A stretch of DNA of 64,000 bases from Sulfurimicrobium lacus (GTDB lineage: Bacteria; Pseudomonadota; Gammaproteobacteria; Burkholderiales; Sulfuricellaceae): the NCBI RefSeq assembly GCF_011764585.1, contig NZ_AP022853.1, positions 603,501-667,500 of the forward strand, read 5' to 3'. The stretch's first letter is position 1, and every line of letters starts with the position of its first letter. The translations under genes were made by a program, and so were the position numbers. This document shows positions 1 to 64,000 of the stretch, piece by piece. The notes under the pieces were generated by a model. That model was given only the letters and a program-made list of their open reading frames with translations, was not told the DNA's origin and did no database searches.

Positions 1-253
1 TATAGAACCCGCTGTCGTGCTGTCCGGTGAAGACAGTCTGCTCGTTTTCTTTCAGGTAGTTGCGCGACTCGTGTGCCATGGTGTGGCTGATGACTCGCAA
101 CTGTCCGGCGAGATTGAGAATCTCATAGTCATGCTTGCGCAGGTCCACCTCATACAGGGTGAAGCCAACCGTGCCCGCCTGGAAGGCAAAGAGAACGAAC
201 AGGGCGAGGCCGACGCGGAAACGGATGGTGTTGTACCAGGGAAACTGCGGCAT
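1..253 (-). CDS. Membrane sensor protein, N-terminal part only
   Basis: Only the first 84 codons are inside the window; the gene continues leftward beyond base 1. The ATG lies at 253-251. The product opens with a short basic head and one hydrophobic helix (about residues 12-32), followed by a periplasmic segment containing NLAGQLRVISHTMAHE. That resembles the start of the PilJ-type (type IV pili methyl-accepting) sensing domain. Such modules sit on chemoreceptors, histidine kinases or diguanylate cyclases, and the output domain is not visible, so the class is left open. It converges on nothing: the next gene, msrA, has the same orientation and ends 105 bases upstream. Confidence 0.75.
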   Translation of the reverse strand, partial: MPQFPWYNTIRFRVGLALFVLFAFQAGTVGFTLYEVDLRKHDYEILNLAGQLRVISHTMAHESRNYLKENEQTVFTGQHDSGFY

Positions 254-358
254 AAATCTTCCTTCCTGTTCTTCATGTCCGGCAGGCGGTTGGATTGTGG
301 CAAGCCTGTCGCCATGATAGCAGAGCCGTTTCCCCTCTCTCCCGCTCCTGATCGGGCT

Positions 359-985
359 TTATCGATACAGCGCCGGAAACACTTTGCGCAGCTGCTCCAG
401 CTTGGGCATGTCGTTGATGACGATATACGGCTGGTAGGGGTGCAATGCCAGGTAGTTCTGGTGGTATCCCTCGGCAGGAAAGAACTGTTTCAGCGGCACG
501 ATCTGGGTAACGATGGGTGCAGGGAAAGTGTGCGCGGCGCTGAGTTGCTGGATATAGCCTTGGGCCATTTTCTGCTGTTCCGGGCTGGTGTAGAAAACAG
601 CCGAGCGGTACTGGCTGCCGGTGTCCGGTCCCTGCCGGTTGAGCTGGGTGGGGTCGTGCGCCACGCTGAAGAATACTTGCAGCAGCTGTTGATAGGAAAC
701 CTGCGCCGGATCGAAACGGACGCGCACCGCTTCGGCGTGCCCGGTATCGCCGTCGCTGACCTGTTCGTAATGCGCCGTTGTCGCGTTGCCGCCCGCATAG
801 CCGGACACCACTTCGGACACGCCCTTGACGTGCTTGAACACCGCATCCACGCCCCAGAAACAACCGCCGGCAAATACCGCCGTTTGCTCGGCTGGCGCCG
901 CCGCGGCGTTTGAAAGTGCAGTCAGGCCGAGCGTGAGGTACACGCCGCCGAGTAATAAGCCGCACAAGCGTTTGATGGTTAGCAT
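359..985 (-). CDS. msrA: Peptide-methionine (S)-S-oxide reductase MsrA, exported
   Basis: MsrA reduces the S-epimer of methionine sulfoxide in proteins. The catalytic motif GGCFWG is present near residue 40, and the usual downstream YHQNYL-type segment is seen. I start the gene at the ATG at 985-983, which has an AGGAG ribosome site just upstream and gives 208 residues beginning with a clear signal peptide (MLTIKRL, hydrophobic core, then SNAAAAPAEQ). The longer reading to 1081 would bury that signal peptide. The product should therefore repair periplasmic proteins. It is divergent from an ECF sigma factor, and an ECF-like promoter facing msrA lies at 1156-1181, which suggests that sigma factor controls it. 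Confidence 0.93.
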   Translation of the reverse strand: MLTIKRLCGLLLGGVYLTLGLTALSNAAAAPAEQTAVFAGGCFWGVDAVFKHVKGVSEVVSGYAGGNATTAHYEQVSDGDTGHAEAVRVRFDPAQVSYQQLLQVFFSVAHDPTQLNRQGPDTGSQYRSAVFYTSPEQQKMAQGYIQQLSAAHTFPAPIVTQIVPLKQFFPAEGYHQNYLALHPYQPYIVINDMPKLEQLRKVFPALYR

Positions 986-1155
986 GATGGCACTCCTGAT
1001 GTTTGATGTGAAACTCGCACAGTGTGGCCTGGGCCGCGATGCGGAAGAATTAAATTTCCTTTTTCCAAAAAATGGCATCATTGCAACGATTTTGATGTCG
1101 AAAGATGGAAATCAAGGGCATCGTGGTTGCAGTCGCCGCTCCGTGTACTGTTTCA

Positions 1156-1181
1156 TTCGGAGCAGCCCGGAAAAAAGTTAC
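1156..1181 (-). promoter_or_regulatory. Candidate ECF sigma-factor promoter facing msrA
   Basis: On the minus strand GTAAC (1181-1177) is followed after 17 bases by CGAA (1159-1156). This is the GTAAC/CGAA architecture I recall for SigF-type ECF factors that are controlled by NrsF, the anti-sigma type encoded next door. It points at msrA with a leader of roughly 160 bases. I cannot score how often this pattern occurs by chance in the genome. Confidence 0.45.
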
Positions 1182-1202
1182 ATTGAACTCCAAGGAACGC
1201 GG

Positions 1203-1742
1203 TTGGCGGATCACACGGAAAATCTGGAAGCGCTGATGAAGCTGTCCCTCGAGGGGGACAAGCGAGCCTACGCGTTGCTGCTGCAGGAAACCGCACGCTT
1301 TCTGCGCCTGTTCCTGGCCAAGCGCCTCAATTCCGGCGGCGAGGTGGACGACGTGCTGCAGGAAATCCTGATTTCCATCCACAAAGCGCGTCATACCTAC
1401 GACGGAGAGCGGCCATACAAGCCGTGGGCCTACGCGATTGCCAAGTTCCGCCTGCAGGACCATTTGCGTGCGCATTATGCCGACCACCTGCGTCACGCCG
1501 TCGAGTTGTCCGAGGTGGAAAACGATTTGCAGGCGTCTGTAACCAAATCCGACACGGGCTACGAATCTATAAGAGGGGAAATCGAGAAGCTGCCGCCCAA
1601 GCAGGCCACCATCCTGCAGATGATGCACGAGGAAGGCTATACCGCCAAAGAGGTCGCCGAAAAGACTGGCATGAAAGAGTCCGCGGTCAAGGTGGCGGCG
1701 CACCGCGCCTACAAGATTTTGCGAAAGGTACTGGAACGGTAA
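1203..1742 (+). CDS. ECF-type RNA polymerase sigma factor
   Basis: This sigma-70 family protein of 179 residues has region 2 (DVLQEILISIHKARHTYDGE... PWAYAIAKF) and region 4 (LPPKQATILQMM ... TAKEVAEKTGMKESAVKVAAHRA), and no region 3, as in extracytoplasmic-function factors. No good ATG exists near the domain start. The TTG at 1203 is preceded by AAGGA at 1192-1196, with a 6-base gap, and is my chosen start. The stop overlaps the next start (TAATG), so it is translationally coupled to its anti-sigma partner. With msrA divergent, the likely role is an oxidative or chlorine-type stress regulon, by analogy with SigF/NrsF systems. Confidence 0.88.
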   Translation: MADHTENLEALMKLSLEGDKRAYALLLQETARFLRLFLAKRLNSGGEVDDVLQEILISIHKARHTYDGERPYKPWAYAIAKFRLQDHLRAHYADHLRHAVELSEVENDLQASVTKSDTGYESIRGEIEKLPPKQATILQMMHEEGYTAKEVAEKTGMKESAVKVAAHRAYKILRKVLER

Positions 1743-2374
1743 TGAATATTGAAGAACTGGTCGGTCGCCTGGCGCAAGATGCCGCCCCGGTAAAGCCGGC
1801 GCCGCATCCGTTCATGCTCAGCCTCGCATGGGTCGGGGGTGCCGCGCTCTATCTCGCGCTCTCGTTGTGGATTACCGGCCTGCGCCCGGATGTGGCGCAA
1901 AAACTCCATGAACCGTGGTTCGTCGCCGAGCTGGTCTTGCTGCTCCTCATCTTCGTCGCCACGTCCCTCAGCGCCGCCGTGCTGGCCTTTCCCGACCTGC
2001 ACCAGATGCGCAAGACGGCCCTGGCACCGGCCGGCATGTTTGCCCTGTTCATGGTGTTCATGTTCTTCTCCTGGCGCGCCGATGTGCCGCCCGCGCCGCT
2101 GCCAGTGCACAGCTTCAGGTGCACGGTCTACATCCTGCTGTTTTCGCTCTTGCCGGCGGCCTGGACGTTCTTCTCCATGCGCAGGTTCGCCAGCACTCAT
2201 GAACGCTGGGCGGGCAGCATCGCGCTGCTTTCCGCTTTCAGCATCGGTGCGCTGTGGATGCGGCTGCACGAAATCAACGACTCGATCATCCACGTCATCC
2301 TGTGGCATTACCTGCCCATGCTGGCCATCGGCCTGTTCGGCTGGTGGCTGGGGAGGCGGCTGTTGAAGTGGTAG
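1742..2374 (+). CDS. NrsF-type (DUF1109) anti-sigma factor
   Basis: The 210-residue protein has a short cytosolic head (MNIEELVGRLAQDAAPV) and six hydrophobic helices, the layout of the DUF1109/NrsF family of membrane anti-sigma factors. These hold an ECF sigma factor at the inner membrane until a signal, thought to involve oxidation, releases it. A cysteine lies in the central region (HSFRCTVYILL); conserved cysteines are reported as important in this family, although only one is obvious here. Its ATG overlaps the sigma stop, so the pair is made together. The assignment rests on topology and gene context. Confidence 0.85.
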   Translation: MNIEELVGRLAQDAAPVKPAPHPFMLSLAWVGGAALYLALSLWITGLRPDVAQKLHEPWFVAELVLLLLIFVATSLSAAVLAFPDLHQMRKTALAPAGMFALFMVFMFFSWRADVPPAPLPVHSFRCTVYILLFSLLPAAWTFFSMRRFASTHERWAGSIALLSAFSIGALWMRLHEINDSIIHVILWHYLPMLAIGLFGWWLGRRLLKW

Positions 2375-2558
2375 CGGCTGGGCGAACGGTTTCCGGCCCG
2401 CGCCATCTGGCGCCTGCTAATCCTCCCTTCTGGCGAAGCAGGGCCGCGCGTTACTAAGCTGGAGGCATGTAGGTACTCGTCTCAATCGACACTCTTTTTT
2501 AGTCGTAGCCGGGATACAATGCGCCCCCGGCATTTGTCGCAAACAATTCCATTTCACT

Positions 2559-3908
2559 ATGCAACGCTCCTCAACCCGCGAACTGGTGCATCTGGCCTGG
2601 CCGATGCTCGTCGCGCAGCTGGCGATGATGGGCAATGCCGTCATCGACACCGCCATGGCCGGACGTCTGTCCGTCATCGACCTGGCCGCGGTCGGTATCG
2701 CCGCATCCATCCTGGCCACCGTGCTGATGTCGCTGGTCAGCGTGCTGTTCGCGCTGCCGCCCATCATCGCCCACCTGTATGGCGCAAACCGGCAGGCCGA
2801 GATCGGGCGCGAGATACACCAGGGGGTGTGGGTTTCGCTGGCCCTGGCGCTAGTCGCCGTCCTGCTGTTGCTTTTTCCGGGGCCGTTCATCGCGATCTCG
2901 GACTTGCAGCCTGCAGTGGAAACCAAGGTGCGCGCCTATCTGGCCGTGTCGGCCTGGGGCGTGCCCGGCGCTTTCGCCCTGCGGTTGTTCTTCGGCCTCT
3001 CGATGGGAATCGGCCGCCCGCGTCCGGTGATGTTCTTCGCCCTGCTGTCGCTGGCACTCAAGGTTCCGCTCAACGCGCTGTTCATGTACGGCCTGCTCGG
3101 CTTCCCGGAGATGGGCGGGCCGGGTTGCGCGGTGGCGACCGCGCTGGATGCCTGGCTTATGGCCGCGCTCGCCTGGGGCTGGTGCCTGAACCATCCGAAA
3201 TACGTCGAGTTCCAGTTGCGCCAGCGTTTCACTGCGCCGGATTTCGTCGCCATACGGGAATTCCTCAAGCTCGGCATTCCCATGGGTTTGACCTTCATCG
3301 CCGACGTGACCGCGTTCACCTTCATGGCACTGTTCATTGCGCGTCTGGGCCCGGTCGTTTCCGGCGCACACCAGATCGCGGCAAACCTCGCGGCACTGGC
3401 CTTCATGATTCCCCTCTCGCTGGGCAACGCCACGTCGGTGCTGGTCGGCCAGGCGCTCGGCGCCGGACAGGCCGGGCGCGCCCGTCACATCTGCTGGGAA
3501 GGCATTCGCCTCGGCATGTCGATTGCGGCGGTGCTGAGCCTGACCTACTGGCTCGGCGCACCCTATATCGCCGCGTTCTACACCACCGACCTCCAGGTGC
3601 GAGCAATCGCGATCCCGCTGATCGCGATGGTCGGCCTCTACCACCTGGGCGACGCGCTGCAGGCCGTGAGCGTCAACGCCTTGCGCGGATACAAGACCTC
3701 GGTCGTGCCGATGGTGATCTACACCGTGACGCTCTGGGTGCCGGGCCTGGGCGGCGGCATTTTGCTGGGACTGACGGACACCTTCGGCGCAGCCCGCGGC
3801 GCACCCGGCTTCTGGCTCGCCGGGATTGGGAGCATCTGGCTGGTCGGCGGACTGATGGCGGTTTATCTTAATTTCACCGCGAAGAAGCATTGCCGGCGCG
3901 GGCTGTGA
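2559..3908 (+). CDS. MATE family multidrug/cation antiporter (NorM-like)
   Basis: The 449-residue protein has about twelve membrane helices arranged as two MATE halves. Family hallmarks are the opening LVHLAWPMLVAQLAMMGNAVIDTAMAGRLS, the second-half start FLKLGIPMGLTFIADVTAF, and the conserved SLGNATSVLVGQALGAG. MATE pumps expel cationic drugs and metabolites in exchange for sodium or protons at the inner membrane. The gene stands alone, about 180 bases after nrsF, with a TACAAT sequence at 2515-2520 that could be a -10 element but has no convincing -35. The substrate cannot be inferred. Confidence 0.93.
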   Translation: MQRSSTRELVHLAWPMLVAQLAMMGNAVIDTAMAGRLSVIDLAAVGIAASILATVLMSLVSVLFALPPIIAHLYGANRQAEIGREIHQGVWVSLALALVAVLLLLFPGPFIAISDLQPAVETKVRAYLAVSAWGVPGAFALRLFFGLSMGIGRPRPVMFFALLSLALKVPLNALFMYGLLGFPEMGGPGCAVATALDAWLMAALAWGWCLNHPKYVEFQLRQRFTAPDFVAIREFLKLGIPMGLTFIADVTAFTFMALFIARLGPVVSGAHQIAANLAALAFMIPLSLGNATSVLVGQALGAGQAGRARHICWEGIRLGMSIAAVLSLTYWLGAPYIAAFYTTDLQVRAIAIPLIAMVGLYHLGDALQAVSVNALRGYKTSVVPMVIYTVTLWVPGLGGGILLGLTDTFGAARGAPGFWLAGIGSIWLVGGLMAVYLNFTAKKHCRRGL

Positions 3909-3914
3909 CAGATA

Positions 3915-3943
3915 TTGACACTATTAACGCACCTCGTTAATAT
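3915..3943 (+). promoter_or_regulatory. higBA promoter with internal palindromic operator
   Basis: A consensus -35 TTGACA (3915-3920) is separated by 17 bases from TAATAT (3938-3943). Between and overlapping them is a perfect inverted repeat, ATTAACG (3923-3929) and CGTTAAT (3935-3941), with a 5-base spacer, well placed for an autorepressing HigA dimer. The predicted transcription start falls at about 3950, the first base of the higB ATG, so the mRNA may be leaderless. Confidence 0.8.
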
Positions 3944-3949
3944 CGTTCC

Positions 3950-4228
3950 ATGATCAAATCGTTCCGATGCCGCGATACTGAAGCGCTTTTCACCGGCAAG
4001 CGTGTCGCCCGTTTCGTGAATTTTGAGCGTGCGGCATTGCGCAAGCTGGAGCAGCTTGATCTGGCGCAGGTCATCGACGACATGCGCGCCCCACCGGGCA
4101 ATCGGCTGGAAGTATTGAAAGGCGACCGGGCCGGACAATGGAGCGTGCGTATCAACGACCAGTGGCGCGTATGTTTCCGCTTCGAGCAAAGCAACGCGCT
4201 GGACGTAGAAATCACGGACTATCATTGA
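3950..4228 (+). CDS. higB: HigB/RelE-family toxin
   Basis: This 92-residue protein of the HigB subgroup opens MIKSFRCRDTEALFTGKRV and contains the core WSVRINDQWRVCFRF and the C-terminal DVEITDYH. HigB toxins are ribosome-dependent mRNA endonucleases that arrest growth when free of antitoxin. The toxin gene precedes the antitoxin gene, which is the normal higBA order, with an 11-base gap. There is almost no room for a leader between the -10 element (3938-3943) and the ATG at 3950. Expression is probably repressed by the HigA-toxin complex at the palindrome in the promoter. Confidence 0.93.
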   Translation: MIKSFRCRDTEALFTGKRVARFVNFERAALRKLEQLDLAQVIDDMRAPPGNRLEVLKGDRAGQWSVRINDQWRVCFRFEQSNALDVEITDYH

Positions 4229-4239
4229 GGAGCATCACC

Positions 4240-4539
4240 ATGCGTAAAGTCGCCCCGGTATCCCCCGGCGAAATGCTGGAAGAAGAATTCCTGAAGCCAT
4301 TGGGGATGACCAAGTACCGCCTTGCCAAAGAGATCGGCGTCCCCCCGCAACGGATCGGTGACATCATTGCCGGCAAGCGCAGCGTCACTGCGGATACCGA
4401 CCTGCGCCTGTGCCGTTTTTTCAGCTTGAGCGATGGCTGGTGGCTGCGCCTGCAAGTCAAGTACGACACTGAAATCGCCAAGGAGGGGCTTGCCGAAGTG
4501 CTGAAAAATATTCACCCGCTGGAACGAAAGGCGGCATGA
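4240..4539 (+). CDS. higA: HigA-family antitoxin, XRE-type helix-turn-helix
   Basis: The 99-residue protein starts MRKVAPVSPGEMLEEEFLKP, the usual HigA opening, followed by the helix-turn-helix YRLAKEIGVPPQRIGDIIAGKRS and the WWLRLQVKYD segment typical of this antitoxin. It neutralises HigB and represses the operon. The start is the ATG at 4240, preceded by GAGGAG at 4227-4232; a longer in-frame reading overlapping higB is an artefact. A strong intrinsic terminator follows 33 bases after the stop, so higBA is a self-contained two-gene unit. Confidence 0.93.
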   Translation: MRKVAPVSPGEMLEEEFLKPLGMTKYRLAKEIGVPPQRIGDIIAGKRSVTADTDLRLCRFFSLSDGWWLRLQVKYDTEIAKEGLAEVLKNIHPLERKAA

Positions 4540-4572
4540 AAGATAAGCGGGAAACTTGTTCAGCGTTTCCTT

Positions 4573-4600
4573 AAAAGCCCGGCAACGCCGGGCTTTTTCT
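4573..4600 (+). terminator. Intrinsic terminator after higBA
   Basis: A perfect 7-bp stem, GCCCGGC (4577-4583) and GCCGGGC (4587-4593), has a 3-base AAC loop, is flanked by A-run and T-run, and ends in TTTTTCT. It closes higBA and insulates ligD downstream. Confidence 0.9.
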
Positions 4601-4703
4601 TTGCGCAAAATCCTTCTCACTTTTCGCACCGCATCACCCGCGCCGGAACTTCAATTACACAGTTCGCCTCATATACAGACAGCGAACGGTAAGGTTCAAT
4701 GGA

Positions 4704-4726
4704 GCCGCACAGGATGCATGTGCGGA
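4704..4726 (+). promoter_or_regulatory. Hairpin in the leader of ligD
   Basis: CCGCAC (4705-4710) and GTGCGG (4720-4725) form a perfect 6-bp stem around a 9-base loop, about 33 bases before the ligD start. No T-run follows, so it is not a terminator. It could be an operator or an mRNA structure, or chance. I saw no other signal in the 157 bases between the higBA terminator and ligD. Confidence 0.3.
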
Positions 4727-4757
4727 CAGCCGCTGCAGGGCAATCAATGAGTCGTTC

Positions 4758-7283
4758 ATGGCTACTCCCTCCCTACACGAATACCAGCGCAAGCGCGATT
4801 TCCACCGCAGCCGGGAGCCGGCGGGCGCGGTTCCGGCGTTGCAGGCCGGGCATCTCTACGTCATGCATAAACACGCCGCGCGGCGTCTGCATTTCGATCT
4901 GCGCATCGAGCAGGACGGGGTGCTGCGCAGCTGGGCGCTGCCCCGAGGGGCGCCGCTGGAGATCGGTGAGAAACGCCTCGCTGTCGAGGTGGAGAACCAC
5001 CCGCTCGAATACGGCAATTTCGAGGGCAACATCCCCAAGGGCGAATACGGCGGCGGGACGGTGATGTTGTGGGATGTCGGTAGGTGGCAAGCCGATGGCC
5101 GCAACGACGCCGAGCAGCTCGACTTCATCCTCACCGGCGCGAAGCTCACGGGGGCGTGGACCCTGGTGCGCATGCGCAACTGGGACGTTCGCGGAAGGGG
5201 GAAGCAGTGGCTGCTGATCAAACGTACAGATCACCCGCAGCACGACCTTCACCCCGATGACCTGAGCGTGGCGAGCGGACGCAGCATGGCAGAGATCGCC
5301 GAGCCCCGCGAGGCCGGTGCCCCTGCTTCGCCGCCACATGCAAACGCGCTCCCCGGCGCCCGCCCAGCAGCGCCGCCCGCCATCCAGCCCCCGCAGCTTG
5401 CCACCCCCAGCGAACGCGCGCCGACCGGCACGGCGTGGCTGCACGAGATCAAGTTCGACGGCTATCGCATCGTGGCGCACATCGAGCACGGCAAGGCTCG
5501 CCTGATGACACGCAACGGCCACGACTGGACTGCCCGGTTGCGGGCGCAGGCGCGACAACTGGAATCGTTGCCGGTGGAGCAGGCCATCCTCGATGGCGAG
5601 CTGGTGGCGCTCACGGCGGATGGCGCCAGCAGCTTTCGCGAGCTGCAGGAGGCGCTGAGCCGCAAGCAGACCGCGCACCTGAGCTATCAGCTGTTCGATC
5701 TGCTTTATCTCGACGGCCATGACCTCTCCGCGCTGCCGCTGCTCGAGCGCAAGCAGGCGCTGGCGCAGTTGCTGGAAGCTGCCGGTAATGCGCCCGGTGC
5801 GGGCGGAATCCTGCGCTATTCGGATCATGTCCGGGGGCAGGGGCCGGATTTCTTCGAGCAGGCCTGCACCCTCGGGCTGGAGGGGGTCATTTCCAAGCGC
5901 GCCGACGCCCCTTATCGCAGCGGCCGCAACAAGCTCTGGCTCAAGGTGAAATGCACCCAGCACGCCAAGTTCGTGGTCGGCGGCTTTACGCCTCCCGCTG
6001 GCGCGCGCAGCGGCTTCGGCGCCTTGCTGCTCGGTAGTTTAAGACATGGCCGCCTGGAATATGCGGGGCGGCTGGGCACCGGCTTCAGCAACCGCCAGCT
6101 CGAGCAGCTGCACGCGACGCTACTGCGACAGGAGATCGCCCAGTCGCCTTTTGCCCCCTCGCCATCGCTGCCCGCTTTGCGCGGCGTGCACTGGGTGAAG
6201 CCCACGCTGGTCGTCGAGGTCGAGTACGCCGAACGCACCCGCGACGGCCTGTTGCGGCACCCCAGCTTCCTCGGCACGCGCGAAGACCTGGACCCCGAGC
6301 AGATCGATTCGCCCGGCGACAATCTGGAAGAGGCCGCGCCGGTGAGCGCCAACCGCGCAACGCGGCACGCGGCCAAAGGCGGCGTGGAGGTCGCGGGCAT
6401 CGAGCTTACCCATCCCGAGCGCATCCTCTATCCCGAGCAAGGCGTGACCAAACTGGCCCTGGCCCGCTATTACGAATCCCTCCACGAATGGGCGCTGCCC
6501 TATCTTGCCCGGCGTCCGCTGGTCCTGCTGCGCTGCCCGGAAGGCCGCCAGGCGTGCTTTTACCAGAAGCACCTGGGAAAGGGCCAGGCCAGTTCGGTTC
6601 CGCGCATCGCGATCCAGGAAAAAGGGGCGGTGCGCGACTACGTCTACGTGCGCTCCCTGGTCGACGTCGTGTCGCTGGTGCAGCACGGCGTGCTCGAGTT
6701 CCATGCCTGGGGCTGCCGGGTGGAAGACATCGAACACCCCGACCTGCTGGTGTTCGACCTCGATCCGGCGCCCGAGGTGGAGTGGCAGGAGGTGCTGCGC
6801 ACCGCGCGCGAACTGCGCGACCGTCTGCAGCACATGGGTTTGACGGCATTTCCCCGCACCACCGGCGGCAAGGGGCTGCACCTGGTCGTGCCGCTCCGTC
6901 CCCATGCGGACTGGGCATCGGTCAAGGCCTTTGCCCGCGCGCTATCGGAACAGTGTGCGCGGGACGAACCGCTTCTGCTCACCACCAACATGGCCCTGTC
7001 GAAACGCCACGGCAGGATCTATCTCGATTACCTGCGCAACACGCGCGGCTCGACCGCCATCGCCTGCTACTCCGCCCGCGCCCGTCCCGGTGCGCCGGTG
7101 GCCGTGCCGCTGCGCTGGGACGAGCTCGGCCCCGCAGTGCGTTCCGACCACTACACGGTAGAGACGCTGCCGCGCCGCCTCGGCGCGCTGAGAGCGGACC
7201 CGTGGGAAGGTTTTTTCGCGGCCGCCGTGCCCCTGGACGCGGCAACGCTCAAACTGGCCGGCGTCGATGAGGGAGGTGCATGA
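4758..7283 (+). CDS. ligD: ATP-dependent DNA ligase LigD (phosphoesterase-ligase-polymerase)
   Basis: LigD is the multi-domain enzyme of bacterial non-homologous end joining. The 841 residues contain, in order, the 3'-phosphoesterase domain (about 1-170, with HKHAARRLHFDLRIE), the ATP-dependent ligase (about 210-510, nucleotidyl lysine in EIKFDGYR near residue 232), and the primase-like polymerase domain (about 550-835, catalytic DLDP near residue 668). This phosphoesterase-ligase-polymerase order is a common LigD form. The stop overlaps the first ku start, so ligD and the two ku genes form one operon. The ligase trims, fills and seals breaks held by Ku. Confidence 0.96.
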   Translation: MATPSLHEYQRKRDFHRSREPAGAVPALQAGHLYVMHKHAARRLHFDLRIEQDGVLRSWALPRGAPLEIGEKRLAVEVENHPLEYGNFEGNIPKGEYGGGTVMLWDVGRWQADGRNDAEQLDFILTGAKLTGAWTLVRMRNWDVRGRGKQWLLIKRTDHPQHDLHPDDLSVASGRSMAEIAEPREAGAPASPPHANALPGARPAAPPAIQPPQLATPSERAPTGTAWLHEIKFDGYRIVAHIEHGKARLMTRNGHDWTARLRAQARQLESLPVEQAILDGELVALTADGASSFRELQEALSRKQTAHLSYQLFDLLYLDGHDLSALPLLERKQALAQLLEAAGNAPGAGGILRYSDHVRGQGPDFFEQACTLGLEGVISKRADAPYRSGRNKLWLKVKCTQHAKFVVGGFTPPAGARSGFGALLLGSLRHGRLEYAGRLGTGFSNRQLEQLHATLLRQEIAQSPFAPSPSLPALRGVHWVKPTLVVEVEYAERTRDGLLRHPSFLGTREDLDPEQIDSPGDNLEEAAPVSANRATRHAAKGGVEVAGIELTHPERILYPEQGVTKLALARYYESLHEWALPYLARRPLVLLRCPEGRQACFYQKHLGKGQASSVPRIAIQEKGAVRDYVYVRSLVDVVSLVQHGVLEFHAWGCRVEDIEHPDLLVFDLDPAPEVEWQEVLRTARELRDRLQHMGLTAFPRTTGGKGLHLVVPLRPHADWASVKAFARALSEQCARDEPLLLTTNMALSKRHGRIYLDYLRNTRGSTAIACYSARARPGAPVAVPLRWDELGPAVRSDHYTVETLPRRLGALRADPWEGFFAAAVPLDAATLKLAGVDEGGA

Positions 7284-8059
7284 TGCCTGTCCGCGCCATG
7301 TGGAAAGGGGTGATCCATTTCGACGCGATCCGCGTCCCGGTGAAGCTGTACGGCGCCATCGAGGATCGCAACGTGCACTTCCGCCTGCTGCACCGTCAGG
7401 ACCTCGAGCCGGTCCACCAGCACTTGGTCAACCCGGAGACCGACGAGGTTGTTCCCAATGAAGAAACCCGCCGCGCCTACATCACCGAGTCCGGCGACCG
7501 GGTACTGCTGAACCCGGCCGAGCTCAAGTCGCTGGAGCCGGAGCCCTCGCGCGACATCGAGATCATCGGCTTCCTTCCTCCTCACCGGATCGACCACCGC
7601 TGGTACGACCGCCCCTATTACCTGGGGCCGGATGAAGACGGCGCGGAATTCTTCGCGCTGGCCGATGCGCTGGAGGCGATGCAGGTGGAAGGTCTGGCGC
7701 GCTGGGTGATGCGCAACAAATCCTATGTCGGCGCGCTGCAGCTGTATCAGGGTTATCCCATGCTGATGTCGCTGCACCACAGCGAAGAAGTCATCGCCGT
7801 GGAAACGCTTGCGCCCCCCACCGGGCCGCCGCTGGACCAGCGCGAACTGGGCATGGCGCGGCAGTTGATCGAGATGCTGGAAGCGGAGTTTCAGCCCCAG
7901 GAATATCACGACGAATTCCGCGAGCGCGTGCTCGAAATGCTGGCGGCCAAGGAGCGGGGCAAACCGCTGCGCCAGCCGGTGCCGCAACCAGGCGATCAGG
8001 GCATGGACATCGGCCAGGCGCTGGAAGTCAGCCTCCAGCAGGTGCGTAAATCCGCATGA
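7280..8059 (+). CDS. ku: DNA end-binding protein Ku, first copy
   Basis: Bacterial Ku forms a ring on double-strand break ends and recruits LigD. The 259-residue product has the family start MWKGVIHFDAIRVPVKLYGA and the core YITESGDRVLLNPAELKSLEP... IIGFLPPHRIDHRWYDRPYYLGPD. Its start overlaps the ligD stop (ATGA) with GGGAGGTG just upstream; an alternative ATG lies three bases on. A second, clearly different ku gene follows after 8 bases. The C-terminus is short and not strongly lysine-rich, unlike some Ku proteins whose tails bind DNA. Confidence 0.95.
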   Translation: MMPVRAMWKGVIHFDAIRVPVKLYGAIEDRNVHFRLLHRQDLEPVHQHLVNPETDEVVPNEETRRAYITESGDRVLLNPAELKSLEPEPSRDIEIIGFLPPHRIDHRWYDRPYYLGPDEDGAEFFALADALEAMQVEGLARWVMRNKSYVGALQLYQGYPMLMSLHHSEEVIAVETLAPPTGPPLDQRELGMARQLIEMLEAEFQPQEYHDEFRERVLEMLAAKERGKPLRQPVPQPGDQGMDIGQALEVSLQQVRKSA

Positions 8060-8067
8060 GGTGAAAC

Positions 8068-8952
8068 ATGAACGAAGACAACGACACCAATCAGGTAGAG
8101 GAAGCAGAAGAGGAACAGCCCCACGCCATGTGGTCGGGAATCATCGCCTTCGGCCTGGTAAGCCTGCCGGTAAGCCTGTTCCCCGCCCAGCGCGGAAAGG
8201 TCGCCCTGAAAATGGTCGATCCGGAGGGGACGCTGCTCAAGCGGCAATTCTTCTGTGCCGATGACAACCGGGCGCTGGAACGGGACGATATCGTGCGCAG
8301 TTACGAGATCGAGAAGTACCACTACGTGGTAGTCGAAGATGAAGAGCTGGAAGCGCTGGAGCCGAAGAAGTCGCGCGAGATCGACCTGAAACGGTTTGTG
8401 CCCCTCGGTGCTATCAATCCGGTCTACTTCGAACGCGCCTATTTTCTGGTCCCCGACAGCGATACCACCAAGGCCTACCGCCTGCTGGCCAAGAGCATGG
8501 AAGACGAGCAGAAGGCCGGCATCGCCACCTTTGTGATGCGGGGCAAGGATTACCTGGTGGCCATCATCGCCGAGGGGGGCATCCTGCGTGCGGAGACGCT
8601 GCGCTTTCACGATGAATTGCGCACGCCCGAGCAGGTCGGGCTGCCCCGGCGACAAGCCGGCGACAAGGAGGTTACCGAAAAGATGCGCGCAGCCATCGGC
8701 AAGTTGACGCGCCAGCATTTCGACGCCGAACTCCTGAGCGACCCGCACGTGAAGAGCCTTCAGCAGCACATCGCGGAGAAGCTCAAATCCGGCACCGACG
8801 TGCTGCATGCGCCTGCGGAACCCGAAGCCGCCGAGGCCGAAAGCAACGTGATCGACCTCATGCAGGTGCTCAAGGAACGTCTGCAGGGGAGGGCGCCCCA
8901 ACCCGCGAAACCGCAGCCTGCTGCGAACCGGGGGAAGCCGCGCGGGCGGTGA
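8068..8952 (+). CDS. ku: DNA end-binding protein Ku, second copy
   Basis: The 294-residue Ku paralogue has the conserved start HAMWSGIIAFGLVSLPVSLF, the segment VRSYEIEKYHYVVVEDEELEALEPKKSREIDL, and a basic, proline-rich tail (QPAKPQPAANRGKPRGR) of the kind that can extend DNA contacts. It diverges from the first Ku throughout, including an acidic N-terminal extension (EEAEEEQP). Two adjacent ku genes allow homo- or heterodimers. It is the last gene of the ligD operon and converges on msrB with only 13 bases between stops. Confidence 0.95.
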   Translation: MNEDNDTNQVEEAEEEQPHAMWSGIIAFGLVSLPVSLFPAQRGKVALKMVDPEGTLLKRQFFCADDNRALERDDIVRSYEIEKYHYVVVEDEELEALEPKKSREIDLKRFVPLGAINPVYFERAYFLVPDSDTTKAYRLLAKSMEDEQKAGIATFVMRGKDYLVAIIAEGGILRAETLRFHDELRTPEQVGLPRRQAGDKEVTEKMRAAIGKLTRQHFDAELLSDPHVKSLQQHIAEKLKSGTDVLHAPAEPEAAEAESNVIDLMQVLKERLQGRAPQPAKPQPAANRGKPRGR

Positions 8953-8965
8953 CCGGTGCGGCAGC

Positions 8966-9421
8966 CTATTCGAAAAGTTTCAGGTATTCCCCGTAGCCTT
9001 CCTTCACCAGGTCTTCCCTGGCGATGAAGCGCAGCGACGCCGAGTTCATGCAGTAGCGCTGGCCGGTCGGGGCCGGGCCGTCGTCGAACAGGTGTCCCAA
9101 GTGCGAGTCGCTGTGCGTGCTGCGCACTTCGACGCGCGTCATGAAGTGCGAGTTGTCCCGGTGCAGGGCCACATTCGCCGGATCGAGCGCGCGGGTAAAG
9201 CTCGGCCAGCCGGTGCCGGAATCGAACTTGTCGCGCGAGCTGAACAGCGGCTTGCCCGACACGATGTCGACGTAGATGCCTGGACTCTTGTTGTTCCAGT
9301 AGGCGTTGTGGAACGCCATCTCGGTGCCGTTTTCCTGCGTGACGTGGAACTGCTCCGGGGTGAGGCGTTTTTTCAGTTCCTCGGCATCGGGTTTGTCGCT
9401 ACTGGCGTTGTCGCGTGTCAT
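8966..9421 (-). CDS. msrB: Peptide-methionine (R)-S-oxide reductase MsrB, zinc-free type
   Basis: MsrB reduces the R-epimer of methionine sulfoxide, complementing MsrA. The 151 residues include [26 protein letters not shown] and the catalytic cysteine in [11 protein letters not shown]. The two CxxC pairs that bind structural zinc in many MsrB proteins are absent; positions read [12 protein letters not shown], as in zinc-free forms. No signal peptide is seen, so this is cytosolic whereas MsrA is exported. A very strong ribosome site (AAGGAGG) precedes the ATG at 9421. Its upstream region is occupied by a long palindromic repeat (9458-9536). Confidence 0.95.
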
Positions 9422-9457
9422 TTTTCAATTCCTCCTTTCAATCAAAAAATTGATTTG

Positions 9458-9536
9458 AACCACGGTGAACACGGAGGACACGGAGAAGGCCCGTCTTGCG
9501 TTTTTTTATTCCGTGTCCTCCGTGTTCTCCGTGGTT
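9458..9536. repeat. Palindromic repeat, CCACGG-type, copy A
   Basis: The arms at 9458-9484 and 9510-9536 are complementary at 26 of 27 positions and are built from a short periodic unit (ACACGGAGG). This is the GC-shifted version of the CCACAGAGAACACAGAG repeat found again at 10722-10846 and 22751-22872. It lies upstream of msrB, and the stop codon of the acyltransferase gene falls inside its right edge. Confidence 0.85.
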
Positions 9537-10677
9537 AACAGTTTTTCCCAACTTGTTTGAACGGACTTCGCTCGTTGAGTTCGTCCATGTAGAAGCTCAT
9601 GCCGCGCGTTTCGCGCCGGAGATAGTCGTCCACCACCGCCGCGAAGCGCGGATGGGCCAGCCAGTGCGCGGACCAGGTGGTCTCGGGCAGGAAGCCGCGC
9701 GACAGCTTGTGCTCGCCCTGCGCGCCGCCCTCGAAGACTGAGATCCTGCGTTCGATGCAAAATTCAATGGCCTGGTAGTAGCAGGCTTCGAAATGCAGGC
9801 CGGGGTGGTATTCCAGCGCGCCCCAGGAGCGGCCGTAGAGCGCCTCCTGATGGTAGAAGTTGAGCGCGCTGGCGATGGGCTGTCCGTCGCGCAACGCCAT
9901 CACCAGCAGCACGTTGTCCGCCATGCTGGCGCCGATGCGGCGGAAGAAGTCCAGGTTGAGTGCTTGCGGCGAGTTGTACTGCAGGTGCGTCCGGGCGTAG
10001 CAGCGTTCGAAAAATATCCAGTGCGCGTCGCTGATCTTGTCGCAGCTCAAATGTTCGAACGTGATGCCGGCGTCCTTCACCTTGCGCCGCTCCTGCCTGA
10101 TGCGCTTGCGCTTGTCGTGGCTCATGCCGGCGAGGTAGGCGTCGAAATCGGCGTAGCCGGGGTTGCGCCAGTGGAATTGCATGCCCTGGCGCAGCATCAT
10201 GCCCTCGCGCTGCATCTCCTGCGCCTGGTCCTCGGGCGGAAACAGGCAGTGCAGCGACGAGACGCCCAATTCCTGCGCCAGCCGCAGGGCGGCATGCAGC
10301 AAGGCGGCGCGCAGTTCGGGCGTGGGTGCCAGGATGCGCAGGCCGGTCACCGGCGTGAACGGCACGGCGCACAGCAGCTTCGGGTAGTAGTCCAGCCCCT
10401 GGCGCTGGTAGGCTTCGGCCCACGCCCAGTCGAACACGAATTCGCCCCACGAGTGCGATTTGAGGTAGAGCGGCATGGCGCCGACCAGTTCGCCCCCCTG
10501 CCACAGCGTGAGGAACTGCGCGCGCCAGCCGGTCTCGGGCGTGGCGCAGCCGCTTTCCTGCAAGGCGCTGAAGAAAGCGTGCGAAAGAAAAGGGTTGCTG
10601 CCGGCCAGCGCATTCCATTGCGCGGCGGGAATGTCGCTAATGGTCTCGACGATGCGGAGGATGGGGGGCTGCGACAC
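9535..10677 (-). CDS. GNAT/FemAB-like N-acyltransferase (COG3146 type)
   Basis: The 380-residue protein resembles the predicted N-acyltransferase family with a FemAB-like double GNAT fold. Recognisable pieces are FLSHAFFSALQESGCATPETGW, FDAYLAGMSHDKRKRIRQERRK, and the conserved C-terminal FEACYYQAIEFCIERRISVFEGGAQGEHKLSRGF. The substrate is unknown; relatives are described only as peptidoglycan- or lipid-related acyltransferases. The stop codon (TAA at 9537-9535) lies at the edge of palindromic repeat copy A, so the repeat may have defined the C-terminus. The gene is divergent from selO, with repeat copy B between them. Confidence 0.85.
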   Translation of the reverse strand: MSQPPILRIVETISDIPAAQWNALAGSNPFLSHAFFSALQESGCATPETGWRAQFLTLWQGGELVGAMPLYLKSHSWGEFVFDWAWAEAYQRQGLDYYPKLLCAVPFTPVTGLRILAPTPELRAALLHAALRLAQELGVSSLHCLFPPEDQAQEMQREGMMLRQGMQFHWRNPGYADFDAYLAGMSHDKRKRIRQERRKVKDAGITFEHLSCDKISDAHWIFFERCYARTHLQYNSPQALNLDFFRRIGASMADNVLLVMALRDGQPIASALNFYHQEALYGRSWGALEYHPGLHFEACYYQAIEFCIERRISVFEGGAQGEHKLSRGFLPETTWSAHWLAHPRFAAVVDDYLRRETRGMSFYMDELNERSPFKQVGKNC

Positions 10678-10721
10678 TTTTGTTTAACCTCTGGTCGGGA
10701 TTTCGGCTTAAAAAAGATCTG

Positions 10722-10846
10722 GCCACAGAGAACACAGAGATCACAGAGAAAGACATGTGCGGCACCGGATTGGGGTTCATTCGAGAGCATCCACGCCAAG
10801 AGCAACAACGCCCTGATCTCTCTGTGTCCTCTGTGTTCTCTGTGGC
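10722..10846. repeat. Palindromic repeat, CCACAGAG-type, copy B
   Basis: The left arm at 10722-10751 (starting GCCACAGAGAACACAGAG) and the right arm at 10817-10846 are near-perfect inverted copies separated by about 65 bases of non-repeated sequence. It is the same family as copies A and C. It lies between the divergent acyltransferase and selO genes. The interior reads as nothing recognisable. Confidence 0.85.
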
Positions 10847-10907
10847 TAAAATATTTTTCAAAACTTGATTCTAGCCGAATCGGACAAAGTTTACTAAATC
10901 ACTCGGC

Positions 10908-10913
10908 TATAAT
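10908..10913 (+). promoter_or_regulatory. Perfect -10 hexamer abutting the selO start
   Basis: TATAAT at 10908-10913 overlaps the upstream ATG at 10912, so that ATG is unlikely to be translated. Transcription from this -10 would begin about 10920, at the ATG at 10921, predicting a leaderless mRNA. No good -35 hexamer is seen at the right distance, so the promoter is tentative. Confidence 0.45.
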
Positions 10914-10920
10914 GTATCCC

Positions 10921-12390
10921 ATGAAAAAACTCGATCAGCTCAATTTCGCCAACAGCTTTGCCCGGCTGTCGGAGACCTTCCACAGCCGCCTTGCGCCGAC
11001 GCCCCTGCCCGACCCCTACCTGGTGAGCTTCAACGCCGATGCGGCGCAGCTGATCGACATGGACCACGGCGAAGCCGGGCGCGCCGATTTCGCCGAGCAT
11101 TTCATCGGCAACCGCCTCCTGCCGGGCAGCGAGCCGCTCGCCATGCTCTACGCCGGCCACCAGTTCGGCCACTACGTGCAGCAGCTGGGCGACGGGCGCG
11201 CTATCCTGCTGGGCGAGGTGAAAAACAAGGCGGGCGAGTCCTGGGAGGTCCAGCTCAAGGGCGCTGGCACCACCCCCTATTCGCGCAGCGGCGACGGCCG
11301 CGCCGTGCTGCGTTCCAGCATCCGCGAATACCTGTGTTCGGAAGCCATGCACGGCCTCGGCATCCCGACCACGCGCGCGCTGTGCATCGTCGGCAGCGAC
11401 CAGGAGGTGTACCGCGAATCCATCGAAAGCGCCGCCGTGGTGACGCGCATGGCGCCGTCCCACGTGCGCTTCGGCTCGTTCGAGGTGTTCTACTACCGCA
11501 AGCAGCAGGCGCCCATCGCGCAGCTGGCGGACTACGTCATCGAGCGGCATTTCCCCCACCTCGCCGCAGCGCCGGACAAGTACCCCCAGTTCCTCGGCGA
11601 AGTGGTGGCGCGCACCGCGCAGCTGATGGCCAAGTGGCAGGCGGTAGGCTTCGCCCACGGCGTGATGAACACCGACAACATGTCCATCCTCGGCCTGACT
11701 TTCGACTACGGCCCGTTCGGCTTCATGGACAGCTACAACCCCGGCTATGTGTGCAATCACTCCGACCACGGCGGGCGCTACGCCTTCGACCAGCAGCCGC
11801 ACATCGGCCTGTGGAACCTCACCGCCCTGGCGCAGGCGCTGACGCCGATCCTCGCGGTGGACGACGCCAACGCGGCGCTGATGCGCTATGAAGCGATTTT
11901 CGGCGAACATTACCTGGAACTGATGCGCGCCAAGCTCGGGCTGGCGAGCGCCCGTCCCGACGACGCCGCGCTGGTGGAAAAGCTGCTGGAAATCATGCAG
12001 GCCAACCGGGTCGATTACACCCACCTGTTCCGCAGCCTGGGAAATTTCGATTCCGCACCGGGCGCGGAAAACCCCAGGCTGCGCGACCAGTTCATCGACC
12101 GCGCCGCCTTCGACGCCTGGGCCGAAGCCTACCGCGCCCGCCTGCAAGCCGAGCAGAGCACAGATGCCGAGCGCAAAGAGCGCATGGACCGCGTCAACCC
12201 GAAATACATCCTGCGCAATTACCTGGCCCAGGTCGCCATCCGCAAGGCGGAGGAATCACGCGATTTTTCCGAAGTCGAGCGTCTGCTGGCGCTGCTCAAG
12301 CGCCCGTTCGACGAACAGCCGGAGATGGAAAGCTACGCCGCCCTGCCGCCCGACTGGGCGCAACATATCGAAGTGAGCTGCTCGTCATGA
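10921..12390 (+). CDS. selO: Protein adenylyltransferase SelO
   Basis: SelO is a pseudokinase-fold enzyme that transfers AMP to Ser, Thr and Tyr residues of redox-linked proteins. The 489 residues show the family signatures AGHQFGHYVQQLGDGRA, KGAGTTPYSRSGDGRAVLRSS, GVMNTDNMSILGLTFDYGP and NPKYILRNY. The C-terminus ends VSCSS; some homologues have selenocysteine at the corresponding place, here it is ordinary cysteine. The start is taken at 10921 because the ATG at 10912 overlaps a TATAAT box. The final ATGA is shared with the next gene, suggesting co-translation with a methyltransferase-like protein. Confidence 0.95.
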   Translation: MKKLDQLNFANSFARLSETFHSRLAPTPLPDPYLVSFNADAAQLIDMDHGEAGRADFAEHFIGNRLLPGSEPLAMLYAGHQFGHYVQQLGDGRAILLGEVKNKAGESWEVQLKGAGTTPYSRSGDGRAVLRSSIREYLCSEAMHGLGIPTTRALCIVGSDQEVYRESIESAAVVTRMAPSHVRFGSFEVFYYRKQQAPIAQLADYVIERHFPHLAAAPDKYPQFLGEVVARTAQLMAKWQAVGFAHGVMNTDNMSILGLTFDYGPFGFMDSYNPGYVCNHSDHGGRYAFDQQPHIGLWNLTALAQALTPILAVDDANAALMRYEAIFGEHYLELMRAKLGLASARPDDAALVEKLLEIMQANRVDYTHLFRSLGNFDSAPGAENPRLRDQFIDRAAFDAWAEAYRARLQAEQSTDAERKERMDRVNPKYILRNYLAQVAIRKAEESRDFSEVERLLALLKRPFDEQPEMESYAALPPDWAQHIEVSCSS

Positions 12391-12986
12391 AACCCTACGC
12401 CGAATCCTGCGAACAAAACCGCGACCCCATCCTGACCGTGCTGCAGTCGGTTTTCGCCGACCGCAAGCAGGTGCTGGAAATCGCCAGCGGCACCGGGCAG
12501 CACGCCGTGTACTTCGGCGCGGCGCTGCCCCACCTGACCTGGCAGACCAGCGAACTGCCCGTCAACCACGCCGGCATCCACGCCTGGCTGGACGAAGCGC
12601 AACTGCCCAACGTGCTGCCGCCGCTGGCCATCGACGTGAACGACGCGGCATGGCCGCTGGAAAGAGTCGACGCGATCTTCAACGCCAATACCGTGCACAT
12701 CGTTGCGTGGCCCGCGGTGGAGCGCATGTTCGCGGGCATCGGGCGCGTGCTGGAGGTGGGCGGATGCTTGTGCCTGTACGGGCCGTTCAACTACCGCGGG
12801 GCTTTCACTTCGGAAAGCAACGCGCGCTTCGATGCCTGGCTCAAGGCACGCGATCCGGAAAGCGGGGTGCGGGATTTCGAGGCGGTCAATCAGCTGGCGG
12901 TGAGTCAGGGACTGGTTCTGGTGCAGGATATAGCCATGCCGGCCAACAACCGCAGCCTGGTGTGGCGGAAGGTGGATGCTGGTTAA
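12387..12986 (+). CDS. DUF938 family SAM-dependent methyltransferase-like protein
   Basis: This 199-residue class I methyltransferase fold protein matches the DUF938 pattern: MKPYAESCEQNRDPIL at the start, the SAM loop VLEIASGTGQHAVYF, WQTSELPVNHAGIHAW, and the late GPFNYRGAFTSESNARFDAWLKARDPESGVRDFEAVN. The substrate is unknown. The ATG overlaps the selO stop, so the two are probably co-expressed. A weak hairpin follows before the convergent accessory genes. Confidence 0.88.
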   Translation: MKPYAESCEQNRDPILTVLQSVFADRKQVLEIASGTGQHAVYFGAALPHLTWQTSELPVNHAGIHAWLDEAQLPNVLPPLAIDVNDAAWPLERVDAIFNANTVHIVAWPAVERMFAGIGRVLEVGGCLCLYGPFNYRGAFTSESNARFDAWLKARDPESGVRDFEAVNQLAVSQGLVLVQDIAMPANNRSLVWRKVDAG

Positions 12987-12991
12987 CTGCG

Positions 12992-13024
12992 CTATAGAAA
13001 AGCCCATTTTTGAGTTTTCTACAG
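12992..13024. terminator. AT-rich hairpin between convergent genes
   Basis: TAGAAAA (12995-13001) and TTTTCTA (13015-13021) form a 7-bp stem with a 13-base loop, extended by GCT/AGC with one mismatch. It lies between the convergent methyltransferase and hicB genes and ends in T-rich sequence. It is a possible weak bidirectional terminator. Confidence 0.35.
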
Positions 13025-13097
13025 CGTCAACGTGAAGCTAAAGGGGTGCGCCGCAGGCGCGTCCCAGCGACGGAAGGGAGCAAACTTGAACGCAGGT

Positions 13098-13310
13098 TTA
13101 GGCTGCGATTTCAAGGTACTCGACGATGCTTGACGGTTGGGGAACGGGCAGACCATCTTCAATGAGCCCCTCGATGTGGAAGCCGATGGCTTCGCGTATT
13201 TCTCGCTCGGTTTCTTCGACGGTAGCGCCGGTAGCGACACAACCGGGTAAATCCGGCACATAGGCTGAATAATTATTTTCCGCCTTCTCGACAACGATTG
13301 CGTAACGCAT
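13098..13310 (-). CDS. HicB-family antitoxin-like protein, orphan
   Basis: The 70-residue protein begins MRYAIVVEKAENNYSAYVPDLPGCVATGAT and continues ETEREIREAIGFHIEGLIEDGLPVP, the HicB partial RNase H-like fold. No DNA-binding domain follows and no HicA toxin ORF is found on either side: downstream is about 110 bases to the convergent methyltransferase, and upstream is a membrane protein. It is therefore a solitary HicB, a common situation in which function is unclear. The start at 13310 is the only one that leaves an intact domain. Confidence 0.8.
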   Translation of the reverse strand: MRYAIVVEKAENNYSAYVPDLPGCVATGATVEETEREIREAIGFHIEGLIEDGLPVPQPSSIVEYLEIAA

Positions 13311-13323
13311 AGGATTAGTCCTT

Positions 13324-13629
13324 TTAGTGTGAGCCATTGGAAAGCCTACGTTGATAGGCCTTGAGGCCGAAATATGCCACCCAAGGAACAACACATGCGG
13401 CGAAAATCCCAACGGCGCTTTGATTTACCAAGAATGTCTCAAAGTCTTTCGGCGTCGAGGGAGAGCGAAGCAAGAATTGAAACAGCAAGTAGACTAACGC
13501 GCCACCGGCGAAGGCAGAAATTGGGCCAACCGTAAACCAAGCGAGGCGCAGGAACCCGCCATGCGTGGACAGGCGCGAAATCAGCACGCTGGGCCAAACT
13601 ATAACGATGGCGAAGAGAAGCGTGCCCAT
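13324..13629 (-). CDS. Small membrane protein, unknown function
   Basis: I do not recognise this protein. From the ATG at 13629 it is 101 residues with three hydrophobic helices (about 2-19, 30-53 and 72-92) and a basic C-terminal tail. An upstream in-frame ATG at 13653 would add eight residues (MRPRARPL) and cannot be excluded. It ends 13 bases before hicB and lies in the lower-GC accessory patch, with codon use less GC-biased than its neighbours. It could be a recently acquired cassette-type gene. Confidence 0.5.
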   Translation of the reverse strand: MGTLLFAIVIVWPSVLISRLSTHGGFLRLAWFTVGPISAFAGGALVYLLFQFLLRSPSTPKDFETFLVNQSAVGIFAACVVPWVAYFGLKAYQRRLSNGSH

Positions 13630-13668
13630 GAGAGGCCTAGCTCGGGGGCGCAAGCAGGGTTAGAGTGG

Positions 13669-14040
13669 TCATAGCCAGACACCTGTAACCGCCATGCCGC
13701 CAAGAAAAAAAGCGAAAGCAAGCCAAAGCAGATTGATACCTTGAAAAAGATGAATTGCTCTCTTGCCTTGAAAACGCCAGAGGGAATAGGCGATAAGAGC
13801 GACTGGCACAACCAGAAGAAGACGGAACATTTCGCCTAGCTCTGGGCGAGGAGAACCGATCATGCCAACCAAAACGGCGCCTATGCAAAGGACGGAAACG
13901 GTTGCGCCATGCAGCGAAACGGCAATGCGCTGGGCAAGCGACTCAGTAGCCGGCGAAGCGCGGAAATAGACAAGGCTTATAACCAGAGGCACAGACGCGG
14001 CCACCAACCAGAGCATCACTGCAGTCTTGAAAGTAAGCAT
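13669..14040 (-). CDS. Small membrane protein, unknown function
   Basis: I do not recognise this protein. The 123 residues contain four hydrophobic helices (MLTFKTAVMLWLVAASVPLVI, HGATVSVLCIGAVLVGMIG, FRLLLVVPVALIAYSLW, INLLWLAFAFFLGGMAVTG). No ribosome site is obvious before the ATG at 14040. It is followed by GCAGGGTTAG (13654-13663, plus-strand reading), a 10-mer also found immediately after the HNH gene, which hints at recombination core sites. It belongs to the lower-GC patch. Confidence 0.5.
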   Translation of the reverse strand: MLTFKTAVMLWLVAASVPLVISLVYFRASPATESLAQRIAVSLHGATVSVLCIGAVLVGMIGSPRPELGEMFRLLLVVPVALIAYSLWRFQGKRAIHLFQGINLLWLAFAFFLGGMAVTGVWL

Positions 14041-14067
14041 GGGACTTGGTAGCTCGAAAGCAAAATT

Positions 14068-14149
14068 AAAGGGGTCAGCTTCGCATTATTTGCGTGAATC
14101 ACGCTCATTTCTCAATTCCTTTGGAAATAAATTCGAAGCTGCCCCCTTT
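14068..14149. repeat. Palindromic repeat AAAGGGGTCAGCTTCG, copy 1
   Basis: This is an 82-base element with 16-base inverted ends (AAAGGGGTCAGCTTCG at 14068-14083 and its complement at 14134-14149, one mismatch). It is directly repeated at 14226-14307 with strong internal similarity. No transposase is adjacent, so it is a MITE-like or REP-like element. Confidence 0.85.
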
Positions 14150-14225
14150 GACCTGTTGATCGGCATGGTCGTCCGTGTTGATGACCGGGTTAGGGGTTGC
14201 ACACCGCAAGGTTAAGGCTTCAATT

Positions 14226-14307
14226 AAAGGGGTCAGCTTCGCATTCTTTTTCTGAATCACACTCATTTCTCAATTCCTTTGGAAATTAATTCGAAGCTGA
14301 CCCCTTT
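14226..14307. repeat. Palindromic repeat AAAGGGGTCAGCTTCG, copy 2
   Basis: This second 82-base copy has perfect 16-base inverted ends (14226-14241 and 14292-14307). The 76 bases between copies hold no gene. Together the two copies fill most of the gap between the membrane-protein gene and the HNH gene. Confidence 0.85.
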
Positions 14308-14330
14308 AACCCGCTTTAACCCGCGCAGGG

Positions 14331-14984
14331 TTAGGCCGAGCGCCGAACTTCGCGAACCGAACGGTGACCAGCTTTGTAGAGTCCATTTACTTCGCCGTCC
14401 AATGATGAGCACCGCACAGCGTAACCATCCAACAGTACCTTGTGCATCATGGTTGTTTCATCGACTTCTTCGCTAGCTTTTTTGGTATTTCCACCGGTTC
14501 CTCCCGGGGATATTCGAAATGCAATTTTTCCAGTTTCGCGGCATTTCATTTTCACAGGGTAGATTTCTTTCCCTGATTTCAGAACGAAACAAAATGCGCG
14601 CGAGAAGCGGTCTTGATCTCTGGCCACAACATGATCCTTTGATGTCTTTAGTTTTCCAGCATTTTTCTTGAAATTACATTCATAACATTCTGCCTGGATA
14701 TTTGAGATGGCATCAGAGCCTCCGTGGAATATAGGGATCTTGTGACCTTTGGTCCACGTATTCTTGTACCGTGAGTCCGGTCTGGGCGGCACTTCCGGCC
14801 AATTTCGGCCGCACACTGCACATGTCGGGCTTCTCGCGAGCAATGCTTCCCATTCTTCTTTCGTGTGGGAACCTCCATTCGCCTTTATTCGTTCAGCGCG
14901 GACGATAGCTCTCTTGTTTCTGCAATCCATGCAGCGATTCCAGCTATTGAATCTTGAACTGCCACATTTGGTACAAGTCGGCAT
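14331..14984 (-). CDS. HNH endonuclease-like protein with zinc ribbon
   Basis: The 217-residue protein has an N-terminal zinc-ribbon-like pair of CxxC motifs (CTKCGS, CMDC), a second pair (CAVC ... CYEC), and an HNH core (TKGHKIPIFHGGSDAISNIQAECYECNFKKN). HNH proteins cut DNA, often in mobile elements or defence. I start at the ATG at 14984 (MPTCTKCG). The reading can be extended to 15071, but the added residues translate a structured sequence that looks like an integron attC site. The stop codon lies inside GTTAGGC (14330-14336). The C-terminal 90 residues are unrecognised. Confidence 0.65.
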   Translation of the reverse strand: MPTCTKCGSSRFNSWNRCMDCRNKRAIVRAERIKANGGSHTKEEWEALLARSPTCAVCGRNWPEVPPRPDSRYKNTWTKGHKIPIFHGGSDAISNIQAECYECNFKKNAGKLKTSKDHVVARDQDRFSRAFCFVLKSGKEIYPVKMKCRETGKIAFRISPGGTGGNTKKASEEVDETTMMHKVLLDGYAVRCSSLDGEVNGLYKAGHRSVREVRRSA

Positions 14985-14995
14985 AAAGGGCGTAG

Positions 14996-15063
14996 GCTCA
15001 ACGTTGTAGCTCCGCCGACGGACAAGTTGTAGCTGGCCGGTCCTCTGGAGCGAGCAGTTAGAA
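14996..15063 (-). other. attC-like recombination site (tentative)
   Basis: On the minus strand this 68-base stretch starts TTCTAAC and ends GTTGAGC. The latter fits the integron core GTTRRRY; the former misses RYYYAAC at one position. Inside are inverted pairs GCTCC/GGAGC and GGACC/GGTCC-type arms with a short loop, giving an attC-like fold. It lies exactly between the lipoprotein gene and the HNH gene start, as an attC would. No integrase gene is in the window. Confidence 0.35.
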
Positions 15064-15074
15064 CACGACATGCG

Positions 15075-15653
15075 TCACTGCAGCATTGCCGTTTGCAGGT
15101 CGGCCAGAAATTGTTCAATATTGGTTTTGACGGATCGCACAAATGCTAGACGTGCGCGAACCGCACCGACGAATGCCTCACTTGTTTCCGCCGATCCGTG
15201 GGATTCGATCGTTTTCGAGTATGCGTCTACTCCCGTCTCACGATCCATCAATCTATATCGGGCAGCTATATCGTAATCAACGGTAGCAAGGCCATTCATC
15301 TCTACCTTTTGTATCTCCACAATCAAGGAAATTTTCCTCTGCGCGTTGTCCCGAAAAATTAGACTTTGACTGAGCGCATCATTTAGAGCCGTCTCCCACT
15401 GACGAGTGATTGGAACCCCAGTCCCCGTGGATGTTTGGTAGAACTGATCCCCGATGGTGTTCTCAACTCGGAACCAGTTCACGTCCCCCGTCCGCTGATT
15501 CGTCGGCGCGGTCTTGACAGTGATCGTTTTTAGCTCGGCGTCGAACTTTCTTTTGGACTGCATTACGGTGTCGGGATTGAATTCCAATGGCGAAGGAGTA
15601 GCGCAGGCCGCCAACAAGCTCGCCAAGCAAATGACCATTGCTGTTTTTATCAT
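15075..15653 (-). CDS. Predicted lipoprotein, unknown function
   Basis: The 192-residue protein has a lipoprotein signal peptide (MIKTAMVICLASLLAACATPS, lipobox LAAC) followed by a soluble alpha/beta domain without recognised motifs. Acylation at the cysteine near residue 17 should tether it to the membrane facing the periplasm. The region is lower in GC than the genome norm. It lies directly upstream of the HNH gene in the same direction. I cannot assign a function. Confidence 0.6.
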   Translation of the reverse strand: MIKTAMVICLASLLAACATPSPLEFNPDTVMQSKRKFDAELKTITVKTAPTNQRTGDVNWFRVENTIGDQFYQTSTGTGVPITRQWETALNDALSQSLIFRDNAQRKISLIVEIQKVEMNGLATVDYDIAARYRLMDRETGVDAYSKTIESHGSAETSEAFVGAVRARLAFVRSVKTNIEQFLADLQTAMLQ

Positions 15654-15847
15654 TTTGGATATGTTTCCTGAGTTCTAACGATATATGCGATGCAATTATA
15701 GAGGCTCAATCCGCTGCATGACAGCAGGTTTGTTGCGGGGCATGCCGGTTTATCTGCATGCAATCCGGGCAGGCATGGCGAAAAGTGGATCAACCCCGAC
15801 CTTCGGGGGTAAGATTGCAGCAACCAACTCCTGCTAACGAGTCCACG

Positions 15848-16639
15848 ATGGCCCCAAAAGAGGCCCTGCAAGGCACTGAAGCCAGCGTTGTCAATTCATT
15901 GCACATTGCAACCTACAATATCCACAAAGGCTTCTCGCAGTTCAACCAGCGCCTGGTGCTGCACGAGCTGCGCGACCAGCTGCGCGCCATGCAGCCGGAC
16001 GTGGTGTTTCTGCAGGAAGTGCAGGGCGTGCACCTGTTGCACGCCGAGCAACACGACGGTTGGCCGGAGGAGTCGCAGTACGAGTTTCTTGCCGAATCGA
16101 TCTGGCCCGAGTTCGCCTACGGCAAGAACGCGGTGTATCCCGAGGGGCATCACGGCAACGCCATCCTGAGCCGCTACCCCATCACGCGCTGGGAGAACGT
16201 CGACATCTCCGCCCATCCCTCCGAGCAGCGCGGCCTGCTCCACAGCGAAATCCAGGTTCCCGGCTGGGACCGCAAGCTGCATTGCATCTGCGTGCATCTC
16301 GGCCTGTTCGCCCGCTGGCGCAGGAAGCAGATGCATGCGCTGCGGGAGCATATCGAGCGCCTGGTGCCGCCGGACGAGCCGCTCATCATCGCCGGCGATT
16401 TCAACGACTGGCGCTTCGAGGCGTGCCGTTTCATGGTGCGCGAAATGCACCTGAAAGAAGCCTTCGAGCAGGTGCACGGCATGCCGGCACGCAGCTACCC
16501 ATCGCGCTTGCCGGTGCTGCACCTCGACCGCATTTACGTGCGCGGGCTGCGGGTGAAGAGCGCCCAGGTGCATTCCGGGCACCCCTGGTCGCGCATTTCG
16601 GACCATGCGCCGCTGAGCGCGGTTTTCTCGCGCGCATGA
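15848..16639 (+). CDS. ybhP: Endonuclease/exonuclease/phosphatase family protein YbhP
   Basis: The 263-residue protein has an EEP-fold metal hydrolase pattern: LHIATYNIHKGFSQFNQ, VVFLQEVQ, the GDFNDWR metal/catalytic motif and the final ISDHAPLSAVF. In E. coli ybhP is directly upstream of clsB (ybhO), and the same arrangement is present here with a 4-base ATGA overlap. A role in lipid or phosphodiester metabolism linked to cardiolipin synthesis is inferred from this conserved pairing. The ATG at 15848 is chosen because upstream codons do not resemble the family. Confidence 0.85.
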   Translation: MAPKEALQGTEASVVNSLHIATYNIHKGFSQFNQRLVLHELRDQLRAMQPDVVFLQEVQGVHLLHAEQHDGWPEESQYEFLAESIWPEFAYGKNAVYPEGHHGNAILSRYPITRWENVDISAHPSEQRGLLHSEIQVPGWDRKLHCICVHLGLFARWRRKQMHALREHIERLVPPDEPLIIAGDFNDWRFEACRFMVREMHLKEAFEQVHGMPARSYPSRLPVLHLDRIYVRGLRVKSAQVHSGHPWSRISDHAPLSAVFSRA

Positions 16640-17787
16640 CCCAGTTTCTCGACGGCAATCAGGTCAGCCTGCTGTGTAATGGCGCCGAATACTTCCCGGC
16701 GCTGGTAGCCGCGATCGACCAGGCGGCACGGGAAATCTACCTGGAAACCTACATTTTCGAGTACGACAGCACCGGCAGGGCAATTGCCGCGGCGCTTAAG
16801 CGCGCGGCGCGGCGCGGCGTGACGACTCACTTGCTGCTCGACGGTTACGGCGGGAAAACCTTGCCGCGCGAGGCAATCGAAGAAATGCGCGGCGACGGGG
16901 TGCAGGTGCTGATTTACCGCCCTTCGCTCGCCAAGTTCCGGCGCAGCAGCTACCGCCGCCTGCACCGCAAGATCGTGGTGGTGGACAGCCGCGTCGCCTT
17001 CGTCGGCGGCATCAATATCATCGACGACATGGATACGCCCGGCCAGACGCCGCCGCGCTACGATTACGCGGTCAGGGTGGAAGGGCCGCTGTTGCCGCAA
17101 ATCTACGAGGCGGCGAGAAAGCTGTGGGGGCTGGTCTCCTGGTCCCAGCTCAAGCGGCGGCGCCGCCGCCAGCCGCCTGCCTTCAGCCCCGTTCCGTCGG
17201 GCGACGTGAGCGCGTCATTCGTGATCCGCGACAATATCGGCCACCGCAAGGACATCGAGGAAGCCTACCTGGACGCGATCAACAATGCGCGTTCCGAGAT
17301 CGTGCTCGCCAACGCCTATTTCCTGCCCGGGCGCCATTTCCGCCAGGCGCTGATCCAGGCGGCGGCGCGCGGGGTGCGGGTGGTTCTGCTGCTGCAGGGG
17401 CGGGTGGAATATGTGCTGCTGCACTACGCCACGCGCGCCTTGTACGGCGTTTTCCTGGATGCGGGGATCGAAATCTACGAGTATCACCGCAGCTTCATGC
17501 ATGCCAAGGTGGCGGTGGTGGACGGCAACTGGGCCACGGTGGGTTCGTCCAATATCGATCCCTTCAGCCTGCTGCTGTCGCGCGAAGCCAACGTGCTGGT
17601 AGACGACGCCGGTTTTGCCGCGCGACTGCGGGCAAGCCTGGAGCAGGCGATGGAAGAGGGCTCGCGCGTGGTGACGTCGGCGCACTGGAAGCGCCAGCCG
17701 CTTCACCTTAGGCTGTTTTCCTGGCTCAGTTACGGCGGGGTGCGCCTGCTGGTCGGCGTCACCGGCTATGGCAGGAAGGGCGCCTGA
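16636..17787 (+). CDS. clsB: Cardiolipin synthase ClsB, phospholipase D family
   Basis: The 383-residue protein has two phospholipase D signatures, HRKIVVVD (near residue 112) and HAKVAVVD (near residue 290), each with the HxKxxxxD catalytic set, and the early FEYDSTGRAIAAALKRAARRGV. ClsB joins phosphatidylglycerol, or PG and PE, into cardiolipin at the inner membrane. No N-terminal membrane helices are seen, as in ClsB rather than ClsA. The ATG overlaps the ybhP stop, so the pair is one operon. It converges on an MFS gene 21 bases beyond. Confidence 0.92.
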   Translation: MTQFLDGNQVSLLCNGAEYFPALVAAIDQAAREIYLETYIFEYDSTGRAIAAALKRAARRGVTTHLLLDGYGGKTLPREAIEEMRGDGVQVLIYRPSLAKFRRSSYRRLHRKIVVVDSRVAFVGGINIIDDMDTPGQTPPRYDYAVRVEGPLLPQIYEAARKLWGLVSWSQLKRRRRRQPPAFSPVPSGDVSASFVIRDNIGHRKDIEEAYLDAINNARSEIVLANAYFLPGRHFRQALIQAAARGVRVVLLLQGRVEYVLLHYATRALYGVFLDAGIEIYEYHRSFMHAKVAVVDGNWATVGSSNIDPFSLLLSREANVLVDDAGFAARLRASLEQAMEEGSRVVTSAHWKRQPLHLRLFSWLSYGGVRLLVGVTGYGRKGA

Positions 17788-17808
17788 GCCGGAAGCAATC
17801 AGAGGTTC

Positions 17809-18966
17809 CTAATGGCTGTTCTCGATGAATTGCGGCTTCAGCTTCCAGTACACCAGCAGGAACGCGATTGCGGAAAAGGCGGCTGCAATGGTGAACGTGG
17901 TCTGCGGGCTCAGGGCGTCCCAGGTATAGCCCGCGTATAAGCCCCCCAGCGTTCCGCCGGCGCCGAAAGACAGGCTGTTGTAGAGCGCCTGCCCCTTGGC
18001 CTGATGCTTGCCGCGGAACAGCCGGTGGATGACCTCGATCCCCGCCGCCTGCCAGGAGCCGAAGGTCGCGGCGTGCAGGACCTGGGCGAACAGTACCAGG
18101 CCCACCGAGCTGATCCCCCAGCCAATGATGAGAAAGCGCAGCACGCCCAGGGCGACGCTTGCCAGCAGAATCTGACGCAGGCTGAAATGGCGCATCAGGC
18201 GCGGCATCCACAGGAACACCAGGATTTCGCTCACGACCCCCAGCGCCCATAGCCAGCCGACGCTGCTTTTGGAATAGCCGTGGTCTACCAGGTAGATGGA
18301 GTAGAAGGTGTAGTAGGGGCCGTGGGCGGCGGCGTTGAAAAAGCTGGCGGCGAAAAACGCCAGCACCACCGGCTGCTTGATGACCTGCCATACCGGCAAC
18401 TGATCGCTGGCATGGGGCATCACCCGGGCTTCCGGAATGTGGCGCGCGAGCAGCGCCAGGCCCAGCATCATGCCGAGGATCGCCCACAGCAGGAAACGGA
18501 TCGGCGCGAAATCCAGCACGTAGCCCAGCCCCACCACCGCGAGGATGAACCCGACCGAGCCCCACAGGCGGATGCGGCCGTATTTTTCCGTGCGCTCGCC
18601 GAGGTGGCTCAGCGTGGTGGCCTCCACCAGCGGCAGCGAAGCGCTCCAGAAAAAACTCATCAGCGACATTACCGCGAACAGCCACAGGAAACTGGTGCCG
18701 AAGAACACGCCGACGTAAGCCACCAGGCTCAGGGTCGCAGCGATCTGCACGATGGCGACGCGCTTGCCGGTATGGTCGGCGAACCAGCCCCAGATGTTGG
18801 GGGCGAAGATGCGCATCACCTGCAGCAGCGACATCAGCACGCCGATCTGGAAGGCGTTGAATTCCAGCGACTTGAGGTAGAGCCCCCAGAACGGCGACAT
18901 GGCGCCGACGAAGGCGAAGTAGAAGAAATAGAAGCCGGACAGGCGCCAGTAGGGGAGGGAATGCAT
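17809..18966 (-). CDS. MFS transporter (MFS_1-like, LacY/HcaT-type)
   Basis: The 385-residue protein has twelve predicted helices. Typical features are the start MHSLPYWRLSGFYFFYFAFVGAMSPFWGLYLKS, the loop FADHTGKRVAI, and HLGERTEKYGRIRLWGSVGFI, which match the subgroup that includes the 3-phenylpropionate transporter HcaT and sugar symporters. The substrate is unknown. It is divergent from the Hdr cluster, with 237 bases between, and could share that regulatory region. Confidence 0.9.
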   Translation of the reverse strand: MHSLPYWRLSGFYFFYFAFVGAMSPFWGLYLKSLEFNAFQIGVLMSLLQVMRIFAPNIWGWFADHTGKRVAIVQIAATLSLVAYVGVFFGTSFLWLFAVMSLMSFFWSASLPLVEATTLSHLGERTEKYGRIRLWGSVGFILAVVGLGYVLDFAPIRFLLWAILGMMLGLALLARHIPEARVMPHASDQLPVWQVIKQPVVLAFFAASFFNAAAHGPYYTFYSIYLVDHGYSKSSVGWLWALGVVSEILVFLWMPRLMRHFSLRQILLASVALGVLRFLIIGWGISSVGLVLFAQVLHAATFGSWQAAGIEVIHRLFRGKHQAKGQALYNSLSFGAGGTLGGLYAGYTWDALSPQTTFTIAAAFSAIAFLLVYWKLKPQFIENSH

Positions 18967-19066
18967 TGGCCGAATTTTAACATGCCGGGCTGCTCAGGGA
19001 CCGGCGCGGAGTATGGCGCGAACCTCATGACCACCGCCCAAACCAATTTTCGTCAACTTCACGCGC

Positions 19067-19096
19067 TGGACAAACTTTCGCCAATTCAATTAATAT
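19067..19096 (+). promoter_or_regulatory. Candidate promoter of the fumarate reductase/Hdr/Flx gene string
   Basis: TGGACA (19067-19072) and TAATAT (19091-19096), 18 bases apart, form the best sigma-70-like pair in the 237-base gap upstream of the first gene. The leader would be about 100 bases and holds no clear riboswitch or terminator. I looked for an FNR box here and did not find one. Confidence 0.45.
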
Positions 19097-19203
19097 CCCT
19101 CCTCCAAACAGGAGTTAAAGGTCTCGAAATACGCAAGTCGCCGGCACTGGTCGCACTGCGGTAATGGGGCGGAAATGGGGATGCGATACATGGTGTTCAT
19201 ACG

Positions 19204-19899
19204 ATGAGTGCAGCGGAAAATCTGGCGGAAGAGCGCCATATCACGGTCTACATCATGGGCAAGGCCTACGAGGTGCCGGCCGAGGCGACCATCATGGGCG
19301 CCATCGAGTATGCCGGCCACCAGATCATCCGCGGCGCCGGCTGCCGCGAAGGCTATTGCGGCGCCTGCGCCACCATCTACCGCCTGCCCGGCGACTACAA
19401 GATACGCACCGGCCTGGCCTGCATGACCCTGGTCGAGGACGGCATGACGCTGGCCCAGATCCCCTCGGTTCCCGCCGAAAAGGCGATCTACGACATCGAG
19501 AAACTCAAGCCCGACGTCAGCGCCATGATGCAGGTGTACCCCACGATTTTCCGCTGCGTCGCCTGCAACACCTGCACCAAGGCCTGCCCGCAGGGGCTCC
19601 AGGTCATGGATTACATCCAGGCCGCCAAGCGCGGCGACATCGCGGCGGTGATGGATTTGTCCTTCGACTGCGTCGAGTGCGGGCTGTGCATGCTGCGCTG
19701 CCCGGCCGAGATCACGCAACCGCTGGTCGGCATCCTGGGGAAACGTCTTTACGGCCGCTATCTGCGCAAGGAAAGCCCGGATCTGGTGGCCAAGGTCAAG
19801 GCCGTGGAGGACGGCGCCTTCGAGGCGGAATATGCCGAGATGATGGCGCTGAGCCGCGAGGCCTTGTCCCAGCGTTACTACGCCCTCGACAGCGAATAA
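19204..19899 (+). CDS. Fumarate reductase/succinate dehydrogenase-like iron-sulfur subunit (TfrB N-part-like)
   Basis: The 231-residue protein carries a plant-type [2Fe-2S] domain (GCREGYCGAC from about residue 46, later LAC) and a C-terminal domain with two four-cysteine motifs, CVACNTCTKACP (about 118) and CVECGLCMLRCP (about 156). This is the SdhB/FrdB/TfrB electron-transfer layout. It stops after the clusters and lacks the CCG domain fused in methanogen TfrB. It directly precedes the flavoprotein subunit (12-base gap) and no membrane-anchor subunit follows, so the enzyme is predicted to be soluble. It should carry electrons between the FAD site and a partner such as the separately encoded HdrB. 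Confidence 0.85.
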   Translation: MSAAENLAEERHITVYIMGKAYEVPAEATIMGAIEYAGHQIIRGAGCREGYCGACATIYRLPGDYKIRTGLACMTLVEDGMTLAQIPSVPAEKAIYDIEKLKPDVSAMMQVYPTIFRCVACNTCTKACPQGLQVMDYIQAAKRGDIAAVMDLSFDCVECGLCMLRCPAEITQPLVGILGKRLYGRYLRKESPDLVAKVKAVEDGAFEAEYAEMMALSREALSQRYYALDSE

Positions 19900-19911
19900 G
19901 AGAGGAATCAG

Positions 19912-21627
19912 ATGTATCCAGAATACATGGCGGAATCGTTGCGCAAGGTAGCGCAAACGCGCCCGGGACGTTTGGAACTGGCGCGCAAGCCCGCCCCTGT
20001 CTATCCGCCCATGAACGCCGAGGAACGGCAAGCGGTGCTGGAAGGCTTCCACCCCGATTACGAACCCAGCGCGCGGCGCCCGGTGCGCGTCGGCCCCAAC
20101 CGCGGCGAGACGCTGACCACCGAGGTCGCCGACCTGCTGGAATCCCACTCCTGGCTGCGCAGCGAACAGGTGGATCTCGAACACCCGGATTTCGAAACCG
20201 ATCTGCTGATCATCGGCGGCGGCGGCGCCGGCTGCAATGCCGCGCTGGTCGCCATGCAGGAACACGGCATGCGCTCCATGATCGCCACCAAGCTGCGCAT
20301 GGGCGACTCCAACACCATCATGTCGCAGGGCGGCATGCAGGCCGCGGTGTCGGCCACCGACTCGCCCACCCGCCATTTCCTCGACGCCATCGGCGGCGGC
20401 CACTTCGAGAACAAGCCCGAGCTGGTCAAGGCGCTCACAGAGGACGGCCCGGCCGTGGTGAAGTGGCTGGAAGACCTGGGCGTGGTGTGGGACAAGGAAG
20501 AAGACGGCTCGATGCAGGTGCTGCACGGCGGCGGCACTTCAAGAAAACGCATGGTGTCGTGCCGCGACTACACCGGCGCCATGATCATGCGCACCCTGAT
20601 GGACGAGGTGCGCAACCATCCCGACATGATCACCATCAAGGAATTCATGCCGGCGGTGGAGCTGATCATGGACGACGAAGGCCGCTGCGCCGGCGCGATC
20701 CTATACAGCATGGACAGCGAGGAATTCTTCACCGTCAAGGCGAAATCCACCCTCATCGCCACCGGCGGCTACGGCCGCCTGCACATCCGCGGCTACGACA
20801 CCACCAACCACTACGGCGCCACCGGCGACGGACTGGTGATGGCCTACCGCGCCGGCGCCAAGCTGATGTACATGGACTCGGTGCAGTACCACCCGACCGG
20901 CGCGTCCTTTCCCGAGCAGATCGCCGGCTTCCTCATCACCGAAAAAATTCGCGGCGCCGGCGGCCAGCCGCTCAACAAGGACGGCGAGCTGTTCGTCTTC
21001 CCGCGCGAGCCGCGCGACATCGAGGCCTCGGCCATCATCCGCGAATGCGTGCAGAACGGCGGCGGCGTCGAGACCCCCTCGGGGCGCCTCGGCGTGTGGC
21101 TGGACTCGCCGCTCATCGACATGCTGCACGGCGAAGGCTACGTGGCCCACCAGTTCCCGGCCATGTACCGCCAGTACATCCGCTACGGCATCGACATCAA
21201 CAAGCTGCCGATGCTGATCTACCCGTCGCTGCACTACCAGAACGGCGGGGTCGAGATCAACGAGCGCTGCGAGACCGATATCCCCGGCCTGTACGTGGCG
21301 GGCGAAGCCACCGGCGGCCTGCACGGGCGCAACCGGCTGATGGGCAACTCGGTGCTCGACTACAACGTGTTCGGGCGGCGCGCCGGACGCTATGCCGGCG
21401 AATACGCCAAGAGCGTCAAACTCGGTCGGCTCAGCCTGGCGCATCTCGACAAATTCGAGCAAGAGCTGGCGGATTCCGGCGTACAAACCGACCTGGTGAC
21501 GCCGATCCTGCTGCCCTCCTACGCGCCCAAGGACGTCAAGAAACGCCGCCTGGTGCGCGGCGGCAACGTGCTGCCCGGCGCCTCGGTGCTGCACAACCGG
21601 CTGCACGACGAAAGGTCCGGCAACTGA
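19912..21627 (+). CDS. Fumarate reductase/succinate dehydrogenase-like flavoprotein subunit (TfrA-like)
   Basis: The 571-residue flavoprotein has the FAD loop IIGGGGAGCNAAL (about residue 101), VQYHPTG (about 324), a PRDIEASAI segment and the late GLHGRNRLMGNSVLDYNVFG with the substrate-site arginine (about 473), all shared with SdhA/FrdA/TfrA. At the position of the histidine that binds FAD covalently in SdhA/FrdA the sequence is DSNTIMSQGG, so asparagine replaces histidine and FAD is probably non-covalent. About 80 extra N-terminal residues precede the FAD domain. It interconverts fumarate and succinate; direction and electron partner are inferred from the Hdr-Flx context. The stop overlaps the ferritin-like gene. 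Confidence 0.88.
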   Translation: MYPEYMAESLRKVAQTRPGRLELARKPAPVYPPMNAEERQAVLEGFHPDYEPSARRPVRVGPNRGETLTTEVADLLESHSWLRSEQVDLEHPDFETDLLIIGGGGAGCNAALVAMQEHGMRSMIATKLRMGDSNTIMSQGGMQAAVSATDSPTRHFLDAIGGGHFENKPELVKALTEDGPAVVKWLEDLGVVWDKEEDGSMQVLHGGGTSRKRMVSCRDYTGAMIMRTLMDEVRNHPDMITIKEFMPAVELIMDDEGRCAGAILYSMDSEEFFTVKAKSTLIATGGYGRLHIRGYDTTNHYGATGDGLVMAYRAGAKLMYMDSVQYHPTGASFPEQIAGFLITEKIRGAGGQPLNKDGELFVFPREPRDIEASAIIRECVQNGGGVETPSGRLGVWLDSPLIDMLHGEGYVAHQFPAMYRQYIRYGIDINKLPMLIYPSLHYQNGGVEINERCETDIPGLYVAGEATGGLHGRNRLMGNSVLDYNVFGRRAGRYAGEYAKSVKLGRLSLAHLDKFEQELADSGVQTDLVTPILLPSYAPKDVKKRRLVRGGNVLPGASVLHNRLHDERSGN

Positions 21628-22160
21628 TGAGCCACATCGACGACAGAGTGATAGAGCTGGCGCGCACTGCGCTGAGCCTGGAATTCGGCGGCGAGCATTT
21701 CTACCGTCATGCCGCCGAGATGACCCAAAATCCGAGCGGCAAGGCGATGTTCCTGCGCCTGGCGGAGGAAGAAAATACGCGCCGGGACGATACCCACACG
21801 CTGTTCGGCGCGATCATTGGCGCAGACGCGTGGCAACAGCTGGTCGCCGAGGAGGCGAAGTATGCCCACCCCTCGAAAGTGGTGGCCGAGCTCGAAGCCG
21901 CCGTCGCCCACCGCGGCCACGCGCTGGTCGCCGACGACACCCAGGCGCTGCGTCATGCCATGGATCTGGAGCGGCGGGCGATTCACCTGTTCGAGGAGCT
22001 GGCCACCCATACCCACGACCCGGTAATCGTCGGGCTGATCGGCAAGATGGCCGACGAGGAGCGCCTGCAGTACGACCTGCTGCAGGCCCAGCTGGACAGC
22101 GTGCTGAACGTCGGCTTGTGGCTCGACCAGCCGGAATTCCGCATGGACGGGAAGTTCTGA
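21627..22160 (+). CDS. Ferritin-like/rubrerythrin-family four-helix protein
   Basis: The 177-residue, all-helical protein has two internal half-repeats: LEFGGEHFYRHAAEM with LAEEENTRRDDTHTLF, and LERRAIHLFEELATHTHD with MADEERLQYDLL. These match the metal-ligand helices of rubrerythrin-type diiron proteins. The C-terminal rubredoxin domain (CxxC pairs) is absent. The last expected histidine ligand is replaced by tyrosine (EERLQY), so the diiron site may be altered. Its ATG overlaps the flavoprotein stop (TGATG), placing it inside the oxygen-sensitive redox operon, where a peroxide- or oxygen-scavenging, protective role is a reasonable guess. Confidence 0.8.
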   Translation: MSHIDDRVIELARTALSLEFGGEHFYRHAAEMTQNPSGKAMFLRLAEEENTRRDDTHTLFGAIIGADAWQQLVAEEAKYAHPSKVVAELEAAVAHRGHALVADDTQALRHAMDLERRAIHLFEELATHTHDPVIVGLIGKMADEERLQYDLLQAQLDSVLNVGLWLDQPEFRMDGKF

Positions 22161-22186
22161 GGATGGCGCACATCACGAACGTTTTT

Positions 22187-22280
22187 CCCTCTCCCCAACC
22201 CCTCTCCCGCAAGCGGGCGAGGGGCTTTAGATTCGTCTTCTCCCCTCGCCCGCTTGCGGGAGAGGGGCCGGGGGAGAGGG
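22187..22280. repeat. Long GC-rich palindrome between the ferritin-like gene and hdrC
   Basis: The arms at 22187-22224 and 22242-22280 (CCCTCTCCCC ... GCAAGCGGGCGAGGGG and its complement) are nearly perfectly complementary over about 37 bases with a 17-base loop. It is a REP-like element and would form a very stable hairpin in the mRNA. It ends 4 bases before the hdrC start codon and could affect its translation. Confidence 0.85.
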
Positions 22281-22284
22281 CCGC

Positions 22285-22704
22285 ATGAATACCACCCTAT
22301 GCATCTCCTCGATTCGCCCTGGCAGCCCTTTTGTTGCGCTGATTGAAAAGATCAGCGGCCAGAATCTGCTGGCCTGCTACCAGTGCGGCAAGTGCTCCGC
22401 CGGTTGCCCAATGGCGCCCCACATGGACGTGCTGCCCAACCAGATCATCCGCCTTGCCCAACTCGGGATGAAGGAGAAGCTGCTGACCACGCGCTCCATC
22501 TGGGTGTGCGTGTCCTGCATGACCTGCAATTCGCGTTGCCCCAAGGACATCCGCATCGCCGAGGTGTTCGAGGCGTTGCGCGAGATGGTGCTGCGCGACG
22601 GCAGCCGCGACGACCGGCTGGATGTCCGCGAGCTGTCCCCCGAGGCGCGCGGCGCATTGCCGCCGATCGCCATGATCAGCGCCATGCGCAAGCTGACTTC
22701 CTGA
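22285..22704 (+). CDS. hdrC: Heterodisulfide reductase subunit C (HdrC)
   Basis: The 139-residue protein has two [4Fe-4S] motifs, CYQCGKCSAGCP (about residue 30) and CVSCMTCNSRCP (about 75), with the HdrC-typical stretches SGQNLLACYQCGKCSAGCPM and RSIWVCVSCMTCNSRCP. HdrC passes electrons between HdrA and HdrB. No second hdrC exists in the window. No clear ribosome site is separable from the palindrome that ends at 22280. The gene is flanked on both sides by palindromic repeats, so it forms its own block within the operon. Confidence 0.92.
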   Translation: MNTTLCISSIRPGSPFVALIEKISGQNLLACYQCGKCSAGCPMAPHMDVLPNQIIRLAQLGMKEKLLTTRSIWVCVSCMTCNSRCPKDIRIAEVFEALREMVLRDGSRDDRLDVRELSPEARGALPPIAMISAMRKLTS

Positions 22705-22750
22705 TATGGGAAATGAAAACACAACGATGAACCTAAAAACCGCAATTCAA

Positions 22751-22872
22751 GCCACAGAGAACACAGAGGTCACAGAGATGAAGCGGGTTTCGCCTATTTT
22801 ACCAATTCACCTGAAGCCAGTATTTTTTGCAAGTTATTGTTTTTACTCTGTGAACTCTGTGTTCTCTGTGGC
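22751..22872. repeat. Palindromic repeat, CCACAGAG-type, copy C
   Basis: Arms starting GCCACAGAGAACACAGAGG at 22751 and ending at 22872 are inverted copies separated by about 65 bases. It belongs to the same family as copies A and B. It occupies most of the 185-base gap between hdrC and hdrB and ends 17 bases before the hdrB start. Confidence 0.85.
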
Positions 22873-22889
22873 TAAATGAGTTTTCAAGG

Positions 22890-23768
22890 ATGAAACTGAT
22901 TTACTACCCCGGCTGCACGCTGAAGAACCAGGCCAGAAACTTCGACGTTTCCACCGTTTCGTCGATGGCGGAGCTGGACGTGGAGGTCGAGGAACTGGCG
23001 CGCTGGAACTGCTGCGGCACGGTGCATGCGCTGGCCTCCGACGACGTCATGCACCGCATGGCGCCGGTGACCAACCTGATCCGCGTCAAGGAGGCCAATG
23101 CCAGCGAGTTCATGACCTCCTGCGCGATGTGCTACAACACCCTGAAGCGCGCCAACATCGACGTGAAGAAGCGCGCCGATGCGCTCGAAACCATCAACCA
23201 GTTCCTTTATCTCGAAGAAACCAAGTACGCGGGCGATGTCGACGTGCTCCACCTGCTCGAATACCTGCGCGACCGCGTCGGCTTCGACAAGCTGGCCGAA
23301 AAGGTGAAAAAACCGCTCACCGGCCTGCGCGTGGCCTGCTACTACGGCTGCCTGCTGGTGCGCCCGAAGGAAGTCGCCTTCGACGATGCCGAGAACCCGG
23401 TGGTCATGGAGAACCTGATCTCCGCCCTCGGCGGCACGCCGGTGCCCTTCCCGCAGAAGACCGAATGCTGCGGCGCCCACCATACGGTCGGCAACCCGGA
23501 GATCGTCGCCGAGCGCACCGACAAGATCATGGGTTCGGCGCACGAGCAGGCGGCCGACCTGGTGGTGGTGAGCTGCCCGCTGTGTGCTTTCAACCTGGAT
23601 TTCCGCCAGGACGACGCGCGCCGTCTCAACCCAGACTTCCACCATCTGCCGGTGCTCTACTTCACCCAGCTGATGGCGCTGGCGTTCGGCTGCGACGACG
23701 CGTCGCTGCGTTTCGACCTGCACCACATCGACCCGCTGCCGGCCCTGGCGGCGCGCGGACTCGCCTGA
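22890..23768 (+). CDS. hdrB: Heterodisulfide reductase subunit B (HdrB), two CCG domains
   Basis: The 292-residue protein has the HdrB opening MKLIYYPGCTLKNQARNFD and two CCG cysteine motifs (WNCCGTVHA near residue 41 and TECCGAHHT near residue 193), plus MTSCAMCYNTLK and VVSCPLCAFNLDF. In HdrB these bind the unusual non-cubane [4Fe-4S] clusters that reduce a disulfide. It is the only CCG-domain protein of the cluster, so it must serve the Hdr complex, the fumarate reductase-like pair, or both. The physiological disulfide in a bacterium is unknown. An 8-base gap leads to the ferredoxin-like gene. Confidence 0.94.
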   Translation: MKLIYYPGCTLKNQARNFDVSTVSSMAELDVEVEELARWNCCGTVHALASDDVMHRMAPVTNLIRVKEANASEFMTSCAMCYNTLKRANIDVKKRADALETINQFLYLEETKYAGDVDVLHLLEYLRDRVGFDKLAEKVKKPLTGLRVACYYGCLLVRPKEVAFDDAENPVVMENLISALGGTPVPFPQKTECCGAHHTVGNPEIVAERTDKIMGSAHEQAADLVVVSCPLCAFNLDFRQDDARRLNPDFHHLPVLYFTQLMALAFGCDDASLRFDLHHIDPLPALAARGLA

Positions 23769-23776
23769 GGAAAACG

Positions 23777-24049
23777 ATGTTTTTCAACGATCTCAAACCG
23801 GTTCAGGGCAAGGTCCACATCAACAACGCCTGGTGCAAGGGATGCGGCTTCTGCGTGCAGTTCTGCCCCACCAACGTGCTGGACGTTTCCCCCGAGTTCA
23901 ACGCCAAGGGCTACCACCCGCCCTATGTGAAAAACCCGGATGACTGCCGCTACTGCATGTATTGCCAAATGATCTGTCCCGAGTTTTCCATCTTCGTGAC
24001 CAGGCTCGATGAAAATGCGGACGCCGCAAAAGAGGAAGCAAAAAAATGA
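23777..24049 (+). CDS. korD: Ferredoxin-like delta subunit of 2-oxoacid:ferredoxin oxidoreductase
   Basis: The 90-residue protein has two [4Fe-4S] motifs, CKGCGFCVQFCPTNVL and CRYCMYCQMICPEF, matching the OorD/KorD subunit. The order D-A-B-C is that of oorDABC in epsilonproteobacteria. Its stop overlaps the alpha-subunit start (ATGA). It should pass electrons between the thiamine enzyme and soluble ferredoxin, or possibly directly to HdrA, encoded downstream. The extra length between its second cluster and the C-terminus is acidic and lysine-rich. Confidence 0.9.
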   Translation: MFFNDLKPVQGKVHINNAWCKGCGFCVQFCPTNVLDVSPEFNAKGYHPPYVKNPDDCRYCMYCQMICPEFSIFVTRLDENADAAKEEAKK

Positions 24050-25212
24050 ACTTTGTTAGCGCAGACCCCAGGGGCGTCGATGCCGGCCCGCACTTCATGG
24101 ACGGCGACCACGCCCTCGCCGAAGGCGCGCTGGCGGCAGGTTGCCGCTTCTTCGCCGGCTATCCCATCACGCCCTCGACCGAAGCCGCCGAGCGCTTCGC
24201 CGAGCGGGCGCCCGAAGTCGGCGCGCTGTTCATCCAGATGGAGGACGAACTGGCTTCCATCGCCGCCCTGATCGGCGCGGCCTGGGGCGGCAAGAAGGTG
24301 ATGACCGTGACCTGCGGCCCCGGCTTCTCCCTGATGGTGGAAAACATCGGCCTGGCGGTCATGACCGAAACCCCGCTGGTGATCGCCAACGTGCAGCGCG
24401 GCGGCCCGTCGACCGGCCTGCCCACGCTCACCGCCCAGCAGGACATGATGCAGGCGAAATGGGGCCCGCATGGCGACAACGCCATCATCGCCCTGTCGCC
24501 GGACAGCCCGCAGGAATGCTTCGATCTCGCCATCGAAGCCTTCAACCTGTCGGAGTTCTACCGCGTGCCGGTCATCATCCTGACCGACGAAACCGTCGGC
24601 CACATGCACGAGAAGGTGGTGATACCGCCCGCCGACCAGATCCAGGTAGTGCCGCGCAACAATTACAGCGGCCCCAAGGAAGACTTCCGCCCCTACAAGT
24701 TCGACGGCCAGGGCGGGCATCCCATGACGCAGGCGGGCGACGGCTACAACTTCCACATCACCGGCTTGGTGCACGACGAGCGCGGCTACCCGGTCATGAC
24801 CCCCGAGCAGGGCAAGACCGTGGTCACCCACCTGATGGAAAAGATCAACGGCAATGCCGACAAGATCGTGCGTCTCGCCGAGGATCAGGTCGACGGCGCC
24901 GATGTGGTGGTGGTGTCCTACGGGATTACCTCGCGCATCGCGGTGAAAGCCATCCAGGATGCGCGCAACGAAGGCATCAAGGTCGGCTCGCTGCGCCTCA
25001 TCACCATCTGGCCGTTCTGCGAGACGCGCATTCGCGAACTGGCAGGCAAGGTGAAGGCCATCGTGGTGCCGGAGATCAACTACGGCCAGATGGTGCTCGA
25101 AGTGGAGCGTTGCGCCGCCGGAAAATGTGAGGTGATCAGCGTCAATCACTGCGGCGGCGCGGTGCACGACCCGGAAGTGATCCTCGACGCCATCAGAAAG
25201 GCCAGCAAATGA
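24046..25212 (+). CDS. korA: 2-oxoacid:ferredoxin oxidoreductase alpha subunit (probably 2-oxoglutarate)
   Basis: The 388-residue protein has the alpha-subunit signatures AEGALAAGCRFFAGYPITPSTE, ELASIAALIGAAWGGKKVMT, QRGGPSTGLPT and the C-terminal FCETRIRELAGKVKAIVVPE. The family reversibly converts a 2-oxoacid and CoA into acyl-CoA, CO2 and reduced ferredoxin. Four separate subunits in the order D-A-B-C and the closest resemblance of the motifs suggest 2-oxoglutarate, but branched-chain or pyruvate specificity cannot be ruled out by eye. It overlaps both neighbours by 4 bases, indicating tight stoichiometry. It is oxygen-sensitive in most organisms. Confidence 0.9.
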   Translation: MNFVSADPRGVDAGPHFMDGDHALAEGALAAGCRFFAGYPITPSTEAAERFAERAPEVGALFIQMEDELASIAALIGAAWGGKKVMTVTCGPGFSLMVENIGLAVMTETPLVIANVQRGGPSTGLPTLTAQQDMMQAKWGPHGDNAIIALSPDSPQECFDLAIEAFNLSEFYRVPVIILTDETVGHMHEKVVIPPADQIQVVPRNNYSGPKEDFRPYKFDGQGGHPMTQAGDGYNFHITGLVHDERGYPVMTPEQGKTVVTHLMEKINGNADKIVRLAEDQVDGADVVVVSYGITSRIAVKAIQDARNEGIKVGSLRLITIWPFCETRIRELAGKVKAIVVPEINYGQMVLEVERCAAGKCEVISVNHCGGAVHDPEVILDAIRKASK

Positions 25213-26171
25213 TTACTGATCTCGGACAATTCAAGGAAGACAGCCCCATGTCCGGCACCCTGCGCATGGAGCGCATGCCGCATATCTGGTGCCCCGGTTG
25301 CGGCATCGGCTCCGAGGTGAACGCCTTTGCCGAGGCGGTCAAGCGCAGCGGCATCGACCCCAAGAAACTGGTCGTGGTGTCGGGCATCGGCTGTACCGGG
25401 CGCGTGGCGGGCTACGTCGATTTCGACTCGATCCACACCACGCACGGCCGCGCCATCCCGGTGGCCACCGGCATCAAGCTGGCCAACCCCGAGCTGACGG
25501 TGGTGGTGTTCAGCGGCGAGGGCGACCTGACCGGCATCGGCGGCAATCACCTGATCCACGCCGCGCGGCGCAACATGGACCTGGTGGTGATCTGCAACAA
25601 CAACTTCACCTACGGCATGACCGGCGGCCAGGTCACGCCGACCACGCCGTCATCGGCCATCGCCTCGACCACGCCCTACGGCAACTACGAATACCCGTTC
25701 AGCCTGCCGTTCCTGGCGGACGCCGCCGGCGCCACCTACGTCGCGCGCTGGACGTCGATGCACGTGCGCAACCTCACCCAATCGATCGAGGAGGCGCTGG
25801 CGCGCAAGGGGTTCTCCTTCATCGAGGTGATCTCGCCGTGCACCACGCTGTATCTGCGCCGCAACCGCCTCGGCGACGGCGTCGACATGCTGCAGAACTA
25901 CCAGGAAAACACCGTCCTCAAGCACGGCTGCGACACCCGCGAGACGGCCATCGACTTCTCGGGCAAGATCGTCATCGGCAAGTTCGTCGAGAAGGACAAG
26001 CCCACCTACCTCGAAGCGGTCGACAAGTGCTGCGTCAAGCTGGTGGGCGACGATTACCAGCTCTATGGCAAGACCGTACCCGAGCGGGAAGCCGAGGAAA
26101 AGGCCGAGAAGGAGCGCGTTGCCGCGCGCCGCGCCGCCGTGCTGGCGGAAGAAGCGGAAGCGAACGAATGA
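25209..26171 (+). CDS. korB: 2-oxoacid:ferredoxin oxidoreductase beta subunit, thiamine diphosphate-binding
   Basis: The 320-residue protein carries WCPGCGIGSEV (cluster cysteines near residue 28), GIGCTGRVAGYVDFDSIHTTHGRAIPVATGIK, and the thiamine diphosphate motif GEGDLTGIGGNHLIHAARRN with NNFTYGMTGGQ. It forms the catalytic site together with the alpha subunit. The start at 25209 overlaps the alpha stop; an internal ATG (MSGTLRMERMPHIW) is an alternative closer to the usual family start. The C-terminal 40 residues form a charged coiled-coil-like tail (EREAEEKAEKERVAARRAAV), longer than usual. Confidence 0.92.
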   Translation: MITDLGQFKEDSPMSGTLRMERMPHIWCPGCGIGSEVNAFAEAVKRSGIDPKKLVVVSGIGCTGRVAGYVDFDSIHTTHGRAIPVATGIKLANPELTVVVFSGEGDLTGIGGNHLIHAARRNMDLVVICNNNFTYGMTGGQVTPTTPSSAIASTTPYGNYEYPFSLPFLADAAGATYVARWTSMHVRNLTQSIEEALARKGFSFIEVISPCTTLYLRRNRLGDGVDMLQNYQENTVLKHGCDTRETAIDFSGKIVIGKFVEKDKPTYLEAVDKCCVKLVGDDYQLYGKTVPEREAEEKAEKERVAARRAAVLAEEAEANE

Positions 26172-26737
26172 GCACCCAGGAAATCCGGTTTTCCGGCTTC
26201 GGCGGCCAGGGCATCATTCGCTGCGCCCTGATCACCGGCAAGGCGCTGTCCCTCTACGACGACAAGTTCGCCACCATGACCCAGAGCTTCGGCCCGGAGG
26301 CGCGCGGCAGTGCTTGCGCGGCGCAACTGGTGGTGTCCGACGAGCGCGTCCTCTATCCCTACATCACCCAGCCGGGGATACTCATGGCGCTGTCCCAGGA
26401 GGCCTACGACAAGTATTACGGCGAGCTGCCCAAGGGGGGCGTGCTGATCGTCGAACAGGACCTGGTGAAGCTGCATTCCGACCATGCCGACCTCGCGCTG
26501 ATGCGGGTGCCGGCGACCCGCTTCGCCGAGGCGCTGGGCAACCGATTGTTCACCAACCTGGTGGCGCTGGGCTTCTTCACCGCGGTGACCGAGGTGGTGA
26601 CCGCCGATGCCATGAAAAAAGCCCTGCCCGGCCTGGTTCCCGACCGTTTCCTGAAAATCAACCTCAGGGCGTTCGAAAAAGGCTACGAACACGGCCTCCA
26701 GCTCATGGGCCAGGGCGCCGCCGAGAGTGTGTCATGA
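26168..26737 (+). CDS. korC: 2-oxoacid:ferredoxin oxidoreductase gamma subunit
   Basis: The 189-residue gamma subunit has the family start IRFSGFGGQGIIRCALITGKA, TQSFGPEARGSACAAQLVVSDERVLYPYI, and NRLFTNLVALGFFTAV. It completes the four-subunit enzyme. Both ends overlap neighbours by 4 bases, so hdrA follows directly in the same translational chain. This physical coupling of the oxidoreductase to hdrA is the main argument that the two act together. Confidence 0.92.
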   Translation: MSTQEIRFSGFGGQGIIRCALITGKALSLYDDKFATMTQSFGPEARGSACAAQLVVSDERVLYPYITQPGILMALSQEAYDKYYGELPKGGVLIVEQDLVKLHSDHADLALMRVPATRFAEALGNRLFTNLVALGFFTAVTEVVTADAMKKALPGLVPDRFLKINLRAFEKGYEHGLQLMGQGAAESVS

Positions 26738-28686
26738 CCAAGAAGCGCACCGGCGTTTTCGTCTGCCACTGCGGCAACAACATCGCCGCCACCGTCGACG
26801 TGGCGCGGGTGGCGCGGGAGATGTCCGCAGAGGAGAGCGTGGTCTACTCCCAGGACTACGTCTACATGTGCTCGGACCCGGGCCAGAACGCGGTGATCAA
26901 TGCGATCAAGGACAACCGCCTGGACAGCGTGGTGGTCTCCTGCTGCTCGCCGACGCTGCACGAGAAGACCTTCCGCGACAACGCCAAGATCGCCGGCATC
27001 AACGGCTTCACCTGCGAGATCGCCAACATCCGCGAGCAGTGCAGCTGGGTCCACAAGGATCGCGGCGAGGCCACCGAAAAAGCCATCAAGATCTCGCGCA
27101 GCGCCGTGCGCCGCGCGGGCCGCAACCAGTCGCTGGAACCGATCGGCATCGGCGTGACGCGGCGGGTGATGGTGATCGGCGGCGGCATCGCTGGCATCCA
27201 GGCCGCGCTCGACATCGCCAACGCCGGCCTGGAAGTGATCCTGGTCGAAAAGGCGGCGACCCTCGGCGGCCACATGCTCCAGCTGTCCGAGACTTTCCCC
27301 ACGCTGGACTGCTCGCAGTGCATCCTCTCGCCCAAGATGGTGGAAGTGTCGCGCCACCCGAAAATCAAGGTGATGACCTACTGCGAGGTGCAGGAAGTTT
27401 CCGGTTCGGTGGGTAACTTCAAGGCCAAAATCCTCAAGAAGCCCACTTTCGTCGATCCCGAAAAATGCAAGATATGCAACGACTGCGCCAAGGTGTGCCC
27501 GGTCGTGGTGCCGAACGAATACGAGCTCAATCTGTCCGCCCGGCGCGCCATCCACATTCCCTACGCACAGGCCATCCCCGCCAGCTACACGCTCGACATC
27601 GAGGCCTGCCTGGGGCTGAACCCGGTGGTGTGCGGCAAGTGCAAGGACGCTTGCGAGGCCGGGGCCATCGATTACGACATGCGGCCCGAGACGGTGGTCG
27701 AGGAAGTCGGCGCCATCGTGGTGGCCACCGGCTTCGACCTCTACGGCCAGGAAAACCTCGGCGAGTACGGCTACGGCAAGGTCGAGGACGTGCTCGACGG
27801 CCTGCAGTTCGAGCGCCTGTGTTCGGCCTCGGGGGCGACCAGCGGCCACATTCTGCGGCCCTCCGACCACCAGGTGCCCAAGGATGTGGTGTTCATCCAG
27901 TGCGCCGGCTCGCGCGATCCGGCCAACCACTGCGCCTACTGCTCCAAGATCTGCTGCATGTACACCGCCAAGCACGCCAGCCTGTACAAGCACCACGTTC
28001 CGGACGGCCGCGCCTACGTGTTCTACATCGACATCCGCGCCGGCGGCAAGGGCTACGAGGAGTTCGTGCAGCGCACCATGGAGGACGACGGCGCCATCTA
28101 CCTGCGCGGCCGAGTCTCCAAGCTCTACCGCAAGAACGGCAAGATCAAGGTGCTGGGCACCGATACCTTGTCCGGCCAGAACGTCGAGATCGACGCCGAC
28201 ATGGTGGTGCTGGCGCTGGCCATGCAGCCCTCCAAGGGCACCGAAGAGATCGCCAAAACGCTCAAGATCGGGCGCGACAAGGACGGTTTCTTGGCCGAGG
28301 CCCATCCCAAGCTGAGGCCGGTCGAAAGCGTCACTGCAGGCATCTTCCTGGCGGGCACCGCCCAGGGACCGAAAGACATCCCGGAAACCGTCGCCCAGGC
28401 CGGCGCGGCGGCGGCCAAGGTGATCGCGCTGCTGTCGCAGCCGACCCTGAGCCATGCGCCGACCGTCGCCAAGGTGCGCCGTTCCCATTGCACCGGCTGC
28501 AAGATGTGCGTCACCGCCTGCCCCTACCACGCGATCCGGCTGGAGAATGGCAAGGCGCTGGTGAACGAGGTGCTGTGCGAAGGTTGCGGTAGCTGCACCG
28601 CCACCTGCCTGCGCGCCGCCATCGAGGTCAAGAACGTCACGCAGTTGCAGGTTTTTGAAATGATCGAAGCGTGTCTCAGTACTTGA
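26734..28686 (+). CDS. hdrA: Heterodisulfide reductase subunit A (HdrA), flavoprotein
   Basis: HdrA is the FAD protein at which electron bifurcation occurs in HdrABC complexes. The 650 residues show an N-terminal cysteine region (VFVCHCGNN), the FAD loop VIGGGIAGIQAALDIANAG (about residue 149), DCSQCILSPKM, inserted [4Fe-4S] motifs CKICNDCAKVCP (about 246) and CGKCKDAC, the GSRDP... YCSKICCMYTAKHA segment, and a C-terminal two-cluster ferredoxin domain (CTGCKMCVTACP, CEGCGSCTATC, about 586-625). It is a single-length HdrA, not fused to MvhD. Its start overlaps korC. It should take electrons from FlxABCD and split them between ferredoxin and HdrBC. Confidence 0.94.
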   Translation: MTKKRTGVFVCHCGNNIAATVDVARVAREMSAEESVVYSQDYVYMCSDPGQNAVINAIKDNRLDSVVVSCCSPTLHEKTFRDNAKIAGINGFTCEIANIREQCSWVHKDRGEATEKAIKISRSAVRRAGRNQSLEPIGIGVTRRVMVIGGGIAGIQAALDIANAGLEVILVEKAATLGGHMLQLSETFPTLDCSQCILSPKMVEVSRHPKIKVMTYCEVQEVSGSVGNFKAKILKKPTFVDPEKCKICNDCAKVCPVVVPNEYELNLSARRAIHIPYAQAIPASYTLDIEACLGLNPVVCGKCKDACEAGAIDYDMRPETVVEEVGAIVVATGFDLYGQENLGEYGYGKVEDVLDGLQFERLCSASGATSGHILRPSDHQVPKDVVFIQCAGSRDPANHCAYCSKICCMYTAKHASLYKHHVPDGRAYVFYIDIRAGGKGYEEFVQRTMEDDGAIYLRGRVSKLYRKNGKIKVLGTDTLSGQNVEIDADMVVLALAMQPSKGTEEIAKTLKIGRDKDGFLAEAHPKLRPVESVTAGIFLAGTAQGPKDIPETVAQAGAAAAKVIALLSQPTLSHAPTVAKVRRSHCTGCKMCVTACPYHAIRLENGKALVNEVLCEGCGSCTATCLRAAIEVKNVTQLQVFEMIEACLST

Positions 28687-28700
28687 GGAAATAAGAGAAT

Positions 28701-28782
28701 GTAGGGTGCAATAACCGAAGGGCATTGCACCAACATCACGGCAAAACATCCGGTGCAATGCGCTACGCTTATTGCACCCTAC
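28701..28782. repeat. Palindromic repeat GTAGGGTGCAATAA between hdrA and flxD
   Basis: The arms at 28701-28731 and 28752-28782 (GTAGGGTGCAATAA ... GCATTGCACC and its complement) match at all but three positions across 31 bases, with a 20-base loop. This fills the 117-base gap between hdrA and flxD. It is a REP-like or MITE-like element of a different family from copies A-C. Confidence 0.85.
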
Positions 28783-28803
28783 GCAGCGAGGAAAGAAATT
28801 CCG

Positions 28804-29235
28804 ATGTCGGAACAGCAAACATACGAACCCAGGATCGTCGCCTTCCTGTGCAAGTGGTGCTCGTCGGCGGGCAGCGATTTGGCGGGCGTCTCGCGCATCC
28901 AGTATCCGGCCAACGCCACGCCGATCACCGTGCCGTGCTCGGGCAGCATCTCGCCGATGTACATCCTGTCGGCCTTCAACAAGGGCGCGGACGGCGTGCT
29001 GGTGTCGGGCTGTCATCTCGGCGATTGCCACTACATCGAGGGCAACTACCTGGCGCGGCGCAAGATCCAGCTGGTCAAGGAACTGCTCGAATTTGTCGGC
29101 GTCGAGCCGGACCGCTTCCGCATGTCCTGGGTATCGGCCGCCGAGGGCGCCAAGTACGCCGAGGTGATCAAGGATTTCGTCGCCGACCTCAAGCCGCTCG
29201 GGCCGCAGGAAAAACTCAAGGCGGACCGCTCGTGA
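28804..29235 (+). CDS. flxD: FlxD/MvhD-like [2Fe-2S] linker subunit
   Basis: The 143-residue protein resembles the delta subunit of F420-non-reducing hydrogenase (MvhD), which docks on HdrA: IVAFLCKWCSSAGSDLAGVSR, TVPCSGSISPMYILSAFNKGADGVLVSGCHLGDCHYIEGN. The conserved cysteines bind a [2Fe-2S] cluster that hands electrons to HdrA. No hydrogenase subunits are encoded here. The genes that follow instead match FlxC, FlxB and FlxA, as in the NADH-linked Flx-Hdr complexes of Desulfovibrio. A good ribosome site (GAGGAAAG) precedes the ATG, which lies just after the palindrome. Confidence 0.92.
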   Translation: MSEQQTYEPRIVAFLCKWCSSAGSDLAGVSRIQYPANATPITVPCSGSISPMYILSAFNKGADGVLVSGCHLGDCHYIEGNYLARRKIQLVKELLEFVGVEPDRFRMSWVSAAEGAKYAEVIKDFVADLKPLGPQEKLKADRS

Positions 29236-30263
29236 TCAATCTTCAGGACATCCGCGACACCGCGCGCGACCTCCTCGCCAGCGGCGAAGTGCGCGCCGTC
29301 ATCGGCTTCCGCAGCGGCAGCCGCGGCATGGCCGCCGAACCGGCTTTCATCACCCGCCCCGAAGAGGCCGACGAGCTGGTGTGGGACCCGACCTGCTTCC
29401 ACAACCTGGCGCTCTACCTGGTCGAGGACCGCAAGTTCCAGGCGCACGCCCGCGCCAACCCGGCGGCACCGATCGCCGTCGTCGCCAAGGGCTGCGACGC
29501 GCGCGCCATCGTGGTGCTGCTGCAGGAACACTACTTCAAGCGCGATCAGGTCTACATCATCGGTGTGTCGTGCGAAGGCAGCGGGGTGCTGGACGAACGC
29601 AAGCTGGCCGGCCACCTCAACGGTTTCCCGGCGACCAGCGCCGCCTTCGACGGCGACGATTTCGTGTTCGTCACCGCGCAGGGCGAGCAGCGCTTGCCGG
29701 CGCGCGAGGTGATGGCGGAGCGCTGCCTGGAATGCCGCGAGCCTTATCCCCGCGAGCACAACGTGGTGCTCGGCGAGAACAGGAGCGGGCGCGAACTGGC
29801 ACTTCCCTTCGCCGCCCTTACGCGCTTCGAGGCGCAGAGCCCCGCCGAGCGCTGGGAGTTCTGGCAGCGCCACTTCGAGCGCTGCATCCGCTGCTACGCC
29901 TGCCGCTCGGTGTGCCCGATGTGCTTCTGCGACGAGTGCGTGGTCGACAGCATCACTTACCCGGTGACGGCGGAAACCACGGCCGAGGAAAAAGCCAACC
30001 GCGTGCGCTGGATCGAACGCTCGGCGACACGCTCCGAAAACATCACCTACCACATGACGCGCGCCATGCACCTCGCCGGTCGCTGTGTCGACTGCGGCGA
30101 ATGCGAGCGCGTCTGCCCGGTCAACATCCCGTTGCGCTTGCTCAACAATAAGATGGAGCGGGAAGCCCGCGAACGCTTCGGTTACGAGCCGGGCGCAAGC
30201 ATCGGGGGGCCGTCGCTGGTGGCCTCGTTCCGCGACGACGACCCCGGTCAATTCATCAGGTAA
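29232..30263 (+). CDS. flxC: FlxC-like iron-sulfur protein
   Basis: The 343-residue protein starts with GTG at 29232, overlapping the flxD stop. It has an N-terminal alpha/beta domain (VRAVIGFRSG ... AVVAKGCDARAIVVLLQE, resembling F420 hydrogenase beta-type proteins), then CLECREPYP, the cysteine-rich CIRCYACRSVCPMCFCDECVVD (about 217) and CVDCGECERVCP (about 285). It should carry at least two [4Fe-4S] clusters. Its place between flxD and flxB matches FlxC, which conducts electrons inside the Flx module. Automated annotation often calls it a 4Fe-4S dicluster or hydrogenase-related protein. Confidence 0.83.
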   Translation: MINLQDIRDTARDLLASGEVRAVIGFRSGSRGMAAEPAFITRPEEADELVWDPTCFHNLALYLVEDRKFQAHARANPAAPIAVVAKGCDARAIVVLLQEHYFKRDQVYIIGVSCEGSGVLDERKLAGHLNGFPATSAAFDGDDFVFVTAQGEQRLPAREVMAERCLECREPYPREHNVVLGENRSGRELALPFAALTRFEAQSPAERWEFWQRHFERCIRCYACRSVCPMCFCDECVVDSITYPVTAETTAEEKANRVRWIERSATRSENITYHMTRAMHLAGRCVDCGECERVCPVNIPLRLLNNKMEREARERFGYEPGASIGGPSLVASFRDDDPGQFIR

Positions 30264-30266
30264 GTC

Positions 30267-31301
30267 ATGGAAAAAATATTACACAAGGAACGCCTGGACG
30301 ACTGGATCGCCGCGCTGAGCGACAGGGAGATTCTTTCTCCTGCGCTGGAAGACGGCGTGTGGGCATTCCGCCCCGCCGGCGCTGCCGTCCGCCTCGATTA
30401 TCCCAACACCACGCAGCCGCCCAAGGGGCTCGCCTTTCCCCAGCGGGAAGTGTTTTTCTCCTTCGAGCAGGTCAAGGGCGAGGCGCCGCTGCTGCGGCAA
30501 ACCCTGCCGCAGGTGGCGCAGCGCGTGGTGTTCGGCGTGCGCCCCTGCGACGGCCGCGCCGTGCCGCGCATGGACAAGGTGTTCAGCGATCACGTCGAAG
30601 ACCCGTACTACTGGGCGCGGCGCAAGCAGGTGGCCTACGTCGGCCTGGCCTGCCAGCAGCCGCCGAGCAGCAACTGCTTCTGCCAGTCGGTCGGCGGCTC
30701 GCCGGTGTCCAGCGACGGCCTCGACGTGCTGTTGACCGACCTGGGCGAGCGCTACTTCGCGGCGGCGGTCAGCGAGACCGGCAAGGCGCTGATGATGGCG
30801 GGCGAGAGCCTGTTCGAGGCGGCGACCGACGCCGACCGCGCGCAGCTGCAAGGCGCGCACGCCGCGGCGCTGGCCCGGCCGCAACGCGCGGTGCGCGATC
30901 CCGACGCGCTGCCGTCCAAGCTGAAGGCGAGCTTCGACTCGCCGCTGTGGGAAGAGCTGGCGCGCGCCTGCATCGGCTGCGGCATCTGCACCTTCCTGTG
31001 CCCGACCTGCCATTGCTTCGACATCAACGACGAAGTCACCGGCGCGGCGCCGCTCAAGGGCAAGCGGGTGCGCACCTGGGACACCTGCCAGTTCCCCGAC
31101 TTCACCATGCACACCTCCGGCCACAACCCGCGCGAGAACAGCGGCGCCCGGCTGCGCCAGCGGGTGAGCCACAAGTTCCAGTATTTCCACGAGAATTTCG
31201 CGATGCATCAATGCACGGGCTGCGGCCGCTGCGTCACCGGATGCCCGGTGGGGATCGACATCGTCTCCGTCGTCAACAAGGTGGCCGAACATGCAGGATA
31301 A
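30267..31301 (+). CDS. flxB: FlxB-like iron-sulfur subunit (sulfhydrogenase beta/HydB-type)
   Basis: The 344-residue protein has an N-terminal domain with VVFGVRPCDGRAVPRMDKVF and NCFCQSVGGSP, then two four-cysteine motifs, CIGCGICTFLCPTCHCFDI (about 234) and CTGCGRCVTGCPVG (about 316). This is the layout of the beta subunits of sulfhydrogenase, of AsrA, and of FlxB. It pairs with the NAD-binding subunit encoded next, which starts inside its 3' end (11-base overlap). Despite the usual hydrogenase label, no NiFe catalytic subunit is present in the window. Confidence 0.88.
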   Translation: MEKILHKERLDDWIAALSDREILSPALEDGVWAFRPAGAAVRLDYPNTTQPPKGLAFPQREVFFSFEQVKGEAPLLRQTLPQVAQRVVFGVRPCDGRAVPRMDKVFSDHVEDPYYWARRKQVAYVGLACQQPPSSNCFCQSVGGSPVSSDGLDVLLTDLGERYFAAAVSETGKALMMAGESLFEAATDADRAQLQGAHAAALARPQRAVRDPDALPSKLKASFDSPLWEELARACIGCGICTFLCPTCHCFDINDEVTGAAPLKGKRVRTWDTCQFPDFTMHTSGHNPRENSGARLRQRVSHKFQYFHENFAMHQCTGCGRCVTGCPVGIDIVSVVNKVAEHAG

Positions 31302-32094
31302 CGTCTATCTTCCGCAACTGGCGCGGGTCGTCCGCATCGCCGACGAGGTCGCCGGCGAACGCGCCATCAAGACCTACCACGTCGAACCGCTGGACAGCGC
31401 TGGCTTCGAACACGCGTGCGGCCAGTGCGCCATGCTCTCGATCTTCGGCCGCGGGGAAATGATGATTTCCATCGCCTCCTCGCCGCTGGTCAAGGAATAC
31501 AAGCAATTCACCATCATGCGCACCGGGCGGGTGAGCCTCGCCTTCCACGAACTGGCGGTGGGCGACGTGGTGGGCATGCGCGGCCCCTACGGCAACAGTT
31601 TCCCGATTGAAGCGTGGCGCGGCAAGAACCTGGTCTTCATCGGCGGCGGCGTCGGCCTGGCGCCGATCTGGCCGCTGATCACCACGGCGATGGCGCAACG
31701 CGGCGACTTCGGGGACATCGGCGTGTTCTACAGCACGCGCTCCAGCAGCATCATGTACCGGGCGGAACTCGAAGCGCTGCGCGGCCAGGCCGACGTCCAC
31801 CTGGAAGGCTGGCGGACGCATCAGGCCGGCGTGGCGGCCGGGACCGCCGAGCAGACCGTCACGGCCGAGAATAGCGTCGCGGTGGTGTGCGGGCCGCCGG
31901 CCATGATCAAGTCGGTGATCCAGAACCTGTGCCAGCTGGGGTTCGCGGACGAGCAGATCTTCACGACCCTGGAAAACAAGATGAAATGCGGCGTGGGCAA
32001 ATGCGGCCGCTGCAACGTCGGCAAGGACTACGTGTGCGTCAAGGGGCCGGTCTATTCCTGGGCTGAGCTGAAGAAGCTGCCGCAGGAGTATTAA
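31291..32094 (+). CDS. flxA: FlxA-like FAD/NAD(P)-binding oxidoreductase (sulfhydrogenase gamma type)
   Basis: The 267-residue protein has a ferredoxin-NADP reductase fold: the FAD-binding barrel with MRGPYGNSFPIE, the nucleotide loop LVFIGGGVGLAPIWPLI (about 113), VVCGPPAMIKSVIQNL, and a C-terminal [2Fe-2S] motif CGVGKCGRCNVGKDYVC. It is the entry or exit point for NAD(H) in the Flx module. As the last gene of the string it makes the complex NADH-linked, so electrons from NADH can reach HdrA via FlxB, FlxC and FlxD. A repeat element follows directly after the stop. Confidence 0.92.
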   Translation: MQDNVYLPQLARVVRIADEVAGERAIKTYHVEPLDSAGFEHACGQCAMLSIFGRGEMMISIASSPLVKEYKQFTIMRTGRVSLAFHELAVGDVVGMRGPYGNSFPIEAWRGKNLVFIGGGVGLAPIWPLITTAMAQRGDFGDIGVFYSTRSSSIMYRAELEALRGQADVHLEGWRTHQAGVAAGTAEQTVTAENSVAVVCGPPAMIKSVIQNLCQLGFADEQIFTTLENKMKCGVGKCGRCNVGKDYVCVKGPVYSWAELKKLPQEY

Positions 32095-32095
32095 C

Positions 32096-32179
32096 GTGAA
32101 ACTCGCGCAGCGAGCCTTCGTCCCCCTCTCCCGCAATCGGGGGAGGGCAGGGGTGGGGGGCGGGCATGGCGAGTTTCAC
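32096..32179. repeat. Inverted-end element GTGAAACTCGC with internal hairpin
   Basis: This is an 84-base element with perfect 11-base inverted ends, GTGAAACTCGC (32096-32106) and GCGAGTTTCAC (32169-32179), and an internal GC-rich hairpin (CCCTCTCCC/GGGGGAGGG). It starts two bases after flxA and lies between convergent flxA and aroC, where it may serve as terminator. A degenerate relative is at 46233-46353. Confidence 0.8.
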
Positions 32180-32208
32180 AGTCTGGGGCTGCACATTCGC
32201 CATGACCG

Positions 32209-33309
32209 TCAGGCGGCTTTGCCCGGTATCCTTGGCGTCTTGCACACCACATCGGCATTCTGCGCGCGCTGGCGCAGGGCGTGGTCCATCAGCACGATGG
32301 CCAGCATGGCCTCGGCGATGGGCGTGGCGCGGATGCCGACGCAGGGGTCGTGGCGGCCGTGGGTTTCTACCATGATGGGCTCGCCCGCCAGGTTGATGGA
32401 GCGGCGCGGGATGCGGATGCTGGAGGTGGGCTTGACGGCGAGGTGGGCGACCACGTCCTGGCCGCTGGAAATGCCGCCCAGGATGCCGCCGGCGTGGTTG
32501 GAGAGGAAGCCCTGCGGCGTCAGTTCGTCGCCGTGCTCGGAGCCTTTTTGCGTCACGCAGCCGAATCCCGCACCGATTTCCACGCCTTTCACCGCGTTGA
32601 TGCTCATCAGGGCGTAGGCGATGTCGGCGTCGAGGCGGTCGTACACCGGTTCGCCCCAGCCCACCGGCACGTTCTCGGCGACCACGGTCAGTTTGGCGCC
32701 GATGGAATCGCCTTCCTTGCGCAGCGCGTCCATGTAATCCTCGAGCTGCTGGGTGTAGCTGGAATCTGCGACGAAGAAGGGGTTCTGCCCGACGTCCGCC
32801 CAATCCTTGAACGGCACTTCAATCGGCCCCAGCTGCGAAAGGTAGCCGCGCACCACGATGCCGTAGCGCTGCTGCAGCCACTTTTTCGCCACCGCTCCGG
32901 CGGCCACGCGCACCGCGGTTTCCCGCGCGCTGGAACGGCCGCCGCCGCGGTAGTCGCGGAAGCCGTATTTTTGCGTGTAGGTGTAGTCGGCGTGGCCGGG
33001 GCGGAAGGTGTCGGCGATGTTGCCGTAATCCTTGCTGCGCTGGTCCTCGTTGCGGATCAAGAGGGCGATGGGGGTGCCGGTGGTCTTGCCTTCGAATACG
33101 CCGGAAAGGATTTCCACCGTGTCCGACTCGCGCCGCTGGGTGACGTGGCGCGAGGTGCCCGGCTTGCGCCGGTCGAGGTCGAGCTGGATATCCGCGGCGG
33201 AAATTTCCAGCCCCGGCGGGCAGCCGTCCACCACGCAGCCGATGGCGGGGCCATGAGATTCGCCGAAGGAAGTGACGCTGAACAGCTTGCCGAGGGAATT
33301 GCCGGACAT
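32209..33309 (-). CDS. aroC: Chorismate synthase
   Basis: AroC converts 5-enolpyruvylshikimate-3-phosphate to chorismate using reduced FMN, the last common step of aromatic amino-acid synthesis. The 366 residues carry the signatures [49 protein letters not shown], the central [24 protein letters not shown], and the late [17 protein letters not shown]. The start at 33309 is the family start. It is convergent with flxA and divergent from a 52-residue ORF. Confidence 0.97.
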
Positions 33310-33377
33310 GATGCGGACTCGAATAAAATGACTGCAAAGTTTAACATAAGCGCTTCTCCCACTCGAAGCCTCTAGCC

Positions 33378-33536
33378 ATGACTACTAAATCCAGCGATTT
33401 GCTGAAACAACTGCTGCAGCGCAAGCAGCAGGCGCTGCAATGGCAGTCGGCAAGCAAGCCCGGCAACAAGCTGGCCAACAAACAAAACCGCTGGCAGCGT
33501 TTCAATCGCTACGTGTGGGACAAAAAACAGGGATGA
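33378..33536 (+). CDS. Small basic protein, 52 residues, unknown
   Basis: This short ORF begins [20 protein letters not shown] and ends [12 protein letters not shown], rich in Lys, Gln, Arg and Asn, predicted helical and soluble, with no signal peptide. Its TGA overlaps the ATG of the following SDR gene (ATGA), which suggests real, coupled translation. No ribosome site is obvious upstream. I do not recognise a family. It is too short for confident calling on composition alone, but the coupling and protein-like composition favour a true gene. Confidence 0.55.
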
Positions 33537-34384
33537 CTATGGAGCAGAAAAGCGTGCTGATCACCGGCTGTTCCAGCGGCATCGGCTTGTGCGCGGCGGA
33601 AGGGCTGGCCAGGCGCGGTTTCCGGGTGTTTGCCACGGCGCGCCAGGCAGCGGACGTGGAGATGCTCGCGGCGCGCGGCCTGGAAAGCCTGCAGCTGGAC
33701 ATTGCCGATTCGGACTCGATCCGGCGCGCGGTGGACGAGGTTTTGCACCGCACAGGCGGCACGCTCTACGCGCTGTTCAACAACGCCGGTTACGGCCAGC
33801 CCGGAGCAGTCGAGGACTTGCGCCGCGAGGTGCTGCGCGAGCAGTTCGAGACCAACGTGTTCGGCACGGTGGAACTCACCAACCGCATCATCCCGGTGAT
33901 GCGCGCCCAGGGCGGCGGACGCATAGTCATCAACAGCTCCATCCTGGGCTACATCGCGCTGCCTTTCCGCGGCGCCTACAACGCCAGCAAGTTCGCGCTG
34001 GAAGGCATTGCCGACACCCTGCGGCTGGAGTTGCGCGGCAGCGGCATCCACGTTTCTCTGATCGAGCCCGGACCGATCACTAGCCGTTTCCGCGCCAATG
34101 CGCACGAAATGTTCAAGCAGCGCATCGATGCCGAGGCGAGTTTCTTCCGCGACACCTACCGGGCGATGGAAAACCGCCTCACCAAGCCCGGCCCGGCGGC
34201 GCCCTTCACCCTGCCGCCGGAGGCGGTGCTGGAAAAGCTGATCCACGCGCTGGAAAGCGGGCGGCCCCGAATCCGCTACCCGGTGACCTTCCCGGCGCAC
34301 CTTTTTGCGGTCTTGAAGCGGGTGTTGTCAGGGGCTGCGCTGGACAGTGTGTTGGGCCGCGTGGGCAAGGACGAAAACCGGTAA
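33533..34384 (+). CDS. Short-chain dehydrogenase/reductase
   Basis: The 283-residue protein is a classical SDR: nucleotide motif TGCSSGIGLCAAEGLARRGF, NNAGYGQPG, the catalytic serine in VINSSILGYI and YNASK (Tyr-x3-Lys). The substrate is unknown; the sequence style, with SLIEPGPITSRFRANA and the PPEAVLEKLIHALESGRPRIRYPVT region, resembles the retinol/17-beta-hydroxysteroid-like SDR group. The start at 33533 overlaps the small ORF stop; an alternative ATG is at 33539. It converges on the diguanylate cyclase gene 41 bases further on. Confidence 0.9.
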   Translation: MTMEQKSVLITGCSSGIGLCAAEGLARRGFRVFATARQAADVEMLAARGLESLQLDIADSDSIRRAVDEVLHRTGGTLYALFNNAGYGQPGAVEDLRREVLREQFETNVFGTVELTNRIIPVMRAQGGGRIVINSSILGYIALPFRGAYNASKFALEGIADTLRLELRGSGIHVSLIEPGPITSRFRANAHEMFKQRIDAEASFFRDTYRAMENRLTKPGPAAPFTLPPEAVLEKLIHALESGRPRIRYPVTFPAHLFAVLKRVLSGAALDSVLGRVGKDENR

Positions 34385-34425
34385 TCCAGTTTCTTGTCGC
34401 ACTTCTAACCTGAGCCCGTATATGG

Positions 34426-37400
34426 CTAACTTGCGCAAAAGCGGTAGGTATTGCGTCCCCCCGCCTTGGCGGAATACATAGCTTTATCGGCAAGGTTCAC
34501 AAGACTGTCCTCGTCTTCCGTGTCGTCGGAAAAACGCGCGATACCGATGCTCACCCCGATGCGTACGTCGTGTCCGTCCAGTTCATAGGGTAGCGATACC
34601 GTCCTGATGATTTTTTCAGCGATCCGACCGATGTCTTCCCGTTTGCGCAGATCGTAGAGTAGGACGGTGAACTCATCTCCGCCCAGGCGAGCTACGGTAT
34701 CGCTTTCCCGCACGCACTGGCGCAGCCGCTCCGCCACGCTTTTTAGCAGCAGATCCCCGATGTGATGGCCCAGGGTGTCGTTCACCTGCTTGAAACGGTC
34801 CAGGTCGAGGAACATGAGCGCCAGGCCGACCTTGCTGCGCTTGGCAAGGCTGAGCGCCTGACGTAAGCGGTCGTAGAACAGGGCGCGGTTGGGCAAATCG
34901 GTCAGCCCATCGTATTGGGCCTGGTGGCTGATCCGCTCCTGGGTGCGCTTCAGGTCCGTGATGTCCTCGTGGATGGCGATAAAATGCGTGATCTTGCCAG
35001 TGGCATCTGTTAGCGGCGTAATCGTCTGCATGACGGTGTAAAGGCTGCCATCCTTATTTCTTTCCACCGTTTCGCTGCTCCATACTTCCCCGTTGTTAAT
35101 GGTCTGCCACAAAGCCTGGTAATAGGCTTTGTCCTGTTGTCCGGATTTAAGTATTTTGGGCGACTGGCCGATGATTTCTTCTTCGCTATAGCCACTGAGG
35201 CGTGAAAAGGCCGCATTCGCCCATTGGATGTGTCCCTCGTGATCGGTCACCATCACCGCGTTGGCGGCAGATCCCAGCGCCATGCCAAGCAGTCTGAGCT
35301 GTTGCTGATCCATACCCATTTCCAGGACTATGGCGATGCGGTTAACGATGCCAACAAGGCGATTTACGATGGTTGGATTCGCGAAAGACGTCGAGTCTCT
35401 GGAGCAAAGGGTGAAAGCGCCGTAAATTTCCCCATGCACCGTCAAAGGAATCGCGAGGATGGCCTGAAGCTCATATTCGCAGGCGATACCAGCCCATGCC
35501 TGAAAGTGTGGATCGTTACAGTTATATGTCAGTGTCTGCTCGGTTCGAATTGATGCTCCGGTGGGGCAAAGACCCCGAGGGTTATAGTCCCAACGCACCA
35601 TCGCTGCGCTTAGGCGTTGAGCCAATTCTTTTGCACTGCCTGAAAAGGAAAGGATGCTGACTGTCCCATCCGGCTCCTTACGCCCAAGCCAGGCCATGTC
35701 CAGATTGAACAGTTGCACCACCTGCGTACAGATAAATTCCAGGATGCCATCAAGGGTTTCTCCCCGAAGCACTTTCTGGTTGATGGCGGAGAACAGGTTT
35801 TCGATAGCCTCAAGCAAGCGCTGCTCTGTGACATCCGTGGAGTAAACGGCAACGCGATCGATTTTTCCGTCCATATCAATCACGGGGTAAAGGGAATTCA
35901 CCATACGCATGCCGTTGCGCTCGTCTTCCAATATATTCGGCAAGCCATTCTGTGCAGTCTTTTCCAGGCGTTCGCGGCGCACGTTTGCCACCTCTGGAGG
36001 CATCAGGTCGAAAATATTCTTGCCCAGCAACTCGCTCGGTGTGCCTCGCAGGCGCTTTGCGCCGACCTCGTTGATGGCGAGGATGGTGCCATTTCGTTCC
36101 AGCAGCAGCGCGGATTCCCGTGCGGCGTCGAGCAGCGCCCGCTGGTTCCGCTCCAGTCGGTCCTGGGTCGCCATGGCCAGCTTGCGTTCGGAGATGTCCT
36201 GGAAGGACGCGACGGACCCCACAATTTTTCCGTCCCTGACGATGGGGCTCGATGTGATGGATACGGGGATTGTCGTCCCGTCTTTCCGCACCAGATTGTC
36301 GTCGAGGGCGCGGTATGTCTGTCCGGTAACAATGGTGTTGTGAATCGGGCAGGAATGGGCGGGAATCGGGGTTCCATCCATGCGCTCGTAGTGGAAAGTC
36401 TCGTGCCCATTCCTGCCGATGAGTTCCTCCCGGGTCCATCCCAGCAGGCGCTCCGCCTCGGGATTGACGAAGGTCACCTTGCCGTTCCCATCCAGCACGT
36501 AAACCCCTTCTCCCAGGGTAGAGGTGATTTCGCGTAACTGGTTTTTGCTCTCCTGTTCCTTCCTGTAATGCTGCATCAAATTGAAAGAGAGCCAGCCAAC
36601 GGCGACCAGGAGGCCAAGCATTACCGCGCTATCGATCAGCGCATTGCGGCGCCATTCGGCCAGTACGTCCTGTTTGGACAAGCCAACCACGACCACCAGG
36701 GGCAGATCGCCGACCTGGCGATAACTGAAGATACGTTCGGTACCGTCAACGCTCGATTTGCCCGTAATCGTGCCTTTGACGGGGTTGATCTGCAGCGCGG
36801 CGGCGATCGGGCCGCCACGTACCGACTTCATGCGTTGCCCCTCGCTAAGGGGGAAGCGGGTAATGACATGAAGGTCTTTGCTCAACAGCGTAATGTTGCT
36901 GTTCTTGCCCAGATTCAAGGTGCTGAAGAAATCCTCGAAATACGACAAGGCGATGCCCGAACTGACGATCCCGGCAAAACTGCCGTCGGCATAATTCAGA
37001 CGCCGGCTGAGCATGACTTGCCAGCCGTGATGGGTACGCCCCTCGATGGGCTCGGAAATATCCAGCCCGAGCGAAGGATTGTCGCGGTGGCGGATGAAAT
37101 AAGCCCGATCCCCGTAGAAGGGACGGCTGGTTTTTTCTTCCAGGGAGCTGGCCAGACTATAGCCATCCGGCTGGATAACCCGCATCCTGAATATTTCCGG
37201 AATGCTTGACTTGAGCTTTTTCAGATAGGCGTGAGTCGCCTCGGCGGCATGCTTGTCATCAGGCTTTAGGATGACGTCTCCCGCCGCGTGCTGGAGCAGG
37301 ACGTCCGTCTTCTGAATGACAGAGTTGATCTGTTCTTCAAGCACTCTGGCCATGTTCTGGCTGTCCGTCGTGGCACGCGCCAGTTTTTCGTCATAGCTCT

Positions 37401-37482
37401 GCTTCAGCCCGTTCAAGAACACGCCGATAAGGCCCAGCATCATAACGGACAAGGCAACAAGCCAAAGTCTGTTGCGCGTCAT
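34426..37482 (-). CDS. Multi-sensor diguanylate cyclase (Cache-PAS-PAS-GAF-PAS-GGDEF)
   Basis: The 1018-residue membrane receptor has a TM helix near residues 8-25, a periplasmic Cache-like domain (about 40-275, with AYFIRHRDNPSLGLDISEP), and a second TM (about 285-305). Two PAS domains (about 320-560), a GAF (about 565-720), a third PAS (about 725-845) and a C-terminal GGDEF domain follow, with an intact active site (RLGGDEFTVLL) and an upstream RESD that fits the product-inhibition I-site. It should make c-di-GMP in response to small ligands or redox/light cues. No EAL domain is present. It is the last gene of a three-gene signalling run with two chemoreceptors upstream. Confidence 0.93.
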   Translation of the reverse strand: MTRNRLWLVALSVMMLGLIGVFLNGLKQSYDEKLARATTDSQNMARVLEEQINSVIQKTDVLLQHAAGDVILKPDDKHAAEATHAYLKKLKSSIPEIFRMRVIQPDGYSLASSLEEKTSRPFYGDRAYFIRHRDNPSLGLDISEPIEGRTHHGWQVMLSRRLNYADGSFAGIVSSGIALSYFEDFFSTLNLGKNSNITLLSKDLHVITRFPLSEGQRMKSVRGGPIAAALQINPVKGTITGKSSVDGTERIFSYRQVGDLPLVVVVGLSKQDVLAEWRRNALIDSAVMLGLLVAVGWLSFNLMQHYRKEQESKNQLREITSTLGEGVYVLDGNGKVTFVNPEAERLLGWTREELIGRNGHETFHYERMDGTPIPAHSCPIHNTIVTGQTYRALDDNLVRKDGTTIPVSITSSPIVRDGKIVGSVASFQDISERKLAMATQDRLERNQRALLDAARESALLLERNGTILAINEVGAKRLRGTPSELLGKNIFDLMPPEVANVRRERLEKTAQNGLPNILEDERNGMRMVNSLYPVIDMDGKIDRVAVYSTDVTEQRLLEAIENLFSAINQKVLRGETLDGILEFICTQVVQLFNLDMAWLGRKEPDGTVSILSFSGSAKELAQRLSAAMVRWDYNPRGLCPTGASIRTEQTLTYNCNDPHFQAWAGIACEYELQAILAIPLTVHGEIYGAFTLCSRDSTSFANPTIVNRLVGIVNRIAIVLEMGMDQQQLRLLGMALGSAANAVMVTDHEGHIQWANAAFSRLSGYSEEEIIGQSPKILKSGQQDKAYYQALWQTINNGEVWSSETVERNKDGSLYTVMQTITPLTDATGKITHFIAIHEDITDLKRTQERISHQAQYDGLTDLPNRALFYDRLRQALSLAKRSKVGLALMFLDLDRFKQVNDTLGHHIGDLLLKSVAERLRQCVRESDTVARLGGDEFTVLLYDLRKREDIGRIAEKIIRTVSLPYELDGHDVRIGVSIGIARFSDDTEDEDSLVNLADKAMYSAKAGGRNTYRFCAS

Positions 37483-37535
37483 TATTGTTCTGCCGCTGTC
37501 ATGAAAATAACCCGCCAGACATCAGGTGGACAGAT

Positions 37536-38654
37536 TCAATGACACAACAGGGAGCTATCGGCTTCCCCGCTCTGCGCGATACGGTCGAGTTCCGCGAGCA
37601 CTTTCATGCTGGCGTCTTCCATGGCGGCGATGGCGGCGAAGCCTTTCATGTACTCGCCGTCGTGGAACTGCCGGATCGCTTCCATGCCGCTGTCGTGGAA
37701 GCGCTTGTGCGGCTCGTCCACTTCGCGGAAACCGGGAAGTCTGGAGAAGCAGTCGTGTCCCTCGCCTTCGAAATACCACTTGCCGAGGCGGCAGTTGTGG
37801 TGGTCGGCGAACTCGCCCACGCCCTTGTCCGACAGGCACATGAAAACCTTGTACACCTCGAACTTATAGACCAGGTGGTCGATTTTCGTCACTTCCACGA
37901 AGCTGCGCAGCGCCGATGAGGCGATGACGCCTTCCATGATGTTGGAAAGCGTGAACAGGCGCTTCATGTTTTGCGTCGCTTCGTTGCCCTCCAGGCTGTA
38001 ACTTTCCGTTTTTTGCGCCCATTCATCCATGTGGCTGCGTGCCTGCTGGGTTTCGTCCTGAATGGCGGACACCAGCCCGGAAATCTCGCTGGTCGCCTTG
38101 CTGGTGCGTTCGGCCAGCTTCCTGACTTCGTCCGCCACCACGGCAAAACCGCGCCCCTGTTCGCCGGCGCGCGCCGCCTCGATGGCGGCGTTGAGCGCCA
38201 GCAGATTGGTCTGGTCGGCGATTTCCCGGATGAGCTGGATAATGCCGCCGATCTGGCTGGCGCGCGAGCTGAGGTTGCCCACTTTTTCCGCCATTTCGTT
38301 GGTTTCGCGCGACATGGCCTGAAGGTTGGAGGAAATCTTCTCCATCGCCGCCTGGTTGGCGCCCGACATGGTGGAAGCTTCGATGGCGTTCTGTTTTTCG
38401 GTCTTCATCGCGTTGGCGATTTTGAGCTGGGAACGCTGGATTTCCATGAACGAGTTGGCGAATTCGCCCATGGTCTTGTAGATGCGGTTGCACTTTTCGA
38501 TTTCGCCCTGCCACTCCGCAGCCTGCGCTTCGGCTGCAAGTTTTCCCTGGTGTTCGCGGTCGCGCTCGGCTTCAAGCTCCGCCACGCGGCTTTCCAGTTG
38601 CCGAGCCCGGGATTCCCAGGTCAGCGCATTTTCCTTACAACGTGAAAAAAACAT
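37536..38654 (-). CDS. Soluble methyl-accepting chemotaxis protein with C-terminal CZB domain
   Basis: The 372-residue protein has no membrane helix. It starts with a coiled coil (about 12-60), then the chemoreceptor signalling tip ([43 protein letters not shown]), and ends with a chemoreceptor zinc-binding domain ([13 protein letters not shown] ... [15 protein letters not shown] ... PHKRFHDSG). CZB domains bind zinc through His and Cys and can sense zinc or hypochlorous acid; the Cys-centred CRLGKWY core is intact. The start is 31 bases after the PAS chemoreceptor gene and the end 53 bases before the diguanylate cyclase gene. Confidence 0.93.
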
Positions 38655-38684
38655 TTGTTCTCCAGATTTTCCGTTAAAACGGAT

Positions 38685-40310
38685 TTATTTGTTTTTGATC
38701 AGCTCGAAGTGGCTGACCAGTTCCTTCAGGTCATGCGCGGTATGGGACAGTTCCTCGGTGGCCTTCCATGCCTGCTGGGCGGAGCTGGTGTTCTGCTCGA
38801 TGAGAGCCGAAACCTGCTCCATGTTGACCGCCACCTGCTCGCTGGCGACGGCCTGTTCCTTGGCGGCGTCGGCGATGTGCCGCGCCATGCCGGTAACCTC
38901 GATGCTGGAGGACGTGATGCGTCCCAGGCCGGAGAGGGATTCCCGCATCATTCCGGTGCCTTCGTCCACTTCGTGGGCGGCCTGCTCCATGGAGCCGACC
39001 GCCTGGCGCGTGACGTTCTGGACTTCGCTCACCATGGCGCTGATGTCGGCCGTGCTGTTGGTGGTGCGCTCGGCAAGCTTTCTCACCTCGTCCGCCACCA
39101 CGGCGAAGCCGCGCCCCATCTCGCCGGCACGCGCCGCTTCGATGGCGGCGTTGAGGGCCAGGAGATTGGTCTGGTCGGCGATTTCCTTGATCGACAGGGT
39201 GATGGCGCCGATTTTCTCGATCGCCTGGTTGAGTTCGCCGATGGTGCTGCTGGATGCCTGCACTGCCTGCACCACCCGCCCCGTGGCTTCCATGCTGCGC
39301 GTCATGCTGGCGTTGCTCTCTTTTACCAGGTTCTGGGAATCGACGGCTGAACTGGCCGCGTTTTCCGCGCTTTGCGCCACTTCCACCACCGACTGGCTGA
39401 ATTCCTCGGTCGCCGACGCCACCGCCTGCACCCGGTCGTGTTGCTCCTCGGACTGCTCGACGACCTGCATCATCTCGGCATTGAGGTGGCTGCACTTGGC
39501 TTCGATGGCGCGCGAAGCCACGGAGATTTCGTCCAGCATCACCTTGACGTGTACCTGCATGGCGGCCAGGCCGTTGAGCAACTGGCCTTCCTCGTTGCGG
39601 CCGGAAATGTCGATGTCGTCGGTCAGGTTGCCCTGGGCGATCTTGTCGAAATGCCGCACCGCGGCGTTCACCTTGGACATTACGGATCGCGCCAGCAGCG
39701 CAAAGCCAACGAAGGTCAGCAGAATCCAGAAGAATGCGAAGCCGCCGACCTGAGCGATGGTCTCCCATGACAGTCCCAACAGGGGTTTGCTTACGACCAG
39801 GTTGGTCATCATGAACAGGTACAGCATGCCCAGAACCGCGATCATCCTGGCCCTGACGGAAATGCGCTGCCACCAGCTGCCACTGGTATCCAGCCTGGCC
39901 TTGCTGGTGTTGAGCTGCTTGTACAGCCGCTCCGCGTCCTGCACCTGCTGGCGGCTGGGCTCGGAGCGCACCGACATGTAGCCGAGGGTCTGGTCGTTCT
40001 TGCGCACCGGCACCACGAAGGCGTCCACCCAGTAATGATCGCCATTTTTCGAGCGGTTCTTGACCACGCCGCGCCACGGCCGTCCCGTTTTTACCGTGCG
40101 CCACAAGTCTTCGAACGCCTGGGGCGGCATGTCGGGATGGCGCACCAGGTTGTGGTTTTTGCCGATCAGCTCTTCTCCGCTGAAGCCGGAAAGCTCGACG
40201 AAAGCATCGTTGGCGTATGTGATCGTGCCCTTCAGGTCGGTCTTGGAAACAAGATACTTCCCTTTCGGGTAGGGCTTTTCCGCTTGCGTGACGGGGAGGT
40301 TGATTTTCAT
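38685..40310 (-). CDS. PAS-domain chemoreceptor (Aer-like)
   Basis: The 541-residue protein has an N-terminal PAS domain of the Aer/redox type ([35 protein letters not shown]), two adjacent hydrophobic helices (about 165-215), a HAMP-like stretch, and a full chemoreceptor signalling region ([40 protein letters not shown]). The PAS resembles FAD-binding Aer domains, so energy or oxygen taxis is likely. The ATG at 40310 has AAGGAAA just upstream and is preferred over an ATG 24 bases further out. It leads the three-gene chemoreceptor/cyclase operon. Confidence 0.92.
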
Positions 40311-40777
40311 GGCGCGTTTCCTTGGACGTTGCATAACGAGGCGGATGGCGGGCCCGCGGAAAAATCCGCCGGGCGGGAGAACGACGAAATAAACCGGAAT
40401 ATTTGGTCAGGCACTGCGAAGCAGGGGATGCTGGTTGGCAACTGGTGAGGCAAAGGCATACTTCATTTCCGCCGTGTTGTGTTCAAAAGCGAGTTCATAA
40501 GCTCGCACAACCGGCAATCCCTGAAATCGTGGGCATTGCGCCTTTAGATTGGGACTTTGCGCCTCCGTCTTTCGAACGAAGTGGCCTTTGTCAGTTCTTC
40601 TTGCTTAGGGAATTCCCCGGGCGGCATATAGGTGAAAGTACCTATATGCCGGGTCAATACTAATGAAGTTACGATAGGATGACAATAGTCAAATTTTTTA
40701 TGTGGATATCAACTGATTCTGTTGTGATGGACGCGAAACTCCATTCGATATTCTCGCGCATCTGTTCGATCAGCGCT
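40311..40777. other. 467-base intergenic region, no gene seen
   Basis: This gap lies between the FecR-protein gene and the PAS chemoreceptor gene, both on the minus strand. Short ORFs here lack protein-like character. It contains a perfect palindrome (40623-40650) and AT-rich sequence around 40670-40730 that could hold the promoter of the chemoreceptor operon. Directly after the FecR stop, one frame reads LIEQMRENIEW, resembling the end of YicC, probably by chance. Confidence 0.6.
40623..40650. promoter_or_regulatory. Perfect palindrome upstream of the chemoreceptor operon
   Basis: GGCATATAGGT (40623-40633) and ACCTATATGCC (40640-40650) are perfect 11-base inverted arms around a 6-base GAAAGT loop. 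There is no following T-run, so an operator or an mRNA structure is more likely than a terminator. It is about 310 bases upstream of the PAS chemoreceptor start. Confidence 0.6.
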
Positions 40778-42508
40778 TCAACGGACCAGCAAGGCGGTGC
40801 CGGATAATGCCGCTCCAGAAGTCAGTCCGGCGGCGGGCAGCGCATTCGCGGAGAAGGAAGCCAGGGCGCCGGTGGCAGTGCTGCCGATGAATATGCCGCT
40901 TGCGTTCCCCTTGACGGTCGTGGCGACGGTCGCGCCATTTATCTTGATGGAACCGGCGATAAGCGGGATGCCCGATGGGCCGGTCGTGGCTGTGGCCTGA
41001 TAGAACTGCGACAGGGCGCCTGAAGTGCTCTGGTAAGTCAGGTCCCAGGAGCGGGTGGCGACGGTGTCGGTGATGACTTGCAGCGTGATGTTCGCGCCGC
41101 CAGAAGCCACCTGCAGCGAGCCGCTTGCCAGGTGATATACGTTGTTCAGATCGTCGATTACGGTGCCGGCCGCGCTGACCAGGTTGAAGTTTACCGGGGT
41201 TGTCACGCTGGCAAGGGCGGCCTGTGCCTGGGTGTAGCTGAGCGAACTTTCGGCCCACATCAGGTTCATGACCAGCGGATCGCGCGTGCCGTCATTGTCG
41301 ACAAACGAGTCGGCGCCGACATAGCGGCCCCAGCGCACGGTGGTGCCGGCCGCGGCCGTTTGCCCGCTATCGAGCAGGGAGGCCGTGCCGGCGGTGTATT
41401 GCATGCTGCCAGTGGTATCGCTTGTGGCGATCAGCACCGGGAAGCCGCCGCCGTCGAGCAGGATGGAGCGGTTGGTGTTCGCCTCCAGCACCACGGACCC
41501 GCCGCCACTGAGCCACCCCGTGTAACAGGCGCCGGCAAACGGGCATTCGGTGCGCCAGCTGATGTCGCCGCCTACGCCGCCATAGCCGATTGGCGCGGGA
41601 TAGACGCCGCCGGTTGAGGTCACCCCGCTGGTCGATGCGGTCGAGCCCACCACGGCGGTGGTCGGTGGGGGGGGTGGGGGGAGTGCTGCGCTGGCCAGCA
41701 CGACTGCCGTCGCGGCAGGGGGCGGTGGAGGCGGTGGCGGCGTCTCGGTTGTTGCATCGGTGGTGGGTGTGGGTGCCGTGCCGCTGGAGGCGGCGGTTTC
41801 TGTCGGCGCGGTTGTGGTTTCGCTCTTGTTTTCTGTTTTCTGTGGGGCGGGTTTCGCTGACGTCTTGGGCGGTTCGAAAATGGGCGGCATTTTCGGCAGC
41901 AGAACCCCCGCGGTGTTCAGATTCGGCGTATAGGCTACCTGGTTGGGGTGTACCAGCGTGCCGTTCACGACGGTGGCGCCGGTATTGACCCGGTTGTAAG
42001 TGCCGGCCGGCACTCCGGGGAGGCGCGCGTCTGTCGGGACATGCGTAGTTTCGCTATCCGTGCCGCGTATGCCGATAGTGGCAGAGGGGGTCTTGATACG
42101 GTAGTTTTCCTTGTGCAGTTTGCCGACCGTACCGGTGATGGAGCGGAACCCGCCCTTGACCAGCGAAAAGAAGCTGCGTTCGCTGCCGTCTTCCTGGCCG
42201 TTGAACTTGTATTCATCGATGCGCATCTGGGTTTCCTGCCGGATGGCAATGATGCCGCCATCCGTCATGCGCAATTGCGCGGTCGCGCCCCTGGCGGAAA
42301 TGACGGACTCGCCTTCGTTGATTTCACCGCCTTTTTGCGCCTGACGTTCGCGGCCGTCGGGTGACGTGATGCGGACGTCGCCGCTGACGAACTGGAATTG
42401 TCCCACCGCCGCCCAGGCGGTGTTCGCCAGCGTCGCGAGAAGGGTTGCGGCCAGCAGCAGACGAAGCCGTTGCCAGGTAGAGGAATTGGGTGATTTCATG
42501 GTGTTCAA
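40778..42508 (-). CDS. Exported FecR-domain protein
   Basis: The 576-residue protein has a signal peptide (LLLAATLLATLANTAWA), an N-terminal FecR domain (about 35-160: GQFQFVSGDVRITSPDGRERQAQKG ... GFRSITGTVGKLHKENYRIKTPSATIGIRGTDSETT), then a low-complexity Pro/Thr/Ala linker (about 210-300, with two proline runs) and a C-terminal beta-rich domain of unknown type. Unlike iron-regulatory FecR it has no visible TM anchor and no sigma partner. It is 24 bases after the TPR/barrel gene and the last gene of the CHASE2-cyclase operon. A periplasmic or surface-structural role is inferred. Confidence 0.85.
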   Translation of the reverse strand: MNTMKSPNSSTWQRLRLLLAATLLATLANTAWAAVGQFQFVSGDVRITSPDGRERQAQKGGEINEGESVISARGATAQLRMTDGGIIAIRQETQMRIDEYKFNGQEDGSERSFFSLVKGGFRSITGTVGKLHKENYRIKTPSATIGIRGTDSETTHVPTDARLPGVPAGTYNRVNTGATVVNGTLVHPNQVAYTPNLNTAGVLLPKMPPIFEPPKTSAKPAPQKTENKSETTTAPTETAASSGTAPTPTTDATTETPPPPPPPPAATAVVLASAALPPPPPPTTAVVGSTASTSGVTSTGGVYPAPIGYGGVGGDISWRTECPFAGACYTGWLSGGGSVVLEANTNRSILLDGGGFPVLIATSDTTGSMQYTAGTASLLDSGQTAAAGTTVRWGRYVGADSFVDNDGTRDPLVMNLMWAESSLSYTQAQAALASVTTPVNFNLVSAAGTVIDDLNNVYHLASGSLQVASGGANITLQVITDTVATRSWDLTYQSTSGALSQFYQATATTGPSGIPLIAGSIKINGATVATTVKGNASGIFIGSTATGALASFSANALPAAGLTSGAALSGTALLVR

Positions 42509-42532
42509 AGTCCTGTCGCTGCCATGCCCTGA

Positions 42533-43879
42533 TTAAAAGTCGAGCCGCGCGGAAGCTGAAATATCCAGGCGGTCATAATCGTTCATTGCGATATTCGAGT
42601 CGTTGCGCGTGTAGCTGACCTGGGGGCGCACCGTCCAGTTCTTGGCAGGCGTCCAGTTCACGCCGGCGTTCAGGTCGTACTGGTGGTCGTGGCGGTAATC
42701 CAGGAACAGCAGGTTGCGGCGACTGTAGTCGCCGTATTTGTAGCCCAGCGAGGCGAACACGCTGCTGCTGTCGTTCAACCGTGTTTGTCCCCCGGCGCGG
42801 ATGCCGGCGAAATTCTGGTCGCCATCGATGCGCTGAATCGGCGCGACACTTTTTTCCTGGCCGGCATAGGCGCTACCGAACAACACGATTGTTCCGCCTT
42901 CGTCGAGGGCATGCAGCCAGCCGCCCCCGGCGATGGTCTGGTCGACGTCGTTGGCCGACAGATCGTTGTCTGCCTTGTCGTGACCATAGCGCAACCGGGC
43001 ATATTGCCCAAACACGCTGAACTGGTTGCGCGGGTCGGGAATGTAACGCCATTCGCCCGTCAGGCCGGTGGTGTCGCGGTTGTATTTGTCGTCCAGGTAA
43101 AAGCCGCCTTTCTGCAGGGCGACGCGGAAAACGCTTGCGCCGCTGCCGATGTTCAGGCCGATGCGGCCATCGACGCTGTCGGTGTTGTACATGTCCTGCA
43201 CGAAATTCACGCGTTTTTTGCCGTCCAGCCCGACAAACAGGGACAGGTCCTGACGCAGCGGAACGGTCACTTCGCCGCCGCCGCCCAGCGTCATGTAGTT
43301 GTCCCGCGCCGCGAGATTGCTGGAAACCAGCGAGAAGGTGGCGCCGAAGATCGGGATGTACATGGTGCTGCTGCTGCTCGCCACGTTGACGTTGGTGTCG
43401 TAGCCGAAGGCGGCTTCAACGTAACCGGCGAAGCGGGTCTTGGGGTTGGTGCGGTTTTCGATGGCGGCGAGATATTGTTCGATGATGGCGCGGGCCAGCG
43501 CGGGCGGATTTTGCTTCATGATCTGGTCGAATTCGCTCGCGGCGCGTGCGTCGTCGCCGAGCGCGTAATACGCGCGCGCCAGGTCCAGTCGGGCACCGTA
43601 GTGGGTAGGATCCACCGCCAGCACCCGCTCGAATGCCAGCGTGGCCTTGTCCGGCCTGCCGCTGTCGAGCGCCGCGTCACCGAGCAGGTAATCGTAATCC
43701 ACGTTGCCTGCCATTTCGAATTCGGCTGGTGCAAGCAGGGCATAGGCCTCCGCGGCCCGGCCCGCCGCCATCAATGACTGCGCCCTGGACAAATCGGGCG
43801 GTGCAGCCATCGCGTGGCCGGCGGAGAACAGCGCAAGGGCGATAATCAGCTTGCCCGGTTGGCGAAAGATGGAATCCAT
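42533..43879 (-). CDS. TPR-repeat outer-membrane beta-barrel protein (Slam/DUF560-like layout)
   Basis: The 448-residue exported protein has a signal peptide (LIIALALFSAGHAMA), about three TPR repeats (residues 30-130: AQSLMAAGRAAEAYALL, ATLAFERVLAVDPTHYGARLDLARAYYALGDDARAASEFDQIM), and a C-terminal barrel (about 150-448) with alternating amphipathic strands ending in ISASARLDF, aromatic-terminated like outer-membrane porins. TPR plus a 14-strand-type barrel is the design of Slam/DUF560 lipoprotein-surface assembly proteins. Whether it exports the FecR protein encoded next is untested. Confidence 0.78.
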   Translation of the reverse strand: MDSIFRQPGKLIIALALFSAGHAMAAPPDLSRAQSLMAAGRAAEAYALLAPAEFEMAGNVDYDYLLGDAALDSGRPDKATLAFERVLAVDPTHYGARLDLARAYYALGDDARAASEFDQIMKQNPPALARAIIEQYLAAIENRTNPKTRFAGYVEAAFGYDTNVNVASSSSTMYIPIFGATFSLVSSNLAARDNYMTLGGGGEVTVPLRQDLSLFVGLDGKKRVNFVQDMYNTDSVDGRIGLNIGSGASVFRVALQKGGFYLDDKYNRDTTGLTGEWRYIPDPRNQFSVFGQYARLRYGHDKADNDLSANDVDQTIAGGGWLHALDEGGTIVLFGSAYAGQEKSVAPIQRIDGDQNFAGIRAGGQTRLNDSSSVFASLGYKYGDYSRRNLLFLDYRHDHQYDLNAGVNWTPAKNWTVRPQVSYTRNDSNIAMNDYDRLDISASARLDF

Positions 43880-43989
43880 TGTTTAACTCGATATCTACAT
43901 GTTTTTATTTGGATGGCTGCGGCAAATTTCGTGAATCTTACCTGTTTTCCGCGCCGCGACATATGGTGTCGGCGCAACGTATGCGCCTG

Positions 43990-46203
43990 TTATTTTCTGA
44001 GGAATACGAACGTGCCGTCCCAGTCGGCTGCGGGCGGATCGGCGCGGAAACGCGCGATGCGCTGCAGGTACAAGGGGTACAGCGTGTCCTGCGGCGCAGC
44101 CTGTTGCAGGCTTTGCAGGCAGGTCTCGGCCTGGTCCCATTGCCGGGCGCGGTAAAGCTCGATCGCATGCTGGAACTGGCGAAGTTCGTCCAGTTTCGAC
44201 GGGCCGACCTCTTCGGTCGGGCCGAGCGGTTCATAGATGCTGACGGGGATGTCCTTGCCCTTGACCCGGACCTTGTCGAGTTCGCGGAATACAATGTCGG
44301 GAAGCAAGTTTTTCGTGTCTTCGCTCACCATGATCCCGACCCCGTATACCTTGGTCAGCCCTTCCAGACGTGAGCCGAGGTTCACCGCGTCGCCCATTAC
44401 GGTATAAGCCGTGCGGAATTCAGACCCCATGTTGCCCACGTTCATCATGCCGCTGTTGATGCCGATGCCGATGCGGATGTCCGACCAGCCGCGGGCGATG
44501 AACTGCGGGCGCAAGGCGGCGAGGGTGCGCTGCATTTCCAGTGCCGCCGTCACGGCATGGCGCGCATGGTCCGTGTCTGCCAGCGGTGCGCCCCAGAACG
44601 CCATGATGGCGTCGCCGATGTATTTGTCCACGGTGCCGCGGTGCTGGTGAATGATGCGCGTCATCGGCGTCATGTAGTCGTTCATCAGCTTCGACAATGC
44701 CTTGGGGTCGAGACCTTCCGACATCGAGGTGAAGTTGCGTACGTCGGCGAACAGCACCGTCATCTCCCGGTTCTCGCCCTCCATGGTGAAGGAGCCTGGA
44801 TCGTCGCTCATCTCGTCCACCAGTTGCGGCGGCACATATTGCCCGAACAGCCCGGAAATCTGGCGTTTGGCGCGCGCCTCGACGAAAAATCCGTAGGACA
44901 TGCCGAGTACGAACAGCGTCAGGATCATGGTCACCGTGGCCGCCAGCGGCATGACCATGTTGGCGTATTGCCACAGCGCGAGATTGACGCCGAAGCTCCA
45001 CAGTAGCGCGCCCAGCGCCAGCAGCGATGCTCTCACGGGGTTGAGGGTGGGCATGAAAATGGCCAGCAGCAGACCGAGCAGCAGCGTTTGGGCAAGGTCG
45101 ACCCCCAGCATGTACGCGGGTTTTTCCTTGATGTCGTGATCCAGCATGCCGGCGATCAGGTTGGCGTGAATTTCCACCCCCGGGTACACGGCGCCGACCG
45201 GGGTGGAGCGCAAGTCCATCAGGCCCGGCGCGGTGGTCCCGACCAGCACGATGGCGCCGGCCATTGCCCCGGCGCTGGCGCGGCCATGCAGCACGTCGCT
45301 TGCGGAAATATAGGGGTAGCTGCCCTGCTTGCCGCGGTACGGGATCAGGGCGCTGACGTTCTCGTCGATGGGGATTTTCAGCTTGCCGACGCGCAGCCCT
45401 TCCAGCGTTTCGCCGCCGCTGTCCTGTTCGATCACAGCCTGTATCGGGGGCGCGCCGTGAAGCGTCCGCACCATCGCCAGCGAAAGCGCTTCGTAATAGG
45501 CGCCGCCGTACTCGATCAGCATCGGCTCGCGCCGGGCGACGCCGTCGAAATCGGGAAATGGGGTGAAATGCCCGGCGTTGCCCGTAGCGCGCTGAAATTC
45601 CGCCAGATTGGCGCCATAACCGCTGGCGGTGACGAAAACGGAACTGCTGTCCACGAACGAGCCGGTGCCGAATGCCGGCTCGGGGAGCTTGCCGGATGCT
45701 CTGCCCTGGAAATCGGTGAAATAGTAGCCCAGCACCACCGGATGCTTTGCCAGCGTCCGGGCGAGGAGCTGGTCGTGGTCCAGTTGCGGGCGCAGTTGCG
45801 CCAGGCGGGACTGGAACTGCGGGATATCCTTGAACTCGGTGCGGCCAAGCCGTTCCAGCGTGTTCAGTCCCGAGCTGTCGTCCTTTTCCGCGAACACTAC
45901 GTCGAAGCCGACGATGGCCACCTTGTAGCGTCCGAACAGTTGCTCCAGCAAAGCCGCCACCTTGTCTCGACCCCACGGCCAGCGCCCTTCCTCGGCCAGG
46001 CTTTTCTCGTCGATGTCGACGATCACGATGCGCCGATCCAGCGTTTGCGGCATGGTAAGCCGCAGGCGCGCGTCGTAGCTGATGGTCTCGAGGTTCTGCA
46101 TGAACGGGATGGCGACGATCTTCGCCGCATGCAGGAGAAAAATCAGCAGGACCAGCATGCCCAGCGCGATGGGCACGGCGTGTTTGCGTAGCGTTTTTTT
46201 CAT
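43990..46203 (-). CDS. CHASE2-domain class III adenylate/guanylate cyclase
   Basis: The 737-residue protein starts at the ATG at 46203 (GGGAAA upstream). It has one N-terminal TM, a periplasmic CHASE2 sensor (about 30-330, with RRIVIVDIDEKSLAEEGRWPW and VLVGTTAPGLMDLRSTPVGAVYPGVEIHANLIAGML), three TM helices (about 345-430), and a class III cyclase domain (VLFADVRNFTSMSEGLDPKAL ... VDKYIGDAIMAFWGAPL ... TAYTVMGDAVNLGSRLE) with both metal aspartates. A C-terminal TPR-like tail (about 670-735) follows. It heads a run with a TPR/barrel protein and a FecR protein. Confidence 0.92.
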   Translation of the reverse strand: MKKTLRKHAVPIALGMLVLLIFLLHAAKIVAIPFMQNLETISYDARLRLTMPQTLDRRIVIVDIDEKSLAEEGRWPWGRDKVAALLEQLFGRYKVAIVGFDVVFAEKDDSSGLNTLERLGRTEFKDIPQFQSRLAQLRPQLDHDQLLARTLAKHPVVLGYYFTDFQGRASGKLPEPAFGTGSFVDSSSVFVTASGYGANLAEFQRATGNAGHFTPFPDFDGVARREPMLIEYGGAYYEALSLAMVRTLHGAPPIQAVIEQDSGGETLEGLRVGKLKIPIDENVSALIPYRGKQGSYPYISASDVLHGRASAGAMAGAIVLVGTTAPGLMDLRSTPVGAVYPGVEIHANLIAGMLDHDIKEKPAYMLGVDLAQTLLLGLLLAIFMPTLNPVRASLLALGALLWSFGVNLALWQYANMVMPLAATVTMILTLFVLGMSYGFFVEARAKRQISGLFGQYVPPQLVDEMSDDPGSFTMEGENREMTVLFADVRNFTSMSEGLDPKALSKLMNDYMTPMTRIIHQHRGTVDKYIGDAIMAFWGAPLADTDHARHAVTAALEMQRTLAALRPQFIARGWSDIRIGIGINSGMMNVGNMGSEFRTAYTVMGDAVNLGSRLEGLTKVYGVGIMVSEDTKNLLPDIVFRELDKVRVKGKDIPVSIYEPLGPTEEVGPSKLDELRQFQHAIELYRARQWDQAETCLQSLQQAAPQDTLYPLYLQRIARFRADPPAADWDGTFVFLRK

Positions 46204-46232
46204 GCTGATTTCCCGTGAACGGCAGGGCAAAC

Positions 46233-46353
46233 GTGAAACTCCCGCAATGCGCTTTCGTCCACTTCCGAGGGTGGAAGAGCGGCCGTCCCTTCCCCTTCAA
46301 GGGGAAGGCCAGGATGGGGATGGGTTAGGGAAACGTTCATGGCGAGTTTTTAC
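46233..46353. repeat. Degenerate GTGAAACTC element with internal hairpin
   Basis: This is related to the element at 32096-32179: it opens GTGAAACTCCC (46233) with a shared TTCGTCC, holds a hairpin (CCTTCCCCTT/AAGGGGAAGG), and closes with CATGGCGAGTTTTTAC. The end repeats are imperfect. Its right edge contains the stop codon of the tacT-like gene. Confidence 0.6.
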
Positions 46354-46844
46354 GGAGCGATGGACTGCTCAAGCGTAGCAATGGGCAAATAGAGGCACAG
46401 CGGATTGTCCGCGCAAGCAATAAATCCCAGCCGAACGTAAAACGTTTTTGCCTGGTCGTGCTTGGCGTCCACCACCACGGCATACAGCCCCACCCGCTGG
46501 GAAAATTCCACGGCCAAGCGCAAGACGAAAGCCAGCAAATCCTGGCCGATCCCCTTGCCCTGATGGCGTACATCCACAGCCAATCGGCCAATTCTCAGCA
46601 TGGGAGCGGGATGGCGCGGCAGCTTCAACTGCGCGGGCAGTGCTGAGGTGGCCACCTGACCGGCGCTCACCGTCACAAACCCGGTGACCGTCACGCCATC
46701 TTCGGCAACCGCCACATAGGTTTTGCCGAAGCCCCGTCGTTGCTGCTGCCCGGCATGGCGCAGCAAGAATTCATTCAGCGCAGTATCGCCGCAATCAAAT
46801 CCCTCGCGACGATGCTGTGCGGTCAGCAGCTGGATGGCAACCAT
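46350..46844 (-). CDS. tacT: GNAT-family toxin (TacT-like)
   Basis: The 164-residue acetyltransferase has the acetyl-CoA loop RLAVDVRHQGKGIGQDLL and the TacT-type opening LTAQHRREGFDCGDTALNEFLLRHAGQQQRRGFGKTYVAV. Relatives acetylate the amino group of aminoacyl-tRNA and block translation. It follows a DUF1778 antitoxin gene after a 3-base gap, the usual order for this type II system. The stop lies at the edge of a repeat element. Confidence 0.92.
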   Translation of the reverse strand: MVAIQLLTAQHRREGFDCGDTALNEFLLRHAGQQQRRGFGKTYVAVAEDGVTVTGFVTVSAGQVATSALPAQLKLPRHPAPMLRIGRLAVDVRHQGKGIGQDLLAFVLRLAVEFSQRVGLYAVVVDAKHDQAKTFYVRLGFIACADNPLCLYLPIATLEQSIAP

Positions 46845-46847
46845 CGC

Positions 46848-47114
46848 TCAGCGACGCGCCATCAACTTGCGCAGAGCGGGTTCCGGTTGGGGTGGATTTT
46901 CGAGGGATGAGGTGAATGCCTCAAAATCCCGCTGGGTCATCAACAGCGTGTTGTCCTCAGACACAATGCGGCGCGCGGCCTCATAAGCGTTTTGCAACAT
47001 GAAGCTGGAAACCGTCGTTCCCATCAATGCGGCGGCACGCTCGATCATCGCCTTCGCTTCGGCGCTGGTGCGCAAATTGATCCGCGCTGATTCGCTGGCA
47101 TGGGTGCTAGGCAT
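46848..47114 (-). CDS. tacA: DUF1778-family antitoxin (TacA-like)
   Basis: The 88-residue protein has a ribbon-helix-helix N-terminus (SARINLRTSAEAKAMIERAAALMGTTVSSFMLQNAYEAARRIV) and a C-terminal toxin-wrapping tail (MTQRDFEAFTSSLENPPQPEP). It should repress its own operon and neutralise the acetyltransferase toxin. AGGAGAC precedes the ATG at 47114 on the minus strand. An imperfect palindrome at 47144-47166 is the probable operator. Confidence 0.92.
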   Translation of the reverse strand: MPSTHASESARINLRTSAEAKAMIERAAALMGTTVSSFMLQNAYEAARRIVSEDNTLLMTQRDFEAFTSSLENPPQPEPALRKLMARR

Positions 47115-47143
47115 GGCAAAGTCTCCTGAAACTGATGTCGTTA

Positions 47144-47166
47144 TTGTACGTCATATTTACATACAA
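47144..47166 (-). promoter_or_regulatory. Probable operator of the tacAT-like pair
   Basis: TTGTACGT (47144-47151) and ACATACAA (47159-47166) are inverted at 7 of 8 positions with a 7-base spacer. It sits 30-52 bases upstream of the antitoxin start. On the minus strand it begins TTGTAT, a possible -35 element, so binding would block transcription. Confidence 0.5.
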
Positions 47167-47230
47167 GACACTGGGTGCAGCCGCCAAGTCACTACGTTCG
47201 ATTTTTTTCGCGGCATGCAAGCTCAGGAAA

Positions 47231-47260
47231 TAAAAAAGCCGCATGGGTAGCGGCTTTCAA
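47231..47260 (-). terminator. Intrinsic terminator after yicC
   Basis: On the minus strand AAAGCCGC (47257-47250) and GCGGCTTT (47242-47235) form a perfect 8-bp stem with a 7-base loop, followed by TTTTATT. It lies 38 bases past the yicC stop. Confidence 0.85.
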
Positions 47261-47294
47261 GGGTTAGTGCGGTGTTCTGCGACGAAACGGGACA

Positions 47295-48161
47295 TCACTC
47301 GATATTTTGTATCTGCTCCCGCATCTGTTCGATCAGCACCTTCAGTTCCATCGACAGGCGCGAGGTTTCCGTGGCGATGGATTTCGAGCCCAGGGTGTTC
47401 GCTTCGCGGTTCAGTTCCTGCATCATGAAATCCAGCCGCTTGCCTGCCGTGCCGCCCTGATCCAGGATTCGCTTCACTTCCTGCAGGTGGGCCTGGAGGC
47501 GGGAGATTTCCTCGTCGATGTCGATTTTCTGGGCGAACAGCGCCAGTTCCTGGCGGATGCGGTCTTCGTCCAGGCTGGCGGCGGCTTCCCTGAAGCGTGT
47601 CAGCAGTTTTTCCTGGTAGGCGGCGCGCAGGCGGGGCAGGTGCGGCGCGGCTTCGGCGACCAGCGCTTCCATTTGCGTGGCGCGTTCGATGATCATGGCC
47701 TTGAGCTTTTCCCCTTCGCGGCCGCGGCTGGCGGCGAATTCGCCCAGCGCCTCGTGCAGCAGGGCGACGGCGGCCTCCTGCAATGCCTCCTGGGGAACGC
47801 CCTCGGCTTCCATGATCCCCGGCCAGCGCAGGATGTCCGCCACGCTGAGCGGCGCGCTTTGCGGCGAGAGTTCCTGCACCACCTGGCCGAGCTGGACCAG
47901 TTGTTGCGCCAGCGTGTCGTTGATCGCCAGCGGCTTGTGGCTGCCCGCGCTGGGCGTGAAGTTGAGGCGGCATTCCACCTTGCCGCGGTTGAGCTGTTTG
48001 GCGATGGCTTCGCGCATGGCGGATTCCGCAGGACGGAACACTTCGTCCATGCGGAACGCTACTTCCAGGTAGCGGTGGTTGACTGAGCGCAGCTCCAGGT
48101 GCAGCGCGCCCTGGGGCAGTTCCCGGTTGACGGCGGCGAAGCCGGTCATGCTATAAATCAT
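47295..48161 (-). CDS. yicC: YicC family endoribonuclease
   Basis: The 288-residue protein has the full YicC pattern: start MIYSMTGFAAVNRELPQG, LRSVNHRYLEVAFRMDEV, GKVECRLNF, DIDEEISRLQAHLQEVKRIL, GKRLDFMMQELNREANTLGSKS and the C-terminal LKVLIEQMREQIQNIE. YicC proteins are endoribonucleases linked to stationary-phase growth and small-RNA turnover. The start at 48161 has GGAG upstream; a longer reading to 48293 is not family-like. It is divergent from the Ser/Thr kinase gene (87 bases) and followed by a strong terminator. Confidence 0.95.
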   Translation of the reverse strand: MIYSMTGFAAVNRELPQGALHLELRSVNHRYLEVAFRMDEVFRPAESAMREAIAKQLNRGKVECRLNFTPSAGSHKPLAINDTLAQQLVQLGQVVQELSPQSAPLSVADILRWPGIMEAEGVPQEALQEAAVALLHEALGEFAASRGREGEKLKAMIIERATQMEALVAEAAPHLPRLRAAYQEKLLTRFREAAASLDEDRIRQELALFAQKIDIDEEISRLQAHLQEVKRILDQGGTAGKRLDFMMQELNREANTLGSKSIATETSRLSMELKVLIEQMREQIQNIE

Positions 48162-48248
48162 GGTCGCTCCAAAAGATGCGTAACTTTGCCTAAAGAATTG
48201 TAAAATGGGCCGAATAATTAGCGACGAAAGATTAGCATAGTAAAGATA

Positions 48249-49196
48249 ATGAGTTCCCAACAAATCAATCAGGCACTTCCCGAGGGTACGCAACTACTCA
48301 ATTACCGCATCGCCAAGCAGCTTTCCGGCGGCGGTTTCAGTATTGTTTACCTGGCCTACGACGAAACCGGCACGCCGGTGGCGATCAAGGAGTATCTCCC
48401 CAGCGGGCTGGCGCTGCGCAACGACGGGGAAATGGTGCAGGCGACTTCGGTGGACAACCTCAATACCTTCCGCTATGGCATGAAGTGTTTTTTCGAGGAA
48501 GGGCGTGCGCTGGCCAAGATCGCGCACCCCAACGTGGTGCGCGTGACCAATTTCTTCCGCGCCAACGAAACCGTTTACATGGTGATGCAGTACGAGCGCG
48601 GCAAGACCCTGCAGGACCACATTCAGCAGAACAAGGGCACGGTCAGGGAAAGCTTCATCCGCCGCGTGTTCGTGCAGATGCTCAACGGCCTGCGCGAGGT
48701 GCATACCCACAAGATCCTCCACCTCGACATCAAGCCCGCCAATATTTACCTGCGCCTGGACGGTTCACCGGTGCTGCTGGACTTCGGCGCTGCGCGCCAG
48801 ACGCTGAGCAGCGAGAAGAACAAGCTGTCGCCCATGTACACCCCTGGCTTCGCCGCGCCCGAGCAGTACAAGAACCGCGAACGCCTCGGCCCCTGGACCG
48901 ACATCTACAGCGTGGGCGCCACCATGTTCTCCTGCATGGCCGGCTTCGCCCCCCAGGCCGCCGACGCGCGCATGGAGGACGACAAGATGACGTCCGCCAC
49001 CAAGCTCTGGCCGGGGCAATATTCCGAGCAACTGCTGCTGCTCATCGACCAGTGCCTCGAACTCGACTACATGAAGCGGCCGCAAAGCGTGTTCGCACTG
49101 CAGAAGGAGCTGGTCAAGGAGGCGCCCCCCGAAGTTCCGCGCAAGAAGACACTGATGAACAGCATCCGCGCCACGCTCAACAAGGAGCTGTTCTAA
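48249..49196 (+). CDS. Ser/Thr protein kinase (Hanks type)
   Basis: The 315-residue cytosolic kinase has a glycine-rich loop (LSGGGFSIVYLA), the lysine in VAIKEYLP, the catalytic loop HLDIKPANIYL (HLD in place of HRD, so a non-RD kinase), LDFGAARQ and the APEQY motif. No TM helix or extracellular sensor follows. It is directly upstream of a PP2C phosphatase (6-base gap), a standard kinase/phosphatase pair, and upstream of rph and rdgB. Targets are unknown. Confidence 0.93.
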   Translation: MSSQQINQALPEGTQLLNYRIAKQLSGGGFSIVYLAYDETGTPVAIKEYLPSGLALRNDGEMVQATSVDNLNTFRYGMKCFFEEGRALAKIAHPNVVRVTNFFRANETVYMVMQYERGKTLQDHIQQNKGTVRESFIRRVFVQMLNGLREVHTHKILHLDIKPANIYLRLDGSPVLLDFGAARQTLSSEKNKLSPMYTPGFAAPEQYKNRERLGPWTDIYSVGATMFSCMAGFAPQAADARMEDDKMTSATKLWPGQYSEQLLLLIDQCLELDYMKRPQSVFALQKELVKEAPPEVPRKKTLMNSIRATLNKELF

Positions 49197-49202
49197 CGAG
49201 TC

Positions 49203-50123
49203 ATGAAATTCTCCATCTATCAGTCGAGCCGTCAGGGCGGACGCAAATACAACCAGGACCGGGTCGCCTATTCCTATAGCAAGGAAGCGCTGCTGATGGT
49301 GGTGGCGGACGGCATGGGCGGCCATTTCCATGGCGAAATCGCGGCCCAGATGACGGTGCAGCTGGTGGCGGAAATGTTCCAGAAGCAGGCGCATCCGATT
49401 CTGCGCGACCCGCTGTTTTTCCTCGATGAAGCGATGCACGCTGCGCACGAAGCCATCAGCGAGTATTCGGCCGAGAACGAACTGCTGGAGAGCCCCCGCA
49501 CCACCTGCGTGGCGGCGGTGATCCAGCGCGACATGGCCTACTGGGCGCACGTCGGCGATTCGCGCCTGTATTTTTTCCGCCAGGGCCGCCTCCTGGCGCG
49601 CACCCAGGACCATTCCCGGGTGCAGCAGCTGTTCGACCAGGGACGCATCACCGAGGCGCAGATGACGACGCACCCCGAGCGCAACAAGATTTACAACTGC
49701 CTGGGCGGCATGATGCTGCCCGAGGTCGATCTCTCCAAGCGCACCCCGATCGAACCCGGCGACATCCTGATGCTGTGCTCGGATGGCTTGTGGAGCACGC
49801 TCAGTGCCAACGAAATCGGCTCCATCCTCGGCGCCTATCCTCTCGATCAGGCGATTCCGGAGCTCATGGACCACGCCGAATTGCGCGGCGGGCAGGATGG
49901 CGACAATCTTTCCGCCATCGCCATGACCTGGGGCAGTCCAACTCGCGGTGCCAGGGGCGAGGGCGGCATTTCCACCGAGGCCATGCCGCTGGACAGCTTC
50001 ACCACCCAGCTCGATGCCTTGCATGCACCTCGTCCGATAGCCGGCGAGGCGCCGGTCAGCGACGACGATATCGAAAAGGCGATTGCCGAAATTCAGCTCG
50101 CCATCAAGAAATACTCGAAATAA
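49203..50123 (+). CDS. PP2C-family Ser/Thr phosphatase
   Basis: The 306-residue metal-dependent phosphatase has [63 protein letters not shown] and the late [13 protein letters not shown], the PP2C metal aspartate motifs. It should reverse the neighbouring kinase. The C-terminal 60 residues beyond the catalytic core are low complexity and end in a helical segment ([20 protein letters not shown]). Confidence 0.93.
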
Positions 50124-50137
50124 CACAGGAAGTTGAC

Positions 50138-50854
50138 ATGCGACCCAGCCAGAGAAGCGCGGACCAGTTGCGCGCGATTAGCATTACCCGCAATTACACC
50201 AAGCACGCCGAGGGCTCGGTACTGATCGAGTGCGGCGACACCAAGGTGATCTGCACCGCCAGCATCGACGAGAAAGTGCCGCCCTTCCTGCGCGGCAAGG
50301 GGCAGGGCTGGGTCACGGCGGAATACGGCATGCTGCCGCGCTCGACCGGCAGCCGCATGGACCGCGAGGCGGCGCGCGGCAAGCAGTCCGGGCGCACGCA
50401 GGAAATCCAGCGCCTGATCGGCCGCTCCCTGCGTTCGGTGGTGGACCTGAAAAAGCTCGGCGAGCGCACCATCCAGATCGACTGCGACGTGATCCAGGCC
50501 GACGGCGGTACGCGCACCGCCAGCATCACCGGCGCCTTCGTCGCGCTGCACGACGCGGTTTCCCTGCTGCTGAAGAAAGAGTTGCTCGCGGCTTCGCCGC
50601 TGACCGATTTCGTCGCCGCGATTTCGGTCGGCGTGTATCGCGGCGTGCCGGTGCTGGACCTGGATTATGCCGAGGATTCCGATTGCGACACCGACATGAA
50701 CGTGGTGATGACCGGCAGCGGCGGCTTCGTCGAGGTGCAGGGCACAGCGGAAGGCGTACCCTTCAGCCGCGGCGAAATGGAAGCGCTGCTCGACCTGGCG
50801 CAAAGCGGCATCGGCCAGCTGGTGGCGCAACAGAAAACTGCGCTGGGAGTATAG
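50138..50854 (+). CDS. rph: Ribonuclease PH
   Basis: RNase PH is a phosphate-dependent 3'-5' exonuclease that trims tRNA ends. The 238 residues begin [42 protein letters not shown] and include [57 protein letters not shown] and [26 protein letters not shown] precedes the ATG. It sits directly before rdgB, a widespread pairing. Confidence 0.97.
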
Positions 50855-50856
50855 CC

Positions 50857-51447
50857 ATGAAAAAAATCGTCATCGCCTCGAACAACGCCGGCAAGCTGCG
50901 CGAAATCGACGCCATACTCGAGCCGCTCGAATTCGAAATCCTGCCGCAATCGGCGTTCAATATTCCCGAGGCTGAAGAGCCTTACTGCACCTTCATCGAG
51001 AACTGCCTCACCAAGGCACGCCATGCCTCGGCCCACTCCGGCCTGCCGGCCCTGGCGGACGATTCCGGGATCTGCGTCGATGCGCTGAACGGTGCGCCGG
51101 GCGTGTATTCCGCACGTTTCGCCGGCGAGCCGAAGTCCGACCAGCGCAACAACGAAAAGCTGATCGAGCTGCTGCAGGGACACGCCAACCGCAAGGCGCA
51201 CTACTACTGCGTGATGGTGCTGGTGCGCTGGCCGGAAGACCCGCAGCCGATCATCGCCGAAGGCGCGATGTACGGCGAGATCATCGACACGCCGCGCGGT
51301 GACGGTGGCTTCGGCTACGACCCCTATTTCCTCCTCCCGGAATTCGGCCAGACCGGCGCGGAAATCCCGATGGACGTGAAGAACCGCATCAGCCACCGCG
51401 GCAAGGCGCTGGCGGTGCTGGTGGAAAAGCTGAGGGCCAGCCTGTGA
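50857..51447 (+). CDS. rdgB: XTP/dITP diphosphatase (RdgB/HAM1)
   Basis: The 196-residue enzyme hydrolyses non-canonical purine nucleotides and keeps dITP and XTP out of DNA. The signatures are KKIVIASNNAGKLREIDAIL, FIENCLTKARHAS, LPALADDSGICVDAL, GVYSARFAGE, and the C-terminal GFGYDPYFLLPEFGQTGAEI ... NRISHRGKAL. The gap from rph is 2 bases, and the stop overlaps the pncA start. Confidence 0.96.
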   Translation: MKKIVIASNNAGKLREIDAILEPLEFEILPQSAFNIPEAEEPYCTFIENCLTKARHASAHSGLPALADDSGICVDALNGAPGVYSARFAGEPKSDQRNNEKLIELLQGHANRKAHYYCVMVLVRWPEDPQPIIAEGAMYGEIIDTPRGDGGFGYDPYFLLPEFGQTGAEIPMDVKNRISHRGKALAVLVEKLRASL

Positions 51448-52025
51448 GCGAACAGATTCCCGTGCGCGACGGCGATGCGCTGCTCATCGTCGACGTGCAG
51501 AACGATTTTCTGCCGGGCGGCAGCCTGGGCGTGGCGGGGGGCGACGAGGTCGTCGCGCCCTTGGCCCGCTCGATCGATGTTTTCCACCAGCACGGGCAAC
51601 CCATCTACGCCACGCGCGACTGGCATCCGGCCGACCACTGTTCGTTCCAGGCCCAGGGCGGACCATGGCCGCCGCATTGCGTGCAGGGCACGCCCGGCGC
51701 GGAGTTCGCGCCCGGACTCGGCCTGCCGGCGTTCGCCATGATCGTCTCCAAGGCCAGCGACGCCGCCAGGGATGCCTACTCCGGTTTCGACGGCACCAAC
51801 CTGGCCTTCCAGCTCACCATGTACGGCGTGAAGCGTGTGTTCGTCGGCGGCCTGGCAACCGATTACTGCGTCCTCGCCTCGGTGCGCGACGCGCTCAAGC
51901 AGGGCTTGCAGGTGTACGTGCTGAACGACGCCATTCGTGCCGTCAACGCCGATGACGGCGCACGCGCCATCGCGGAAATGACCACTCTGGGCGCGCACTT
52001 CGTCGCGAGCGGGACGCTCGTCTGA
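51444..52025 (+). CDS. pncA: Nicotinamidase/isochorismatase-family PncA
   Basis: PncA hydrolyses nicotinamide to nicotinate for NAD salvage. The 193 residues show the catalytic aspartate in LLIVDVQNDFLPGGSLGV, the metal site TRDWHPADHCSF, WPPHCVQGTPGAE, the lysine in VSKASD, and the nucleophilic cysteine in GGLATDYCVLASVRDA. The start is a GTG at 51444 overlapping the rdgB stop. It is immediately followed by pncB, the next pathway enzyme. Confidence 0.95.
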   Translation: MSEQIPVRDGDALLIVDVQNDFLPGGSLGVAGGDEVVAPLARSIDVFHQHGQPIYATRDWHPADHCSFQAQGGPWPPHCVQGTPGAEFAPGLGLPAFAMIVSKASDAARDAYSGFDGTNLAFQLTMYGVKRVFVGGLATDYCVLASVRDALKQGLQVYVLNDAIRAVNADDGARAIAEMTTLGAHFVASGTLV

Positions 52026-52026
52026 C

Positions 52027-53364
52027 ATGCTGCCTCCGTACAGCGGGCTGCTGACCGACCTGTACCAGTTCACCATGCTGCAGGGCTACCTGGAGCAGGA
52101 AATGGAGGAGGTGGCGGTGTACGAATTCTTCGTGCGCAAGCTGCCCGCCGGACGCAACTTTCTCCTCGCCGCCGGCCTGGAACAGGCGCTGCAGTTCCTC
52201 GAGACGGTTTCCTTCAGCGCCGAGGAAGTAGCGTGGCTGGAACAGAGCGGGCGCTTCACGCCCAAGCTGCTCGACTACGTGGCGAATTTCCGCTTCAGCG
52301 GCGACGTCGACGCCATGGCTGAAGGGACGGTGTTCTTTAGCGACGAACCCATCCTGCGCGTGGTCGCGCCCATCCCCGTGGCGCAACTGGTGGAAACCCG
52401 CCTCATCAACCTGCTGCATTTCCAGACGCTGGTCGCCTCCAAGGCCGCGCGCGTGGTGCTGGCGGGACCGGGAAAACTGCTGGTGGATTTCGGCCTGCGC
52501 CGCGCCCATGGCGCCGAAGCCGGACTGCTGGCGGCGCGCGCCTGCTATCTCGCCGGTTTCGGCGGCTCGTCCAACGTCCTGGCCGAGCGCGAGTTCGGCA
52601 TCCCCAGTTACGGCACCATGGCCCATTCCTTCATCCAGGCCCACACGGACGAAGCGCAGGCTTTCGAGAACTTCGCCCGTGCCCAGCCTGACAACGTGGT
52701 GCTGCTGATCGACACCTACGACACCGAGGCGGCCGCGCACAAGGTGGTGGCGCTGGCGCCCGGGCTGGCGCGGGACGGCATCCGCATCAAGGCGGTGCGC
52801 CTCGACAGCGGCGATCTGGGCGAACACGCGCGCAAGGTGCGCGCCATCCTGGATGCGGGCGGCCTGAACGGCGTGGGCATTTTCGCCAGCGGCAATCTAG
52901 ACGAATTCGAGATCGCACGCCTGGCAACGCAGCAAGCGCCCATCGGCGGCTACGGCGTGGGTACGCGCTTGCTTACGTCGAGCGACGCGCCCTATCTGGA
53001 TTGCGCCTACAAGCTGCAGGAATATGCCGGCCATCCCCGGCGCAAGCGTTCCGAGGGCAAGGCGACCTGGCCGGGACGGAAACAGGTTTACCGCCACTAT
53101 GACGCGAACGGCTGCATGGCGGGCGACGTGCTGACCGTGGAATCCGATCCCCAGCCGGGCGAACCCCTGCTGCAGCCGGTCATGCGCGGCGGCAGGCGCC
53201 TGCATCCGGCGATCCCGCTGCAGGACTCGCGTTCCCTGGCCGCGCAGCAGATTGGCCGCCTGCCTGAAGGTTTGCATGCGCTCACTGCGGCCGTTCCTTA
53301 CCCGGTTCAAGTCGCCCCGGCGCTGCATGAGCTGGCGCGCGCGGTGGACGAGCGGCGCGTTTGA
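52027..53364 (+). CDS. pncB: Nicotinate phosphoribosyltransferase
   Basis: This enzyme turns nicotinate and PRPP into nicotinate mononucleotide, the second salvage step. The 445 residues contain GLLTDLYQFTMLQGY, VYEFFVRKLPAGRNFL, LVDFGLRRAHGAEAGL, AHSFIQAH, LLIDTYDTEAA, IRLDSGDL-like KAVRLDSGDLGEHA, IFASGNLDEFEI and GYGVGTRLLTS. It belongs to the subgroup resembling archaeal and Gram-positive NAPRTases. It is adjacent to pncA (1-base gap), making a complete nicotinamide-to-NaMN route. Confidence 0.95.
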   Translation: MLPPYSGLLTDLYQFTMLQGYLEQEMEEVAVYEFFVRKLPAGRNFLLAAGLEQALQFLETVSFSAEEVAWLEQSGRFTPKLLDYVANFRFSGDVDAMAEGTVFFSDEPILRVVAPIPVAQLVETRLINLLHFQTLVASKAARVVLAGPGKLLVDFGLRRAHGAEAGLLAARACYLAGFGGSSNVLAEREFGIPSYGTMAHSFIQAHTDEAQAFENFARAQPDNVVLLIDTYDTEAAAHKVVALAPGLARDGIRIKAVRLDSGDLGEHARKVRAILDAGGLNGVGIFASGNLDEFEIARLATQQAPIGGYGVGTRLLTSSDAPYLDCAYKLQEYAGHPRRKRSEGKATWPGRKQVYRHYDANGCMAGDVLTVESDPQPGEPLLQPVMRGGRRLHPAIPLQDSRSLAAQQIGRLPEGLHALTAAVPYPVQVAPALHELARAVDERRV

Positions 53365-54551
53365 AAATTTCGCCGCTTCAGCCGCTTTCCGGCACGGCAC
53401 CCGGCCTGTCGGCCCCGCCGCCGCTGAGCCTGTATATCCACATCCCGTGGTGCGTGCGCAAATGCCCCTACTGCGACTTCAATTCCCACGAAGCGCGCAA
53501 CGGCGTGCCGGAGGCGGAATACGTCGCGGCCCTGGTAAAGGACCTGGAATTCTCCCTGCCGCAGGTGTGGGGGCGCAAGGTCGTTTCCGTGTTCTTCGGC
53601 GGCGGCACGCCCAGCCTGCTTTCCGCCCGCGCCGTGGACGAAATCCTCACCGCCGTGCGGACTTTGCTGCCGCTGGAACCGCTCGCCGAGATCACGCTGG
53701 AAGCCAATCCCGGCACGGCGGAAGCGCAGAAGTTCGCCGATTTCCGCAGCGCCGGTGTAAACCGCCTGTCGCTCGGAATCCAGAGCTTCAACGCCAAGCA
53801 CCTCCAGCTGCTGGGCCGCATCCACGACGGTGACGAGGCGCGCCGCGCGGTGGAACTGGCGCAGCGCCATTTCGACAACATCAACCTCGACCTCATGTAC
53901 GCCCTGCCCGAACAGCGCATGGACGAAATGCTGGCCGACCTGAAAACCGCCATCGCCTTCGGCCCGCAGCACCTCTCCGCCTACCACCTCACCCTCGAAC
54001 CCAACACCCAGTTCTACCTCGCCCCGCCCAGCCTGCCCGACGACGACACGGCGGCGGAGATGCAGGAGGCGGTGGAGGCCGAGCTGGCCGGCGCGGGCTA
54101 CGAGCATTACGAAACTTCCGGTTTCGCGCAGAAGGGACGGCGCTGCCGGCACAACCTCAACTACTGGCTGTTCGGCGACTACCTCGGCATCGGCGCCGGC
54201 GCGCACGGCAAGCTCAGCCTGCACGACGGCGTACTGCGCCAGATGCGCTACAAGCAGCCCAAGGCCTACCTGGAAAACGCCCTGCAAGGCGCGCCGGTGC
54301 AGGAAGCGCACCACGTGGCGGCAGGTGACCTGGGATTCGAGTTCATGATGAACGCGCTGCGGCTCACGGAAGGGTTCCCGTTGGCACTGTTCGAGGAACG
54401 GACCGGCTTGCCGCTGGCGAGTGTGCTGGGCGCGCTGGACGAGGCGGAACAACGCGGGCTGGTGGAGCGGGGTCCGCTTAGAGTCACGCCGACCGAACTG
54501 GGACGGCGATTCTTGAACGAATTGTTGCAGGGGTTCCTGCCGGAGGGATAG
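53361..54551 (+). CDS. hemW: Radical SAM heme chaperone HemW (HemN-like)
   Basis: The 396-residue protein has the radical SAM motif CVRKCPYC preceded by LYIHIPW, the conserved FFGGGTPSLLS, ITLEANPGT, NRLSLGIQSF and YETSGFAQKGRRCRHNLNYW ... DYLGIGAGAH. The HemN-specific extra cysteine context is missing, so HemW is the better name. HemW binds heme and hands it to respiratory enzymes. The start is a TTG at 53361 overlapping the pncB stop; no ATG lies before the SAM domain. Confidence 0.93.
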   Translation: MKISPLQPLSGTAPGLSAPPPLSLYIHIPWCVRKCPYCDFNSHEARNGVPEAEYVAALVKDLEFSLPQVWGRKVVSVFFGGGTPSLLSARAVDEILTAVRTLLPLEPLAEITLEANPGTAEAQKFADFRSAGVNRLSLGIQSFNAKHLQLLGRIHDGDEARRAVELAQRHFDNINLDLMYALPEQRMDEMLADLKTAIAFGPQHLSAYHLTLEPNTQFYLAPPSLPDDDTAAEMQEAVEAELAGAGYEHYETSGFAQKGRRCRHNLNYWLFGDYLGIGAGAHGKLSLHDGVLRQMRYKQPKAYLENALQGAPVQEAHHVAAGDLGFEFMMNALRLTEGFPLALFEERTGLPLASVLGALDEAEQRGLVERGPLRVTPTELGRRFLNELLQGFLPEG

Positions 54552-54751
54552 TCAGGCGGAGCGGCGCTGAAATTGTGTGCTGCTTCTGAACTGCGGAGAC
54601 AGCTCGCCGGCGCGGCTATGCCCTCATCTTGACATCGGCTTGACGCATGCAATGCTCCATGCGATAAATGAACTATATAGAGGGTCATGTCCGGCTGCGG
54701 TTTCAGAGCGATTCTGGCCTCTATTGGTCAGCATGTCATATCGAGAGCCGC

Positions 54752-57397
54752 GTGAATAAAAGCCGTCACTGTTTTTCCTTTCTCTGCGGGAAGTTCCTTG
54801 CGTGGGCTCTCCTGCTCATGTCCTTGGTTTCGCCCGCCCTGGCCGCGGATGTGAGCATCGGCGTGCTGGCCCTGCGCGGCCCCGAAAAGGCCAAGGAGAT
54901 GTGGTCTCCGACCGCCCGCTATCTTGAGCACGCGTTACCCGGCAACACCTTCCGCATCGTGCCGCTCGACTTCGACGAAGTGCGCCTCGCGGTCCGGCAG
55001 GGCAGTATCGATTTCGTGCTCACCAATTCCTCCTATTACGTCGAGCTGGAATCGCTTTACGGCGTGAGCGCGGTCGCCACCCTGAAAAACCGTTTTAACG
55101 GCGATGCGGGCTACAGCGCTTTCGGCGGCGTCATCTTCACCCGTGCGGACCGCAACGACATTCGGGCGCTTTCCGATCTCAGGAAAAAGAATTTCGCGGC
55201 GGTGGACCCGAGTTCATTCGGCGGCTGGCATGTCGGCTGGCGCGAGCTGAAGCGCCAGGGCCTCGATCCCGAGCGGGATTTCAAGCGGCTGACCTTCGAG
55301 CACACTCACGATGCCGTGGTGTACGCCGTCCGGGACGGCCGGGTGGATGGGGGTACGGTGCGCAGCGATACCCTGGAGCGCATGGCGGCCGAGGGCAAGA
55401 TCAATCTCGGCGACTTTTTCGTTCTCAACCGCCAGCAGGTGGAAGGCTTTCCCTTCCTGCTCAGCACGCCGCTTTACCCGGAGTGGCCGCTGGCCAAGAC
55501 GCGTCAGGTGCCCGAGCAGCTTGCCGTGCGGGTGGCGATCGCGCTGATGCAGATGCCTGAGACAGACCCTGCCGCGCGAACCGGCATGATTACCGGCTGG
55601 ACCCTGCCGCTCAACTACCAGCCGGTGCACGACGCGCTGAAGGAGCTGCGCATCGGCCCCTATGAGCGCCTGCGCCGTCTGACCCCGGGCGAGGTCTTCG
55701 CGCAATACGGCTACTGGCTGGTGCTGGCCCTGCTGCTTGTTTTGGTGGCCTTCCTGATCATGGCCTATGTGGGCCAGATGAACCGCCGCCTGCGCGCGAA
55801 CCAGACCCAGCTCAAGGACTTGAACGCCACGCTGGAAGACAGGGTGCGGTTGCGCACGGAGGAGGTGGAAAGACTCCTGGAACGCGAGCATTTCCTGCGC
55901 GGCGTGGTGGAGATGGTGGCGGACGTGAACCAGATTCTCATCACCTCCACGTCCATGGAGGAAATGCTCAAGGCCTGTTGCGATCGGCTGATATCGCACA
56001 CCGATTACCGCGTTGCCTGGGTGGGGCTGTTGCGCAATGGGCAACTGGAGGTGGCGGCCAAATCCTACGGCCCTGCCGAGATCATGCGCAGCATCCTGGC
56101 TTGCCGTGACAAGGGGCCGACGCGCGGAGCACTGAGCGCCAATCGCACCGTGATCGAGATCGATCCCGCCACGATTGCGGCCGATCTGGACAAGGCCGGT
56201 GTGCGGGCGGCTGTCGCCATGCCTTTGCGCGGCGACGCCTACGCCGAGCCGCTCGGCACACTGTGCGTGATGACCGGGCGGGTGGCGGGCTTCGACCAGG
56301 AAGAAGTGGAGATGCTGGAACAGCTGGCCGGCGATATCGGCTTCGCCGTCCACGCTTTCAACCAGCGGGCTGAGACCCGCAGGCTTCAGCAGGAACGCAT
56401 CAGCAATTATGAGGAGACCATCCTTTCCCTGGTCGACATGATCGAAAAACGGGACACTTACACCGCCGGTCATACCCGCCGTGTCGCACATTACTGCGAA
56501 CTGATTGCCGCCCGCCTGGGCCACAGCCCCGAGGAGATCGAGAAACTCAAGCGTGCCGCCATCCTCCACGACATCGGCAAGATCGCCATCCCCGATGCCG
56601 TGTTGCTCAAGCCGGGAAAGCTGAGTCCGCTGGAATACGAACTCATCAAGCAGCATGCCGAGGAGGGCTACAGGACGCTTGTCCGCATCGACATGTACAA
56701 GGAACTGGCCGAGATCATGCGTTCCCACCATGAGCGCGAGAACGGTTCCGGCTACCCGCGCGGTCTGGTGAGCGGCCAGATTCCCAGGTTGTCGCAGATC
56801 ATGGCCGTGGCCGATGCGTTCGACGCCATGACGACCAACCGGATTTACAAGCCGCGCAAGGAGGTGCCGGTTGCGCTGGAAGAGCTGCGGAAACTGGTGG
56901 GCGAGCACTATTCGCTGGAAGTGGTGGACGCTGCCTGCGAGGCGCTGCGGGACGTCCAGCCGCCGCCGGTCGCCGATCAGCTGCCGAAGACGCCGCTCGA
57001 GCGCCAGCGCTTCGCCTATTTCTTCGACGATCAGCTGACCGGCGCCCACAACGCGAGCTACCTCCAGTTCATGCTGCGCAACGGTCTGCCCGCCCATCTC
57101 AGCCATGGCTACGTCGTCCTGCTGCGGCACTTTTCCGCGGTGAACATGACCAGCGGCTGGTCTGCCGGCAGCCAGGCGCTGGCCGGTTTCGCGGCCGCGC
57201 TCATGGGGCGGTATCCCGATGCCCTCGTATTCCGGGTCATGGGCGACGATTTCCTGTTGCTCACGTCGCAACGTCTCGAAATCAATGGCGCCTACCTGAA
57301 GACGCTATCGCCGCTGGAGGGCACGCAGGTGGAGGTCGAAGTGCGCGAACTGGACCCGCACGGCGCCGACCGTGAGTATCTGCAGGGGCTGCTCTAG
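54752..57397 (+). CDS. PhnD-like receptor with GAF, HD-GYP and degenerate GGDEF domains
   Basis: From the GTG at 54752 the product is 881 residues: a signal peptide (CGKFLAWALLLMSLVSPALA), a periplasmic phosphonate-type binding domain (about 30-310: VSIGVLALRGPEKAKEMWSPTARYLE), a TM helix (about 330-350), and a coiled coil. A GAF domain (about 395-555) and an HD-GYP phosphodiesterase (about 570-745; HDIGKIAIPD and HHERENGSGYPRGL) follow. A C-terminal GGDEF-like fold has MGDDF in place of GGDEF and so is probably inactive. An ATG at 54668 would add 28 residues before the signal peptide. It should degrade c-di-GMP on sensing a small ligand. Confidence 0.88.
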   Translation: MNKSRHCFSFLCGKFLAWALLLMSLVSPALAADVSIGVLALRGPEKAKEMWSPTARYLEHALPGNTFRIVPLDFDEVRLAVRQGSIDFVLTNSSYYVELESLYGVSAVATLKNRFNGDAGYSAFGGVIFTRADRNDIRALSDLRKKNFAAVDPSSFGGWHVGWRELKRQGLDPERDFKRLTFEHTHDAVVYAVRDGRVDGGTVRSDTLERMAAEGKINLGDFFVLNRQQVEGFPFLLSTPLYPEWPLAKTRQVPEQLAVRVAIALMQMPETDPAARTGMITGWTLPLNYQPVHDALKELRIGPYERLRRLTPGEVFAQYGYWLVLALLLVLVAFLIMAYVGQMNRRLRANQTQLKDLNATLEDRVRLRTEEVERLLEREHFLRGVVEMVADVNQILITSTSMEEMLKACCDRLISHTDYRVAWVGLLRNGQLEVAAKSYGPAEIMRSILACRDKGPTRGALSANRTVIEIDPATIAADLDKAGVRAAVAMPLRGDAYAEPLGTLCVMTGRVAGFDQEEVEMLEQLAGDIGFAVHAFNQRAETRRLQQERISNYEETILSLVDMIEKRDTYTAGHTRRVAHYCELIAARLGHSPEEIEKLKRAAILHDIGKIAIPDAVLLKPGKLSPLEYELIKQHAEEGYRTLVRIDMYKELAEIMRSHHERENGSGYPRGLVSGQIPRLSQIMAVADAFDAMTTNRIYKPRKEVPVALEELRKLVGEHYSLEVVDAACEALRDVQPPPVADQLPKTPLERQRFAYFFDDQLTGAHNASYLQFMLRNGLPAHLSHGYVVLLRHFSAVNMTSGWSAGSQALAGFAAALMGRYPDALVFRVMGDDFLLLTSQRLEINGAYLKTLSPLEGTQVEVEVRELDPHGADREYLQGLL

Positions 57398-57480
57398 CGG
57401 CGCTGAGATTCCGCAAAGTCTCAATATCGTTTTGAGAACGGAGGCCCTGATGAAGGGCACCGCAAATGCATATCGCAAGG

Positions 57481-58212
57481 CTAGCAGGATGTCCCGCCAG
57501 CGGCGACGCGCTCCAGCGCGGCGATGTCCGCGGTGAAGAACTGCTCGTTGTGCTTGCCCGTCCTGACCAGCAACCCGAGGCTGGCAAACTCGGTGATGAC
57601 GCGGCTGACCGTTTCCACCGTGATGCAGAGCATCGCGCGCAGGTCCTTGAGGCTGAAGTGATAGATCCGGTTGCTGTCGCCGTCGCGCAGTCTCAGCAGC
57701 AGGCGCGCCATGCGCTCCCGCACCGGCACCGAGCCGGTCAGGTCGACCAGCCACTGCTCGGTTTCCTTGAGCGAGGATTGCAGTTGCCGCATCATGTTCC
57801 ACTGAAAGCTCGGGTATTGCATGCACAGCTTCGCCACCACCGAGAGCGGAATCCGGCAGCCGCGCACTTCGCCGACGGCAACCACGTCGTGCTGTACCGT
57901 GCCGGCCAGCATGGCATCGACGCCGACGACATCGCCGGGCTTGATGACGCGCACGATTCTCTGCTCGGTTTCTCCGTCGGGGTGGCGCACCAGTTTGACG
58001 GCGCCGGTGCGAATCACCAGCAGCGTCTCGGCAGGCGCATCGAGATGGTAGATGGTTTCGCCATGGGAGTATGAAACGTTGTCGATCTCGACGTGCAGCG
58101 CAGCGACTTCCTCATGTGCCAGCCCGGCAAAAAAAGCGTTCTCTTTTCCGTCGCAGGCCCGGCATTCCTTGTTGCCGTGCCAGGCGGTGCAATGTGTGTT
58201 CATGAGTAGCAT
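57481..58212 (-). CDS. Crp/FNR-family transcription regulator, FNR-like
   Basis: The 243-residue protein has an N-terminal cysteine cluster (C8, C17, C20), the cyclic-nucleotide-binding-like beta roll, another cysteine at 119 (GCRIP, where FNR has its fourth ligand), the dimer helix, and a helix-turn-helix whose recognition helix reads VETVSR. FNR uses the same E-x2-SR pattern to read TTGAT...ATCAA. The cysteine spacing is not the standard FNR one, so a [4Fe-4S] oxygen sensor is plausible but unproven. The ATG at 58212 has GGGAGA upstream; an ATG three codons on is possible. A perfect FNR box lies 129 bases upstream. Confidence 0.87.
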   Translation of the reverse strand: MLLMNTHCTAWHGNKECRACDGKENAFFAGLAHEEVAALHVEIDNVSYSHGETIYHLDAPAETLLVIRTGAVKLVRHPDGETEQRIVRVIKPGDVVGVDAMLAGTVQHDVVAVGEVRGCRIPLSVVAKLCMQYPSFQWNMMRQLQSSLKETEQWLVDLTGSVPVRERMARLLLRLRDGDSNRIYHFSLKDLRAMLCITVETVSRVITEFASLGLLVRTGKHNEQFFTADIAALERVAAGGTSC

Positions 58213-58340
58213 GCAGGTCTCCCGTCGAATAACTCGTCCGCAGCAAACAAGATTGCAAATGACGATCCTGTTATAAAACTTGAAGCGGTAAGCAATCATA
58301 TGAGATTGTCGGAATTCTGTCGCCCACACATGATGATTTA

Positions 58341-58354
58341 TTGATTTAAATCAA
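58341..58354. promoter_or_regulatory. Perfect FNR/ANR binding site
   Basis: TTGATTTAAATCAA is an exact match to the FNR consensus TTGAT-N4-ATCAA. It lies in the 270-base divergent region, 129 bases from the FNR-like gene start and about 129 from the SpoIIM-like gene start. On the minus strand a CAGAAT hexamer (58319-58314) is centred about 31 bases downstream of the box centre, close to the class II activation geometry, so it may drive the regulator's own promoter. Confidence 0.85.
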
Positions 58355-58482
58355 TATAAAACGTGACAGGCCATCCCCTGATGGCATGCCGCCCTTTCAG
58401 CTTGCATTACCTTTTACCCCCGGCTACCATGGCGTCATAATAACCCGCGCTCAAAGCGGGAATAACCGGAGCCTGTTTTTCG

Positions 58483-59460
58483 ATGAAAGAGCGTCAATTC
58501 GTTCACGAAAAACGCGAGGAATGGGAGGCTTGGGACCGTTGGCTGGCTGACCGCCGTAGAAAAAGGGGCGAGGCACCTGTTATTGCTCCCGAAACATTAC
58601 CCCGACGTTTTCGCGCCCTGTGCCAGGACCTTTCCCTGGCGCGGGACCGTCGCTATTCGAGCTACCTGCTCGATGAACTCCATGCCCGCGTCTTGGCGGC
58701 GCAGCAGCGCATCTACGGCGCGCGCCGGGGCGGGGCGGCGGCCTGGCTGCGCTTCCTGCTGCACGGCCTGCCGGTAAGGGTGCGCGCGGAGCGGCGGCTG
58801 GTGCTGGCGTCGGCACTGCTGTTTTTCGTCCCGCTGCTCGCGGTGCTGGCGCTGCTGCAGTTCCAGCCGGAGGGCGTTTTCTTCCTCATGTCGCCCGACT
58901 CGGTCGGCAATTTCGAGGCCATGTACGCGCCGGACGCCAGGCACCTGGGCCGTCCGCGCCAGGCCGAGGACAACGTCGCCGCGCTCGGTTTCTATATCGC
59001 CAATAACGTCCGCATCGATTTCCAGTGCTTCGCCGGCGGCATGCTGTTCGGGCTGGGGAGCATCTTCTACCTGGTCTACAACGGGCTGATCATCGGCGCC
59101 GTGGCGGGCCATCTTACCCACCTCGGCTACATCGAAACCTTCTGGGGCTTCGTCGCCGGCCACAGCTCGCTGGAGCTGCTCGGGGTGGTGCTGTCCGGCG
59201 CCGCCGGGCTGAAGCTCGGCCTGGCCCTGGTGGCGCCGGGGCGCCTGCGTCGCGTCGACGCGCTTCAGGTGTCGGGTCGCGGCGCGACCGAGCTGATCGT
59301 CGGCGCGGCCTTGCTGACTTTCAGCGCCGCCTTCGTCGAGGCGTTCTGGTCGCCCCTGCGCAGCTTCCCGGTGGAGATCAAGTATGTCCTCGGCGTGGCC
59401 GGCTGGTTGGCTCTGCTCGCCTACCTTCTGCTTGCCGGCAGGGAGCGCAGTGGCGCTTGA
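58483..59460 (+). CDS. Stage II sporulation protein M-like (SpoIIM/DUF95) membrane protein
   Basis: The 325-residue membrane protein has a charged N-terminal head (MKERQFVHEKREEWEAWDRW, about 100 residues), then five to six helices with the family features FYIANNVRIDFQCFAGGMLFGLGSIFYLVYNGLIIGAVAGHL and FVAGHSSLELLGVVLSGAAGLKLG. The organism need not sporulate; SpoIIM-like proteins are common beside RDD, DUF4129, MoxR and DUF58 genes, which is the operon that follows. Function outside sporulation is unknown. It is divergent from the FNR-like gene. Confidence 0.88.
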   Translation: MKERQFVHEKREEWEAWDRWLADRRRKRGEAPVIAPETLPRRFRALCQDLSLARDRRYSSYLLDELHARVLAAQQRIYGARRGGAAAWLRFLLHGLPVRVRAERRLVLASALLFFVPLLAVLALLQFQPEGVFFLMSPDSVGNFEAMYAPDARHLGRPRQAEDNVAALGFYIANNVRIDFQCFAGGMLFGLGSIFYLVYNGLIIGAVAGHLTHLGYIETFWGFVAGHSSLELLGVVLSGAAGLKLGLALVAPGRLRRVDALQVSGRGATELIVGAALLTFSAAFVEAFWSPLRSFPVEIKYVLGVAGWLALLAYLLLAGRERSGA

Positions 59461-60961
59461 GAATTTCGCCATCGAGGCGCGCCGCCGTTCCGGCTGGGAG
59501 GCGCTCGATCTCGGGCTGGTGATGCTGCGCCAGTGGCGCGGCCCGGTCTATCGCGCGTGGTTCGCTACCTGGGGCTTGTTCGCGTTGGCCCTGTCGCCGC
59601 TGCTGTGGTGGTCGCCGGTGTGGTTCGGCGTGCTGGTGTGGTGGCTCAAGCCGCTGTTCGACCGCGTGCTGCTCAAGGTGTATGCCGAGGCCACGTTCGG
59701 CGCGGCGCCGACGGTGAAGGAAGTATGGCGCGCCTTGCCGGGACTGATTCGCCGCTCCGGCATGTTCGCCGGGCTCACCTGGGGGCGCATCAACACCGCC
59801 CGCTCCTTTCTGCTGCCCATCGTGCAGCTGGAGGGACAACGCGGCCGCGAGGGGCGTGCGCGTCGCAAATTGCTGTCGCGCCGCAGCCTCGGTTACGCGG
59901 TGTGGCTGACACTGGCCTGCGTCCATTTCGTCGTGTTCCTCGAACTGTCCGGCCTGCTGCTGGTGGAAATTCTGCTGCCCAGCGAGGCGCCCGACCTGTT
60001 CGAGTGGGGTGCCTATTTCAAGGGCGAGCAGTCGCGCTGGGCCATCGTTTTCGCCAACCTCGCCTGGCTGGCGGCGGAAAGCATGGTGGAACCGTATTAT
60101 GTCGCCGCCGGGTTCAGTCTGTATCTGGCGCGCCGCAGCGAGCTGGAGGGCTGGGACATCGAGGTGGCGTTCCGCCGCCTGAGCCTGCGCAAGGCGGCGG
60201 AGCACGCCGCGCCGCTGCTGCGCGTGCTGGTGGCGGGGTTGTTCGGTCTGCTGCTGGCAACGGCTGCGCCGCAGGCGGGGTGGGCCGGCGAAGCGGTGAA
60301 GTGCGCTCCCGCGGCGCCTGCACCCTCGGCCAAGGCGACGCCCGCCCGCGAGACGCTACGCAAGGTGCTGCAGGACCCGGTGTTCGGCTGCTCGGTGCCG
60401 GACACCAAGTGGGAACGGCGCAGCACGGACGACCCCAAGCCGAGTCCGCTGCCGGCCTGGCTGCGCATGCTGGGGGAGTTCGGCAAGGTGCTCGCCAGGT
60501 TGCTGCAGGGCGCGGTGTACGTGGTGGGCGCCGGGTTGATCATATTCCTCGCCGTGCTGCTTTACCGTCGCCGCAACGACTGGCTGGGCGGCCCGCGTGC
60601 CGCCGCGCTGCCGGAAACCCTGTTCGGCCTCGACGTGCGCCCCGAATCCCTGCCGGCCGACGTAGGCGCCGCCGCACGCGCCCTGCTGGCCGGCGGCGAT
60701 GTCGCAGGCAGCTTGTCGCTGCTGTACCGCGTCGCGCTCTCGTCGCTCCTGCACCGGCGCCACATCGACTTCCGCTCGGGCGATACCGAAGCGGACTGCC
60801 TGGCCCGCACGCGCAGCAAGGTGGCGACCGGGGCTTACGCTTATTTCTCGCGCCTGCTCGATGCCTGGAAACTGACGGCTTACGCTCACCAGCCGCCCGC
60901 GGCCGCAGAAATCGGCGCGCTGTGCGACGACTGGGCGACGCATTTCGGGGCCGGCGCATGA
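59450..60961 (+). CDS. DUF4129-type membrane protein
   Basis: From the GTG at 59450 (GGGAG just upstream, 11-base overlap with the SpoIIM-like gene) this 503-residue protein has about five hydrophobic helices in the first 290 residues and another near 365-380. A soluble C-terminal DUF4129-like domain (about 395-500: LPADVGAAARALLAGGDVAGSLSLLYRVALSSLLHRRHIDF ... DTEADCLART ... YFSRLLDAWKLTAYAHQPP) follows. It is a standard member of the SpoIIM/MoxR/DUF58 operon. Its biochemical role is unknown. Confidence 0.8.
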   Translation: MALENFAIEARRRSGWEALDLGLVMLRQWRGPVYRAWFATWGLFALALSPLLWWSPVWFGVLVWWLKPLFDRVLLKVYAEATFGAAPTVKEVWRALPGLIRRSGMFAGLTWGRINTARSFLLPIVQLEGQRGREGRARRKLLSRRSLGYAVWLTLACVHFVVFLELSGLLLVEILLPSEAPDLFEWGAYFKGEQSRWAIVFANLAWLAAESMVEPYYVAAGFSLYLARRSELEGWDIEVAFRRLSLRKAAEHAAPLLRVLVAGLFGLLLATAAPQAGWAGEAVKCAPAAPAPSAKATPARETLRKVLQDPVFGCSVPDTKWERRSTDDPKPSPLPAWLRMLGEFGKVLARLLQGAVYVVGAGLIIFLAVLLYRRRNDWLGGPRAAALPETLFGLDVRPESLPADVGAAARALLAGGDVAGSLSLLYRVALSSLLHRRHIDFRSGDTEADCLARTRSKVATGAYAYFSRLLDAWKLTAYAHQPPAAAEIGALCDDWATHFGAGA

Positions 60962-62127
60962 CGCGCCGCGCCTTGTTCTGGTGGGCGCTGGGTGCCGTGG
61001 CGGTGACGGTGCTGGGGAGCGCCTGGTTCCTCAGCGAATTCACACGCGTGCCCACCACGCACTGGGAAAGAATGGGGCCGGAAGCGCGCAAGAACAACTA
61101 CCTCGCGCTGCAGCGCTTCCTGGTCCGCATGGGCCGGCCGGTGCGCGTGGTGTCGGATGCGCACCAGCTGGAAAAGCTGCCGCCGGGCGGGGTGCTGATC
61201 CTCGACCGCGAGCGGCGCCGCAATTTGCCGCCGGAGCGGGCCGAAGCGCTGTTGCGCTGGGTGGCCGGGGGCGGCTACCTGATCGTGGCAGCGGAAAACG
61301 CGGGGACGGAAGATGCCGTTCTGCGGCGTCTCGACGTCTCGTGGTACGAGCCGCCGCACAAGGCCGCAGAAGAGGACGAACCGCTCCCGCACACGCCGGC
61401 CGCGAAGCCGGCGCCGCGTCCGAAAACCGTCCCGCTGCCCCTGCCCGGTGTCGAGTCGCTTGCCCTGGATCGCGTTGGCGCCGGGCTGGTGGCCGGCAAG
61501 CGGAAACCTTCCTGGCAGGCCGAGCGGGAGCCGGGCCAGGCGCAGGTGCTGCACTATGCCTGGGGCGCCGGACAGATCACAGTGTTCAACTGTTTTTGCC
61601 CCTTCATCAACGGCAACATCGGCCAGTATGACCATGCCGATGTTGTCTGGTCGCTGCTTTCCGCCTACCAGCCCAGGGGGCCGGTTTGGCTGGCCGCGCG
61701 CCTCAAGGTGCCGAGCCTGTGGGAATGGCTGGCGGAGGCTGCCTGGATGCCCCTGGTGAGCGGCGCGCTGCTGATACTGCTGTGGCTATGGCGCATCGTG
61801 CCGCGCTTCGGCGGCCTGCGCCGCCTGCCCGCGCCCGAGCGGCGCGGCCTCGCCGATCATCTCGCCGCGGTCGGACGCGGCGTGTGGCGCGCAGGCGGTC
61901 TGACCCACTGGCTGCAGCTGGTGCGCCAGTCGCTGCTGGGCACTATCGCCAAGCGCCATCCCCATGTGCTGCAACTGCCCGCCGCCGAACGCGCCGCCGC
62001 CCTGGCGCGCCTCAGCGGCATGTCCACCGCCCGCGTGCACCAGGCGCTGGAAGGGCGCGGCAGCGATTCTCCCCGCGCTTTCACCGACACGCTGCGGGCC
62101 ATACAACAACTGCAACAGCGACTCTAG
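60958..62127 (+). CDS. DUF4350-domain membrane protein
   Basis: The 389-residue protein has an N-terminal TM (about 5-25), a DUF4350 periplasmic domain (about 40-245: NNYLALQRFLVRMGRPVRVV ... LPPGGVLILDRERRRNLPPERAEALLRWVAGGGYLIVAAEN ... GAGQITVFN), a second TM (about 272-290), and a cytosolic helical tail. The ATG overlaps the previous stop. The domain resembles a GATase-like fold without catalytic residues. It is placed between DUF4129 and MoxR as usual for this operon. Confidence 0.82.
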   Translation: MTRRALFWWALGAVAVTVLGSAWFLSEFTRVPTTHWERMGPEARKNNYLALQRFLVRMGRPVRVVSDAHQLEKLPPGGVLILDRERRRNLPPERAEALLRWVAGGGYLIVAAENAGTEDAVLRRLDVSWYEPPHKAAEEDEPLPHTPAAKPAPRPKTVPLPLPGVESLALDRVGAGLVAGKRKPSWQAEREPGQAQVLHYAWGAGQITVFNCFCPFINGNIGQYDHADVVWSLLSAYQPRGPVWLAARLKVPSLWEWLAEAAWMPLVSGALLILLWLWRIVPRFGGLRRLPAPERRGLADHLAAVGRGVWRAGGLTHWLQLVRQSLLGTIAKRHPHVLQLPAAERAAALARLSGMSTARVHQALEGRGSDSPRAFTDTLRAIQQLQQRL

Positions 62128-62135
62128 GAAAAAAC

Positions 62136-63113
62136 ATGGCAGCTCTCAACGACGAACAGCTCGCGAAAACCTCTTCCCTGCTCAATGCCCTGCGCGCCGA
62201 ACTCGGCAAGGCCATGGTGGGCCAGAAAGACGTGGTGGAGGAGGTGCTGATCGGCCTGCTGGCCGCTTCCCACGTGCTGCTCGAAGGCGTGCCCGGGCTC
62301 GGCAAGACCCTGCTGGTGAAGGCGCTGGCGCGCACTTTTTCGGGCCAGTTCTCGCGCATCCAGTTCACCCCTGACCTGATGCCGTCGGATGTCACCGGCC
62401 ACACCATCTTCGACGCCGCCAGCAGCAGCTTCGTCACGCGCAAGGGGCCGGTGTTCACCCATCTGCTGCTGGCGGACGAAATCAACCGCGCGCCGGCCAA
62501 GACCCAGGCCGCGCTGCTGGAAGTCATGCAGGAGTCGCAGGTCACGCTGGAGGGCAAGGCGCTGCCCCTGCCGCAGCCGTTCATGGTGCTCGCCACCCAG
62601 AACCCGGTGGAGCAGGAGGGTACCTACCCCTTGCCGGAAGCCCAGCTCGACCGCTTCCTGCTGAAGATTCGCATCGCCTACCCGAGCCGCGAGGAGGAGG
62701 CGGCACTGACGCGCCAGGTCACCGAGCGCCGCACCGGCGGCGAGTTGGCGGTGGAGCAGGTGGCCACCGTGGTCGGACCGCAGCACATCGTTTCGCTGCA
62801 GACCGCCACCGCCCACGTCGAAGTGGACGACCGGGTGCTCAACTACGCGGTCGCCATCGCCGCCGCCACGCGCGATTTCCCCGGCATCGCGCTCGGCGCC
62901 GGGCCGCGCGGCAGCATCTCGCTGGTGCGCGCCGCACGGGGGCGCGCCTTGCTGGCCGGGCGAGCCTTCGCCACGCCGGACGACGTCAAGGCGGTCGCCC
63001 TGCCGGCGCTGCGCCACCGCATTTCTACCACACCCGACGCGGAAATCGAGGGCAAGGATGCCGATGCGCTGCTGCGCCTGCTGCTCGACCAGGTTGTGGC
63101 GCTGCGCGCCTGA
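62136..63113 (+). CDS. MoxR-family AAA+ ATPase
   Basis: The 325-residue AAA+ protein has the Walker A motif LLEGVPGLGKT, LARTFSGQFSRIQFTPDLMPSDVTG, Walker B LLADEINRAPAKTQAALLEVMQE, sensor 1 FMVLATQNPVEQEGTYPLPEAQLDRF, and the C-terminal helical lid. MoxR proteins act as chaperone-like ATPases with DUF58/von Willebrand partners to mature enzymes or membrane complexes. It is 8 bases after the DUF4350 gene, and its stop overlaps the DUF58 gene start. Confidence 0.94.
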   Translation: MAALNDEQLAKTSSLLNALRAELGKAMVGQKDVVEEVLIGLLAASHVLLEGVPGLGKTLLVKALARTFSGQFSRIQFTPDLMPSDVTGHTIFDAASSSFVTRKGPVFTHLLLADEINRAPAKTQAALLEVMQESQVTLEGKALPLPQPFMVLATQNPVEQEGTYPLPEAQLDRFLLKIRIAYPSREEEAALTRQVTERRTGGELAVEQVATVVGPQHIVSLQTATAHVEVDDRVLNYAVAIAAATRDFPGIALGAGPRGSISLVRAARGRALLAGRAFATPDDVKAVALPALRHRISTTPDAEIEGKDADALLRLLLDQVVALRA

Positions 63114-64000
63114 TGATCCCGCACCGCCCGCTGCTGATCGCCGCCTGGGCCTGGCTCGCGCTGGGCCTGCTGGCCGTGATCTGGGCGCAGCTGCTGGCGC
63201 TGTGGCTAGGTGCAGGCGCTGTATTGGCGCTGACGGCGCTGCTGGACGCCGTTCTCGCCCGGCGACGCGGCAACCCGCTGAGTTTCGAGCGCGAAACGAG
63301 CCATAGCTGGCCGGTGGGCCGGCAGCAGAACGTGACGCTCAAGCTCGCCTGCGCCGCACGTCCGGCGGCGGGGTGGATACAGGACCGCCACCCCGACTCC
63401 TTCGAGGCCGAAGGCTTGCCGGCGGCGTTTCGTGTCGCAGCGGGGCAGTGGACCAAGCTGTCCTACCGGGTGCTGCCGGACCAGCGCGGCGTCCACCGCT
63501 TCGGCGCGGCAGAGCTGCGCCTGGTTTCACCGCTGGGTTTCTGGCTCACTCGCCATGCCGTGGGCGAGGGGCAGGCGGTGCAGGTTTACCCCGATTTCGC
63601 CAAAATCTCCCAATACGCGCTGTTTGCTGTCGACAACCGTCTGTCGCAGATCGGCCTGCTGCGCCGGCGGCGGCGCGGCGAGGGGCTGGATTTTCACCAG
63701 CTGCGCGAGTATCGCAGCGACGACTCGCCGCGCCAGATCGACTGGAAGGCGACGTCGCGCATGGGCAAGCTGATCGCGCGCGACTACCAGGACGAGCGCG
63801 ACCAGCAGATCGTGTTCATGCTCGACTGCGGCCAGCGCATGCGCGCGCGCGACGATGCCCTGTCGCACTTCGACCATACCCTCAACGCCATGCTGCTGCT
63901 GGCCTACGTGGCCCTGCGCCAGGGCGACGCGGTGGGGCTTTCAACCTTCGCCCACGATACGCCGCGCTTCTTCGCCCCGCGCAAGTCGCTGGACACCGTG
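63113..64000 (+). CDS. DUF58-domain protein, truncated by the window end
   Basis: At least 296 residues are visible and the gene continues past base 64000. Two N-terminal TM helices (about 7-45) are followed by a beta-rich region and the DUF58 core (RRGEGLDFHQLREYRSDDSPRQIDWKATSRMGKLIARDYQDERDQQIVFMLDCGQRM). The DxGxxM-like LDCGQRM at the start of a von Willebrand-type fold is typical. It is the usual partner of MoxR. Confidence 0.92.
   Translation, partial: MIPHRPLLIAAWAWLALGLLAVIWAQLLALWLGAGAVLALTALLDAVLARRRGNPLSFERETSHSWPVGRQQNVTLKLACAARPAAGWIQDRHPDSFEAEGLPAAFRVAAGQWTKLSYRVLPDQRGVHRFGAAELRLVSPLGFWLTRHAVGEGQAVQVYPDFAKISQYALFAVDNRLSQIGLLRRRRRGEGLDFHQLREYRSDDSPRQIDWKATSRMGKLIARDYQDERDQQIVFMLDCGQRMRARDDALSHFDHTLNAMLLLAYVALRQGDAVGLSTFAHDTPRFFAPRKSLDTV

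Follow-up and report, generated by a model that had tools for sequence, protein, structure and literature searches.

The FlxABCD-HdrABC system of Desulfovibrio vulgaris shares its NADH module and HdrABC with the locus described here; it reportedly has no tfr or kor genes, and Ramos is said to have proposed DsrC as its acceptor in 2015. An rTCA gene cluster has been described in tubeworm symbionts, Thioflavicoccus mobilis and a MAG (PMC6315080; Rubin-Blum 2019), in a text that names the roTCA cycle and, in the legend of its Figure 2, rbr. In the Endoriftia operon, the cluster genes were co-expressed, with tfrAB departing from the pattern of the others, and ferredoxin with a DsrC-like protein was given as an alternative route (PMC11636981). 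The initial annotation of our locus knew of no description of this combination; the passages on the cluster in these two papers, which give both the arrangement and the same hypothesis, and a hydrogenase version (PMC8542988) rule out the novelty of the arrangement. The arrangement is therefore already characterised as a description but not as biochemistry, of which the cited passages contain none.

The window is the whole 64,000-nucleotide stretch of Sulfurimicrobium lacus DNA that was analysed. Fourteen intact genes on the + strand fill positions 19204-32094 in the order tfrB-tfrA-rbr-hdrC-hdrB-korDABC-hdrA-flxDCBA (ORF reading; Table 1). The string had been predicted as such: all ORFs were found, unbroken and on one strand, and profile and structure matches bore out the gene identities. 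The statement that the genes mostly overlap by 4 bases was too strong, as this holds for 5 of the 13 junctions (korD/korA, korA/korB, korB/korC, korC/hdrA and flxD/flxC); tfrA/rbr overlap by 1 base and flxB/flxA by 11 bases. The junctions that carry palindromic inserts in the window have in relatives median lengths of 11 bp for rbr-hdrC (n = 37), 21 bp for hdrC-hdrB (n = 41) and 24 bp for hdrA-flxD (n = 37, with at least 90 bp in 9). Related copies of the hdrC-hdrB insert are present within the window at 9503-9538 and 10722-10861. The island genes are under purifying selection, with dN/dS below 0.35 in 14/14 genes against the nearest relative, L039 (for flxA over 165 residues only), and these values together with the 14 intact ORFs rule out a decaying island. 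A single c-di-GMP-I riboswitch, distant from the island, was recovered with Rfam at gathering scores.

Table 1. Features of the island and its borders (positions in the window)
Feature	Position	Strand	Description
MFS transporter, left border	17809..18966	-	name read from sequence
tfrB	19204..19899	+	231 aa; 2Fe-2S and two 4Fe-4S cysteine motifs; profile match
tfrA	19912..21627	+	571 aa; fumarate reductase/succinate dehydrogenase-like flavoprotein; profile and structure match
rbr	21627..22160	+	177 aa; rubrerythrin/ferritin-like; Pfam Rubrerythrin 7.2e-7
palindromic insert, rbr-hdrC	22161..22284	.	124 bp; MFE -92.9 kcal/mol
hdrC	22285..22704	+	139 aa; two 4Fe-4S motifs
palindromic repeat insert, hdrC-hdrB	22705..22889	.	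185 bp
hdrB	22890..23768	+	292 aa; two CCG stretches
korD	23777..24049	+	90 aa; ferredoxin-like delta subunit, 2-oxoacid:ferredoxin oxidoreductase
korA	24046..25212	+	388 aa; alpha subunit; above NF006412 cut-off
korB	25209..26171	+	320 aa; TPP-binding beta subunit
korC	26168..26737	+	189 aa; gamma subunit
hdrA	26734..28686	+	650 aa; FAD and Fe-S bifurcation core
palindromic insert, hdrA-flxD	28687..28803	.	117 bp
flxD	28804..29235	+	143 aa; MvhD/FlpD-type linker subunit
flxC	29232..30263	+	343 aa; GTG start; Fe-S subunit
flxB	30267..31301	+	344 aa; Fe-S subunit, sulfhydrogenase-beta-like
flxA	31291..32094	+	267 aa; FAD/NAD(P)-binding subunit
flxA-aroC gap with hairpin repeat	32095..32208	.	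114 bp
aroC (chorismate synthase), right border	32209..33309	-	name read from sequence

HdrA aligns along its whole length with its methanogen homologue 5odc_A (649 bits, residues 2-647), its K413 lying opposite K409, a residue that we assume to be functional in bifurcating HdrA. HdrB matches PF02754 in two stretches, and ten of its cysteines are invariant (42 rows). FlxA (NAD(P)/FAD), the Fe-S subunits FlxB and FlxC and the FlxD/MvhD linker were all identified by homology; the C-terminal part of FlxC resembles FdhB of Hdr-formate dehydrogenase complexes, and FlxA would prefer NADH over NADPH.

The island Tfr proteins score under the cut-offs of the Tfr models (339.1 of 718 and 36.2 of 385). 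TfrB has 12 invariant cysteines (50 rows) and aligns to positions 19-184 of the 488 of the methanogen TfrB profile, and HdrB aligns to positions 263-464 of the same profile. As one methanogen profile spans both parts, a contact between HdrB and TfrB is implied; TfrB itself has no PF02754 match, the CCG domain found in methanogen TfrB being absent. The best structural match of TfrA is E. coli FrdA (1kf6_A). Since the TfrA model has a mean pLDDT of 73, with several segments below 50, its general fold alone was used; in this model an extension of some 93 residues at the N terminus is partly helical. Residues H327, T343, E344, H441 and R475 align with sites of both SdhA 7d6v and NadB, and R368 with an SdhA site only; all six are invariant (25 rows), and we take the aligned positions to be the catalytic and dicarboxylate-binding residues of SDH/NadB. 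N134 stands opposite a His of SdhA 7d6v. An L-aspartate oxidase was rejected for TfrA, which scores below the NadB cut-offs compared and has G206 at the position of the TREGG-motif Glu of NadB, presumably E121 in E. coli. The rbr product gave no NCBIfam match at 1e-8, and the gene is present in 37/54 loci (38 alignment rows including the window).

KorA passes the 2-oxoacid alpha model NF006412 (541.6, cut-off 411). The OGOR-specific models gave scores below their cut-offs for 2-oxoglutarate alpha (369.9/579) and beta (235.4/364), OorD (50.9/93) and OGOR_delta (56.9/125). In the PDB, KorA is closer to 2-oxoglutarate/2-keto acid oxidoreductases (1yd7, 375 bits; 8ys5, 274; 6n2n, which we take to be an OGOR, 225) than to PFOR (9bt4, 48). 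Kor is a candidate 2-oxoglutarate:ferredoxin oxidoreductase.

The module is linked across phyla. Co-occurrence in this order, which had been suggested as a check, was recovered, within the extent of each locus, in 37 of 54 named loci, one of them (L071) ending after hdrC although the locus continues. The recurrence of the order together with the dN/dS values argues that it is not due to chance. In all 17 loci that show the 14 genes, kor lies between hdrB and hdrA. The tfrBA pair is at the opposite end in 7/54 loci, 4 of which reach kor. In two Cloacimonadota loci (L082 and L088), tfrBA follows flxD and [NiFe] hydrogenase genes replace FlxABC; the succinyl-CoA synthetase and fumarase genes adjoining there (identified by NCBIfam in L082 and read from ORFs in L088) support fumarate/succinate as substrate. 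Some parts are separable: flxCBA is missing in L081, L083-L085 have other partners, and L075 has no hdr or kor within its stretch.

The assignment to a betaproteobacterial host is supported: the host genome belongs to the same taxonomic order as G154, and G154 has the contig and the ACL position of G316, the named Gallionellaceae MAG that carries L055 (ACL, ATP-citrate lyase). In seven congeners, MFS adjoins aroC at 8/8 places; the site between the two genes, where the island lies here, is empty. Because of this empty site, a gain of the island is probable, the likely source being horizontal transfer out of the ACL-bearing betaproteobacterial lineage; alternatively, it may have been lost in the congeners. 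In the tree, the window and L039-L041 sit side by side in an open fork. Composition was uninformative as to a foreign origin, the GC3 of the island (0.75-0.91) resembling that of the host (0.82-0.88 in six neighbours). Comparison of the congener MFS-aroC spacers with the window flanks gave, past the gene ends, nothing but short matches at chance level, and in view of this lack of homology at the borders we offer no insertion mechanism.

ACL follows flxA in the nearest relative; among the 9 ACL stretches compared, it does so in 5 (L127-L130 and L134), with a full-length AclA in L127 and L128; ACL, aconitase or isocitrate dehydrogenase genes come next in relatives. In the complete host genome (G000), there was no PF16114 match, and AclA matched just in part (31%, 47-298 of 900), in a 307-aa frame. 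As PF16114 matched 0/14 control genomes, the relatives alone serve as positive controls. ACL was also unmatched in G312, G318, G326 and G331, perhaps because these MAGs are incomplete; for G000 and G067 the listed completeness is 100%. The profile matched strongly in the genome of L088 and not in that of L082. Nine Aminicenantes, Acidobacteriota and Coatesbacteria genomes had weak partial PF16114 matches (E 1e-7 to 8e-6, eight above the Pfam cut-off), which may correspond to a different citrate- or succinate-activating enzyme; the two of them compared with AclA reached only 31-33% identity across some 270 of its 900 residues, and these matches were not counted as ACL. For the host genome, both searches thus reject a complete ACL-based rTCA cycle, and the packaged reductive TCA module of the initial annotation is not borne out there as a complete one. 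What is new is the island between MFS and aroC in a complete genome in which ACL was not found; no description of an ACL-free betaproteobacterial version was found in the literature covered.

We propose, with a probability of roughly 0.6, that the product of the island is a soluble fumarate reductase, driven by NADH and bifurcating electrons, that is coupled to a 2-oxoglutarate:ferredoxin oxidoreductase. The bifurcation logic suggested earlier is supported, as far as homology can tell, by the full-length match and K413 of HdrA, the ten HdrB cysteines and the TfrA residues aligned with active sites. Electrons from NADH would enter at FlxA, travel via FlxB/FlxC and FlxD and be split at the flavin of HdrA, those of high potential going via HdrC-HdrB-TfrB-TfrA to fumarate and those of low potential via ferredoxin or KorD to KorABC, which would carboxylate succinyl-CoA to 2-oxoglutarate. 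The predicted net reaction is 2 NADH + fumarate + succinyl-CoA + CO2 -> 2 NAD+ + succinate + 2-oxoglutarate + CoA. By our arithmetic on redox potentials, electron transfer from NADH to fumarate releases about 67 kJ/mol and that from NADH to ferredoxin costs about 19-35. As ACL was not found, the role would most likely be in a branch of the reductive TCA cycle leading from malate to 2-oxoglutarate, rather than in the full cycle, at low oxygen and beside the Calvin cycle. The ordinary SucA and SdhA of the host count against this proposal, as do the separable parts in relatives and the OGOR-specific scores below cut-off. If the coupling is real, the two reverse-TCA steps on either side of succinate pay for one another, so that 2-oxoglutarate could be made from CO2 with NADH alone.

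HdrBC could instead reduce a protein disulfide such as that of DsrC, the dithiol feeding TfrAB, with Tfr and Kor co-regulated and not in one complex. The ten conserved HdrB cysteines would suit such a role, and a dithiol acceptor is possible since DsrC-family genes are present in 23/26 genomes tested, with six in the host. PMC11636981 names a DsrC-like route, and the different expression of tfrAB in Endoriftia argues against one fixed complex. We nevertheless consider this unlikely, because no dsrC ORF lies inside the island, a single protein of the methanogen Tfr profile covers both TfrB and HdrB, and three Cloacimonadota genomes, two of them with the module and kor, had no DsrC match (a soft absence, these being MAGs). 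A role in fumarate respiration, with NADH and fumarate yielding reduced ferredoxin that feeds Rnf, nitrogenase or further sinks, and an oxidative Kor adding to it, appears less probable still: the host has two RnfC loci over the cut-off, the Flx-Hdr and fumarate reductase operon of Pseudoclostridium thermosuccinogenes has no kor listed in the text concerned (PMC7282089), and the ACL that would close a reductive cycle was not found, but kor keeps its place in every full locus, the module is followed in relatives by the ACL, aconitase or isocitrate dehydrogenase genes named above, and the ordinary SucA of the host 2-oxoglutarate dehydrogenase can already oxidise 2-oxoglutarate. The host also has a succinate dehydrogenase with its ordinary SdhA. 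Least credible is an ACL-independent reversed oxidative TCA cycle, known from other bacteria, with citrate synthase running backwards, for which the lack of a detected ACL and the required ferredoxin-linked steps (island OGOR, fumarate reductase and a NifJ-size POR_N protein (PFOR) of 1233 aa) would speak, but the two RuBisCOs of the host make a second cycle unnecessary and the NifJ-size protein is common to the four congeners tested, three of them without TfrA.

Beyond the bifurcating fumarate reductase coupled to Kor, we tentatively suggest, as a rather doubtful extension, that the module acts as a self-contained CO2-fixing device powered by fumarate and moving between lineages without ACL. 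In this genome, of the sulfur-oxidiser type and with a Calvin cycle, it would run a reductive branch free of ACL, or even the roTCA cycle, a second carbon entry missed by ACL-keyed surveys. Since the genome is complete with no ACL found and the congeners have no island at the site, the module's own contribution would be measurable there.

Among the known systems, the succinate operon of P. thermosuccinogenes, a fermenter, shares Flx-Hdr, fumarate reductase and a proposed link to ferredoxin reduction with the island but has no kor named in the text concerned (PMC7282089). Ca. Celaenobacter (Cloacimonadota), like L082 and L088, has an Hdr core with TFR, OGOR, fumarase and succinyl-CoA synthetase; according to the account of its cluster, hydrogen enters by Mvh, in contrast to NADH by FlxABC here, and its ACL lies elsewhere in the genome (PMC8542988). 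The methanogen thiol:fumarate reductase TfrAB is similar in TfrA and in the N-terminal part of TfrB, but in the island the CCG domain sits on the separate HdrB. The clusters of PMC6315080 and PMC11636981, as described there, share with the island korABCD and tfrAB interspersed with flxABCD-hdrABC, KorABCD between HdrA and HdrBC, and the electron-flow hypothesis; theirs are accompanied by aclAB and TCA genes and pntAB/rnf, whereas the island, for which no ACL was found, ends at aroC. The island thus has the korDABC between hdrBC and hdrA of a kor-tfr-hdr-flx (rTCA-type) cluster without its co-occurring ACL, and ACL and kor-tfr-hdr-flx are not interchangeable as markers of the reverse cycle.

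The island (tfrB-tfrA-rbr-hdrC-hdrB-korDABC-hdrA-flxDCBA) is a real, well-conserved module of an already described kind. We recovered its 14 genes intact, on one strand and at the places given by the initial annotation, whose gene names both Pfam and NCBIfam confirmed. The majority of the narrow NCBIfam models scored under their cut-off with the island proteins; KorA exceeded that of NF006412. The four-base overlaps thought to prevail between the genes were present at 5 of the 13 junctions and absent from the other 8. Palindromic inserts occupied three joints (rbr-hdrC, hdrC-hdrB and hdrA-flxD), where the spacers of relatives had medians of 11, 21 and 24 bp and reached at least 90 bp in 2/37, 4/41 and 9/37 cases, respectively. 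The minimum free energies of these inserts and of the hairpin repeat 3' of flxA ranged from -49.5 to -92.9 kcal/mol.

Features of the island, with other elements and loci (window positions unless a locus or contig is named)
Feature	Position	Observation	Source
Island, 14 genes	19204-32094 (+)		
TfrB		Fer4-type	Pfam, NCBIfam
TfrA		FAD_binding_2	Pfam, NCBIfam
rbr product		Rubrerythrin	Pfam
HdrC, KorDABC, HdrA		named by models	Pfam, NCBIfam
HdrB		CCG-type	Pfam, NCBIfam
KorB	25209-26171	charged tail at its end; ORF lengths in relatives vary between about 290 and 475 aa	
FlxD		FlpD/MvhD-type	Pfam, NCBIfam
FlxC, FlxB		Fe-S proteins	Pfam, NCBIfam
FlxA		NAD-binding	Pfam, NCBIfam
rbr-hdrC insert	22161-22284	124 bp	
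hdrC-hdrB insert	22705-22889	185 bp	
More copies of hdrC-hdrB element	9503-9538; 10722-10861		
hdrA-flxD insert	28687-28803	117 bp	
Hairpin repeat 3' of flxA	32095-32208		
c-di-GMP-I riboswitch match	40510-40596 (-)	36 bits; gathering score 35	
Separate S. lacus cluster L135 (G000:C1:1194000-1208000)	2318-7453	444-aa and 757-aa HdrA/Qmo-like frames, hdrC, hdrB	
L137 (G067:C19), other complete ACL-free genome	6699-9824	squalene-synthase/hopanoid-like genes after flxA	ORFs
L071, Rhodanobacteraceae MAG	3970-13410	tfrB-tfrA-rbr-hdrC	
L075, Aminicenantes chromosome	around 7171-11665	fetched stretch with flxC remnant, flxB, flxA, tfrB, tfrA only	
KorA-size POR_N protein, ~1.2 Mb from L075	G334:C1:1559491	396 aa	

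A single scan of genome contigs with TfrA gave 54 named loci, 37 of which kept the window's order to the extent of each locus, with all 14 genes visible in 17. Their hosts were mainly Gallionellaceae, Nitrosomonadales, Hydrogenophilales and Rhodocyclaceae, together with Thiodictyon and a few others. One of the 37 (L071) ended its island genes at hdrC, and tblastn of its remaining 9 kb or so recovered no other island gene. Seven loci (Aminicenantes, Acidobacteriota, Coatesbacteria) had flx genes followed by tfrB-tfrA and lacked rbr, korDABC being reached upstream in four (L072, L078, L080, L086); another, L075, with just part of flx ahead of tfrBA, has a split or broken module. The two Cloacimonadota loci (L082, L088) read korDABC-hdrC-hdrB-hdrA-flxD-tfrB-tfrA, followed by Vhu/Mvh-type hydrogenase genes and a protease gene, with succinyl-CoA synthetase and fumarase genes upstream in L082 (NCBIfam) and downstream in L088 (named from ORFs). 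Four loci deviated, L081 by lacking flxCBA and L083, L084 and L085 by other partners, and four were too short for judging order. Within the taxonomic order of S. lacus, another type of cluster (L012, L014, L015, L016, L018) pairs a tfrB-like gene with a tfrA-like one of roughly 45% identity. A NuoF-like ORF, recognised by eye, was seen in L012, L014, L016 and L018, and korB-like genes were seen in L012 and L015, the latter from the window genome's own family; the cluster type is possibly a non-bifurcating NADH:fumarate reductase.

ATP-citrate lyase (ACL) was found in the S. lacus genome neither by PF16114 nor by the full-length AclA of the ACL-bearing stretch L127. We ran PF16114 on 52 rows, namely G000 (S. 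lacus), G154, G067 and 49 of the 54 loci, with G154 and G067 duplicating the genomes of L055 and L068, respectively: 31 matched at E 1.2e-15 or better, 9 were weak and partial, and 12 had no match, among them G000 and G067, which each have a listed completeness of 100%. Since PF16114 gave 0 matches in 14 control genomes, the relatives serve as positive control. Among nine fetched ACL-bearing stretches, the ACL pair lay directly 3' of flxA in five (L127, L128, L129, L130, L134) and just ahead of tfrB in one (L131); the other three (L132, L133, L138) contained no island gene. In the window, aroC ends 114 bp past flxA. The genome (one contig, 3.83 Mb) carries two RuBisCO genes, SucA and SdhA, two RnfC loci, six DsrC-family genes and a 1233-aa NifJ-size POR_N protein, similar to one in four congeners; G350, one of the four congeners tested, has an extra 416-aa POR_N-family protein. 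The separate cluster L135 presumably resembles QmoAB-HdrCB of sulfur oxidisers.

The aroC and MFS genes bordering the island were adjacent, roughly 20-860 bp apart, at 8/8 places in seven congeners (G352 supplied two of the places, one perhaps a contaminant), and three congeners searched genome-wide had no TfrA match at E 1e-60. The island was therefore inserted in S. lacus or lost from its congeners, gain being the simpler reading. The TfrA tree placed the window beside L039-L041, inside ACL-bearing betaproteobacteria, leaving the fork open.

HdrA residues 2-647 aligned with methanogen HdrA 5odc, and ten HdrB cysteines were invariant across 42 rows. FlxC was similar to FdhB and FlxB to the sulfhydrogenase beta subunit, which fits a donor module predicted to dock on HdrA via FlxD. 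TfrA had the fold and alignment of FrdA/SdhA/NadB; its R475 faces a Leu in 1knp, whose title gives it as an R386L mutant, so the R475/R386 pairing can be read from the alignment itself. The aligned TfrA residues presumably have the roles of SDH/NadB-type sites. A single methanogen TfrB profile was largely covered by TfrB and HdrB jointly, the best clue, and a hint, that electrons may pass from HdrB to TfrB. KorA was closer to 2-keto acid and 2-oxoglutarate oxidoreductases than to the pyruvate enzyme. From these likenesses of HdrA, HdrB, Flx, TfrA, TfrB and KorA we infer a route in which NADH electrons would enter FlxABCD and reach HdrA, one branch then leading through HdrCB-TfrBA to fumarate and the other through ferredoxin/KorD-KorABC to 2-oxoglutarate. 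The potentials are -320 mV for NAD, +30 mV for fumarate and -420 to -500 mV for ferredoxin; computed with these values, bifurcation in the reductive direction is downhill by roughly 33-48 kJ/mol, and that direction would thus be preferred. We counted against this reading the presence of DsrC in most carriers, the separation of parts of the module in some relatives, the putative and unproven 2-oxoglutarate specificity of Kor, and the Endoriftia cluster, which passages of PMC11636981 report as co-expressed except for tfrAB.

The initial annotation, which suggested that the island may be a packaged reductive (or reversible) TCA redox module with NADH electrons split at HdrA, was right in outline, the module matching a published kind; the arrangement, of which it knew no description, already appears in PMC6315080 and PMC11636981 and, with hydrogenase, PMC8542988. 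PMC6315080 reports, for tubeworm symbionts, T. mobilis and a MAG, clusters in which korABCD and tfrAB are scattered among the flxABCD-hdrABC genes, names rbr in the figure legend and suggests a complex passing electrons to 2-oxoglutarate:ferredoxin oxidoreductase and fumarate reductase; PMC11636981 places KorABCD between HdrA and HdrBC. Remaining interest lies in the predicted coupling and in the setting of the module, a complete genome with the Calvin cycle but no ACL found, whose congeners are island-free. Excerpts of PMC4914600, PMC5296606 and PMC12887300 provide background on Hdr in sulfur bacteria, bifurcating HdrA2B2C2 and HdrABC-FlxABCD in Deferribacterota, respectively, and one of PMC7282089 deals with the succinate operon of a clostridial organism and refers to a preprint about a fumarate reductase that bifurcates electrons. 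The Cloacimonadota loci, with hydrogenase genes after tfrA, compare with the hydrogenase version of the module described in part of PMC8542988.
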